A DNA stretch of 64,000 nucleotides from Epinephelus fuscoguttatus. Its lineage: Eukaryota > Chordata > Actinopteri > Perciformes > Serranidae. A model generated the notes under the pieces. It did no database searches. It had not been told where the DNA came from and worked only from the letters and a program-made list of their open reading frames with translations. Positions 1 through 64,000 of this stretch are shown piece by piece; position 1 is the stretch's first letter, and every line of letters starts with the position of its first letter. Made by a program: the position numbers and the translations under genes. The DNA lies in contig NC_064773.1 of NCBI RefSeq assembly GCF_011397635.1, forward strand, positions 28,495,449-28,559,448, in the 5' to 3' direction.

Positions 1-1208
1 TTACCAAAATTCAAGTTGATGTTGCTTATTTGCGGTGGTGGAAAATGTACTCAGATTTTTTACTCTAGTAAAAACAGTAATACCTCAGTGTAGAAATATT
101 GCTACAAGTAAAAGTTCTGCATTCAAAATCTTACATAAATAGAAGAACAAAAGTATTAGCATCAAAATATACTTAAAGTACCACAATTAAATGTACTTAT
201 TAAGAGCAATGGCTCATTTTAGATTCATATAGATTTTACTGGATAATAATTATTGATGCATTATTGCGTTCATCACTTTAATGTTGCAGCTGGTACAGGT
301 GAAGCTCATCTTATTTATTTCATATAGTGCTAAGCAGCTTGTTAAATTCCCCCAGGGAAATCAAAGTTGTATCATATCTTAAACCTGTAATAATACATTC
401 TAAAAAAAAAAAAAAGTTTAACAAAGTCTTGAAAGTTGTACTTAGGTATGGTACTTGAGTAACGTACTTAGTTACTTTCCAGCACTGCTCGTTTGGTTTA
501 ACAGACACTAAAATCCGAAGATATTCACCAGGAGTTTTTGCTCCCAAAAATCAAGTAGTAAATCAAGTAGAGGAATACTTCAGTCTTTGTGTTGAGCTTT
601 GTGTTGTAACTAATCTGTCACGCGACTTGACAGATCGGTATCTTAGGACTCACAAAGCCATCCCTGGCCAATCAGAGTTGTGTATTGTGTTGTGACATGG
701 CTCAAATGTTAGAGACGAGTGAAAGCAGGGGGAGGTGGGGGTCACTTTTGGCTGTTGGGGCCCAAACAGCTTCAGCTGACTCCCTGACAACATGAAAAGG
801 GCAAGTCACAACCTGCCTGGCTGAGAGCTCAGCACAGGAACACTAAAGCTGAAATAATGGCTTGATTGGTTAATGGACAAAGAGTCGCCTGCAACAGTTT
901 TGACAAACAATCAAACCCTTAGGTCATTTTAAGTCCAGCTTTTCAGATGCAAATATTTGTTGTTGTTTTTTTTTGCTTTTACAACAGTACATTGAATAGA
1001 CTTGAGTGTTGGACCATTGAGTTCAGGTTCTATTAACATTTCATCTATCACCATGTATGGACAGAAAGTCAGCAGAATAATCACTAATGAAGATAAGCCA
1101 CATCTACACAGGCATCTAAAGCCTAAAACTTTGGCAATCCAGTATACTCTCATATACTTTGAAATGCACAAAATCAGTTGTCCCACATGTCCCCAACCCC
1201 CAACCCCC

Positions 1209-1247
<39 letters not shown>

Positions 1248-1950
1248 TCCTCAGACTACAGGACCCACCTCAGTTCCCTCCAATCAGTGTCTCTAACAAC
1301 TGTTTGTTTCAAGAAGCTGTAGAAAAGTTAAATCTGTAATGAAATCCTCATACTACACACAGGTGTATTTATAGATCATATTTAACACAAAGTATTTGTA
1401 ACATTCAAAACAAGGGTCAGATCACAGAGGTGATAATTACGTGCTAACGAGTTTCAGTGTGTGTCTTTGGGATGTAGGCATTTCATTTCCATATGTTAAC
1501 ACTTGTCACTTGATTTCCCTTCCCACTATTTGTCTCCACTCACAAATATCAGTGTTGCGTGTGAATGCTGGATATGTCTCAGTGTGTGTTATGTATCAAC
1601 ATATAGCTTTGTTGTTTAATTCTAGGTTTTGTTAGATTTTTAGTAATGGCAAATGTGTTTTCAGGGCCGACATGCTATACACGCCAACCTGCTCAGGTCA
1701 AATAAAGCAAAACAAAGAAGGTTTAAAAAGAGTAACTTTCAAGATTTCATAAACTCAACCTCTACTCTTTTGTTCTTGGCTGTACTGTACCACTATATAT
1801 TGCTGTAATCCACATGTTTATAAGTACATATTTTAGCCATGCTAACGGTACTGCTAAACAGAAGGCAGTCTGTCAGTCAGATTGTCACCCACTTTGACTG
1901 AAATATCTCAGAGCGCCATTTCCGACACATAAGATTATTTTGTTGTTTGT
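1..1950. other. Intergenic, AT-rich
   Basis: No gene was recognised. It holds the CA microsatellite near 1.2 kb. The short open frames are not supported by any family or splice pattern. Confidence 0.5.
1209..1245. repeat. (CA)n microsatellite
   Basis: An uninterrupted CA run of about 18 units follows a C-rich AACCCCCAACCCCCAA stretch. It is likely polymorphic. Confidence 0.95.
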
Positions 1951-1956
1951 TTCAGA

Positions 1957-2172
1957 CATCTGTCCGTCCTGGAAGAGGGATCACTCCTCGGTTGCTCTTC
2001 CTGAGGTTTCTACCATTTTTTTCCCCTGTTAAAGGGTTTTTTTGGGGAGTTTTTCCTTATCCGCTGTGAGGGTCCTAAGGACAGAGGGATGTCGTATGCT
2101 ATAAAGCCCTGTGAGGCAAATTGTGATTTGTGAAATTGGGCTTTATACATACAATTGATTGATTGATTTGTT
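1957..2172 (+). mobile_element. 3' end of an RTE/Rex-like LINE (or SINE sharing its tail)
   Basis: It contains phrases I recognise from abundant fish retroposons: GATCACTCCTC, GAGTTTTTCCTTATC, GTCGTATGCTATAAAGCCCT and AAATTGGGCTTTATA, ending in (ATTG)n tail units ATTGATTGATTGATTT. It is a 5'-truncated copy with no coding part. The family name is from memory and could be wrong. Confidence 0.6.
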
Positions 2173-3830
2173 TGCATCAATATGATCAAAATCTAAATAA
2201 TCTGTTTTAATGGAACTGATAGGAAATTTGAGCTTTTGGAGTTTTTTTGAAACCTTAAAAACCTTAATAAAGTTATAAAGCTTAATATTTACTACCCTTC
2301 TTGCAGACATTTGAAAGTAACATGTAACATGCATGCAAATTTCTGTGGAGCAGCTTTCAGTTAGTTTTTACTACTACAATACCAGTCACCCCAATTATTA
2401 CCTATACATACTGATGACAGATATACTTGCTGCTACATCCTGGTCCTCAGCAGACATGAGGACACTTGCTCTATTTTAACAAAGCCACCCGTAAAAGTTT
2501 TGGGAGCATGTGGATGGTGATGAACACAGAAGGCACTATAGGTAGGGGAAGAGCTAATGATGACGGATGGGATCCCAACCTGCTGTAGCTCAAAGGGACA
2601 AATACAGTGATTTTATGGGTCTTATAGGAATATTTCATTAGATGCAAGGATTTTGTCCCTCGCATTTATCGGTGTGATTTCTTTTTCATGTTTTTGCCTT
2701 GACATAAACAATGTACTTTAGTTGCAGATGTCCCCCCCTCCAGCCTGAGTTGACAGCAGACATATAAAAATGTCCAAAATGTCTCACAGCACCAGTCAAA
2801 AACTGTTGCAGAGAGCGTAAAAGTCACCAAGGGTCAACGTTACATATCTATGTGACTTTTGAAAGGAGCATAATGCAGAAAATCTGTTTAATGAGTAATT
2901 TAAACGAGAATATGTGACGGCAAAGCGCAAAGACACACTGCGATGGAGGGCAGGCCACACTTGGGAAGCTAACTTCAGACCGTGTGTGAAGCCTTTACTA
3001 AATGCCAGTGTCAGATGTAAGACATTTCAGACGTTGTAAAACGTCTGCACTGAGCTCAATGTGGATCGTTACAAGTTTCCAGGGGAGCAGTTTGAGAAAA
3101 GGTCAGTGTGCAATACCGAGCAGCGAAACAGAGGCAAGAAAAACTACATCTATGTAAGTAAGTGAAAAGGGCAGGAGAAGAGAGACAAGTGGACAGAGGA
3201 AGGCAGCAAAGCAGAATTTAGCAAGATGCAGCTTTGATGGTTACAGGAAATGTCTGCCCTTTATCCATTTCATGATTAATGTATTCCCAGAGTTACTTTG
3301 TGTCCACTGTACAGCTCTAGGCTGTTGGCTTTTCACTGAAGCTGCATTTCCACCACGTAGTTCAGCACAACTCAACTCAACTCCCTCTTTATTGGTTTTC
3401 CATTAGCAAAAGTTGTGCATAGCGCCTGGGTCCTGTTTTAGTACCACTTAACGCAAAATTCTAGGTGACTTGAGCCGATACTAGAAGGTGGAGTTAAAAT
3501 GCTACAGACCACTGGTCAGAGAGAATGGGCACTAGAATCTTCACTTGTACGACACAAAACATCCTGCACAAAACCCACCGTTTTTAAATAGCTAAGCTAC
3601 CATCATTCTATATACAAAATGACCTGGTACCAAAAGTGAGTTGAGTCAAGTCAAGGCCATGAACCCATTCTCGTTCCCAGGTCGTGAATTACTGAAGCTT
3701 TGTCACACCCTTCATAGTCTCATAGCAACGCACGAGGCTATCTATGTGACGCACAGCTACAACACATTGTAACGCTCGGTTTGTGTTGTTGTGGTTAGGT
3801 TTAGGCTACAACACTACTTGGCTGGGTTTA
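2173..3830. other. Intergenic
   Basis: No gene was seen. A segment around 3340-3660 has CAACTCAACTCAACT at one side and GAGTTGAGTCAAGTC at the other, which suggests an old inverted-repeat MITE. Its ends could not be fixed. Confidence 0.35.
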
Positions 3831-3839
3831 TCACATAAG

Positions 3840-4660
3840 TACGCGTAACATTATGTTAAAACGACATTGACTTTTGGTTTCAAACAAGATGTAGGTTCAT
3901 AAGGGATGTAACATTATGTTAAACCAACACTATTTTTTGGTTTAACACAGGTTGGAGATACATAAGTGATGTACTGTAACGTTATAATAACACTGACTTT
4001 TGGTTTCACATGGGACGTAGGTACGTAAGTGATGTAATGTTAAAACAACATTGATTTTTTTGGGGCGGGGGGCTTTTTTGCCTTTAATTGACAGGACAGT
4101 GTGAAATGGTGAGAGAGAGATTGGGGGGATGACATGCAGCAAAGGGTTGCAGGCCGGAGTCGAACCTGCGATCACTACAGTGAGGCATCGCATCTGTACA
4201 TGGGGTTCCCGCACTAACCGCTATGCTAGCAGCACTGATTTTTGGTTCCACATAGAACTGATTTTTGATTTGACACAGGATGTAGGTACGTAAATGATGA
4301 AACGTAATGTTAAAACACTGATTTTTGGTTTCACTCTGGACATATGTTATGTCACTTTCGTACATAACATTAAGACAACACTGATTTTTTGGTTTCACAT
4401 GGGACTTAGGTATGCATGTGATGTAACGTAGCGTTAAAACAAGACTGATTTTTCGGTTTCACATTGGATGTAGGTACGCAAGTGACATAACGTGACGTAA
4501 CGTTAAAACATTGTCTTTTGATTTCAAATGGGATGCATGTATGTAAGTGATGTAACATAATGTAACGAAAACGCAACTTTGATTTTTGATTTCATGTGGG
4601 ATGTAGGTACATAGGTGACTTAACGCAAAAACAACACTGACTTATGGTTTCACCTGGGAC
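3840..4660. repeat. ~63-bp minisatellite, about ten units
   Basis: Units share GATTTTTGGTTTCACATGGG, then GATGTAGGTACGTAAGTGAT, then GTAACGTTAAAACAACACT. Copies of the TTTTGGTTTCA core recur about every 62-65 bp (near 3870, 3933, 3996, then 4320, 4383, 4448, 4513, 4580, 4640). The array is interrupted by a SINE at 4060-4232. Confidence 0.85.
4060..4232 (-). mobile_element. tRNA-derived SINE inserted in the minisatellite
   Basis: On the - strand it has an A-box-like TAGCATAGCGGTTAGTGCGG and a perfect B box GGTTCGACTCC, and it ends toward a T/G-rich tail on the + strand. Near-identical 11-bp flanks, CATTGATTTTT (4049-4059) and CACTGATTTTT (4233-4243), are the target-site duplication or adjacent minisatellite units. 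Confidence 0.75.
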
Positions 4661-7600
4661 ATGATCTGTGGGATTTTTAATATTTCCCAGAATGACTTTC
4701 ATGAACAAACCTCAGAGAACACGTCTGAACTTGTTCCACTCAACTGTGGGTAATCCCAGCATGCTATTCACCAACAGTGCTGAGGCAGCACAGAAACAAG
4801 CAGGGCCAGAAAGAATTATCAGGCATGAATCAAAATCTTGTTTGGGTAATATTTTACATTTGCTGTGTAATTTTCTCAATTTTTTTGCTGTTTCAAATAA
4901 GATAATACATCACACAATACCCTTGTCAGAGAATTACTGCCCATTCAAAACCTATAATAGTTTTGAGGTCAGTTACTTGTACATAGGTGGGGTTTTTTGT
5001 TAACTAATGTTAAGAGAAGCACACAAGAAGTAGAAAAGGAACAATCTGCCAAAACCCCAACCCAGCCTTATCCACACACATGTTGTCAGACTGAGCTGTG
5101 GAGGAGCAAAGAGCTATAGTAACAGAGCAATCAGAGCTTCACCAGGTCAAAAAGTTTAAGTGCTGTTCTGTTTGAGATGTAAACCAGAATACTGCTGAAA
5201 GGAGCATCAGTGCCAAGTCCATTACCCTGGAGTAACAAATCTGTTCACACTTCACTCAGTTAAGAGTTGTCTTTTGATTGTGGCTTTTAAACCTCTTTGT
5301 GTGGTTAGTTTGGGGCTCCAGTTGGATTCTCAAACAATGAAAGACATTGGAGTGGGTAATGGGGAGCGTAATGACATAGTGAGCCTTGTGAGTTCAAAAT
5401 CAATGCTCATACAAAGATGATCAGCAGCTATTAGTGTAACCCTAATCAGCGTTTCACAAGTGTTGACAGCCAGAGCTGCCATCTGCAAATTTGCAATTAG
5501 ACATTTCCAATAGTTTCATTTGATTTGATGTTCAAAATAATTACGGTAACAATGCTTATACGTCAAACTCTGCAAACAGAATACCAACACTGCACTGAAT
5601 ACCAAAAAGGAAAATGATTATCAGTGATTTTTCCGTAGACTTACTTTGTCAACTTTGTTTGCCTTCCACCCAACTAAGCTGCTGTAACCAAATCGGACAA
5701 AGGTTGCTGAGTGATGCACAGTTAGCTGTGTTCTGGCACCAGCTCTGGGAAGGTTTTAGAGTAATGACCTGGGCCGATTAAGGCTGTGAATAGCTTCAGC
5801 TAGCAGAACTGTGGGTCCTTGTTGGCACCTGAAATTGGGCCAATTCTGGCATGTTATTCATTAGATATTTATCAAGTCTTGGATTAGTCTGGGAACCCGA
5901 TGTGCCTCTGTTAGGTTGGTTAATTGCTTGGAAGGCTTTCACATCAGGGACCCAGGCAAGGATCTGAATATACTTGGACACAAAGTTCAACTGGTTTGAT
6001 TAGTATCAACACTGTATACCATCCCTGGGCAGGGTATGTCAAGCTCACTTCAGAACGTGGTCTTATAGTATGAGTAGAGTTGCAAAGGCATTTCTCAAAA
6101 CTGCCAGTCTCCTTTGAAATCTAAATATGCATGCAGCGCCTACCAATCTCATCTTCCGAAATGCACATCCAAGGTTGATGAAGTAGGAAGTCAGGCAAGA
6201 ATTTCATTCTTGACATTGTTTCCAAAATACAAACTATAGTAGGCATAATGAGAAGGTTGACTGCATTGTATGGGCTTGGGATCTTGTGATTGCTGCTCTT
6301 TCTACAGCTGCATGCAAGTCTTTCTGCAGGTCTTTTGCAGTCAAATGGGGGTTTTGATTTGCCTTTGTAGCAACTGATGAGCAGCTCTCTCAGAAAGTTT
6401 TCTTGGTCATCCAGACCTCAGCTTGACCACAGTTCATGTTACCTGCCATTTATTTATTCCCAACTGAGGAAACAGCTACCTGAAAACACTTCACTATCTT
6501 CTTATAACCTTCTCCTGCTTTGTGGGCATTAGTTACTTTAGTTTTCAGAGTGCTAGGCAGCTGTTTAGAGGAGCACGGCTGCTGATTGTTGGACAAGGTT
6601 TCAGGAGGTAGAGTATTTATAAAGCTTTGAAATTTGCTTCGCCTGGGCTTTCCTAATGATGACTGAACAAGCCATAGCCCTAACAAGCTAATTATGGTCC
6701 GAGACCATGGTAAAAGTTGTCTGAGAGCTCATGTCCTGGGGTGCCCAAATTTTTGTGGGCGCTCCTTTCATTTTTTTTCCACTCTAAAATTGTACAAAAC
6801 AAAAATGATACACTAATCTTGCTTAAAATGTTGAAAAGCATGTTCGATCTTTAACTTCCTGCCTTTTGGAGATCAGTTTATCCTCTTCTCGCTTATCAGT
6901 CCCCCCAGGATGTCGCAATTGCCGCAACTTTCCAATCACTGCAACTTTACCTTAAATTTGAGGTAAAATTATTCGCTCTTTCATGTGTGTTTTATCATGT
7001 GCTTATCCCTTTAAATCATCTTGTGACCCCTCACATTTGTCTGGGGACCCCCTGAGGGACCCCAGCCCCCACTGAAGAAACCACTGTCATAATATAAAGT
7101 AATATGTATCATTTGATCTTTTAAATCTAAAACTTAACATGCAGTGTAAAGAAGGGATCCACTTCATCAGTATTGCAGACTAATGTGTATTAATTGTTTG
7201 GGACTATAGAAAAGTTGTAAACTGTGTCACAGATTTACTGTATTTCAAATGACTGTTTCCCTCCTTCTTCACTTGCCCAGATTTGAATAGCGTTTGGCGG
7301 CAGATTTTGTGTATTGCGGTCTATTATTATGTAACAACTTGGGGCTGGTCCCCGGACAGCCTCTTTGCATGCAGGGCGGGACCCTGCGCTGTCTCCCTCC
7401 ACACAGCATTTCGCGCTGTGGCTCAGGTAATATTAGCGCCACTGATCTTGTCCCCTCCTCCCTCACCGGCTTCCCATCTGTCTGTTTCAACTGCACAGCT
7501 AATTACAGCCAGCCGCGGAGACAAAGCCCGGGTGATTAGGTTAAAGGTATTAATAGTGGGTTTCTATGTGCGGGGTTTTAGTACGTGACGCTGGTGTCAC

Positions 7601-8900
7601 TGTGGGAGAAGGAGCAGGAGCAGGGGGGAAGCCAAACTTCTCAGCTGAAAGTCAAAGATCGTCTATAAAGACGATGAGTCACTCGTTTGAAAAAGAAAAT
7701 CGGTGTACAACGAAGAAACTCGGGCGTCATGAGCACCACGGCCGTAGTATGGCAGTTTTATGGTATTTAGAATACTGTTTTCAGCCGTGTAAAAGTTGAT
7801 CAGCACTAAGTATCGACAGTTACTGAAATGACTTAACTAATGTTAGACTGTGAATGGCTTGTTAAATATTCCACAGCTGTCTTCGGCTGTGACCAGGGGC
7901 CTCAGGGTGGGAGGAAGGTGGGGCTGGTTACTCAGGGCCCCAACGGGAGGGGGCTCCTTGAAAAGCCTAGAGTGAAAAGCATGGATTTGGTTGATTTTTT
8001 TGTTTTTGAGTAATTACTGCCATAACTAAATTTGAATTGCCTAAATGAATCAATTGAAAGACTGAAATCTTTACAAGAAATAGTGGAAGCCCTCTAAAGG
8101 CCCCTACAAAATGGCTTACCCACCTCTACACAAGGACTCGCCTTTAAATCCACCTGGAGCCGAGTTTCACCCCTGTTCCACCAAAATTAACACGTGCATG
8201 CAGGATATTTAAACATGGGTAAACCTGTTAAAAATAGGCAATAGACTCCTTTTTCCATTACCAGTAAACCAGAGCTGTGTACACAGCTAATTAGTCTCTT
8301 TTAAACTCAGTGCAGACTAATTTGGATCGATTTTTGAGTGCTGCTTGGGCAGAGACGGGCAGTGTTTTGTGGTGCCTCGTCATTGCATCTTGCCGGTAAA
8401 GAAGCTAAAATTCATGCGTTCATCCGCGTGTAGTGTTCCCATCAATGTAAATCAGAGCCAGAGGCAATAAATACCTGAGACTACTGCAGAGTCATTTTAA
8501 TGCCAAATAAAACCTCTCTCACTGTATTAAAAACCCAGATGTTAGCAAGTGTTTGTGGGTTTAATCTGAGTGCTCGAGTGACTGCTTATGCTGCTGGAGC
8601 ACCAACGTATACCGTCATGTCTTTACCCAGGAAATTGGGAATAGAAAAAAAACAGAAAGAAAGCAAGCAAACTGACCAGGTAAAAACAAGAAATTGTAAA
8701 AGGTGCATGAAAAGGAGATGGATCAAGAGAGGACAGGTGGGAGGCCCACAGACACTGCTGTGGATAGCTATACTCACCTCTTTTTCCGGTTTTACAGTAT
8801 ACCCACCTATCAGCCAAAACACTATTGAAATATATTGGAGAGTATACCCACTTCCTCCCTTGTAACCGACGCATCTACAGTAAACCCACCGAATCAACAT
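4661..8900. other. Intergenic upstream of E2f7
   Basis: No exon or gene was recognised. The GC-richer block at 7270-7560 stands out from its surroundings and is treated as a possible conserved non-coding element. Confidence 0.4.
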
Positions 8901-8909
8901 CCTCTGCAC

Positions 8910-9224
8910 CAGTGGTTCCCAACTGGTCCAGCCACGGGGTCTAGATTTCTCCTTAGTGCAAGGTCAACAGAGTGAAATACATTTAGTGCATACTTGCATT
9001 TGGTCATGTCGTCGAACTAGTTTACCATCCCGGTCAAGTGGTTATCCATCCACTCTCCATCAAAGCAGCTCTTTAGAATACAATTTCTGTACTGGAAATT
9101 AACTGTACTAATGAAATAAAGTGTGTTTTTCATAAACTTGACACGTTTACGAATCACTTGCGTCCATTCATATTCGATCCACCACCCGCTTTTGGACCGG
9201 GACACACCAGTTGGGGAACCACTG
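8910..9224. mobile_element. hAT-type MITE, 315 bp
   Basis: Terminal inverted repeats CAGTGGTTCCCAACTGG (left) and CCAGTTGGGGAACCACTG (right) are flanked by an 8-bp target duplication, CTCTGCAC (8902-8909) and CTCTACAC (9225-9232), with one mismatch. An 8-bp duplication with CAGTGG termini is typical of hAT. There is no transposase. Confidence 0.88.
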
Positions 9225-9479
9225 CTCTACACCACTGGCTTTGCCTTTCTGTATCTCCCCAGAAAGCAGAATGCTGCACGTTGATTTTACATCTATTAAT
9301 TTTCAAATTGTACTGGAAAGGTGTTGAGTAAAGTTCTTTTAAAGACAAAATTGCATCAAGCTCCATTTCTTCCTGATAGACTTCTACAAAGCTTAAATTG
9401 TTCTCTCTCGAGTAAATCTTAGCTTTTAGTATTAGGGTCTTCTTTGTTTATGCGAGTTGTTAGAAATAAACCACCTAAA

Positions 9480-9790
9480 AGTGTGTATGACACAACTTTC
9501 CCCGCCACTGCTTGAGAAAATAGCTGCGGAGTGAGACCTCTCATTATTTTACCCTCCCTCAGGCTTGGACAGAGCGCGCCGGTTGCCCCGCCAACACAAC
9601 TCTGGGAGGCGTGGCCAACATCCACGCCCATTGGTAGAAGCTGAGGCGCGCACCCGAGCACGACAACGCTGACTGGCTGGAGGTTGAGTGACGCACCGTT
9701 GACCCGGGCGCTGATTGGCTGGAGTCAGCCAGATGCCTGAGAGCGCCAGAAAACAAGCTTGAGCGGGTGATGCTGGAGTCTTCTCGGGAC
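9480..9790 (+). promoter_or_regulatory. Putative E2f7 promoter
   Basis: This GC- and CpG-rich stretch lies directly upstream of the inferred non-coding exon and has no TATA box. It contains inverted CCAAT boxes (ATTGG) at 9630-9634 and 9714-9718, GC-rich motifs, and TTTCCCCGCC at 9497-9506. That last site is close to an E2F site (TTTSSCGC) but has one extra C. E2F7 genes are known to be E2F-induced in S phase, so the near-match is plausible but unproven. The transcription start is inferred, not seen. Confidence 0.5.
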
Positions 9791-9981
9791 AGTGTAGAGT
9801 TTTCCGCTACTCGGACAGGAGTCTCAGAGGACTGGAGGGACGTGCTGAGGAGGACTGCCCGCTTATTTTGAAGAGGGAAATTAGCTGTTATGTTAGTCTG
9901 AAGAAACTGCGCACTGACAAGCCTCTAAAGCCGGACACAGAGCCACATTGGAATAGCTCATTCATTCAGGAGTGGAGGAAG
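9780..9981 (+). other. e2f7: E2f7 non-coding exon 1 (5' UTR)
   Basis: The sequence GAGGAAG is followed by a strong donor GTAAGAA at 9982. The next exon has an acceptor at 10512-10513 (pyrimidine-rich tract, TTTTAG) 17 nt before the start ATG. A second possible acceptor (TTTTTCCAG) directly abuts the ATG. The upstream limit of the exon is a guess. Confidence 0.5.
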
Positions 9982-10513
9982 GTAAGAAATGACGTTTTCC
10001 CTCCAGCGGTTTCCTTCTATAGTTATGGTATGCCCGTCAGCTGAGCTAGTAATGTTAGCTAAGTAGCTAATTAAAGCTAAATTAGCCTTCGTGACTATAA
10101 ATAAGTCAGTTATATAGTCACTCCCTTTGAAAGGCTTTGCCACACCTAAATGTAGGGACTAATTTGAGTGAATTGGCCCTTTATTAAGTGGAGACTGTCA
10201 TGGCTACATCTAATGCTACATTGAGTTAACGTAATTAATGAACGTCATGTAATAAAACATCCAGTTCCAAACTTGCTACATTAGCTGCAGTTTAGTTGGT
10301 CATATTAGCAATAACCAAACTTAATTGATGGGGCTGATTGCTAGGTTATAGCCGTTAGCTTGCTAAGAGCTAGTTAGCTGATGTTATTTGCGCCAAATTC
10401 AGCTGACCACTCGTCTTAAGTTTTCTGTACATGCTAATTTTCCCTTAACCTAAACATTCCCCCCACTTAGATACTAGTCAGATAATCTGTTTCTGACTTT
10501 ATTTAACTTTTAG
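9982..10513 (+). other. E2f7 intron 1
   Basis: AT-rich, with many short GCTA/GTTAGC-type repeats common in fish introns. No exon or known element was recognised. Confidence 0.5.
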
Positions 10514-10530
10514 GACTGCAGTTTTTCCAG

Positions 10531-10629
10531 ATGGAAGTTGAATGTCTAGCACTGAAAGACCTCACGAGTCCCAGGAAAAGTCTCAGGGTGGAGCAGGAGG
10601 AGGAGGATGGGGGCCAAAGTGAACAAAAG
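10531..10629 (+). CDS. e2f7: E2f7 coding exon 1
   Basis: Encodes residues 1-33, beginning [17 protein letters not shown], followed by an acidic stretch. It ends in phase 0 before GTAAGG. The exon itself probably begins at 10514. Confidence 0.9.
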
Positions 10630-13600
10630 GTAAGGCTAAGGTGGCCTTGATCTCTTGGGTGGGGTCTCAGCAGAGTGGCAGGTTTGATTATGATGCAGCT
10701 GAGGGTGAGCTGCAGAATCAGGCTGATCAGAGACAGATGTCTGGAGTAATGTGGTGGCATCTTAGCAGTCAGATAAGGTTATTAGAGCTGTGGCCTGGGT
10801 GGCTCTTGGATTTGAAACGGCTAGGCTAAGTTGGAAAGTAGTGGAATAGAGAATCTTGAAGTGTCTACAAGTCAGTGATTAGCTTGAAAGTACTTGATTT
10901 CTTATTCAAAGAAGCAGCACTCAGATTCATTAGCCAAGTGTCAACATTTGACCAAGATAATATTCCAAAATAAAACTCCTGGATGGAGATTTGAGTTTAT
11001 GCAGCAGCAGGTGGGCATTCACCCAGTATAAGCAAATGTTTGAAACTCTAAACACAGTTGTTTCCATCTCAGGAAAACATCTGCACAGATTGGAGAAAAT
11101 CCACGCCAGCCAAATCTGCCGATTCCACCTTTCCCGTTTTGCTAATGACCAGAAAAGGTGCCACCCCTGACCTTGCCCACATCACCCCCATCAAACACAC
11201 AGCCCTGGCCGAACCCTGGACGCCCACGGCCAATCTGAAGATGCTCATCAGTGCCGCGAGCCCAGACATCCGGGACAGAGAGATGAAGAAGGTGCTGTTT
11301 AGACCCATAGAGAATGAGAAGGACAAGCCGGCGAGTCCAGATACTGTGGTGGAGGATACAGAGGTGGAGGACTCATGTCAGGTACGTGAAATGGGAGCTA
11401 AACTAAACTAAAACTATGTCATTAAAAAATACAGTTTCTACAACAGCCAAAAAGGCATTTGATAAGTTTTGTTCTTGTCGAAAATTATTCTTTGTCAGCT
11501 GGGGGAAAATCCGCCAGATTGCACTTCTTGTTTGATAGTTTAATTAAAGAAATGCCCTCAGAGGAACCCAAAATTTCAAGTCTTAAATGTTCATGGAGTA
11601 AACACATTTCCCTCACTTTATTCACATAAGCAGCTGAGCTCTCAAGATTGTGAGCTTTCAAAAGCACAAATACAAACACTCAGTTTTGCCTAATAGATAA
11701 AGTCATATTGTATATAAAGTGGCAGCCGGAGCCTGAAGTCACTGAGCTTTTGTGATACGATTATTTCTTAAATCCGACATGAAGGTTTTTCCAGCCTTAT
11801 CAGGATTGCAGGATTTAATTCTTTTCCAAAACATGTGCCCTTGTAGACATTAGTGTAAAAGCAAATAATGGCTCTGAACTGAGATGTGTGTTAATGTGTA
11901 TGCTACATGATGTCAGATTCTCTTAATTATTGGTAAAGCACAAGACAGAGGAGTGTTAATCATCTGTCTATGTATACGTTTGTCTGTCTGTCCAGTTTGA
12001 AGCTGTGGAGGAAGAGGATGACGCGGACAAAAAGCCGAGCAGGAAGCAGAAGAGCCTGGGTCTGCTGTGCCAGAAGTTCCTGGCCCTCTACCCTGACTAC
12101 CCACCGCCACACAGCCCCATCTGGATCTCTCTGGATGAGGTGGCGACCAATCTTGGTGAGAAAGAGAGTTTGGACTTGTCCCAGCCACTGCCTGTGCTGT
12201 TGCTGTAAACACCTCGTGGGAGGGAGATGATAATGGCAGCAGCTAATGTCCGTTTAATGAGCATTATAAAGTTTTTATGTTATTGCCTTTGGATTTAGGC
12301 ACAGTTGCTATGGATACTTGTTTTTCATATGAAGAGTATTTTTGCACTGCATTTAATGGAGGGTTGCTGAGCTGCAAGGCTCTTTAGTTTTATAACTTTC
12401 ATTCGTTTTAATCACAACAGTGACCATTTGGTGTGTATTTACTCAGATGTGAGCATATATTATCCAAGAACGAGTGGGTCATTTCTGTGCTCTTGTACTC
12501 AATTTTTCAGGAGTGGAGCGGAGGCGGATCTACGACATCGTCAACGTGCTGGAGTCTCTAATGATCGTGGGTCGGATTGCCAAGAACAGCTACACCTGGT
12601 ACGGTCGTCTGCGGCTGGAGGCCACGCTGGAGGAGCTGCAGAGGAGGGGTCGGCAGCAGGGCTACCACCTGCAGGTGGATCTGGCCACTGAGGAGAGGGA
12701 GGCTGGACCGGGGCGCGAGGACGACGGAGCGGAAGGGGACGCTGGCAACGGTAATGAACTGAGAGACTAAACTTAGAGTGGAAAACAAGAAAGAAACCAT
12801 CTTCTACCTTTTCCACCAGCTTGAATTTCCTCATCCCCTTCTCCTAGCACCCTTTGCATGCTTTAATGGTGGTGATAAAAGGAGCTGCAGTTTATTGTTG
12901 CACTTACAGTATAAACCATCTGTTTAATGCCGCACATCTAAAAATGTAAGGAGCACCTTCCACCAAATCATCTTGACAGCTGAACGATCAGTCCCTTCAA
13001 ACCCACAAGAATGAATACAAGCCTAGTTTCCATAGCGACTCCTCATACATGTACACACACATGCACACAGCTTCTCATTAAGAGGGTATGTGTGTTTAGT
13101 CTGGATAATAATAGTGCTTGTGGCAAAGAGGTAGTTAACAAAGGTACATGATGCCCATTGAGTGGTTCATGTCTGCTGGATTTGTTGTGGCTGGTTGGAT
13201 GTGATGACCTCAGTAATAATAATACATAATAGCTGTCATCGCAGCTGAGCAGCACAACAACAAACACCTACAGCAGAAATGGTGTTATTAAGGCATCCGC
13301 TGCACATTTAATCTCATGCATTATGATCAGGTCATTATTCCTTGCTGCTGCAACGACCCTGCTGATTAATAAGGTCGTCTTATCTTTTATTATGTAGAGT
13401 CCTGGGCGACTGGCAACAGGAAAGACAAATCTCTGCGCATCATGAGCCAGAAGTTTGTCATGCTGTTCCTGGTGTCTAAAACGCAGACGGTGACTCTGGA
13501 CGCAGCGGCGAAGATCCTCATCGAGGAGAGTCAGGACTCGTCAAGTCACAGCAAATACAAAAGTAAGAAGGCGTTAAACAATATGTCCTGCAGTATAAGT

Positions 13601-16600
13601 TGCTGTTTCTTTTGTGTAATCAAAACTAAACCTCATCCCTGTATCTTCAGCTAAGGTGCGGCGACTGTACGACATTGCAAATGTGCTGACCAGCCTGGGC
13701 CTCATAAAGAAGGTCCATGTGCGTGAGGAGAGAGGCAGGAAGCCGGCCTTCAAGTGGCTTGGCCCCGTTGAATTTAAAAAATCTGGAAGTGCTGGTAAGA
13801 ATTAAAGACAAGCTTTTGACAGTGATTAAAGGAATAGTTCCAATTTTTTTTAAGTACACCGACTATGGATAAGTGCCTCATACAAATAAAAAAAATCAGA
13901 CCTATCCCTTTAAGATGCATCAGTGTCATCTGTAAGGTGTTAGATTCATTGATAACTGCTCCTCAGCTGTAGAACATACTGTGAATCTGGCGGCTGCCGC
14001 GCTGCCTGAGGCCACGCAGCCAGGCCAGGACCTCAGAAGAGCCAAGATGGCACGGCATGCCTCTTTCAACATCACACCAACCTCTGCAGCCGTACAGCGG
14101 CTGATCAACTCTGCACCCTGCAGTCCACGACGAGACATTACGGGTAAGACATTTTTTGTCCATGCCATTGTTTAGTCAGTCAAAACGGAATAATTAATGA
14201 CATCAGAAGATTTTCTTATTCTTGTGGGATGAATGGTTTTCTCCTCACACTGCAGGTCTGCCAAACCAGCCCGTGGATTACTCCAGAAAGACAAGCAACA
14301 ATGCAGTGTGTCGACTGCAGTTTGGAAACAGCGCTGAGTGAGTTAATACTAACACACACACACACACACACACACACACTCAGATACTCTGTATCACCCC
14401 TGCATTCTCTTGGTTTAGATTCATCTACAGTCATCTACCACCGATTTACTGCCAAACTATTTACCGCACATAGTTGCTCTTTTTGCTAACCTTTGCCAGT
14501 CTATCAGTATTACTGGAGAAAATCCACATCAGCTGCTTTTAACAAGGGCAAATGGTCCTATAGCTGTTGGAAGATGAAGTCATTATATTATAAACGGTTC
14601 AGACTGAAGCTACACTATTACATCTAAATGAATAAAGTGAGTTTGTACTGTCACATTAGGCATTAGAAGCTATTTACAGTGACCTAGTTATAAGATGCAA
14701 AGGCTCCCCATTCACTGAAGGGGTTTTTAATCTCACTCTTCCATACATAATATTTCACAATCACTGCCAGTGTTTGCATTGGCTGGTGTGTTTGTAGCTT
14801 TAGGTTACATGCAAGCTATGGATATGAATAGTTTTTGTCTCCTGTGCGTGTATGCATTGGCTCCATAGAAACGGTACACAGTAGTTCATGTTATTTCTAT
14901 GGTTGGCTTGCTTGTGGCCAAACCACAGCTGCCCCAAGACTGTGGCTGTTAAGTGTTTTCAGAGGGAGGGAGATAATAGGGCTCAGAAGTGTGTGTTGAA
15001 AAGGAATATTTTAGACATGAAGCTGGGTAAGAATGCACCAGAGGCAGTGGTAGCCCACAGGATAAGAGCTGGAGGTTCATAGCTGGGAGGTGGCCAGTTA
15101 GGGGGGGACTAGAACCTGCAGGCCCAGTCAGGCTCAAGCTAAGAATTAAAGCTTTAATTCTGATGAATAATCATGTTTTAATTCTTTGTTTCCCCCATAG
15201 TAACCGTCCCACCAGCAGCAGCAACCCATTAGCTCCATCCTCTGCTCATCCCACCCTGCTGGCACCTTCCCTCCACCCAGAGCACCTCTTTGCACCTTCC
15301 CCCTCTCCCCACTGCTTGGCCTACCTGCCCAGCCTGTCCCAGCCCTCGGTGGTCATGCTGTACAGGGCGCCAGACAAGCCCGAGCAGATGCCTGAGGGTC
15401 AGAGATCGCCTCGGTTGGAGTCTGAGGAGGGGAGGAAAAGAAGGAGGGAAGAAAGGGAAGAGGAGGGGGCGGTGGTGAAGAAGAAGGGAACGTTTGGGTT
15501 AGAGGAATGTGAAAAGGTGAGGTGCTGTTTGATGCGTTTACTTGTATGTTGAAATTTTTACTTTACTGAGACCAGTTTAATTATTTTGGTTCACTAGAGT
15601 TATATAAAGTCTTTTTTCTGTGTTTTGCACCCACAGTCACAAGATCCTGTTAGTATTTCTGGAGAGCAGACCGTTAAATTGAAAATATGAAACACTACAC
15701 GCTCACTGACTAGGATAACTCCTGCCTGGTATAATTAAAGACTATATATTAGTAATGTATGGGATATTTGATAATTGGAAACCCTAGTCGTTAATCAGGC
15801 CACACGATTCCAGTAATTGGAAAAGTCCAATTTTTTATGATTAGATTATCTTTTAGAAGGTAGATTAGGAGAAGAGACTTAAAGCACTGCACCTTTGCTT
15901 CAAGAAATTGACTCTGCAGAAGTTAATGTCATTAGAAGGCGAGGGTTTTAAGTACTGAGCTAAGTTGTTACACGTTATAATATAAACTGTTCATTCAAGG
16001 TGGATTGTAGAGGAGGAATAGTGCCATGCATCGGGGGTTACATGGATACAGTAAAAATAGGGTGGTTCTTCTATTATAAATGTCCATCAGCTGGTCCAGG
16101 TTAATTTATTTCAAGTTTGTTTTCCCTCCAGATGAGAGCTGAACCTCAAAGGGAAGCAGCAGAGTGTTCACAAACGCATAACAGCGGGATTTCCCCAAAT
16201 CACCGGGTGCCCGATGAGAGTCAAGGTGCCAGCAGCAGCGAGCCCACCCAACCATCACACTACCTCTATGTACCCAACAACGCAGGTACATACACAACTT
16301 TGTCAAAACTCTTGACACTCAATCAAGAATAATCTGTTGCTATAACCATATGCAGCATGTAGAAACATTACATTGATGTTAAGAAAATTGATAATGGTGC
16401 AAGTTTCTGGGTTTATTAAATCAACACCTCTGATGTGTAGTAATGATGTAGTGATACCTGGTTCTTCCCATTCCCATATTTAGCTTATCAAGATTGTAGG
16501 TTTAAAAAAAACAAACACGTATCTAAACTAACTGATTTCTGTCTTAAAAAGTATTTAAAACATTAGTAAAACAAAACAGTTGTTTGAGCACAGATTGACT

Positions 16601-18508
16601 CTTCAGAACAGGGGTGAGTTAATTTGGAGCTTTAGGAAGCTTCAAGAAGCAAATAAGTGTTGGAAGTCTTGTGGGAGAATCACATTATTAAAACTGACGA
16701 AGGGGAGGCTGTTTGTGCCAGTAGGTTCCTACAGGCAGGAAAATCCCAGAGGGACCGAAGTTTACTTAGAGAGTGTAAACAATATTAGTATGAGTAACCT
16801 TTGGGGAAATTACTTAAAATAAAAAAAAAAAACAGTACCTAATTCATAATTTTTACCCCTTAAAACCTTAATAAGCACAAGATAAGAGTAAAATAGATAT
16901 AATTTCGTTAACTAAAAACCGTCACGTTTTTTATTTGTTGGATTTAGGGCAGTGCGATATGTCTAATAATAATATTTTTAGGCGATATCACGATATGCAA
17001 TATGTATAGATATTTTGAAAACAACACTAAACAACTGTGGACTACTAAAATACTCAACTACTAAATAAACTAGTTAAAATAAAGTTAAATAAAGTATGGT
17101 TACAATACAGTTAAATGTGTGTTTTCCTGATCTACAGGTCTGAATAGCTTCAACTTCCTCCTCTCTGCCGGCCAGCCACCAGCCAGTCTAGCACTTCCTC
17201 CCAGCAGCGTTCCCACCTTGGCGCTGCCCTACGTCCTGGTGCCCTCCGCAGCCCTCTCCCACTACCCCCTGGTGGCCAGCGGTTTACAGCAGCAAGGCTC
17301 CGACGCCCATAACAAACTGAGCTTCAGCCTGCCTGCTGTGATGTCACCTGCTCACTTCATGGTGGGGGCGGCACCATACGGTCTGGCAGCTGCCACATCA
17401 GAGATGAGCAGGTCCCCGCTTCCATCGCCGTCCACTCCAGAACAGAACGGGCTGTACGGGTCAGCGTCGGGCACTCCACATTCTCCCTCAGGACCACGTC
17501 ACACTGTCACCATCAACACACAAGAACCACTGGTAAGGACTATTGTAGCTCTCCTCACACGTACACACATCGCTGCTCTGAAAACGCATTAACTCCGACA
17601 TCATTTGCCGTCATAATGATACATGACCTTTCTGGTACCAGGCACTTGCAAAATGCCATGACGCAGCTTGACATGAGTGCTGCATCTGTTTTGTGAAGGT
17701 TTCCCCTCATTTACTCGTTTAGACAGTTACTCATTTAGCAGTTCAAGATGATTAATCTCCAAGTTGTTGAATAGGGATTAATGTTCTTGCCTGCAATGCT
17801 CTTCTCAAACAGTCGCTTTAGATGACCTGCTGAGGCGCTGGATGGATGGCTAATTAATGCAGCATTAGAAACAATGTGATGGGTCAATGGCCGTGTTGTA
17901 ATGAGGCATAAATCAGGGATGTCCTCTCGTTCCCCCCACGTTCACTTTGAATACAGGCAGAGTGGTGCTTTCATGAAACATCCAGGTGTTAGTTACCAGA
18001 GTATTTTCTCTTTTAAACCCTGCAGAGACTTTATATTTTCTTGAGTTCATTAGAATTTCTTATCTTTTCCATTAATTTACAGTATTTTTATCGTAGTCTG
18101 GTGATAGAGTTGTGAGCAGGGGCCGAGTTGTCATTTGACGAGAGACGCCCCAAGTTTTGAGATTTGGTAGTCAGCAGTTGGACCTTTAACAAGTCACCTG
18201 TAAAGAGCTATGACATTGACAGTTATGTCACACCTGAGAGTCTTTGAATGCATCTCCAAAGAAACCCCACAGTACGTGACATTAATGTAACTACCTGGAG
18301 CAGGTTGTGTTGTAAATGTTCTCCCATCTGACATCACCCTCTGCCTTCACAGACCCCACATACTCCAAAGGAAACCACACCATCTGCCTCAAAGGCTTTC
18401 TTCCAGACCCCAGGCACGCTGGGAAGTGTAGTCAGCGCTGCACCCGCTGCCCGAAAAAGAGGCTCTGCACAGAGGAGACTGGACGTCGGCCACCCACCAA
18501 CCAGTTAG
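10531..18508 (+). CDS. e2f7: Atypical E2F transcription factor E2F7 (12 coding exons, spliced)
   Basis: E2F7 is a nuclear repressor of E2F target genes that binds DNA without a DP partner through two winged-helix domains. Exons: 10531-10629, 11073-11381, 11996-12155, 12511-12750, 13398-13562, 13651-13794, 13967-14143, 14256-14337, 15201-15516, 16132-16285, 17138-17532, 18353-18508. All junctions are GT-AG and keep frame, giving 2397 nt or 798 residues. DNA-binding domain 1 spans about residues 152-222 with RRRIYDI at 193-199. Domain 2 spans about 280-363 with VRRLYDI at 327-333. There is no dimerisation, transactivation or RB-binding region, as expected for E2F7/E2F8. Residues 1-20 and [20 protein letters not shown] in exon 3 resemble mammalian E2F7 as I remember it, as does the C-terminal SAQRRL, so E2F7 fits better than E2F8. 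The start is the first ATG of exon 2 and gives the family MEVxCLxLKDL beginning. The product is shorter than human E2F7 (911 aa from memory), mainly in the Ser/Pro-rich C-terminal half. Confidence 0.95.
11073..11381 (+). CDS. e2f7: E2f7 coding exon 2
   Basis: Encodes residues 34-136 and is phase 0 at both ends. It holds the conserved [12 protein letters not shown] block followed by ASPDIRDRE and RPIEN. The PIDLS motif that I recall as the CtBP-binding site of mammalian E2F7 is not present here. Confidence 0.93.
11996..12155 (+). CDS. e2f7: E2f7 coding exon 3 (DNA-binding domain 1, first half)
   Basis: Encodes residues 137-190, with an acidic lead-in and then [18 protein letters not shown] and the [11 protein letters not shown] helix. 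The acceptor is TCCAG and the donor GTGAGA; it ends in phase 1. Confidence 0.95.
12511..12750 (+). CDS. e2f7: E2f7 coding exon 4 (DNA-binding domain 1, second half)
   Basis: Encodes residues 190-270. It carries the recognition helix [14 protein letters not shown] and the wing, then a Glu/Arg/Gly-rich linker to the second domain. The donor is GTAATG. The linker is poorly conserved compared with mammals. Confidence 0.94.
13398..13562 (+). CDS. e2f7: E2f7 coding exon 5 (DNA-binding domain 2, first half)
   Basis: Encodes residues 270-325: [20 protein letters not shown], then the [11 protein letters not shown] helix. The donor is GTAAGA, phase 1. Confidence 0.95.
13651..13794 (+). CDS. e2f7: E2f7 coding exon 6 (DNA-binding domain 2, second half)
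   Basis: Encodes residues 325-373. It carries [20 protein letters not shown] and [11 protein letters not shown], the second recognition helix and wing. It lies only 88 nt after the previous exon. The donor is GTAAGA, phase 1. Confidence 0.95.
13967..14143 (+). CDS. e2f7: E2f7 coding exon 7
   Basis: Encodes residues 373-432 after DNA-binding domain 2. It includes the basic [11 protein letters not shown] segment, which resembles the RLARHGSFN motif of mammalian E2F7, a possible phosphorylation site. The donor is GTAAGA, phase 1. Confidence 0.9.
14256..14337 (+). CDS. e2f7: E2f7 coding exon 8
   Basis: An 82-nt exon for residues 432-459. The acceptor is CTGCAG and the donor GTGAGT. It ends in phase 2 and is completed by the first base of the next exon (GA|T, Asp). 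A CA microsatellite begins 13 nt into the following intron. Confidence 0.85.
14338..15200 (+). other. E2f7 intron between coding exons 8 and 9
   Basis: It contains the CA microsatellite at 14351-14379. The rest shows no coding similarity or repeat that I recognise. The introns at 10630-11072, 11382-11995, 12156-12510, 12751-13397, 15517-16131 and 16286-17137 are likewise without recognisable content. Confidence 0.5.
14351..14379. repeat. (CA)n microsatellite in E2f7 intron
   Basis: A perfect run of about 14 CA units begins 13 nt after the exon 8 donor. Confidence 0.95.
15201..15516 (+). CDS. e2f7: E2f7 coding exon 9
   Basis: Encodes residues 459-564. The Ser/Pro/Leu-rich part includes VVMLYRAP, similar to the FMLYGS stretch of mammals. 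It is followed by a highly charged Glu/Arg/Lys run near [15 protein letters not shown] and a KKKG cluster that may serve as a nuclear signal. It ends in phase 0 at GTGAGG. Confidence 0.92.
16132..16285 (+). CDS. e2f7: E2f7 coding exon 10
   Basis: Encodes residues 565-616, a Ser/Glu-rich low-complexity stretch ending [11 protein letters not shown]. This resembles the LLQYLCVQSPAG part of mammalian E2F7. The acceptor CCTCCAG is strong; the donor is GTACAT. Confidence 0.88.
17138..17532 (+). CDS. e2f7: E2f7 coding exon 11
   Basis: Encodes residues 616-747. It begins [15 protein letters not shown], matching the GLNGFNVLLSGSQTP region of the family, and continues Pro/Ser/Ala-rich with [11 protein letters not shown] and [11 protein letters not shown]. 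Phase 0 end at GTAAGG. Reading past the donor would add only about 20 residues before a stop. Confidence 0.93.
17533..18352 (+). other. Last E2f7 intron
   Basis: A stretch at about 17690-17960 has homeobox-like GGCTAATTAATGCAGCATTA and other CNE-like texture. Otherwise I see nothing in it. Confidence 0.35.
18353..18508 (+). CDS. e2f7: E2f7 last coding exon
   Basis: Encodes residues 748-798 and the TAG stop at 18506-18508. It contains [12 protein letters not shown] and the basic [11 protein letters not shown] tail, a clear match to the C-terminus of E2F7. The acceptor is TTCACAG. Confidence 0.94.
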   Translation, partial: TPHTPKETTPSASKAFFQTPGTLGSVVSAAPAARKRGSAQRRLDVGHPPTS

Positions 18509-20090
18509 ACGTGTGAGGAGACGGAATAGGTGCCAACATGCTGTTTTAACACTCAGGTGTTGATCCTTGAAGTGAAAAATGTGGTTTCAAACTATTGGTG
18601 CTTTGTTTTATTAATTATTAAATTAAGGGTTTCCTGAAAAACCTAAGAACACAAATTTAAGTTTGTTGAAACTTAAATTAACTTCCCCAAAACACAAGGC
18701 AGCAATGTGAAGATTGCTAATGACTGTACGTTTTTAACAAATTGTGGTTTCCATTGTTTGTTCGTGACATTAACAGTTGAAATGTGCCTCCTGGTTTAAT
18801 TATAGGACACCAGTTTTCAGAGTGAATGAGTGAAGCTGTATTGCCAATGTTACAGTGCCCTCCTGTGGTGGGAGTCGGCCGCTGCTGTATTTTTTTTATT
18901 TCAGCCTTAATTTTCCCTCCCAGATGTGACCATGCTGCCTAATTCCCCATCACTTGTGTATTAAAGCCCAATTGCTATTTATATTTTAGCTAATATATGT
19001 TGAATACAGGGACTGTAATTTAACATTAACATTTTGAGCACTAAGTACGTGACAGAACGTCTGTCTAATTTTCAACTGATTGTCGTTTGTTGGCCCCTTC
19101 AGGTTTTATTTCATCACCAAGGTGTAATAGGAAATCTATTAGCTGCTGATCACCAGTTTACATGGACAGTAGTGGACAATCCTCTCTTGGCTCATTTCAG
19201 AAATTACTGTGAGGAGAAGATCACTAACGCCTTCAATGTTTACAGCCAGCCAAGAATCTCGAGGAACAGTTCTTGGACTTCTTGTTGCAGGGCAGGTGCA
19301 TTTATTTACTCATCAGGAAGACTAATGTTACTGGTGCTGTGTTTGTTTTCACTCAGTAGCTGCAACCATAGTGCTTAATGGTTAAACACCAACCCTGTAG
19401 CTTTGTTCCTGACTGACTGAAGGACAATGTGACTTTCAGGTACTTGAATACTTGTGACTTTACTAGAAATTGATTTTGAAGAGATATCAGAGTACTGTAA
19501 AGATATTTTCTATCCTTAATTTAACCAGGCAGTCTCCCAGTATGACCACAACCTGCTTTTGGCTGGTGCACTTGGGGGTTAAGTGCCTTACTTAAAAGGC
19601 ACGTTGCCAAGAGAAGAGAGTTATTGCCTTAGTACAGATTTTCTCAGGTTGTCTAGAGACTTGTATCAACAGTCCTCTAGTCACGAGCCCACTAACTTGC
19701 CTCCAGACAACTCAGCCATGCTTTGCATGGGAATCATTTAGGAGAGCTTAGCTATGTCACACCAAAGGGTGCACAACTCATCCACTCTGACTGAGCAGTG
19801 GATGTGTCTTCATTATTGTACAGTTTTATGTCAGTAATTATTTTTGTACATTGTATTCATAGTGTCATTCATACCTTCACATGCAGAATGTTAAATGCTG
19901 CTTGACTGTGTTTGAAATATTGATTATTGCACTGCTAGTTTTAGTAGTCGTGTCCTCTGATCTAATTTTCACAAAACCTGGAGCTCTTCCTTCACTGTAG
20001 CTCTGCTGTCTCTGTAGTTATGAGCCAAACTGGTTCTCTTCTGTATGACTTTCACAAACTTTAATTAAAAATGTATGCCGCTGACCAGCT
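18509..20090 (+). other. e2f7: E2f7 3' UTR
   Basis: About 1.6 kb of AT-rich, non-coding sequence follows the stop. A poly(A) signal variant ATTAAA lies at 20064-20069 and a GT-rich stretch at 20094-20105, a fitting cleavage context. Earlier alternative ends cannot be excluded. Confidence 0.5.
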
Positions 20091-21050
20091 TTGTTCTGTG
20101 TGTGTTTTAAACTGGGGAATTTGTTGCTGTATTTTCAGGTATTTTTTCACCAAATGTTAACGAATATAACCTTGATTTTGGATAATAAGATAGCCTCCCT
20201 GTTCTGAATTAACTGTGCTCTGTAGTTTTACTTTACAATGGGGAAAAAAAAACCTAAAATAGCAATCCAAATGTTGACAGAATTACAGATGGCTTCAGTT
20301 TGCCAATTTACAAATTTACAGATGCCACCAATAATTCAGAGTCCAATTCAGAATGGCCCAGCAGATGGAAGCAAGCCATGCTAATGTGGTCGGTTGACAC
20401 TCTTCATCTGTAACACAATTCCTGTTTGCTGCAAACTCAGTGCAGTATTGTACACATCAAACATTAATATGGGACTGACAATCTGCATTATTAAAAAAAT
20501 GATTCACTGCTCAAATGCCAGAGTAAAAAAAAAAAACAAAAGCACAGAGGTGGTTAAAATTCAAATTATGCATGCAGAGAACGCATCGGTACGCTGAGGT
20601 TAAATTCTTATTCATAATGAATGAAATTCCGTTGGGGAGAAGCACAATCAATACATCAAGTGTGATCTCGGGGTCAGATCAGGCTGATTGAGTCACACTT
20701 AAAAACACACACACCATCTGTGTGAGGACATAAACATCTAATCTAAGCTTTTATATCAGCACTAAAATGGAGCTGAGGGAGCTGCCAATAGATGTGTTTG
20801 GCCCCTGCCAGGCACTTATGACACTAAACCTCAGCAGATGGGACAATTAACTTTATATAGACCGATAGTTTAGCCAAGTATCTGCTGTGGCCAAAAACCA
20901 CTTCAATGGAAACACGCTGTTCCTGAGGCAAACCAGAACAATCCACTTTCAAATACACCGCTACCACTGCAATTCCCACCACCGTCATACTGGACTGTTT
21001 TTTTTTAACCACTGCACTACTATATAGTGTGAACCTACTATGCTTGTTCT
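20091..21050. other. Intergenic
   Basis: No gene was recognised between the E2f7 3' end and the CTA satellite. Confidence 0.5.
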
Positions 21051-21054
21051 TCTT

Positions 21055-21057
21055 ATT

Positions 21058-21100
<43 letters not shown>

Positions 21101-22135
21101 AAGTTCTACCACTACACCAAAACTACTGCAAGTCCTGCTACACTACCCTACTCACTAGTACAAGTTTGGCTACTACTATATACTAGTTCTAGTACTACCA
21201 TGCCACTAACTAGTTCCACTACTACACCACCAACTATTGCAAGTTCTTCTACTACTGCTATACCACTAACTATTACAAGTTCTACAACTACAAAACGAAC
21301 AACTGCAAGTTCTACCACTACTACTACTACAACACTACTGACTATTACAAGTTCAAGTGCTACTATACACTATAACTACTTCTGCTTCCTCCACGCCACT
21401 TTTACAAGTTCTACAACTACACTATTATACATTCTACTACTACACCACTCTTGCAAGTTCTACAACCATTTCAAGTTCAACTACTACACTACTCACCATT
21501 GCAAGTTCAACTACTACTTTACACAATTGCTAGTTCTACTACTCCCACACCACTAACACGTTCTACTACTACACCTCTAACTATTGCAAGTTTTACCACT
21601 ACACCACCATCTTAAGTTCTACTACTACACTATTATTGCAAGTTTAACAATTATACCACTAATTATTGCCAGTTCTACAACTACACCACCAATCACTGCA
21701 AGTTCTACTACTACTAGTACACTACTCGCTATTGCTACACACTATTGCTCACCATTACAACTATACACTGTTGCTAGTTCTGGTACTGCTACACCACTTG
21801 CTATTGCAAGTTCTACTACTACACCACTTCTATTGCAAATTCTACTACTACACCACTGTTGCAAGTTCTTCTACTACTAGCCTACTGCTACACCACTAAC
21901 TATTGCAAGTTCTACTACTACACCACTGTTGCAAGTTCTTCTACTACTAGCCTACTACTACACCACTTCTATTGCAAGTTCTACTACTACACCACTGTTG
22001 CAAGTTCTTCTACTACTAGCCTACTGCTACACCACTAACTACTGCAAGTTCTACTACACCACTGTTGCAAGTTCTTCTACTACTACACCACTAACTATTG
22101 CAAGTTCTACTACAGCACTGTTGCAAGTTCTTCTT

Positions 22136-22201
<66 letters not shown>

Positions 22202-22400
22202 ACTATTGCAAGTTCAACAACTACTATACATTGTTGCTAGTTCTAGTATTCCCACACCACTAACTAACAAACAAGATCTACTACTACCACGTCACTAACT
22301 TGCTAGTTCTACTATTCCTACTCCACTATTGCTATTTCTAGTTCTACTACTTCTACACCACTGCCATTACTACTTCTGCAGTTACCACTGTGAACACGTC
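21055..22400. repeat. CTA microsatellite expanded into a complex satellite
   Basis: Pure (CTA)n tracts lie at about 21058-21101 and 22133-22201. Between them are degenerate units of the form ATTGCAAGTTCTACTACTAC followed by ACCACT, and a longer unit with CACTGTTGCAAGTTCTTC repeated at least four times (21855-22080). It translates as Ser/Thr-rich in one frame only because of its composition. Confidence 0.9.
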
Positions 22401-25400
22401 CATGCTACCACTAGCTAGAGTTCTTAGTACGCCTGCTATTTAATCTAACTTACCACCACTTATGGCTGTTACCACTAATACAATGACTGATAGAACTACT
22501 AATTCAGTGCTGACACTACCCATTAACTGACTAAGGGATTTGGTCCTTAGGTCAAAGATTGCTAACATTACAGTAGATATTTAAGCCAAAACTGAAATAC
22601 ATTTGGCGAACAGGTGAAAGCTTTAGCTTACAACCATTGCCTCAACATTACTTAATGACTATGCAACATATTCTTGAGACGACGTGATTTAAGGAACAGT
22701 TTGACAATTTGGAAAATGCATTTATTTGCTTTGTTGCTGAGAGTTAGATTCATTTACATGTTACCAAGACATTTACTGTAGATATTACATCAACAATACA
22801 GTATCTGCTGGGTGTGCCACTAATACAGTGAGCAAAAATGGTCCTGTGGGCCTGAAGTGTTGAATCCCCCTCCAAATCAGTGTGACATATTCATTCATTT
22901 TACTGGCCCGGCTTGCTTCTGAAACACTATACATGTGGTCATAAATCTCCAAATGGTGTCAGCGAATGTTTCCTGAGGGCCCAGAGTGATTTAGAGGATT
23001 TTTTATTTTGCCAGAAGGCATGAGAGCATGTCAGAATGTCTCTTGTTACGACTTACATCAAAGAACTACAAAATACTTGTCTAGTTTGAGTGAAGAGTCT
23101 CTGAGACAGTGAATCAGAGTTAGAAACTCATGCTTAAAGTCTCTCTCTTTTCTTTACAAAGGAGCTATAGGTTTATCTAGAGGGGGGAAACAAACATATG
23201 AAGTTCTTACACAAAGTGCAGACGCTCACATCTGAAAAACATGTAATTCTGTGTACCCACCATCCACTACAGGTACCATAGTCCCTTCAATTATTATTTT
23301 ATAAGAGCAACCACCTTTGTTTTCCCTCTAAATGCTCAACACTTCGTTTCCATTCATTTAACCGTGGATCTGCTTTGGGAATTCCACACCTCAAGCCTTG
23401 TTTTCCATAGGAGGACCAGAGGTGCTGCAGCTTTACCTGATTCAAGCAGTTTTATTTTATTACTGCTTAGTTTCTGCTCCCAGAAATTCTTCCTGAATTA
23501 CACTAATAGGCCCCAAGTGTATTGCCAAATCTGTGATCTTTAAACAAAAAGCCATTCTTTTGCAAGAATTCCTTAACATCTGCAATAGATATTAACAGTG
23601 TCTGTATGTTTTCAATATATTATTAGAGATTAGATAATTGGAAATTTGGTAAAAGGAAATATTTCTGTACTGCGGTCATCTATCTGATCAATTTAGGAGA
23701 CCCCTGTATGAATAGCCTTTATTTTTTAATTCCATTTAGGAGTAAAAGTGAATTGATTTTTACTTTTATCTTGCACTTAAGTCAAGGTTTTGCTTTGGGA
23801 ATTTGTCCCATTTGCTTTACTGGGCTTTGTTAATTACAAAAATTTGACTAATTTGTCCACAGACCACAATCCCAATAGCTGTAGGTCATTTTTTTTTTTT
23901 AAATATATCACAAGCTGTTATCATTCCATGACTGTCCACCATCCTATTCTCCCACAAATCCCATTTTACTAAGTGTCTTTCTCATTGTATCATTAATACC
24001 GACCTTAAAACTGAAGCTTGAGATGCCTGCACTTCTTTAAATGTTCTTCTTGGTGCTTCTTAGACTTCCTTGAGTTATCGCTGCATCCTTGACGAAATCT
24101 GGCACTTCCATTTTAAGATTTCTCCTTTTGCTCAAAGCAGCTCTCAGTGTGATTCTGTGCAGTCTCCGGCCTTTAGAAAAGGCTTTGTCACCCTTACTAG
24201 ACCCATGGCAAACATATTCCTTTCTCACTTCTTTTGGAATTTCTTTGGATAAAGGCATAGTTTCATTGTAGGAACTTTGTGGTGACGGCTTCACTGTTGG
24301 GAAAAGAGATTCAATGAGGCCCACATTCAGCAGAGCTGGCTGCAATCAAGCCTGGCTGTGTGCAATCAGCTGAAGGCAACTAACAATCAGTCAGGGTAAT
24401 TGGCTGATGGTGAATGGGGCAAGACCATTTTCACATGAGTGAGATGAAGATATTCCCTTTGTCTAATCCACATTTTGTCAATCTATCTATTACCATTCAT
24501 TGTGAAAAAAAATATCCAGTAGAGAAACAGGTTTTCCCAGCACTGCGTCTGCACACATGGCTTCAATTTATGTCCAAATATAACCGTCTCTCATATATTT
24601 TCCAGTTATTCATTCAGATCATGGTCTGATCTTTCATCACAACAGCTGGCCTTGTCATCATCCATTTAATTAGAATAATGCTGAAACTGACAGTCATCAG
24701 TCTGAAGAGGCTATGTCAGATTATTGCTTGAGGCTGATTCAATATTCCTCTATCAAGCGCTCTGTTGTTATGGACCTTTCAAAACAAATAGCATGACTAG
24801 AAAATAATGAAGCTGAGGTTTGTTGGTGACAGCGCAGGGCTCTGTTTTCCTTCACTGCACATATTATCTTAACAGCGGGGGACTTGAATCAAACACACGT
24901 CGGTTTAACTGAAAACCAGACTCACTGTGTCTCTGTACATTAAAGTCTTTAATTAGACGTAAATAAGCCTATACCCTCCTTAAAGGGGTTAATTTTGTGG
25001 TTAAACCTTTTAATTAAATCAAATTAATCATGCTATTCTGCTCCCACTGTCACCATGTAATTCCACTGTGGTGAGACTTGTCGTGATATCATGAGAGAGG
25101 TCATGAGGGTCGCAGGTTTCATAACCAGCAGACTTTATGTGACGCTGTGCTGAATCATGCTTGCTACCTCATTGTGTGGCTCTGTAACAGTTTCAGCCTA
25201 AAGCATTAAAATGTTTTTTTTGTCTTTCACCTATAATAAATACTCAATTTGATATCAAAGTGTTTTGTAATCTCTAATTAGGTGCTACTGGGTCCAATCT
25301 GGCATCAGAAGCAGGAGAGAAGTGTAGAAAATGAAAGCCTTCAGCAGTTATGTTGTGTATATATTTACTCTGTTTGCATTATCATATATGTTGTAGAACT

Positions 25401-26340
25401 TGTGGTAATTGTGCACCACAATTTTCTTTTCTCATGCGTAATTTCTACCGTAAAACACTGGGTTGTCTGTCTTTATCCTTTGGATCACAGACGTCAGCCA
25501 TGTTGTATGTTAGCAGTTATTATCAGGATGTGGTTTGTGGTGGCTTTGAACAGTGCTGCACTGGTCAGCGTTGTCTCTGTGCAACAGACTTTACTGATGC
25601 ATTGACACATTGGCCCCTCTTTTGGCTTCTCTCTGAGCTACAGATGTTTTCCCTGCTTGTAAGGCAGACATGAACAAGTCATCATCTATTACACTATGTG
25701 ACCAGCAGGGAGCAGGATAACTGCAAGTTTGGACAGACTGACACAGCAGTGATGAAGCATTCACAGTATACAAAGCCACATACACACCCAAAAAAGCAAA
25801 GTGTCCACCCATTTGGGCAGTTATTTAAGTCTAGTCTTTCTACGTAATTTTCTGAAATCCTGACAGAAGGACAAGCTCCTTTATTCCTGTGGAGTTTTAG
25901 ACACATTTAGCACCACACAGCTGCACTCGCTCAATGCCACACAATCAGGAGTCCTGCACTCAATGACGAATCTTCCTATAGGCGAAATAGGCATCAACGT
26001 AGGGTGCCACCCTTTCTGACATTCAGAAAAATCAAACATAAGGAAATTTGGTGAAGTGTTTGTAGGCGGCTTTAGAGTAAGAGAAAATGAAAAGGCAAAA
26101 GCCATCTGAAGTGCAGTACAAAAACAAGATGAACAGACAGATCCAACCACACAGCCATCAAAAGGTGTGCTCTCCAGTGTCCTTTAGTTTTGAGCAGAGA
26201 AATCCAGGCTCTAAAGGCAATCCTCATAAAAGCTTTCATGACATTTAAAGTCAGAGCTATTGGCCCAAAACATAGGGCATGCCCTTTGAGGTATAATACA
26301 CCACATCTTCATCGTAGGTTTCTGTTACCTCTATAGTTAC
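22401..26340. other. Intergenic between E2f7 and csrp2
   Basis: A MITE remnant starts TTTAAGGAACAGTTTGACA at about 22688 and continues to about 22765, of the same family as the one at 60500-60690. The stretch at 24640-24990 looks like conserved non-coding DNA. No gene was found. Confidence 0.4.
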
Positions 26341-26357
26341 CCTTCATGTGTAGACAG

Positions 26358-27164
26358 CAGTGGTGCCCCTAAGCGAGGCCCATGGTCACCCTGGTGCAAT
26401 TGCTGCCCCTTACCTCTCACTGGCAAATATAATTGGAGGTGGATATTATTGTCTTTAAAAGGCTGTGGCGCACTAATCTTTTTAGCTAGTGCAAAGTGGT
26501 ATCTTGCGAACCTAGAAAACTAAAGGCACCTGTTTGTAGGTTGTCAGAATGGGGCTAAATTAAACTCTAAAGTTAGGCTAAATTTTTTTGGGGCTTTCCT
26601 CAAAGGGGTCCCCTGAACTCTCACCTCAAGATATCTGAATAAAAAATGGATTCCATGGTCAATTGTTGCCAGAGGTCTGCTGAAATGTGGTTAAAAATCG
26701 AGGTCATGGCTAAAAACACAGAAATTGTCCAAACACATTGTAGCTGCAACCAACTTGAGGCGTGTTTGACACAACACCTTAACATTTACGTTTGAAATCA
26801 GTTGACTCCGCTCCTCAACACTGAAGACAAAGGTTTATGATCCCCTTCTGCTACTGTTTCTCGGTGAGTTGTGTTTTTTTTTTAATTTTCTAAAAATGTC
26901 CGACCAGTTTCAGAACTTAATGTGACCTTTGTTTTTTCCGAGTGTAATCAATTGAAACAGAGATAAACAGGGCAAATTACAGGGATTTGTACAGTGTAGT
27001 CTTTGCCTACAGTTGCCTGCCCTCCAGCACACAGATGTATAATGTCATACGCAAAGGCGCTATTCCTAAAATTCAGTTATGGCATTTGGTTTCGGTGTGC
27101 CACCTCAAGATTTTCAGTGGCCCCATCTGGCCATCCCTATGGAAAATTTCTAGGGGCACCACTG
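26358..27164. mobile_element. hAT-type element, 807 bp
   Basis: Termini CAGTGGTGCCCCTAAG (left) and CTAGGGGCACCACTG (right) are inverted copies. They are flanked by 8-bp duplications GTAGACAG (26350-26357) and GTAGACGG (27165-27172), 7 of 8 identical. No transposase was recognised inside, so it is non-autonomous. It ends about 430 bp before the csrp2 leader exon. Confidence 0.85.
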
Positions 27165-27479
27165 GTAGACGGAAGAATAATTCAACACTCCTCACACGCT
27201 CTGCCCCTGTAAATCTTTGGGAGGAAATCATATCTGTCTTTTATAACCCTTTTATAAACATCAAAGCTGCCACTGTACATACGTTTTTATTTTTGAATTT
27301 ATTAAAGGCAAGGGTGTTTTTCTTTTAAATAAAGCCATAAAACAAGGCCATCTTTTAATGCGAGTATGAAACTAAATTGATCCTTTTCTCTGATTTGAGA
27401 GTCTAGCCTTTAAAACCCTTACACGTGAGCTGTCCAAGAGCCTATTACACAAACATGCTTGTTTTCGTGTGAGAGTGCA

Positions 27480-27610
27480 GCAATGACTCACGGTCCTGTC
27501 TTGAAAGTCATTCATAATTTCTGACAGCACCTGAAGGCAGCAGTGTTGAGTTCACGCCCCCTGAAACCCCTCCTTCCACTGACACGGTAAAAATGCGGAG
27601 TATGTGGCAC
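27480..27610 (+). promoter_or_regulatory. Putative csrp2 promoter
   Basis: It lies upstream of the inferred non-coding exon. A consensus AP-1 site TGACTCA is at 27484-27490, and there are CACCC/GC-type motifs (CACGCCCCC, CCCCTCC) around 27554-27575. No clear TATA box or CArG box was seen. The start site is inferred only. Confidence 0.35.
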
Positions 27611-27723
27611 TGTAGTGTCAGTGTAGTAAAGTCTGCTGCAGAGGAGCTACAGGGCTGTCCGGATACACAGAGAGCATAGCTGGAGCCTTTTTAAATTCAG
27701 ACCCTGCCTTTAAAAACACTACG
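27600..27723 (+). other. csrp2: csrp2 non-coding exon 1 (candidate 5' UTR)
   Basis: A strong donor, ACG|GTAAGG, is at 27724, and the sequence before it changes from GC-richer promoter-like DNA. The first coding exon starts at 31519, 11 nt before the ATG, so a separate leader exon is needed. This is the best candidate I see; the intron would be 3.8 kb. Confidence 0.45.
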
Positions 27724-29400
27724 GTAAGGTAACTTTTTAAATTTAAATTCCAACGTATTTGTTTAAACTTAATGTTGTAGATTTCAGACTGTTTTACTGA
27801 CTGAGACAAGCACTTGTAATTAACGTTACTGAATATATTTAATTTGTTCTTTGAAGAGCAAATGTAAATTCGTATTTCTTTTAACGCTGCGTTGTACGTT
27901 ATAACAAACTAGCTTTTAAAGTTTTAAGTGAATAGTTTTATTTTAGCAGTGCCTAAGAAACTGTCTCAGTTTGTCAGTAGCTAAAGTTAGCTAACGTTAG
28001 TTAAAAGCCAAATTATCAGGCTAACAAGTCAAACAGTAACGTTACCTGAAGAACTAAGGGCTAACGTTAGCATAAAAACATGCTAAACTAAATAAATTAT
28101 ATCTACGGTCTTATAAGGTTAGTAGTAACAGGTTAACACTGTTTTGGGTTAAAATGTCATATGTATGTTATTTTATTTTATATATATGTATAGCTACATA
28201 ACGTCGCGTTGAAATACATTAACATTAGCAATAACGTTACACTTTTGTGAGGTTACCCACTGGCATTTTATAAAGCTAACGACATAACTGAATTCAACCT
28301 TATCTAAATTTATTTTGATTTAATCAGTTAAAGACAGTGACATAATTAAATAGCTGCTAGTGACATTCAGCTGATAAACTTGGTCCAGCTGTTACTGTTG
28401 GGTCAATGTGGTTACAAAGGTCAGAGAGGTTACTCTGAGTATTGGCCATAGTTTTCTGAAAAGCTATGCAACAAGAGCCAGGATAAAACTTCAATTAAAA
28501 ATCTGATGTGAGTTAATTTAACGGCAGTAATGTGCTCTAGAGTTTCCAAAAGTTTCAAATTTCATTAGTTGTGGTTCAGTGGAACATTTTAATGTCCAGC
28601 GATGATCTCAGAGCTGTTTCAGATTCTTCTCTGGGCATTATCAGTGAAGACTGACTGAAATTTGTCAAGTTTTAAGACAATGAATATTAGTACAAATATT
28701 TGTCTGTGGCAACTTCAACCTAATCACTTTTTGGATAATAATCATCATCTTTGTCCTTATACAGACTAATACTCATAATAATGCAATAATGACTAATTAT
28801 ACAGTTGTCATGCCATTTCGTCATTCAGAGTCACAAAACACATTCTGTGTAACAGATTCTATAAATCAGTAAGTGAGCAAAATCAATTTAATGGCATTTA
28901 AATAAAATTTGGTTCCTTACAAAAACTTTTTGGTGACAGATGGGTAAAACCTAGTGGTTGTAATGATGTTGCCAAAGTAAGAATTACAATTACAACTGAT
29001 AATTTGGGGGGTTTGAATTGTGATTCTGAAAAGGTTGTAGAACTGATACAGCTGTTAATATGTCTTAGATTATTTCTTTGCATATAAACTGTTATTTCAC
29101 GCCGAATTACAAATTTTAAGGGTCGCTTTCTGTGAATCATGTTAAAAACATCTAATAGGTATTGTTTTAGCTAAAAAATAATAAAATTGCACATAATACA
29201 TTTCAGTGTACAGTAACAAGGCTAAATTGTATTACACTTAATTGTTGTATGCTCGAAAACCCTATTTAGTCTCTGACACTAATATCATGAATAAATCAAA
29301 GACACATATCTGAATCCTTAACTTTAGTGTAGCTATGATCCCTGAACTCTGTGAAACTTTAGATTGACATTCGACAAACACCAACCTTCTCATCACACCC
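27724..29400 (+). other. csrp2 intron 1, left part
   Basis: AT-rich, with dense short GCTAACGTTAGC-type motifs at 27980-28080. No exon was found. Confidence 0.45.
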
Positions 29401-29428
29401 CCCTGAGGGAACTTTAAGTTTATTTATC

Positions 29429-29761
29429 TTACTTTATTAATCCCCCTGAAGGGGAAATCCAATGTTTTCACTCTGGCTTGTCAATTACACACAGGTCTGA
29501 AAGACACACACATGCACAAACAGGACCTATACATGCACAAAGTGGAGAGATCTCAGAATGAGGGGGCTGCCCTTGATCAGGCGCCCCGAGCGGTTGGGGT
29601 TGGGTGCCTTGCTCAAGGGCACCTCGGCAGTGCCCAGGAGGTGAACTGGCACCTCTCCAGCCACCAGTCCATGCTCCATATTTGGTCTGAATGGGGACTC
29701 GAACAGGCGACCCTCTGGTTCCCAACCCAAGTCCCTATGGACTGAGCTACTGCTGCCCCAG
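29429..29761 (-). mobile_element. tRNA-derived SINE with L2-like tail
   Basis: On the - strand it begins with a tRNA-like head (TAGCTCAGTCCATAGGGAC as A box, TGTTCGAGTCCCC as B box). The body contains CACCTCCTGGGCACTGCCGA. It ends in GGGGGATTAATAAAGTAAG, the hairpin-like tail that I associate with L2-clade LINEs and the SINEs they mobilise. The length, 333 bp, fits a full copy. Confidence 0.8.
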
Positions 29762-30414
29762 GGGTAATGTTAGTGGTTTTATGATGCCTTGTCAAGCTCA
29801 GGCCTGTTCTACAGTCTCTAATCCAGCTGGGAGGAGGACTAAAGCGACTGACAAGATTAATAGTTTCAACTGCTCTGTGTTTTCTTTTCAATTAATTAAG
29901 AGTAACGGTGCTTTTAAATTTCAGTCTCTAAAGTATGGTATGACAGCGGACTTGCTTCACGGTGATAGAAGAGGAAAGTTCTTAAAATGTTAAATTTGTC
30001 TCGTATGGAACCTCACTGACGCCCTCGTGTCACATTTTTAAAGGGGAGTGAGCCTGTAATTACAGACAGATGCACATGTGAGTCAGGGAGTGACTGGGTG
30101 CATCATGTGGGTGCTGTGTGGTAACAACAGTGTTTACTTCACGCTCACAATTCTTTGCTGTTTGTGTCTTGCATTCACAGTCCATCAGACAACATAAGGC
30201 ATAAAGCATGGCGCCCTGAAACATTCCTTTGGGTATTAGTCTGCCTTGTTGTTTAAGCCCACCTCTTTTGCATTGTTTTTTTTTTTTTTTTCAGGGTGGC
30301 AGTGGTGGCCCAGAGCAGTGGTTTTCAATTCAGCCATATGCAACTTTAGAAATGCAGCAATACAGATTCTCAAAGGCAGATGTAGTTACTGCAATATGGA
30401 GCAAGCAACTGTGC

Positions 30415-31158
30415 TTTGAAACTCCAGTGTGTAAGATTTTGTGTAAGATTCCAGTGAGGTGAGGATTGCAGATTGCAACCAGCTGAAACTTTTCCTGGTA
30501 AGAATTCCTTCGGTATTCATTGTCGAAGAGGTATTTACCAGGAGCCAAATTATCCACAGAGGGGTTCTCCTCTCCAAAACAAACAGACCAGGTGATTAAA
30601 ACTGTAAAAAACACAGAATAAAGCAGTTTCATGTTACAAATCAGTGTTTCTCCCAAGCTGTTTGGCTCATCACAGAGAGCCAGCTGCCCAGCACCTGCTA
30701 ATGTGTGCTCACCTTTTTTTTCTGATAACTTAAGATCCAGACATTCCAAAGGTCTTTACCAGGGGCTGAATTATCTGCAGAGGTGTCCCCTCTCCAAAGG
30801 AAGGGACCTGGTTATTTAAACTGGTAAAAACACTGAATAAAGTAGTTTCACGTTAAAGAAATGGTGTTTTACTGACGCTGTTCATCGCAGAGGGGCTGCT
30901 AACTATAGTGGCTGACGTGAAAACACAAAAACTTTCTATCTAGAATCAGTGTTTGGTTTTCCCACTCTGGGCTACTGTAGAAACGTGGTGGTGAAACATG
31001 GTGATCAATGCAGATGAGGACCTGCTCCATACGTAGACACAAACGTAAGGTAACTAAAACACATTGCTTTTCAGGCGATTAAATACTACAGAAAACATAC
31101 TTAATATATTCCAATTCTGCATATATATTTCCCTAAATCCTACACACTGGACCTTTAA
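30415..31158. mobile_element. TTAA-type inverted-repeat element with internal duplication
   Basis: The left end TTTGAAACTCCAGTGTGTAA and right end CCTACACACTGGACCTTTAA are inverted and degenerate. Inside, a block (TTTACCAGGAGC..., near 30530-30650) is repeated about 215 bp later (TTTACCAGGGGC..., near 30755-30870). The right half is related to the element at 50582. It lies within csrp2 intron 1. Confidence 0.7.
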
Positions 31159-31529
31159 AATATGGTGAGTACTCACTGACTTTTTTTTTTAAGGAAAAGT
31201 GATTAAAACAGCAATTAGACCATCATGGGAATCAGCAACATGCTCCCCTCCACCAAAAACTACTGTTTATGTGCATTTGTGCAAAGCATTTACCCTCAGC
31301 AGAGTGTATCGGTTACTATGATTATGGTTACTCACCGTTCCACTTGGTGCAACCTCAAAGTGGAAACGTGTGTGAGAATGAATGGCGATGGGTGTTGCTG
31401 AAAAATACGTCATTTTATGGTCATCTTTCTTTTGTGAATGAAGCCAGAACAGGAGCAGACAAGTAACCCTGCCTCTGATTCTTCAGCCTCTCACATCATC
31501 TCTTTTTTACCTTCTTAGAACCACAAACA

Positions 31530-31641
31530 ATGCCAAACTGGGGAGGAGGCAACAAGTGTGCAGCGTGCCGTGGGACAGTTTACCACGCTGAGGAAGTGCA
31601 GTGTGACGGGAAGTGTTTCCACAAATGCTGTTTTCTTTGCA
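31530..31641 (+). CDS. csrp2: csrp2 coding exon 1 (LIM1, first finger)
   Basis: Residues 1-37, [15 protein letters not shown] through CFLC, with six of the LIM1 zinc ligand region residues up to C37. The acceptor TTCTTAG is 11 nt upstream of the ATG. The donor is GTAAGT, phase 1. Confidence 0.95.
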
Positions 31642-34600
31642 GTAAGTACAGCTGTAACACCTAGAGATCAAATTTAAAGGAAGATAGCGGTGTTTTGCAT
31701 GTTTTAGCCCAGTGGTTCTCAAATGGTGTGCCGTGATGCCAATCCAGGTGTGTTGTGGGCTTTTGTGATAACCACACATTGCAATATTCATCTGGCTGTG
31801 TCAGTATGTTGTGCGCACCCATTTTCTGATAAAGAGGCAATCTGTCCTCTTTGAGTTGGTTTGCAGTGTAGACAGTTGCCAATGCTGGAATAGCAACTTT
31901 CTCTGCAGGATTCTCTGCCACTGAATCGGGCTTTCACCATCTGAAGCGACATGTACACGCATCTGCATTTGTAGAACAGCTAGTAGAACGCCCTCTCTCT
32001 GAAATGACCTGTGATTGGTCAAAGTCTCCCACCACTGGCTAGATTTTCTAAAGCCTATAAAAGTCAAGAGGAGGTGCGGACGTCTAGTGTTCTCTCAGTC
32101 CACTTCAAACACAATACGTTCAAAGGTTATTATGGGAGGTTTTGCCCAATAAAGCCAAAAATTAAACTGTCTACTAACTCCAGCTTTAAAATGAGAGCCA
32201 ACTCCTAAGTCTCAGATGTCTGAGTTTTCCCATTAGCAAATTGTGGACAAACACATTTGTTTTTTGCTTTGAAGAAGAAAGTCTCAGACAGCTAAGACAT
32301 TTTAGTAGCGGTTGCCCAACTTTGCCAAAAGTCTTAAGTGTAATTATATTCTCAAAAGACCTGTCAAGAGCAGATATTCTTCAAACTGCACATATTATTT
32401 GTTTTTATAATACAGTAAAGGACATCTGTTTGACCGTTTATGCTGTGTTATTATATTCTTGGTTGAAACAGCAGAGAGCTATGAAAGATCAGGAGACAGA
32501 CTGGTAAACTCAGTTTCACCTCTCCGCAGCTCATCAAAGGGAGCTCTCCCTGACATCTCTCTCACTGGTCATCGGTTGTTGATTTCACGCCGCATTATTA
32601 TCAGTTTGTTGGACGGGTGGGCAGCTTGTCCTGCTCCTGAACCGTCCTTGAAATGTCAGTGAAGATGTTCCAGCAAAGAGCTCGTACAGAGACTGGGATT
32701 ATACAGACGCTTTCATTTAGCTGCTATCAGGAGAACACCAAAGCAATCTGAGCCACAAAAGATGAGTTTATTTTTTCCAGCGGCTCTCATACAAAGGCAG
32801 CTTTGTTAAACACTCCCACTGTGGAGATGTTGAGCGGGGGAACTTGGTGTCCTTGGCTCTCAGTTGCCCTTTCCACCAGTGTCTCTGTTTGACATTTTTT
32901 GACATTTAACACTTTTCATTTCTGTGTATGAGAGGCAGCTATATACTGACAGAAATGTTACACATTTGCAAACAGAGGCTCATATGACTCTTGGTGCTTT
33001 CTTTTTGATTTGCTTATACTCTATACCAGCGGCGACGCGTGAAGATGAATGACCTAACTGTAGTGGAGGGGAACTTGAAATACTTGTGACAGAAATAAAA
33101 AGAAACCATAACAATTGCAAAGAAGATGGTGAAACAAATATGAGGATTTAGGAGCGCCTGATTGGACATAGAGAGATTTTCTAAAAAGCTGGCAAAGCTT
33201 TTATTTTGAAAGCATTACGAGATCAGAGAGACATGAGTGGAGTCATTTTTTTCAGCTAGTTGTATGAAATCTTAAACCAGAAACAGACGGTCACACAGTG
33301 CAGGCTGGTGTGTGAAGAATTCAGCTAATCCCAGAAGTCAGTGTGCAGTCTTAAGCCACTGAAATGCTTTTATTTTTTTAAACAAAGCCTTCTTTACTTG
33401 GTACAAACCTGCCAAAAACTGATCTCTCCAACAGCTACTAGAGAGTTTTAATCTAATGGATCCCACACTGACATCAGAAAAACTAGTTATGCTGAAAATC
33501 TGGCTAAATGCATTGGATGTTCAAAGGTTTGTAACCTGAAAGGGTTTGAAGTGTCAGTTGACACTTTAAGGTCTCAGATCCTCACTTTAAGAATTAAAAC
33601 AAAACTTATTCCAATGTTCTAAGTCTCACAACTTCCTCTATTCATACACAGTTTACTCAGACTGCTTTTCGTGCAGTGTGGCTAACACATCAGGTGACAT
33701 CTCTCAGTTTTATACACTTGACTGGACTTCTGTTTCAACTGACCTTTTCGGCTCACACTTCAACACCTTTCATTGCTTGACATTCAAACTGAAGTTTCCT
33801 CTTCAATCTAAATTGACATTTCAACTACATTAGGTTCTTACACATGAACTGAAACGTCAGCATCTCTCAGCCCTTCATTTTAATTGCCACTTCAACTTCT
33901 ATCAGTATTATGAACGTTTTCAACAGCGAGCACACTTCATTTTAGCCTTTTCTATTCAAAAGTAATATTTTACAGCATGGTCCTATTTCTTCTTAAACCC
34001 AAGACTTAACAGAACATTTCAGTGACATCGTGATCACAGGAAAATACTGTATTTCTTTGTGAAGTGACACCATTCCACTAATGTCACTGCCTCTGTGTGT
34101 GTGTGTCCTTAGTGGTCTGCAGGAAGGGATTAGACAGCACAACACTGGCTATTCATGGCGAGGAGATCTACTGCAAGTCATGCTACGGGAAGAAGTATGG
34201 CCCTAAAGGCTACGGCTACGGCCAGGGGGCGGGCACGCTCAACATGGACCGAGGAGAGCGGCTGGGAATCAAACACGAAGAGTAAGTTGAGTACTGTGAT
34301 TAAGATGATTATTTCATTCATGGTGGAAACAAAGTTATCTGCTAAAGTATGCCATGTGGTCAGAAGTCATATGTTTTAAATGGTATTACATGGTGTTGGG
34401 CAGTATGACGCAGGATGTAAACAGCAATACTTCCATAATTGTCATGTAATCCATCATCGCTGTATATGCTGTTGCTCAGCGTTGTGTTGTGCTTCTGTCT
34501 TCCTGTTTGTCGCCCGCCATGCTTCGTCAGAGCTGTGTTGCTATCCACTCCTGTTCTGCAGTGTTCCATCTGATTGGATTATAAAATGCTGTATAAGATG

Positions 34601-36004
34601 TACAAATTTAGAAACAGTTTGACAGTAAATGCCCCGCAGTGCTGTTTTATTCAATTTCATAGATTCAGTCCAATACAAATGACATCTTGAAATGTCTGAA
34701 TAAAGGATCATTCTTCAGACTTAATTGCACAAGGGCTTGCCAAGAGTTTTACAAGGTCAGTGAGTTCAGTGGCGCACTTTGTGTAATGATGTTTATCAGC
34801 TGTGGCTGTTGACTATGACAGTGCTATTGTCCACAAGCAACATGCATTCATCAGGCTGAATCTGAAATAGAAATACTTAAACTTGAAAAATTGCATTTAA
34901 TGTAGAATTCATGAAAGCTAATGTCAATTACAGACGTGGACAAAATGCTTGGAAAAAAACAAAAAAAAAACTTTACCAGAGATAAGCATGAACATGAAGG
35001 AGGGAGAATTGCTGGATGAGTGAGTAAAATGCAGTAAGAGCTGCTGCTGTATGGCGGAGTGATTAGAGAGATTGTACAGTTATCTAAAACAAATTTTGCT
35101 CTTGAACAAGACAGTGAACACATACAAGGTCAAAACTGTCTATGAAATCCTCTGCTGCCCTCCTGCTCTGCCCTGCATCCTTCTCTGTCTCTCACTGCCT
35201 GAACCACACATTGTTTTGAGAAAGCAAAGAAACCTTGGCGGTAATATTGGCATATAGTCTACCACTTTATCAGATCCAGCTTGGCTGCAACAGATCTTGG
35301 CTGGTTTGGTGAACAGTGTAGATCCAAGAAGAGAAAAGTCAAAGCAGGTGTCTGAAATTCAGAGTAAGGATCTTGGAGGTTAATACATCATCTGATAGGT
35401 CGGGTTCATTGCGTTCTGAGCACTCATAGTGCAAACTGACTTCCACTTCTGAGACCTGAGTCTGTATACTCATACACATAGCCCTCATTTACCTTTCCAT
35501 GCAAAGCTCGGCATTTATCAATGTTGACGGAGTGGAGGCTACGGTCAAATCTTACGTCAGGTCTCAACTCATGTACAAGTTTGAGTCAGCCTGGACTTGC
35601 AATGCAGCATAGTTTATCTGGAATTGTTATTAGATCACATTCTAAGTGGCAGCTTAGTATTTGCAGCCACATATTAATCACTTAAAGTGTAAAGATGATG
35701 GGAATTTTTTTTTGTAAAGGCCTGCATCGACATGTTCTTTTTGGGACTGGCCTCAGACTGGCCAAAGGCCGCCGTTTACCACTGGTGCCCGGTCTAATTT
35801 ATCTGGAACTTTTTATATGTATTAAAACATTATTAAAAATAAATAAGTAAATCCTGCAACAGTGTAATTATTTAAATACTAGTAGCCTATAGTGATTCAA
35901 TTTTAACAAGTGTCCACCACCTGATGTACCCAAATGGAACCTGATACATGCAGCCACACGCTCCTCCGTCTAGGTCAATTATATGCTTATATATGAATAT
36001 TATA

Positions 36005-36041
<37 letters not shown>

Positions 36042-39000
36042 GCTGGTACATATCATGGACGTATAAATTAAATATTCCATCCTCAGCTGGAGTTTGATTG
36101 TCCACTGCAGTGCTGTTGACGCAGCAGTGTTTTCTTTCCATATTGCGTTTTTACAACTTGCTTTGATGCTATGTTTCAAGCTGCCAAACAGAACCAGCTG
36201 GTAAATTGTACCAGTGACGTCAGCGTTTCCATTTCTAGCTCAGAGAAGTTTCTATTCATGGCGGTATGACGTCTCTCCATGTTGTAAACTGTAGGTGCGA
36301 GGCCTCTAAACTGACAATATATTGGGGCGGGAAATGTAAATAGCGACTGTTTTCAGCTGCCACATTTTTAACGCCCAATCATTCCTACGCTGTGATAGGC
36401 GAAATAAGAACATTTGTTCACATGTGAACCCTATTGTAAGATGATTCACTGGTTTGTACATTAGATTGATAAATGAGGGCCATGATGTGTAAACATAAAA
36501 ACAAACAGGAAAACACAGACCCACACACACCTCCTGTGAATGTTTACTCGTGCCTCAGACGTCAGGTGATGACTGTTATGAAAGAGTTTATTATGTAACC
36601 CAGCAGGATCCCACGTTCCCCCCTCTCTGTCCTCTGCCACAAAGGCCTTCATTCAGGGGCCACTGGGGCTGGCAGTTACCCTTCGATAAGCACCGCTCCA
36701 GGGCCCCAGGGCGCCCTGCTCACTTTCCCACCACTGGCTGAGGACAGAGAGAGTGTTATTAGAGGAGAAGGGTCTGCCAGGTTTATTTCTGAACTTTTTG
36801 TGTTTTAAAAATGGTATTGCGGTCATTTATGAAGTTGTCTCAACAGATAATAATTGATTTAAGAATTAATGTTTAACTGATACATAACTGAGGTATTTAT
36901 TACTGCGATATGTCAAAGTTTTGGGTCATGCTTGGTTCACTTTTAGTAAATGAGTAAATGCTTTCACAAGAAAAGAGGAGGTTCCGGTACAGAGAGAGTC
37001 TCAGTTTCATTTTAGAATCACATATCCACCCCTTAAGAAAAAGTTACTACAAAATGATCTTTAAAAAAAGATTTTCTTTCATATTAATTACTTACAAATG
37101 ATCAGCTTCAACCTCAAGATTACTGAAAGATGGTGATTTGTGGAAACAATTTGCCATGTGCTTTTTACGTTTTGTCCCGCAGGACACACACCCACAGACC
37201 GACCACCAACCCCAACCCATCCAAATATGCCCAGAAGTTTGGAGGCTCAGAGAAATGTCCCCGGTGTGGAGACTCTGTGTATGCAGCTGAGAAGATCATG
37301 GGGGCAGGCAAGGTGAGAGTTTTATCTCAAGTGTCCTCTACTCTCTGTTTACAACACAGACCTATAGTGATGCTCTCACGCTGCTTGTTTTGACTGCTTG
37401 ACCACTCTTATCCAAAACTTGAAGATATTTACCAGTGTTGGAAGGAAGTATTTGAATCACTTACTTAAGGAGGCCCCTGTTACGTACTTTCTTTGTTTAC
37501 ATGCTTTAATTGAAAAAAGTGTTTTTTCAACTCAACTATCAGAATTGTTGATGAATAATTTGAGGGTAGAGTATTTGGTCATTACCCTTCCAGTGTTAAA
37601 CAAATTAGGATCATTGTTCATCTCTATATCTATGATATAACTGACAAGAAAGCCAGAAAGATGTGTTCGCAGAATAAAAAGTACACTTTGGATGCAGTCT
37701 GCACCGTCAGGCTTTCAAATCGAGGCATCTGCCAAGATATTAGCCAAGTTGACTATTTCACTATTGGAGCCAAGTTGTAAAAATGATGACTCTTGGCTGT
37801 GCCTGAGAATCTGATCTCATACCACAGGATTTAAGGATGTGCTCCCGGAACTCTGTTCTGGTGTTTTGTGTTCACACTAATGAAACTTAATGTGTTTCCC
37901 AGAACTTAAGCTGCAGTGTGAACCAGGTTATAATGACGTTTTCAAATGTGGAGTGTGTATTCAACTTTACAGAACGATCATTATGTACAGTGTGAGCATG
38001 AACAGCCACCAACAGAAATCAAACCTCTAACCCGAGCAGTGTTGGGTCCTTGAACTGCACAGGACCACAGTTTACACCACAAACCTCCGGGGTAAACCTG
38101 GTTTGACTGGATTGAACGCACATGGTTTATAATGTGCTCAGCCGCATGCAAGAGGTTTGGTGTGGTCTCTCCTAATGAGAGAACACTGATCCTGTTTTTC
38201 TGATTGAAGCCATATCATCAAGTTTGGATGGGAGCATTCCGAACAGCTGGGGTTAATCGTGTGAGGCTGTCTGGACACTGGGGCTTTGGCAGATGTTGTT
38301 GACATAGATTTACAGTAGATGAAGTCATGAGGCTCGCACTCTTGAGATGTATCAGCAGGATGTTTAGTTCTGAGAAGCTGCTCAGATGAAAACCTGCCCA
38401 CAGAGGAGCAAAGATTTGTGTTCTGAGGATTTCTGTTTCCTCTAAAAATGGGAGGGTTAGCATTTCCTGTGACTGATCACATGCAGATTCACACATCATG
38501 AGCTGTTTAATAGCAGGTGATGTCATCAGGCAGAGAGCTGTTAATGTGTGTTTCCTAATGGGAGGAAATCTATCAGGCTCCGCTCATTGGTTAAAGCATG
38601 ACCTGTAATTTTCTGTGAAATGAAGACAGTCAGAAAAGCCCGCAGGTTTGGGAGTTGCTTTGATGGGGTTTGACGAAGGAAATGACGACATAAGCTCCAT
38701 GAAACATCTGCTTTTATCAGTCGTAAATATCTGCAAACAGAATCTTTGTTTTGTCAGACAGTGTTAGGTCAATTTAGCAGAACAGCGTGAAGACAGACTT
38801 GAACAGCTGCCACTTTGGGTATAAATGTAAAATTCTCTTTCTCCTCCTAGCCGTGGCACAAGACATGCTTCCGCTGTGCAAAATGTGGCAAGAGCCTGGA
38901 GTCAACCACTCAGACTGAGAAAGATGGAGAACTCTATTGCAAAGGTGAGATGAAACATCTGAGATGAAATGACGTATAGAATTACAACATAGTGTTTCTT

Positions 39001-42000
39001 TTGGATTCCTCAGGGATTACTGTCATTACTAAGCTTTCACAGAGAGCCTGGAATAACACAAGGTAAAATAACATTTGTGTTAGCCAACACATGCACTGGC
39101 AGAGCAAGGGTAGAATAACTCCACCATGCAGCGCTCTGATAGAGACATGAGGAATCTGCTACACAGAGATCCAACAGCAACACATTTTCTCACTTAAACA
39201 TCCATTAATGAGTAATGTGTTTACTGTGTGATCACTGACATCATCAACCTAAATTCACTCAGACTGTAGTTCTACAGCATGAAGACAGAGGTTGACATCT
39301 GGCATGTTAGAACTGAGCATGACAAACGACAGGGAGGAATATATTGTACCACATTGTGCTTATCTGAAAAACTGGAAATAGGATTGTTTAGACTGTGGGG
39401 AAGACTGCCTATGGTTCAGACGGCCTATTATTCCAAAACCCTGATAGTCTGATAAACATCCCATTGGTCTAAAAGTCCGTTTTACCAGCAGCCTGTTATA
39501 CTGAAAATAAATACGCATTGCTTTAAAGGCCCATTACTACAAAAATACACTCTCCCAAACAGAAGTACATGGCTAGTTATCATGCTAAATGACACCCTTT
39601 TTTCCTACGATGATGAAGGCATCACCCGCTCTACTTTGCCTCTGTCAGGGTTAGCCAATCAGAGGCAGAGTAGGGTGGAGTAGGCACGAATCTTTTGAAA
39701 CAATGGGCGTTTGTTTTCATTGGAACAATGGTGTGGCAGCAGGGTTGGCAATGTGGGATTGTCACTAAACATTCTCCAGACATGGTCCCCAGGCCCAGTT
39801 GTTCATAAATTTAACCTGGATTAGAATGATCCGGATTTGGAAATCCCATGTTTTGCTATCCAGGACCAGCTAATCCATTTTACTTTAGTGCCAGTTGTTC
39901 AAAGCAACATTGGATTGGATCACCCTGATCCAGATATAAACTTTTCAAGAGTCCTGAAATCTGGATTGCCAGTCCTCTAAATGGGACTACACATCACATT
40001 GTAGGCTACTGGCTATGGACGGTTACTTGAAGTGTTTTAATTTGAAGAGAGTAAACAGCATGGGAGATGCAAACTATTTTTGACTGTGTCATTGTAATAA
40101 AAATGAAGTGATAAATGAAAGTTAAATTGAAGTTTCTTAAATCATTATATATCACCAAATGAGACAACACAATGGTGATTAAACCTACGGCCCTGTGATA
40201 GAAGCTCCTGCATTTGCAGTAATATGAATTCGGTCTCCATGGTGACATCCTCGGTAAAAATTACAAGCAGTGCACAGTCATTAATAATCTGCTCTCACAC
40301 ACACCAAAACCTACACACATACACAACATCTATGCTGTGGTAACCCTCTCTGGCCAACTGCAGGCTCATAAAGCTGATAGAGCTGATAGAAATAAATTCA
40401 GCAGCCTGCTTTTAAGATAATTATTGCTTATCATCATGGGTGGCGCCCAAGAGAACAAAATGGAGATGTTTGAGATTGTAATTTAAAGGATTTTGTCATT
40501 ATCAAAATAATATATGTATTTGTTTTACCGTACTGAAAGGCTCAATAGGCAGTCTAATATCTGCTTTATCTTCTGTATCACTGCAAAAGATAACAAATCA
40601 AGCACAAAATATAAATCAGTGTATATATATTTGATATATCTGAACAAGTTTTATTACATTTTGTGCCTGAAATCTTCTGCTGGAATCAGAATCAAAGGAA
40701 TCCCAATACCACTAAAAAGTTTTGAACAACACATACTGAAGGTTTGATCCAGATCCAAACCAAGACTAGATTCCATGCTCTAATCCGATTTCAGAATCCT
40801 TTTTTTCATTTTGCACAAATTATTTTTAAGATTTGATCCAATCCGAAAGCCCACATCTGATCGAAGGATGAATTCTACTGACTTTGGTGACGTCTCTTGT
40901 TTTGAACGAAATGCCTCAACACTTATGCCATGAAAGTTGGTACAGGCATTCATGTTTTCCAATGTTAGCTTTCCATCTAGCGCTATCAAGTCAAGGTTTC
41001 ACATTGTCCAGTACTTTTTGTTTATCAGCAAAAACCTGCAAAACATCAGCTTCAGCTGTACTTTTGGTCATGTATTTACATATATTAACTTGTAAATATT
41101 AGCACGCTAACACGCTAACGTAAGATACTGAGCGTAGTATATATTATATCTGCTTACCTTAGGCATGTTAGCATTGTCACTATGAGCATGCTAACACCAT
41201 CCCACCAGTATTTAAATAAAGGTATCTGCCAAGATCAGAGTTGATGATTTGGCTTTTGGTTGTTCAGCCAGGTTGCAAAAATGATCACTCTGATTCAGGT
41301 GAGAGTTGATTGTCATGACAACACTGACGTAGTGTGTACAACTAGGCAGTGTGACATGAAATCTTATCTTATACCACAGACTTTGAGGAAGTGTTCCTGC
41401 AACTTTCTGCTTCCATTTACCTGCGAAACTGGCACTCACATCAGCCTAAACTTTACTTTGTTTTTAGTGCTAATTAGCAACTGTTAGCATGCTAACATGC
41501 GACTAAGACACAAAGAGACCCTTTAACTCCTGCTTATAAAAAGATTAGTTATTCACTATATTCATGAATCAGTAGAGAGGTTCCACTGTATTATGCAGCT
41601 AAGTCACTACTGTCAGCTGATATGATCATATCAGCATAAACAGACCAGGACAAACTGGCTCTTGTGTAATGACCAAGAAAACGCACACACACGCACATTC
41701 AGTGTCTTGTACTCACTGTCGTCCCAGATGACGTATTTCACATTTGGTGTGTTGGCTTGGCTGGAACCCACTGGCCTTGTCAAGCTAACAGAGCTGCTTA
41801 CTGTCCACTGTACTTTAGTGGGCAGAAACATGTGCGGTGTGACCTCCACACTGATTTCTCCCTCCTCTTCAGCACAATGAGATGGGATGATTCGGTTAAA
41901 CAGAAGACACAGAAACAGACATCAACATGCTCGCCGACATCAGCACATGGATGTTTGCTGAACGGCATAATGAAACCTTGTACTGACGAGGAGGAATGTT

Positions 42001-44035
42001 GCATCTCAGCTTGAAAGCCAAACAGGCCCGACTGTGCTGCTGCTATCAGTCAGTGGTTTTGAGACATCCTGACTCTGTCTGAGCTGCAGCTGGATATTGT
42101 TATTCCAATCAGGAACGTTTTGAAGAAGCATGTGGTCAGCAGACCTGAGATTGCACATTTGCAAAAAGGACGCTAAAGATATTTCCAAACACTTGAAGAT
42201 TTTTTTTAAACAAACCCCATTTTTTTTTGAGAATAAAAAAAGAAAGTCAGTAATTCTGCACCTTATTGTTTGACCACAGCCTGAGGAGGCGGCTTATTTA
42301 AAATGTCACATGTTGATGTGAGATAAACAACTCTTGAGTGTTGGGAAAGATTTTGTGACCTCTATCTGCACACACACATCCAAAACACACAGGCATTGTC
42401 TGTTTCGGCAGATTAGATCTCAGGGTGAAGGTGGTCAAAACTGCCAGAGTTAAGTGCAACAGTAAAATGTGAGACATGTCATTAGACACATTAAAACGTA
42501 CTGCTGTATCTTGGTCATAAAATGTGTGCACACACTCTTTTACAGCTTTTTCTTAAACGATGAAAATACAAATTGTCAAGAGTAATTGTGTTTGTGGCAA
42601 TGACATAAAGCAGAACTCTGTACTTGTAGGAGATCTGGTACCAGTCTGTGCTAAGCTGTACAGTATGTGTGCAAGAGAAGAAGCAGATATGTTTGTCTTG
42701 TCATCTCAATTTGTCAGTTTGTGTTGACATTTTCAGTGGGAACCCCCGAATACTTTGTCTCGTAGATTGAAAACATTTTTTATATGGATGATCCACGAAA
42801 TTGGCTGTTCACATCTGAAACATTTATGTTAGCCAGATACTTTAGGAAAGCCTTGGAGATGAGAAATGAAAAACTCTAACAGGATTAACCTAAGGTTCAG
42901 GCCACAAGATGTTTTGTCGCATCTTGGATGTGTGATGTATACACTGAACAAAACTGTAAATGTTCTGTTTTTGATCCCACTTCTCACAGGGCTCGGTTAA
43001 ATATTTGAGACTTTTTTATGCGCTCAATAGATACATTTCTCTCAGATTTTGGTCGCAGATTTGTTAAAATCTGTGTTAGTGTGCACTTCTTCTCCAAGAT
43101 AATCCATCCACCTGACAGGTGTGACATATCAAGATGCTGAATAGACTGCATCATTACTACACAGGTGAGCCTTGGGATGGTCACACTAAAAGGCCACACT
43201 ATGATGTGCAGTTTGATTCCGTGAATTTGACAGTACATCCAACCAGCCTCACAACCACCAGACCACATGTAAACACACCAGCTCAGGACCACCACATCCA
43301 GTGTCCAAGATCAGCCACCACGACAGCTGATGCAACTACAACTAAATAATTTCTTCATATACCATCAGAAACTCATCTGCATTCTCATCGTCTCTACCAG
43401 GGTCTTGCTCTGACAGCAGTTGGTCATTGTAACTGACTTGTGGTTGGTTGTTGATTGGATGTACTGTCAAATTCAGGGAAACAACACTGGAGACGGCTTA
43501 TGGTAGTGAAATAAACATTCAGTTCTCAGGCAACAACTCTGGTGGACATTCCTGCAGTCAGCATGCTGATAGCACTCTCCCTCAAAACTTGCAACATGTG
43601 GTATCGTGTTGTGTGATCAAGCTGCACATTTTGGAGCGTCCTTTGTGACCCCTCCAAGACACAGCGTCAGCATCTTGGTATGTCACACCTGTCAGGTGGA
43701 TGGATTATCAGTTTAATGTAGTTTTGTAATCACACGGGGGAGGGGCCGCACCTTTGGCATGACATGGAAATGAAAACTAACCAACATAATTCACACACTG
43801 CTGAGATTTCTTCCATGAAGATGAAATCCATTTCTTCCTCATCTCGTCTTACAAAGTTTTTAAATGATGTTTTTCGTCAGTATTATGAGGATACAGTTTC
43901 AGATCAATACAATCTGCAGCTCGTTAATGTTCATTCTTTCCTCTCTCTCCATCCACAGCGTGTTACGCCAAGAACTTCGGGCCCAAAGGCTTCGGTTACG
44001 GCCAAGGAGCGGGCGCTCTGGTTCACGCTCAGTGA
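31530..44035 (+). CDS. csrp2: Cysteine and glycine-rich protein 2 (CRP2, two LIM domains; 5 coding exons)
   Basis: CRP2 is a small LIM-only adaptor that binds alpha-actinin and zyxin and acts as a cofactor for SRF/GATA in smooth muscle; it is found on actin filaments and in the nucleus. Exons: 31530-31641, 34113-34281, 37183-37312, 38851-38944, 43959-44035. They join in frame into 582 nt, 193 residues, the exact family length. LIM1 zinc ligands are C10, C13, H31, C34, C37, C40, C58, C61. LIM2 ligands are C119, C122, H140, C143, C146, C149, C167, C170. Each LIM is followed by a Gly-rich repeat ([12 protein letters not shown] and [12 protein letters not shown]), and KKYGPK at 64-69 is the usual nuclear signal. 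The ending GALVHAQ and the E2f7/zdhhc17 neighbours favour CSRP2 over CSRP1 or CSRP3. All 16 ligands are intact. Confidence 0.97.
31710..32215. mobile_element. hAT-like end plus dispersed fish repeat
   Basis: CAGTGGTTCTCAAATGGTG at 31710 is a typical hAT terminus, but no matching right end was found. 31940-32215 resembles an abundant fish repeat (GGCTAGATTTTCTAAAGCCT, GGTTATTATGGGAGGTTTTG). The boundaries are uncertain. Confidence 0.4.
32216..34112 (+). other. csrp2 intron between coding exons 1 and 2, right part
   Basis: No exon or element recognised. Confidence 0.4.
34113..34281 (+). CDS. csrp2: csrp2 coding exon 2 (LIM1, second finger, and Gly-rich repeat)
   Basis: Residues 38-93, [20 protein letters not shown] to RLGIKHE, completing LIM1 with C40, C58, C61. 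The donor is GTAAGT, phase 2. Confidence 0.96.
34282..37182 (+). other. csrp2 intron between coding exons 2 and 3
   Basis: A (TA)n tract lies at about 36004-36038. No exon or classified element was seen. Confidence 0.45.
36004..36038. repeat. (TA)n microsatellite
   Basis: An almost uninterrupted alternating TA stretch with one TACATA interruption at the left. Confidence 0.85.
37183..37312 (+). CDS. csrp2: csrp2 coding exon 3 (linker and start of LIM2)
   Basis: Residues 94-137. The linker [18 protein letters not shown] leads to C119 and C122 of LIM2 and ends AEKIMGAGK. Phase 0 at GTGAGA. Confidence 0.96.
38851..38944 (+). CDS. csrp2: csrp2 coding exon 4 (LIM2 core)
   Basis: Residues 138-168, [20 protein letters not shown] to YCK, with LIM2 ligands H140, C143, C146, C149 and C167. 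The acceptor is CTCCTAG and the donor GTGAGA. Confidence 0.96.
38945..42935 (+). other. csrp2 last intron, left part
   Basis: It holds several old dispersed repeats: a segment at about 41220-41410 similar to 37690-37860 of the previous intron, and GCTAACACGCTAACG-type repeats at 41100-41200. No exon was recognised. Confidence 0.4.
42942..43709. mobile_element. Rearranged Tc1-like transposon relic
   Basis: The left end CACTGAACAAAACTG follows TA. Long inverted segments of 43 bp begin GATAATCCATCCACCTGACA (43098-43140 and, inverted, 43667-43709) and differ at one base. A transposase scrap is readable on the + strand ([16 protein letters not shown] near 43260). A different, N-terminal transposase scrap is readable on the - strand near 43530-43580. 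It is inactive. Confidence 0.75.
43959..44035 (+). CDS. csrp2: csrp2 last coding exon
   Basis: Residues 169-193, [20 protein letters not shown] to the TGA at 44033-44035. It supplies C170, the last zinc ligand. Ala169 replaces the Gly I recall at this position in human CSRP2. Confidence 0.96.
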
Positions 44036-44190
44036 TGGCTCAGCTGGATCACTCAGACACAGACACTCACATCTTTTATACATTCCTCTGTTTAACATGA
44101 ACATCAACCAGTCCTTTTCTTGTGTTCTCTCCCTCTTTGATGTTAAAGTAGTCGCTTGTGATACAAATAAAAACATGAACAAACATTAAT
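44036..44190 (+). terminator. csrp2: csrp2 3' UTR and poly(A) signal
   Basis: A canonical AATAAA lies at 44166-44171, about 130 nt after the stop, and a T-rich stretch follows. This short 3' end faces the convergent zdhhc17 3' end. Confidence 0.6.
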
Positions 44191-44199
44191 TCACATTTG

Positions 44200-47063
44200 A
44201 CTGTATTTTATTATTAAAGCCATTAAAACTGAACCATGCCCATATGTTTACATCTGAAGCGGAGTTACAGTGATGTCTGAAGGTGGGCAGAGAGGCACTG
44301 GAGATGATTATGTGCTTTAACTTTTTTTTTAAATTTTATTTTATTATCCCACATGGTGAGGTGAGAGGGGGGAGACAGAACAGAGACTTTTCGGGCTGCT
44401 GGAAGAACTAGTGAGGACTGAAACGGCTTTGAATTCACGTCCCGGATGAGCTGCTGCCCCAGAAAAACAAAAACACTCGCCCGCGTTTACCTCCTGTCAC
44501 TTAAAAGGCATTATTAGAACACAAGTGGTTAGTTACTGGTGCTGATATGAAATCAAGTCACGACCTTTTAAAGCACATAGAGCAGCCGCTGTGTGTCGTC
44601 TTTGCGGGGCAGAAATGACATCAGTGGTGGGTTAAGCGAGATGTGGCGAGTGAAACATGGAATGATGACATAACCGTCCCCTTCTGATGATGCAAACATG
44701 AGGCCCAAAAGTTTCCGGAGGCCCTTAATGTAATATAACCTCCCTCTATCATTAAAACTATTGCATGATCACATTTCAGCTTTTAGAAAACAAAACAAAA
44801 AAAAAATTTGGCGTCTGCCTTAGTTCTCTAGTGTCTTTGCTTTACAATTTGTACATCCAGTGGTATAACAAACCCAGCGATATATGACATAAAAAAACCT
44901 TTAGGATGACTACAGAGTCCACAAGCATGGAACATTCAAATATATTACACACTTGCACAGGAGGGCCCGACTTGAAATCTGGCAACCTGAAAGAAAAGGT
45001 CCACTAAACACACTGGATTTGAGAGAAACAAACAAAAAAAAAAAACAAACAAAAAAATAAACAGACAAATGAACGTAATGCAGAAAGTACTTGCAAATAC
45101 TTAACATTCACTATATACAGACAACGTGGCTTGCTGGGCTGTCACCATGGTGATGACTATGGGGTCCGGTTTACGGGGGAAAAGGGGGGCGGCGAGAGCC
45201 CAGCTGTCCCAAGCATCGTACATGCAGTGGAGTTTCTTGGCGGGGGGATTGAAAGGTACTGAGGGGTTAAAATGCCTATAGACAGCAGTGTCGGACATCA
45301 CGAAAAGCTACAGTCATACACTCGGAGTATAGTCACTTGATTTCCTTCTGTCTGTTGGGTCAGAAGAATTCCCCAAAAATTGAAAAAAAAAAAAAAAAAA
45401 AAAAGAAGAAGAAAGAAATCAAGGAGCACCTTTGACTAACACTGACAAAAAGAAAAAAAAAATACAGAAAGATATTGTTTATGTACAGGTGCACATTCTT
45501 TACACTTCAGTCCATCCTGCTGCTGCTGCTGCTGCTGACTGCGGGGGTCCAGACAGGAAGTGATGGGAGCCGGCCATGTCTGATGGGCCCCTCCTCCTCC
45601 TCCTCTCTGTAAACAATGGAAGCGTTGGTGTGGAGCGGCGCCGCTGGGCCCTTGTGTTCAGTAACAGCCCAAAAAAAAACCAATTAACTAAAAAAAAAAA
45701 AAAGATCAGTGCAATGTTGTAGGCAGACAAAAGACAAAAACAAATAAGACTTTACAGCTTTCTGAGAAAAACACATGGAATGAACCTTTCTTGTAAACTC
45801 GTCCGTCCGTCTGCTGCGTTCTGTTTCTTATACTCTGCTGTTAATAAATACGCTCGCTGTACCTGTCTATACAGAGTCTGTCAAGTTCCCGGGCTTCCAT
45901 GTTAAAACAGCTACAGGTACTCGTTTCGTAATTTCTCATAAAAACCTACTCAGCTAAAATGATGTGACATGTAAAAATGATGGCGCTAGAACATACTTTA
46001 TCTATAAATAGTTTTAAAATAAATATACCTGTATCACATTGTCTGTAGGATATTTTCTGTTGCGTCTACGGTGGTCGCCGCTGAAGGAGTCATGATTCAT
46101 GCACTTAATCCCGCGTTAATACTGCACAACAACTGTTTTTTAGGTTATAACTTTCACTTGGATAACTCCGAAAATTTTATCTTGCAGTTTTATTTCAGCA
46201 GGTAAGAAGTTGGGACTCTTCCAGCGGCTCCACCTGCGACGCACCTTTCCTCTGATAAGTTCTTGGCAAATCCTCATCAGCTAATTCATCACGGTGCAAA
46301 ATCAAAAACCTTAAAAACACATTCCCTTATTTCTGTCACTTAGAAACAAATCATGTTTTTTTTTTTTTTTAAAAAAAAGAAATGTTCCTTCAGCTTTCCT
46401 GGCCACCTCAGTTACTTAACACAGGAACAACAGAGTTCCTGAACCAATCAAATAAACAAAAAAAAAACATACATACAGGGCACATCAACAGGGACACCAT
46501 AAATAAGGATATAAAGTAGGGAGGGTAAAGAGCGATACTGCCACTTCACAGCGCTGCTGTCTCCACAGCGTCACGTCTCCGGTACAAACAGAAGAGCTTT
46601 TATTTTGTAATTCCTCTCGTCCATCAGCCTCTCTCCTCTCCGTTTCGTGCCTGGCAGCAACGCACCGTCCAAAGGGCTCAGGAGAAGAGACGAGGTGGAG
46701 GGGTGGGATAGCAGTGGAGGTACAGTAAAGAAGTCTGATGTTGTAGAATAGTAGTAGTAGTAATAGTAGTAAAGGTGGTGAGGGCGGAGGGAGGGAGGGG
46801 GGGGGTGTAGGTGTGGTGTTGCCCCGTAACAGCATGCTAGTCCTGGCTGATTTTTTTTTTTTTTTTTTTTGTCAAAGTCTTTTGATCGGTGAGGGAGAGA
46901 TGGTCCGAAAAAAAGCAAGCGCTCCCGAGAACAGCATCGCTCCGATATGAACGCCGGGGGAGGGGGGCGGGGAGGGTGATGCTTCCAAACTCCACCGGGC
47001 GACACTCGACTCCACCCTGCTCCGCCCCCTCTTCTTCCTCCTCCTCATCCTCCTCTTTCTCCT
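44200..47063 (-). other. zdhhc17: zdhhc17 3' UTR (probable)
   Basis: No gene-like sequence exists between the zdhhc17 stop and the csrp2 end. On the - strand the region is U-rich, with long A runs on the + strand at 45380-45402 and T at 46851-46870. Candidate AATAAA signals on the - strand (TTTATT on +) lie at 46189-46194, 44335-44345 and 44207-44212. A purine-rich GAGGA tract follows the stop directly. Which end is used is not decidable here. Confidence 0.45.
45380..45402. repeat. Poly(A) tract
   Basis: About 23 A residues within the probable zdhhc17 3' UTR (U-run in that transcript). Confidence 0.9.
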
Positions 47064-47202
47064 CTACACCAGCTGGTAGCCCGAGCCAGATGTCTGGTCG
47101 TATTCTATTGTGTACTGCGTGGTCCAGTCCACCGCCACGGGCCGGATCAGACCGCAGCAGCGGATCTCGAAGAAATCTATGAGATTTCTGATGCAGCCAT
47201 GA
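47064..47202 (-). CDS. zdhhc17: zdhhc17 last coding exon
   Basis: Encodes [20 protein letters not shown] to [13 protein letters not shown] with TAG (CTA on the + strand at 47064-47066). This is the characteristic cytosolic C-terminus of ZDHHC17. Confidence 0.96.
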
Positions 47203-50200
47203 CTGCAGAGGGACAGAGACATGAGGGTCAGTGTGAGGAAACAGGGTCAATGATCATATTAACACCCTGTTATATAATTAAAGTGTACACCCACATAGTT
47301 TCTAAGAAATGTCAGATCATTGAAAAGGTACTTCACCTATTGTCTTATTTATTCCACATGTTCTTCCTTGTCAAAACCTAGCACCTAATGTAGCTTCAAG
47401 CCGCTAGCCTGCAGCAGGGAATGAGCAGCAGGCTACAGAGGTCCAGTAAGCTCACTTCTTTCCAACTCCACACCTCCAAACTGTTTTCATTTTCACACTT
47501 TTAGTCTTTGGACCGAACTGAAGCTGACTCAAGTGACATCACTTGAGGATATTTCGCAGATTTTACACAGCTCGCTCTGAAGAAATAAACAGCTTTTCAC
47601 ACATGTGCAGCGCTACCCAACAGCTGGAAGGAGATGATTGTGGAGTTCCCCTTTGACCTCTCCTTAACAGAGTGCCCCAGGAATGAGTCCTGAAACCTGG
47701 AAATGAGTTCGCATTTTCGCATTCTCAGCTCCTTTGTCTCAAAGTCAATGGGTTTTTGGTTAGATGCCTGAAATAAGGTGGCTAGCATAAGCTCAAGAGA
47801 CTTTCATGTTTTGTTCTACAGCATAAATACATAAGTAAATACCCTGTTTGTGAACTCTGAAGCTGAGATGTGTCTTAAAAAGGCTGTTGCTAACAAGTGG
47901 CTAAATGTGACTACAGAACGTCATCACGCTAGCTTTAATGCCTCGTTGTGGTGGGGAAGTTAAACTCATGCTACCGTGGTGTAGTTCCTTAGCTTTTCAC
48001 TACTGCCGATTGCGTTAAGGCTTCAAAAACCATAAAAGTGGCGTTCATTTTTGCAGATTATCTTGCTGAACAAAACCTGTTAACGTGTATCATAAACATT
48101 TGTTTGCCACAGAGCTAATTTTCTGCAATACTCCAAAAATCCAATGGAAAAATCCCATAGGCTTTTTGACGAGGGAACCTCTGCGTCGGCCTACAGAAAA
48201 ATATCATGCTGCTTCATTCATAAACAAGGAAGTACTCGATTATCGATTTAGACACATTTTAGGATGAGCGGAGATTATTTCTCTTTGTTTGACAACACTA
48301 CACGTTTAGTTAGCAGGACGTCTACAGGTATACAACTCCATTTAAGAGTGATTTTTGGATAAATCATCTTTTCTTATTAGAGCGTTGCAGGTTATTACAG
48401 GTAGTATATAGATAGATAGATAGTTAGGTAGATAGACAGACAGATAGAAGACTAATTACTTTCAAAGCCTGATAATTATAAAATTGAACTGAAGACATTT
48501 TAAGACTTTTAAGGACCTGCAGACACCCTAGTTCGGCTTTGCTGTCAGCTTCCCGACTCGTCTGAAAAAAGACAAAAGGGGTAAAAGAGAGAGAGAGATC
48601 ACGCAAATGAGCTAAGAGCACGGATCTGGCAGGCGAGCTGAGAGAGAGCCAGCGAATGAGAAAAATGAAAGGTTATTTTCTTAAGATTTACTATGTGACG
48701 CAGACAGAGGCTCTTTCCTTCATTTTCCTGACCTGCATTTACATCCAACTTGCAGCAATAATATGGAGGAGTAGCCTGGCTGTCATCAGTGAGAAAAAAA
48801 AACTTAAGGTGTCTTTGTTTTCAATGTGATAGGCGGGCACACAGAACTGCAGGCTGCAGAGTTTGCTCACTCTTGTACCGTCATGTTTTGTCTTACATCA
48901 GCAGACTAATTTGCCTAATCTTCACAGGTCTTTAGTTCACTGTCGAAACACAGGTAGCAATGCCCTGAAGGGAACTTTAGTTCCTTAGAAAGTACTTCCT
49001 GGGACTAAATGCCCTGGGAACTTTTGGTGGAAACAGGGCTTATATTTTTTTTTTCCTACTTTGGGGTGAACCAGCCCTGTAATGCTATTACTTAAACCCA
49101 CTGAAATGATGATTCAGCTTTCTTAACAAGTAAAAGATCACATACTTGAAGGGACTTTCGATGGACGTGGCTGTGACTTTAAAGTGCTTGTATCTCCGAG
49201 CGTTCATCCTCTCGTTGGTGGTGATCCCCAGAGCCGCGATCTGAGAGAGGGAAAAGCAAAGAGGTCAGCCGACCTTTCATACAGTAACACAGACATTTAC
49301 TGAAATTCAAAGATTTTAGCTTCAGGGTACAAGAACCTATGCTTACAAATCAAAAGCTCTATTGTAAATCCTACATTACAAAATGGGTGGACCAAATGTA
49401 AATCCAGACCTGGTAGAGCTGACACATGATGAGCACGGCCACCCACATGAAGTGGAACACGCTGTTGAGGAACATCCAGAACATCCAGGGAGAGCAGGAG
49501 GCGATCTGGGTCAGATAGAGCCAGAAACCATCCTTGGCGTAACTGGTGGCACAGTGGATCCTCCAGTCTGAGGGGAGAAGAGAGAGTGAAGGCGTTAGCA
49601 GAGAAATAAAACAAATGAGGTGTGAAAGGAGGGAAAGAAATTTAGAAGAAGTTCTCTACTCACAGGAAATGCAGCCGTACATCATCCAGCAGATCATGCA
49701 GAGCAGGAAGAACAGATAACCCATGAAGTAGCGGTGATTCCCACTTCCTGTGGAGGAGAAACAAGCATGTCATGTCTCATTCACATCACCTTAGTTTGTT
49801 AAGTTGGCTGCCTCTGCCAACGGAACGGAAGGAACGATGAGAGAAATGCTGTAGAAGTCCAGAAGTGATAGAGATAACAGGAACACATATCAAAAACTTT
49901 TTTCTTTAAGTGCAGTTCAGTTCTACTAAAATATTTATGTGCACACTAAGAGGAGGTTTGTAGACCGGGCTCGTAATAAAAACAAGACAGATGTGCTAAC
50001 AGCTCTGTGGTACTGCACTTCACAGAGAGATTACAATTCATCCTGAGGGGAACATGAATAACTGTGATACATTTTCTGGCGACCCCCCCCTAAGAGATGA
50101 CAGATGATACAAAGGAACCCATAACTGCATCATTTACAACCGTGTTTATGATATATCTAAAATCTGTTTCCAGGCTTCTGGTCCCAATAGTCATTAAGTG

Positions 50201-53200
50201 GGGCTTTCTGTTTGTTCAGACAGTTTCCACACATTTAAAGCTTCTTCCTGACCGCCTGGCTTCAAAGTGGAAGTGCTACAAGACCCCTGCACTCCTTCCT
50301 CCCCCCACTGTCTCTGGTCTGTTTCACCGACGCCGCCTGACACAATCCTGGACACTCAATTGCCCTTCAGCTTAATTTTGCCATCTTTTTTGTTGGCATC
50401 TTGTCATTAAAGCTTTCGCCAATGTGTTGGGTTAAGTTTTATTAGTTTTATCACTGAACACTCGGGCTGGACCTGTGGACAAATGACAGTGTCTCCCATA
50501 CATTGAATTATTTGTGGCGGCCTGCCACAATATCAACACTGTCTGCCACATCTTCATTTTTTATTTTACTTTTTTCATTATTTAAAGGTCTAGTATATAG
50601 GATTTAGTGACATCTAGTGGTGAGGTTGCAGAAGTGAAACTTTTTGTGTGTTTTAAGTGTGAGGTAAAACTACGGTGGCCGATGAGAAAACACAAATAGC
50701 CCTATCTAGAACCAGTGAATGGTTTGTCTGTTCTGGGCTACTGTAAAAACAACATGGGAGAGGACCCGTGCCACATGTGGATATATACTGCTCATTCTAA
50801 GGTTATGAAAACACAAGGATTTGTAGTTTCTGGTGATTAGTTAGTAGTTATGAAGATTATATACAATTTCTGCTATCAGATGTCGCAAAGTGTATACAGT
50901 GGACCTTTAATCTGGGTAATATCAGGGACCAGGGACAGTTGGTAAGAGTCCACCTGCAAACATACAATGACAGAGCTAACTGTTAGCATCACACAACTAA
51001 CTTCAGCTAACGATTATTGACGGTATTACCAACATAGTCGAGCCGTTTCGGCATTGGTGTGAGTTTGTTGGGACTGTTTAACGGCTTGGTGTTGCATGTT
51101 AGCTGCTGCTGTGTTAGCTTGTGCTAACTGGGCAGACGTTGAACTGAGGAGAGCAGCTCCAGAGACAGTCCTTCAAGTGTGGGTCTAACCCAAAACTGTA
51201 CAAAATAATGGTTTGAGTCACCGTGAAGTCACCCATTGCTTTGTGAACTCCTGTTGCAAAGCCTCAAGTTTGGTATTTTGGTGGTTCCCATCTTGTTTTT
51301 TTGGAGCCAGAAGTGACCATATTTGGACAAGAGGGTGGAGCTGTGGAGGAGCGAGGGATGGACAGCCTGTCACTCTAGCTGCCCCTCTCTTAATTATGCA
51401 TAAATTTGGGCCTTAATAAAATGTAAACAGGTGACTTTTATAAAAGATCACTCCTTATATCAGTTGTTATGAAGGAGGGTATTAGCTATAGAGACCAAAA
51501 CTGTTTTTTGCACCAGGCTGTAAATATGTTTATTTCTGCCGTAAAGTTGGACATTTTAACATGCAGGTCTATGGGAATTGACTCGCTTCTGGAGCCAGCC
51601 TCTAGTGGTAATTGGATGAACTGCATTTTTTTTCTGCATTAGCTTTATTTTTCAGCCTCAGAGTTTTGCAGCTGATGTCTTACTCGTGCAACACAAACAC
51701 TGAGTCTTATAAATACTAATCTTAAATCTGCTAACGTGCCGTTTCTGTGCTTCGGCAAGCCTATTATTATCAGCATTTATGCATGTCTATAATTTCTCCA
51801 ACATGTTTTTCTGTTGTTTACCAGAGCCAGAATGAGTTAAGAGCAGAACCCTCAGTCAGATCACGTGTTGCTTCATAAAGTGGAATTTGGAGCTGATAAA
51901 ACACAATATAAAGCCACAACCCTCAGTCAGGGGAAGAAAATTACGGGGAGCCATTTGTTTGTAAGTGCATGTGTTGTTGACATCCTCGTAAATTTGCTGT
52001 GTTGCTGACATACCGACACAGTTCCCCACCCAGGGACAGTGGTGGTCGAACTTGGCGATGCAGCGGTTGCACACGGCGCAGTGTTTGGACCTGATGGGCT
52101 TCCGTATCTGGAAGGAAAGAGTCAGACAAGCAGTCAAAAGTGGTTTTATTATTGGTATTGTTTTCCTCTGTATATATATCACATTGTAAGTCAGAATTTA
52201 CCAAGCAGGTACTGCAGAATATGCTCAGATCCAGGCTGCCTGTCTCTGCCAGCTCCACAATTGTCTGGAGAAAGGAAACAAGAAACAAAAGCAGGATTTA
52301 AAAAAAAAAAAAAAGCAGACAGAGACATGACAGAAAAATGAATGAACAACTGAGAAATTCATCTCGCCAAGGTCTATTTGGCAACGTAACAAAAGACCTA
52401 CTGACAGCTGAGGCTGGGATTTCCAGCTGAACGATTACACTGGAAGCTCGGCTGATTCACGGTGAACAAAAGCTAACTGTGATTTACAGTTTCATTCAGT
52501 CTTTGGATTATTGTGATTTTAAGGCAAAATACTTTTCATTAGTGGTTTGGTTTTTATCCAATCTGCACAAATAAGATTTGTTGTCCTCATATGTGTGGTT
52601 TTTTTTTGTCAGTTTGCTCTTACGGCATTACATCACTGTGCAAATAAACAAACATGAGAGGAATACAAGAGGTAGGAAGGGATCCTCTGCAGGGAGAGGA
52701 AAGCTTTGAAGCCTTTGATCCAGTGGTGAGTCCTGTGCTAACAATGCAGGGTAAATTTAGCTTTTCATCAATCACTGGGCCTGGTACAAAGCACTGCCTC
52801 TGTTGTCCCCCATTAGAGTGTGATAATGAGGGACAGAGAGACAGAGAGGCCAGAGGATCAGCCGCTGAGCAGCCTGATCTCTGCAGTGAATTCAAAGCAG
52901 CTTTCTGCTGTGAACTGGAAATTTCAGAGCTGAAGGAACATCACACATGATGTCAGAGTACAACGTGTGAAAAAAGTTCACGTTAAAGCTAGTGATCAGA
53001 ACGCCTGTATTCACTACATCAACATTAACACTTCGTATAGTGAAATATGACCAAAAAAACCAAACAAACAAAAAACGTTTCTTTCAAACGATGATCCTGC
53101 TGATTGTTTCTTTGCTGTAACTTTACCTTTTTCTTCTGCTCCTCTGACGCTTTGATAATTCCTGGGTCAGACTTCCAGGATTTGCCAAAGTTGTAGAACA

Positions 53201-56200
53201 GAGCCAGGGTGTTTATCAGGAAGGGCACATGGACAGTGGCAAAGGGTAGATGTGCAGTGAGGTTAAGGAACACAATGGACAAACAGCATCTCAGCAGAGT
53301 TTTTGTAAAGACAGGTTTACAGACAACTGCTGGGTTTTTACCACAATCAGATCCTGTTCATTCTAACCACAGTACTACTGCCAGAGGACTGATGACATCA
53401 AGTAGGAACCTTAGAAACCATGTTTGGTGAGATCATAGTGACCTTGATCTTTGTCCTTCAATCACAAAATTCTAATCAGATCATTCTTGAGTCCAAGTGG
53501 ACATTTGTGCCAAATTTGAAGAAATTCCCTTCAAGGTGTTCTTGGCATATAATGATTACGAGAATGAGACGGACTCAAAGTCACAGTGACCTTGACCTTT
53601 GTCCACCAAATTCTAATCAGTTCATCCTTGAGTCCAAGTAGCCATTTGTGCCAAATTTGGAAAAAAATGACCACCACATTTTTGCTCAATTGAAAGAAAA
53701 TCTCTCATGGCATTCTTGAGAAATTTTTATTCATGAGAATGGGACGGATGGATGGACTACCCTGCCGGTGCAGTGGCATAAAAAAAGAACAAGGCTCAAC
53801 TTGTAACCCACAGCTAACTGACTCCATGGCAACATTATACTTCCTGTTTACAGCCCCCAAAGCAGGCTCTGAAACCCCCCGCTTTAACATAGAGACTTAG
53901 CCTGGATCTGTCTGATAACAAGTATGTTATGTCATTTAAAAATAAATCACTCTCAAAGGTCCTTATCTAGTTTACCAAAGCAGTTCCTCATTGATATAAG
54001 CAGCTAAACTGCTTTATTGTGAACGTTTAATCATAAATACCCAGTTGATGACAACTCCAAATGACATAAGAAAGACAAACAGTATGTTTGCACTGGCCTC
54101 TACTTCAGTATTGTGCAGGACAAACACTTGGCCTGTCACACTGTTTCAGACACACTTCTAAACAAATGTCAGTAAAACCATTTCAGACATCAATCTGAGT
54201 CAGATCATTACTTCATAGTAACATGACTAACAGGCAGACTGTGACGCAAAGAGCAGCTCGGTCTCATCTCGACTCACCCAGTCAGGGAGAGATCATCTCT
54301 GTCTGTCACCACAGCTCATCATGACTTCCATTCATTGAACACATACAATGTAGACCATGATGCAGTCCTGCTCTCACAGAGGAAACTCTGTTTATGTGTG
54401 TAACATTTTTATTACACAACTAACAGCACAAACAAACTGGTTATGTGACAGTGTATTACAGTCAGTGTGTAAATGTTAGGTTAATAAAAGACTGTGCATG
54501 CTCACATGACGAGGCTGATAGTGTAGGTATGTAATTCTATTTCATCACACCATTCCTAACCACATAAACAAATAAGCTGCAGGTTCTACAGTCTTTTGCC
54601 CAACTATGGAGAGATAGGAGTGTATTCTGTGACATCTGTGGGTGGGGAAAGTGAAGACTGTAACTGATTAGTAGCAGAGTCAGTCATGCAGGTGTGCATG
54701 AGTCAGCTGAATCCCACAGGAATACAGCCAAGTGACACAGAGAGGCCCAGACTGAAATGTGACACATGCTATATGTGTGACTGAAACTATTGGAGTAAAA
54801 TACAATTTGGCAAAACAACTATGATATAATCATCACAGTGGATCAAACTCTGGAACAACAACACAGATGAGGAATATTCTGTTTCAACTGTGGCATAACA
54901 TGAAAATAAGTAAACTGCAAGAGTTTCAGTAGGAAGCATGCTTAACATACGTTACAGTGGCCACTTTAAAATACCATTTTTTGGGTAAATGGCTGCACAG
55001 GGGTGGCTATGCAACCTCTTCGTGGATAGAGTATAGTTTCACACGTGTCTTTTGCATCTTCTTACTCTTTCAAGAAAAGATTCATGTGGCAGCTGGCAGA
55101 CCACATAGCTTCCACTTATAGCAGACTTACTAAGCTTAAAATGAAACACCTGCATGGCTGCTATTATAAGTTTAATACATGCCAAAAATATATATGAGAG
55201 CTAGCTGAATCTCACAGGTTCTCACAATGTGAAGAATCGTCTACCAAGTGTATTCAGAGAGTCTACCACCATGCTATAGAGGCTCTGAGGCTGTACTTCG
55301 GCACAGCAGTGGTTGGAGCTCAGACCTGATGATGGTGCAAGAGAAAAAGCGATGAAGTTAGTTAGGGAAACACAACTGTCCATACAAAATGTTACAATCC
55401 AGTCAGTTGGTGACATTTCAGTCTGGACCAAAGTGATTGATAACCGAGTGACGAACACTGCCATCCCTAGAGCCATGCCACTAGTGTGACTGAGAAGCAG
55501 TCCTGTCTCAGGCATTTGCTGGACATCCAAACCTAAATGACAACTACTTCTACTGATCCATCAAAACCTTTTTATTCTATCGTCTCAACCCAAACTGGAT
55601 CATCCTCTTCATCAAAGGTTCTCGATCCAGGGTTTCCACAGCTTCTGAAACATTAAATTCAAGGACTTCTGATCTGATCAATATGGGGGTGCCCGGACCC
55701 CACTTAGAGAGAAGAGTTTCTTTTCTTTGACTGACTTGTAGGGATGAGGTGTAACATCTCATTTTATTTCAGTTGATACTTCAACCTTTTATTCAAAGTA
55801 AACTCTCAGATCCGTAATGACACAACACACTTGATGTGAACACCAGCCACAAAAAGATGATACTAAAATTCTCTGAAGCATTAACAAGGGTTTGTGCCCC
55901 TAACGGTCTTTTGGGAACGTAGTTACTCATAGCCACGAGGGCCACACCATAAGCATAGAAACAACAAGCCCCAACAGCAACCTTGTTGGTGAGGAAGAGC
56001 CAATAGCAGTTGTGGTCATCCCTCTGGCACAGTTATGACTTCATTAATAAGCACTTTCGTAGCGCTGACAGAGTGAAAGAGGCCTCTATAAGCCCTGACA
56101 TGCCACATGAAGCCACTGATCTTCATAAGTATCTCCATAAAGGACTGGCTGTTGACATTATCCCCTACTGAATGGCCTAATAAGTAAAACACTCCTCACT

Positions 56201-59200
56201 GGTCCACTAACTCAAGGCCCAGTTCAGATACAGAGATTGTGCCAGTGATCAATGAAGCTCCTCAGATAAATGGGTTTCGATGGTTCCTCGGGGAGACATG
56301 GTCATCACCTTCTGTTAGCACCCATTAATCTTTTGAAAGGCTGAGTGGTGAGGTTTATCTGACAACAGCTGACAGCAAAGACAGAGCAAGAGGGTCACCG
56401 ACAGATTTATCAGTGTGGCATGTCAGACTTGAAATGACATGCAGACATACAGTACGATAGAGAAATGAATGCGTGCAGTACAGTACAAACTCTAGGGCAT
56501 TGTTCACTCTGTTATTTTAAGACATTCACCTGCTGGAAATGCATTTATGAACAACGCCTACAGAGGAAAATATGATCCGAGTCTGGGGAAGACAAAAAAG
56601 TACCATCACACAGCTCCACCCGTGTCATTTGATCTGATTTCAACCACAGGCCTGAGGAGGATAATGAGCTCACAATGGCAGAAAAGTGGGTCAGAACCGG
56701 TGGATAAAAAGTTTCCACCTGGAAGGAGGAACAAAGGTGTGCAAGATACTGGACCGCGTAACAACACCGTCCGACAGAGACGTGGTGAGAAATGTGGAAC
56801 AATGAAATCAGAACAACAATCATGAAATGTCTCCTCTCAGATCTGATCAGATAATCAGGCCAGGATGCTTTAAACCAGATGTTGGAATCCTTTAGCCCGT
56901 GACCTACATTAAAGGTTTATACTTTCATCCTCAAATCCAAGTTCAATAGATGTAAAACTGCAAGCTCGTACAAAATAGGGAACTCAACCAGCAACCCATG
57001 CTGGGCCCCAGTCCTCTAAAGGGTCACAGAGAGTAAACTGAAGCCTCACCTGACAGACTGAAGCTGATTTTGCTTCAACTTCTCACCCAACGCCACAGTA
57101 ATTCCTTTTTTTTTTGGGCATCCCTTGAAGCCCCCACCACTGCAGCTTTGACACGCTACCCACATTTAACTGGCATTTTCGCCACAATGCCTGATTAGGT
57201 GTGAATGCAGCCTTAAAGGCTTAGAGGCATCATTATGGTTCAAACCAGGGGTTTATTGGATGGTCAAACAGCTTCAGAAAACCCCTTCCCTCACAGCCCT
57301 CTGATGTCAGAGTCAAGGGAACTGTGTCCTACAAGTTTTATAACTTTCCAAAACCAACAATCTGACCCACGAACATTCTGAGCTACTCTTTCTTAAAGCC
57401 AGAAACCAGAGAAGTCTTACACTTAGATGTCGTCAGGTATAAAGTCTGGGGCTGCTCCATCGACAATGAATGGGAAACTGGTTTTGTGGGCCAACATGTT
57501 TTCTTTTTCATACCCAAATGATCTTTCCCTATTGTTGTGTTCTCAGTTATGAAACAGAAAATGTATTCATATACTCATAACATTCCCTTGGGTGCTCTCA
57601 GTGTCATCTATAACATCTTCTATAACTCATTGTCTATGGAGCGGCTCCAGACTTTATGCCCATATGACATCACAAATTTTAGTTTCAGCACTCTAGTTTT
57701 AGGGTTTGGGTGACAGTTGTTCATGTTTTCGAAGACTGACCTTTGGAATAACATGCATGAATTGTGAGAATTGGTATAGTTCTGCTTTAAATGAATTTCC
57801 AGAGGGAAAAAAGCACTTATAGTAATCCAAGTTACGGTGATCAACTGCTTAGATGGATCAAACATCTTCAGACAGAATCGTCACTATACAAATTCTATTT
57901 AAATAATTTGCCGATAGTAATCACTTCGTCCGCTAACAGTGTGCATCGAAATCACGACGAGAAAAAGAAAGTAATTTACTCTCAACGAAAAATAAAGTCT
58001 CCTCTAAGCTTATGACAAACTGCCAGAAACAAGCCGACAAGATGCAGCAGTGACACTTGGTGTTCCTCTGGCACTACATTGTGTAGTCTACTCAGACAAC
58101 AAGAAACAGTCATGGTTGCTCGAGATAGAGACAGAAAACCAATGTGCGCGGTGGTTAAGGTAGTCATTACTTCATATTTATGCACATTCATCTGCAATCA
58201 TTGAGTCTGCTCTCTCTCTGTGGCTGGCTTTTCACCCTGCCTTCAATTGTGATAGTCTGACACAGCTATAAACCCGTTTTCCTTCAGACCTGTTCAGGCG
58301 ACATGTTTTACAAACGTATTTATTTTGACCCTAACTCAACCTCAACTGTGGTGGCCATCGGCTTGTTCTGCTTGTTGGTAGCAGCGTCAATAGTCTCATA
58401 CATTAGCTTTGAATTTATAGTTAACCTCTAGTTAAAACAGGCAGAGCTCCTGATTTGCATATCCCTTGATTTGCATAAATAAATGCGATTAGAAAAAGTA
58501 TTTGTATGCAATAACTGTCTACCTGAATGAGAGAGTGTCCACAGTTTGCCACTGATACTGATGTCTGCAATGCCGCAGGAGAAAGGCTAAACTCCCCGAG
58601 CTGTAGGGAACATGACACAGCATGTCTGTCAAATGAAAGGCAGGCAAACAACACCATTACTGGAGAGAGATTCATGGCAGACTCACAGGCATAATGACAG
58701 CCTCGATAGCCGGAGGGCGAAAGAGAAAACCTGAAAGGAGTCATTTTATCACAAGGAAACGTCTTCAAACAAGAAAGAACCTGCTTGTAGTCAAAGGGGC
58801 AACTTTTCATCCATGTACGAACAAACATTTACCAGATTACAGGATGTAACGTCACCTCGCCACTGCTCTTTGAAGATGAAAGCATATGTGAAAACCCGGC
58901 TAAGGGAGCAGGTCAAGAGCACGGGTGTCATTGCAGTTCCTTCCATCAATTTTATGTCCAATTGACATGCCATACACCCATGAAAAACATGCTTAAAACA
59001 CATCTGTAGTAGTACTTTTAATAACTGGAAAGGCCTCAGAGCACAGTTTTCTCTTTTAATAAGCTTAGGTCAAAGACATCTTATGCTCCCTTCCCATTAG
59101 TGGAGCAGCGAGGCATAAAATTAAATACCTTCCACAAACGAGAACTCCCCTTTCACCTACGGCAATTAGGAGCTTCCATAAAGCAAGGCAATTCGTCTAT

Positions 59201-62200
59201 GAACAAAAACTGTGAAAGCAGCAGCGCTGAGGTCAACAGAAACCCTTTGGAGTCACTCTGCTGGGCTTCACCCAGCAGCTGCTACACACCAAACTCCCTC
59301 TTCACAATTCCAACGCAGCAACAGAGACTGGAAACTAAGCAGCATGTTCACTGAGACACAATCTACAGTCTTACTGAAACATCCATCATAGTGGGACCTT
59401 AGGGCTTGTGGCACATCATGCCTGCATTTGTTTAACATAATTTCCATCAACCCCTTCTGCTCTTTACATTAACCCTCCTCCTTTTCTGCGTCTCCTGCAA
59501 CTTTATCTCACTGATGTTCCAGCCGGCTAACACGAGGATTTTTCTCCTCTTCCACCACAACGCATCACAGGCAGCAGAAAGCAGTAAAAATCTGTTTTAC
59601 AAGTCCATATTTTATTGAGATCCTCCCTGCTTGGAGATCACTCATAATTGCCAAATCCAGAAACTGGCCTAACAGATTTATAAAAGCTCTTGGCTTATGT
59701 TGAACGACTTGTGCAATTGTGAACAAGCCAAGTGTAAATAGCCCATTTCAACCGGCATGTGACACAACTGCAAGGCTTTGGATTGACGTCTTTTTTCCAG
59801 ACAGTGTGAGCCAGGTCTTGAAGCTCTGGTATGCCTCACACACAAGTGCATGAATGAGACTAAAACAGTGGGACAGAGGAGCTCAGATATCACTTATCAC
59901 ATCTACTGAAAAGAGCTACAGAGGACTAAACTATAACTTGACTCGACTCATGGCCTAATGTTGCATTGAATGTAGGGGAACCGGACACAGTCACTGTTCA
60001 GTGAACTCCTCAGCATTACTTGGGATTAAGGGACCATTATTAAAAATCTGAAAGGTTGGTGCTTGATCCCAGAAACAGCCCAAAACACTGAACTTCTCTA
60101 ACACAGAAAGTCCCTCTGAACAAGACTCCTCAAGTATCAGCTAAATGCCTAAACTCTAAAGGATTTGACTTAACAAGATTCATCCATCACAGACTGAAGT
60201 GTAGCATTTGCCAACATGGCAGTTAGGAACACAATTACTTAAGGTTTGAACTGGAAAAACCTTTCTCATCAAAATGTGAGTGTGATCAACTACCAGAACA
60301 AAGCCTGATGGGAGGTCATCCCAATTTTGTTTTCTCTTATTTTTTTTTTTTTTACAGACCTCCTAAGTATCCACTGGTTGCCTGGCAACTGCAAGAAACA
60401 GTTGAACACATTCCCTGTAAAAACACAACTTGCCATTTTTTTATACAGATTCAACAAACAGGATATAACATGTTAATTTGTGAGCTTTAAACATCATTTT
60501 CTTATATTTGGACAGAGCCAGGCTAGCTGTCTGACTTTGGATTATCTTAGCCTTTATGCTAAGCTAAGCTAAGCTTATCGTCATGTTTTCCGCACAGATA
60601 TGAATCATTCTTCCGTCTAACTCTGCAAGAACAAAAAAAAAAAAAAAAAAAAAGGATTTCCCAAAATGTCAAACTATTCCGTTAAGAAAACAAAGTCAAA
60701 ACTGATGACAGAAAAGGATATCGTTCCAGAACCAGTAGAACCAGGTGGCGTACATCCAGAACTTGGTGGCCAGATAGATTCCCAGAGGGAGAGCGCTGTG
60801 CATGGAGTGGTCGAAGAAAGCCCTGCGGAGAGAGAAGAGTAGGAGGGACGGAGGTGTCAGCATTCTTAATAAAATTTGCCATTGTCTCATTTCTGCATTG
60901 CACTTCCTGTCAATCAAACAGTGCTCACAGTACTAAAAACATCTGCTTCACCCTGACCCCGTCATACTTGACACAGCCTGGCAATAAGACTAACTGTACA
61001 ACAAATTGTGGCTTCTTTCTGTAGCGGTGGTCAAATCATATTAGTCAGAATTGTCCTTTGACACTACACTACACTACAGACACTGCTCTGCTCATAACTT
61101 ATGTGTTCAATACATCAAGACACTCTTCCTGCAGATGTGAAACTGCTCACTGTAGCACATATGCACTGATGCAAACCTAAAACTTTGAGACAGCAGTAAA
61201 AATAAACCAAACCATGACCTGATGACACACTACAGTTAGACTCGCCAGGACTCAATAATTACGATTGTTTTTTCACCAACTGAGTATTCCAAGAATGTCA
61301 GTGAACATGACGCTAACACATTGGGCAGTGTGTGTTATTGTAGTCAGAGAGCTAACAGTAGTGAACGGCACAACAAACTAGAACAGCAGGACCAGATGGC
61401 AGTGCTAATGGGGCTTGAGTGAGTATTTGTCTCTGCATGGTGTGGAATGTTGGAAATTGTATGTGTGTTTGCACGTGAGAATATGTGCAAGGACAGTTTA
61501 TGTGGTGGTGCCAATGAGACTGTGTGTATTCAATGGTGTAAGAAGTAATGCAGATTTAATTTTGAAAGATCATTATCTCAAAATGCAAAATCCAAAGTTG
61601 GCTAAAAACACGACAACACTAACTCAGGGTAATAAAAAGTTAGCGATGAAAGCTAAATCTGTCCAAACTAGCCTTAATGAACATAACTAACTTAGGTATT
61701 AAGAGAATCAAAGGCAAAAAAAGTGTCTTTTATGTAACTGAGACGTACTTGGAGAGGAACTGCACGGTGACCCAGACGCCGGCGTACATGAGGCCTTTGA
61801 TCAGCCAGGAGTCAATGTCTAGGTCAGCGATGAAACCAACTAGCCAGATGACCAGGAAGGGTGTTCCTAGCATCACCTTCTGCCTGAACTCCTGCAGGAG
61901 GAGAGGAAGGAGACAGATGAGGAGACAGGAAAAATCAGGAAGATAGGACATAAAGGAGGAGAGAAGATGTAATAGAAGTGGTGAAAGAGAGGGCATGGAG
62001 AGAAGGCGGATTAGTGGGGAAAAAGTTGAAGAGGAGACAGAGAAAGAAACAGATGTAAGTTGGACAAGAGATGAAACAAGTCAGGAAAGACAAAAATGGA
62101 AAACACAGATGAGAGTTTAGCAAGAAGGGAGTCCTAGTTCACATTTTATAGCTATGAAAGGTTTTCAAATCTGTTGTAAGAGTAAAAATATGTATTATAA

Positions 62201-63949
62201 TTCAAATCAGTCAAGGTAATGAATCACTTGTCATCAAGTGACAGAAGACAAATACAGGCTTTCTCTGTGTCAAATCATGGCTAGACTTAAGGTTTCTAGA
62301 GGGCAGTGCATGGAACTCTGAAACACTTTGCAAGAACTCCTTGACTGGCTGTGGTTCAGGAGGTAGAGCCACAATAGCACTGATTAATCGAATGATTGTT
62401 ATCTAGATCCCTGGTTCCTCCATGTATCCTTGGGCAAGATTCTGAACCCAACACTGGGTGTCACACACCCATTAGGTGTTTGAGTGTTTGTGAAAGGTTA
62501 CTGAGTAGCAGGTGGCACCTAGGATGGTAGCCTTGTCCACCAGTGTGTGAATGTGGAAATGGGTGAATGTGACATGTCGTGTTCAAGTGCTTTGCGTGGT
62601 CAGCAGGCACTATCGTAATGCAAGTCTCTTCCATTTACCATGAAGACAAAAGAAGTTCATGAACCTTCCTCTACATTCACCCGACATCCACCCTGGCCCA
62701 TTAATGTAAGGAAAAAAACATTTCTACGTTCGAAACAAATGCAAAAATAAAAGTATCTTGGCTAGTGGTCTCAGACTTTTAGATGCAACTGTTTGATAAA
62801 GTCAAAATGCCAGGGTATAAAGAATGTGTCCAACCCCTGGCATAATTAAATCAGATTTTGTAGTTCATACAAATAAAGCATTTTAAAGCCATTTTTAATT
62901 TAACACTTTGATTTGGCGAGACAACGACGAAAGTAATCCAAGGAAGTTAAATGTATTCTACGAATCTACAAACGACCTGTGAAGCTCTACTCACACTAGG
63001 GATCTGGACTAAAGGTGAGGCAAACCTCTGAGTCTTGATTCTAGTTGTCTTTTTGTATAAAAACCTACTGTCTAGTCCTAAAATTTACCTTAATTAACTT
63101 ATAATATCCCAGCAGACAAGGGGAGAGACAACACCACATTCAAGGTTAGAGTCTGAAGTAGCATGCACTGTCTTCAAAACATTCTAAAACATTCTGACAT
63201 AGAAACAAACACAGATGAATGTGCATTGGTGAACTATATTCTGGCTGTGGCTGATACGTTAGTTTGCTGTGACCAAGTAAATATCTGAAGGTCCCTCCTT
63301 TCTTTGATTTCTACAAAAAGTTCAATCAAGTTCAAAGCTCGAGTAGAAGAGGTTATTTATCAGGATAAGTATCAGTTATTACCCACTGCTGTCAGACTGG
63401 ATGCAATAAAAGTCATGCTGTTTGTGCATTTTGCAGAAGTTGTAAGGTTACCCATAACAGGTCATTTTAAGAGTCATCCGCTTCCTGTCAGACTGTCTGC
63501 TGATCGGGAACTTGAAAACTAATAAATGTCTGGACTGAAACGTAATCACATCCCCAGACATGCTGTGACACTGCAGCAGTGCAAGAGTTCAGTGTGGACA
63601 GACTGGTCTGAAAATGTATCTATTTGAACTGGGACGGTCAAACAGGAAGCCACAAAGGTGTGTGTGTGTGTGTTTATTGCATTTATTACAGGTGATTCCA
63701 TTAAAAAGATTCTGAAATTTTAGCAGTAGCACATAATTCACATTGATTGATGCCTGCCTGACTTTCTCTTTTGATATATGATGTATTGTATTTGAACATG
63801 TTTGTGTGTGTGTGTGTGTGTACCTTGTCCATCTTCAGTCTCTTCAGGTAGGATGGGCTGTCGTAGCCTTTGGCCTGCCGTGCTTCCTGTAAGTGATTGA
63901 TCATCCAAACGTTCTTCCTTTGCTTGGCAAGATCTAGCGGTGTTTCACC
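47064..63949 (-). CDS. zdhhc17: Palmitoyltransferase ZDHHC17 / HIP14, C-terminal ten coding exons (partial)
   Basis: ZDHHC17 is a Golgi and vesicle membrane S-acyltransferase whose cytosolic ankyrin repeats recruit substrates such as huntingtin, SNAP25 and CSP. Exons in transcript order: 63949-63824, 61891-61749, 60822-60722, 53251-53127, 52264-52202, 52107-52014, 49747-49664, 49567-49410, 49240-49146, 47202-47064. They join in frame into 1128 nt, 375 residues plus stop. They hold the end of the ankyrin region, two membrane spans, a loop, two more spans, the Cys-rich DHHC domain (DHHCPW, catalytic Cys at fragment residue 210, equal to human Cys467 by length), two last spans and the GSGYQLV C-terminus. 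Nine junctions are normal except the third, an AT-AC intron. The N-terminal ~257 residues lie beyond 64000. The paralogue ZDHHC13 normally lacks DHHC (DQHC), so ZDHHC17 is favoured. Confidence 0.96.
47203..49145 (-). other. zdhhc17 last intron
   Basis: It has a degenerate (GATA)n tract at about 48405-48448 and segments at 47500-47780 and 47900-48300 that look like old dispersed fish repeats. No exon was seen. Confidence 0.4.
49146..49240 (-). CDS. zdhhc17: zdhhc17 exon: TTxE-type region
   Basis: Encodes [20 protein letters not shown] to SIESPF. TTNE is the TTxE motif conserved after the last membrane span of DHHC enzymes. It ends in phase 2 at GTATGT. Confidence 0.95.
49410..49567 (-). CDS. 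zdhhc17: zdhhc17 exon: lumenal loop and transmembrane segment 6
   Basis: Encodes [20 protein letters not shown], then [20 protein letters not shown] and CQLYQ. The donor is CAG|GTCTGG, a weak match after the GT, but no better donor is near and the frame is right. Confidence 0.94.
49664..49747 (-). CDS. zdhhc17: zdhhc17 exon: transmembrane segment 5
   Basis: 28 codons' worth, [20 protein letters not shown] to GCIS, a hydrophobic span directly after the DHHC core. The acceptor is TCCACAG; the donor is GTGAGT. Confidence 0.95.
49748..52013 (-). other. zdhhc17 intron upstream of transmembrane-5 exon
   Basis: It contains the TTAA MITE at 50582 and, at about 51195-51620, a dispersed repeat with the phrases GGAGCCAGAAGTGACCATAT and GTCTATGGGAATTGACTCGC that I know from many fish genomes. 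No exon. Confidence 0.5.
50582..50910. mobile_element. TTAA-target MITE, 329 bp
   Basis: TTAA at 50582-50585 and 50907-50910 flank inverted ends AGGTCTAGTATATAGG and TGTATACAGTGGACCT. A TTAA duplication fits piggyBac or Kolobok superfamilies. The interior (CTATCTAGAACCAGTG, TCTGGGCTACTGTA) matches the right half of the 30415-31158 element. Confidence 0.75.
52014..52107 (-). CDS. zdhhc17: zdhhc17 exon: DHHC catalytic core
   Basis: Encodes [20 protein letters not shown] then [12 protein letters not shown], with all zinc ligands and the acyl-accepting Cys. The acceptor is TTCCAG and the donor GTATGT, phase 1. Confidence 0.97.
52202..52264 (-). CDS. zdhhc17: zdhhc17 exon: start of Cys-rich domain
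   Basis: Only 21 codons, [20 protein letters not shown] plus Leu, which carry the first zinc cysteine pair (CSTC). Phase 0 at both ends; the donor is GTAAAT. Confidence 0.95.
53127..53251 (-). CDS. zdhhc17: zdhhc17 exon: transmembrane segment 4 and start of cytosolic loop
   Basis: Begins AT|CTACCC after a terminal AC, completing the split Asp codon (G|AT). It encodes [20 protein letters not shown] and [20 protein letters not shown]. The donor is GTAAAG. Confidence 0.94.
53430..53760. repeat. Two-copy ~150-bp tandem repeat in the U12 intron
   Basis: TGACCTTGATCTTTGTCC (near 53441) recurs as TGACCTTGACCTTTGTCC (near 53588). Each is followed by TCTAATCAG, TTGAGTCCAAGT and TTTGTGCCAAATTTG. It ends ATGGGACGGATGGATGGAC. 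This is a family common in teleosts; the class is unknown to me. Confidence 0.75.
53761..60500 (-). other. Interior of the zdhhc17 AT-AC intron
   Basis: No gene, exon or classified element was recognised in this long stretch. Confidence 0.4.
60500..60690. mobile_element. MITE remnant beside the AT-AC 5' splice site
   Basis: It contains GCCAGGCTAGCTGTCTGACT, TATGCTAAGCTAAGCTAAGC and, at the right end, CCCAAAATGTCAAACTATTCC. These are phrases from an abundant fish non-autonomous element. A 21-A run sits inside at about 60633-60653. Its right end is about 35 nt from the 5' splice site. Confidence 0.6.
60722..60822 (-). CDS. zdhhc17: zdhhc17 exon: transmembrane segment 3
   Basis: Encodes [20 protein letters not shown] then a Trp/Phe/Tyr-rich span ending FWN and the first base of an Asp codon. 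The acceptor is CCGCAG. The 3' boundary is the AT-AC 5' splice site, not GT. Confidence 0.94.
60823..61748 (-). other. zdhhc17 intron between TM2 and TM3 exons
   Basis: About 0.9 kb with ordinary GTACGT and CCGCAG ends. Nothing else recognised. Confidence 0.5.
61749..61891 (-). CDS. zdhhc17: zdhhc17 exon: transmembrane segments 1-2
   Basis: Encodes [20 protein letters not shown] and on to VTVQFLSK. There are two hydrophobic spans with a short DLDIDSW loop between them. The acceptor is CTGCAG; the donor is AA|GTACGT. Confidence 0.95.
62342..62641 (+). mobile_element. tRNA-derived SINE, degenerate
   Basis: It starts TGGCTGTGGTTCAGGAGGTA (A-box region) with a decayed B box near GATCCCTGGTTCCTCC. 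The body is typical: CCTTGGGCAAGATTCTGAAC, GTGTGTGAATGTGG, and TGCAAGTC...CCATTTACCAT at the end. Confidence 0.7.
63803..63821. repeat. (GT)n microsatellite abutting a zdhhc17 donor
   Basis: About 9 GT units on the + strand; in the transcript the intron begins GTACACACAC. A second short GT run is at 63659-63673. Confidence 0.9.
63824..63949 (-). CDS. zdhhc17: zdhhc17 exon: end of ankyrin region
   Basis: 42 codons, [20 protein letters not shown] to LKRLKMDK, phase 0 at both ends. It closes the last ankyrin repeat and starts the linker to the membrane. A (GT)n tract on the + strand begins 2 nt beyond the donor. Confidence 0.95.
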
Positions 63950-64000
63950 CTACAAATCAACACAAGACCAGTCTGTACACATCTACCACCACAAAAAACT

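Follow-up and report, generated by a model that had tools for sequence, protein, structure and literature searches.

An AT-AC intron with exact U12-type splice signals in zdhhc17 of Epinephelus fuscoguttatus

In zebrafish, 612 genes have been reported to carry 662 U12-type introns (PMC9501576), and the AT-AC subtype accounts for 22% of the zebrafish members of this class and for 26% of the human ones (PMC7367187, Table 2), or about 22% in human by another count (PMC6717393). The PROX1/prospero intron is AT-AC and U12-type in human and forms a twintron in fly (PMC2831892, Table 2), and PHB2 carries an AT-AC U12 intron in both human and fly (PMC2831892). ZDHHC8, like zdhhc17 a DHHC palmitoyltransferase gene, has a U12-type intron as well, and it is included among the 19 fly U12 introns in Table 2 of PMC2831892, from which Hip14 is absent. 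A search of the full text of papers for ZDHHC17/HIP14 together with minor-intron terms found no such report. The string 'zdhhc' does not occur in the main text of any of PMC9501576, PMC7367187, PMC6717393, PMC10639083, PMC12332006 and PMC13216214, and PMC4863743 concerns ZDHHC16 and SF3B1.

We analyzed a 64,000-nt stretch of the Epinephelus fuscoguttatus genome (the window) that contains much of a zdhhc17 gene on its minus strand. All 17 exons were placed with a working version of the human ZDHHC17 protein sequence, exon ends were anchored by hand, and the gene was completed beyond the window with a further three 10-kb pieces of the contig, which added about 28.5 kb of new sequence. The joined model runs from 47064 to past the window end with 17 exons and 16 introns, and its 622 codons form a single stop-free open frame that aligns without gaps to this working human protein (559/622 identical). 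Independently of that sequence, a PDB search with the ankyrin part of the model leads to chains that bear the names Huntingtin-interacting protein 14 and Palmitoyltransferase ZDHHC17, with a best E of 5.7e-157. A Pfam search identifies ankyrin repeats and a DHHC domain (E 6.3e-37), with the DHHC motif at residue 454. On these sequence features we assign the gene to zdhhc17, in agreement with the first-pass annotation of the two exons that flank the intron described below. The exons of the joined model from exon 8 to the stop codon are:

63824..63949, minus strand, exon 8
61749..61891, minus strand, exon 9
60722..60822, minus strand, exon 10, 101 nt, protein end FYWFWN-D
53127..53251, minus strand, exon 11, 125 nt
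52202..52264, minus strand, exon 12
52014..52107, minus strand, exon 13, contains the DHHC motif
49664..49747, minus strand, exon 14
49410..49567, minus strand, exon 15
49146..49240, minus strand, exon 16
47064..47202, minus strand, exon 17, coding part up to the stop codon

A protein search of the same genome returned 31 matches, among which zdhhc17 is the only close one; the rest, which match by way of the DHHC region, presumably belong to further genes of the DHHC family. The two best of these (C6 and C18; 45-47% identity) were inspected over 20 kb each for a paralogue sharing the intron, and neither showed upstream exons homologous to those of zdhhc17. With one short query, a 59-aa piece, zdhhc13 was not recognised in the genome (17 matches, the best being zdhhc17 itself).

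Elsewhere in the window, open stretches on the plus strand at about 12000-17600 resemble e2f7 exons, with paired pieces of a DNA-binding domain and one piece rich in proline and serine. LIM-domain-like exons follow on the same strand at about 31479-31661, 34082-34282 and 37127-37313 (stop-to-stop stretches), which we take to resemble csrp2. An order of e2f7, csrp2 and zdhhc17 would fit the gene order of human 12q21. The 5′ splice site pattern [AG]TATCC[TAC][TCA] was not found on the plus strand before 37022. A 1.2-kb CTA-rich tandem-repeat array, its repeat periods ranging from 3 to 139 bases, lies at 21058-22224.

In the hand-anchored zdhhc17 model, 15 of the 16 introns have GT-AG ends and one, intron 10, has AT-AC ends. 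The 5′ splice site of AT-AC U12-type introns follows the consensus [AG]TATCCTTT, and the U12-type branch site has a consensus like TTCCTTAAC. The features of intron 10 are:

60721..53252, minus strand, intron 10 of 16, U12-type AT-AC, 7,470 bp, phase 1 (model and signals)
60713..60721, minus strand, 5′ splice site ATATCCTTT (consensus match)
53262..53270, minus strand, branch-site motif TTCCTTAAC (consensus match)
53252..53253, minus strand, 3′ terminal dinucleotide AC (sequence)
60722/53251, minus strand, exon-exon junction in the AT-AC model, TGGAACG + ATCTACCC

The intron starts with ATATCCTTTT and ends with GTTCCTTAACCTCACTGCAC. Its 5′ splice site matches TATCCTTT at 8/8 positions (+2 to +9), compared with 1-4/8 in the other 15 zdhhc17 introns, and its branch site matches at 9/9 positions, compared with a best score of 3-7/9 in the last 40 nt of the others. 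Ahead of its 3′ end the pyrimidine fraction is 0.75, and the other zdhhc17 introns span 0.62-1.00, so a missing polypyrimidine tract, as expected for the class, does not mark this intron out. Exon 10 terminates in TGGAACG and exon 11 opens with ATCTACCCT, so that the join is in phase 1 and reads WND/LPF. Between the second branch-site A and the intron end we counted 11 nt, the described optimum for the distance from branch to 3′ splice site being 11-13 nt (PMC3584512). The termini, 5′ splice site, branch site, spacing and frame all fit a U12-type AT-AC intron, and we conclude from these signals that intron 10 almost certainly belongs to the AT-AC subtype of minor spliceosomal introns. The first-pass annotation had placed such an intron at 53252..60721, with AT and AC ends, a consensus 5′ splice site and branch site, a spacing of about 11 nt and a WND-LPF join; the model bears out each of these points, the boundaries to the base and the join through the gapless alignment to the working human protein.

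To compare other possible joins, we scanned splice pairs with donors from -60 to about +200 nt of the junction and acceptors from -400 to about +45 nt. Within these ranges 31 pairs are in frame and stop-free (5 GT-AG, 26 AT-AC or AT-AG, 0 GC-AG), and only the proposed AT-AC pair yields WND-LPF directly. The earlier claim that no GT-AG pair joins the exons in frame is therefore not literally correct, given the five stop-free pairs; what stands is that none of them restores the sequence. Through these five pairs, cryptic GT-AG sites could join the exons into a protein that gains or loses a few residues. We rejected such joins, which we regard as extremely improbable: each inserts or deletes residues in an otherwise gapless alignment, and the three acceptors used (intron ends 53290, 53327 and 53330) lack a pyrimidine tract by eye. 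An extra exon within intron 10 was likewise rejected. The protein misses nothing, and because the 622-residue alignment is gapless, no exon is lacking between exons 10 and 11.

AT-AC ends can also be removed by the major (U2) spliceosome, as in some sodium-channel introns, and such U2-spliced AT-AC introns are known (PMC2831892). Those described carry G at +5, however, whereas intron 10 has C at +5 together with a full U12 branch site. On these two features we reject U2 splicing of intron 10, which we judge very improbable, and retain the U12-type assignment.

The motifs are rare enough to argue against a chance arrangement. Over both strands of the window taken together, ATATCCTTT has a single copy, the 5′ splice site of intron 10, and TTCCTTAAC has two, one of them the branch site. 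Genome-wide, ATATCCTTT is present in 10,219 copies on both strands of 1.047 Gb (about 4.9e-6 per strand position), and its reversed-letter control in 8,513. The 3′ pattern TTCCTTAAC-N(6-10)-YAC was found 1,154 times on both strands (about 5.5e-7 per strand position), a count in which a few places appear twice because their ends differ, and its reversed-letter control 1,098 times. Because each motif is this rare per strand position, the probability that both would be present by accident at a junction forced by the protein is negligible. In viral contigs we found 14 pattern matches and no relative.

The genome also contains matches to the minor-spliceosome snRNAs, and those for U11, U12 and U6atac carry the stretches expected to pair with intron 10. 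Searching the same genome, we found sequence matches to U11 (121.8 bits), U12 (128.8), U6atac (132.9) and U4atac (99.4 and 89.1), all above the Rfam cut-offs, with the best 40-49 candidates scored per family; U4atac thus has at least two matches and each of the other three snRNAs at least one. The window itself has no Rfam match at gathering scores. The U12 match contains GTAAGGAA, whose complement TTCCTTAC equals the branch motif when a single A is bulged out; the U11 match begins AAAAAGGG, and the U6atac match contains AAAGGAGAGA. Free U11 duplex energies do not separate the intron 10 donor (-7.5, 21-nt stretch) from the GT donors of zdhhc17, 2 of 15 of which are lower (-9.0 and -8.5, 14-16-nt stretches).

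For comparison we examined homologs of two genes with described AT-AC U12 introns. In the prox gene on C14, the coding sequence ...MSLN is followed by ATATCCTTT at the 5′ splice site, and the 3′ side reads GCCTTAAC-N(10)-AC before the exon ATCCAGGAGGG, with GCCTTAACGTAAATGTGAAC at the intron end and ATCCAGGAG at the exon start. This is the AT-AC signature seen in zdhhc17 intron 10, in another gene and with GCCTTAAC rather than TTCCTTAAC as the branch site. Five prox-like copies (C24, C11 x2, C23 and C14; loci L064-L068) have U12-like branch motifs preceding the homeodomain exon, the 5/5 count resting on a pattern that was broadened once the motifs had been seen (to TTCTTAAC, TCCTTAAT and GCCTTAAC besides TCCTTAAC); the 5′ splice site ATATCCTTT was traced in one of the five, on C14. 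By eye, the apparent intron ends are not alike across the prox copies: both AC and AG are seen, which suggests that the paralogues differ in subtype.

The phb2 positive control failed: on the coding strand, by eye, the copies on C10 and C15 (loci L051-L053; further, less similar matches lie on C19) have no U12-like intron at an exon end. These copies show a few loose motif matches, none at an exon end, and the exon ends inspected, at approximate boundaries, resemble ordinary GT-AG sites. Loss or type switch of the AT-AC U12 intron in fish is possible.

Structurally, intron 10 is no different from U12-type AT-AC introns of exact consensus, whether in its ends, its 5′ splice site, its branch site or the distance from the latter to the 3′ end; what sets it apart is its host gene, which the papers searched do not pair with minor introns. 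ZDHHC8, another family member with a described minor intron, carries the GT-AG subtype, in contrast to the AT-AC ends of zdhhc17 intron 10. Intron 10 is thus an ordinary member of a well-known class found in hundreds of vertebrate genes, a class in which the AT-AC subtype makes up 22% in zebrafish. The first-pass description of AT-AC introns as a small minority of U12 introns is right as to minority, but 'small' needs tempering in view of the shares tabulated in PMC7367187, Table 2 (zebrafish 22%, human 26%). We expect intron 10 to be conserved among vertebrates.

From what is established for the class, U11 would pair with the 5′ splice site of intron 10, U12 would pair with TTCCTTAAC leaving the branch A bulged out, and U6atac would take the place of U11, after which the ends would be joined to give WND-LPF. 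These signals give sound grounds to expect that zdhhc17 depends on the minor spliceosome. Translation through a retained intron 10 gives a short in-frame extension that stops ahead of the DHHC motif:

60696..60698, minus strand, first in-frame stop (TGA) upon intron 10 retention (translation, coordinates hand-counted)

Were minor splicing to fail, this stop, with exon junctions downstream, would lead to degradation of the message or to a truncated non-catalytic protein.

The ZDHHC17 palmitoyltransferase has a neuronal role. One further proposal would extend the minor-spliceosome explanation, not compete with it: retention of intron 10 may be regulated, with slow splicing limiting ZDHHC17 output or yielding a truncated, ankyrin-only protein. 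The short extension with its stop before the DHHC motif is consistent with this proposal, but the U12-type introns retained in zebrafish zrsr2 mutants are shorter ones (median 451 bp vs 1,398 bp for those not retained; PMC9501576), whereas intron 10 measures 7,470 bp, and we consider regulated retention unlikely. That intron 10 acts as a control point, at which minor-spliceosome activity sets the amount of catalytic ZDHHC17 in the neuron, is a decidedly doubtful proposal.

Intron 10 is a clear further example of an AT-AC intron, with signals that match the consensus exactly, in a palmitoyltransferase gene. If the intron is common to other vertebrates, zdhhc17 would be a candidate among the transcripts hit by failed minor splicing. 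If it were indeed a control point, minor-spliceosome disease would reach protein palmitoylation via zdhhc17.
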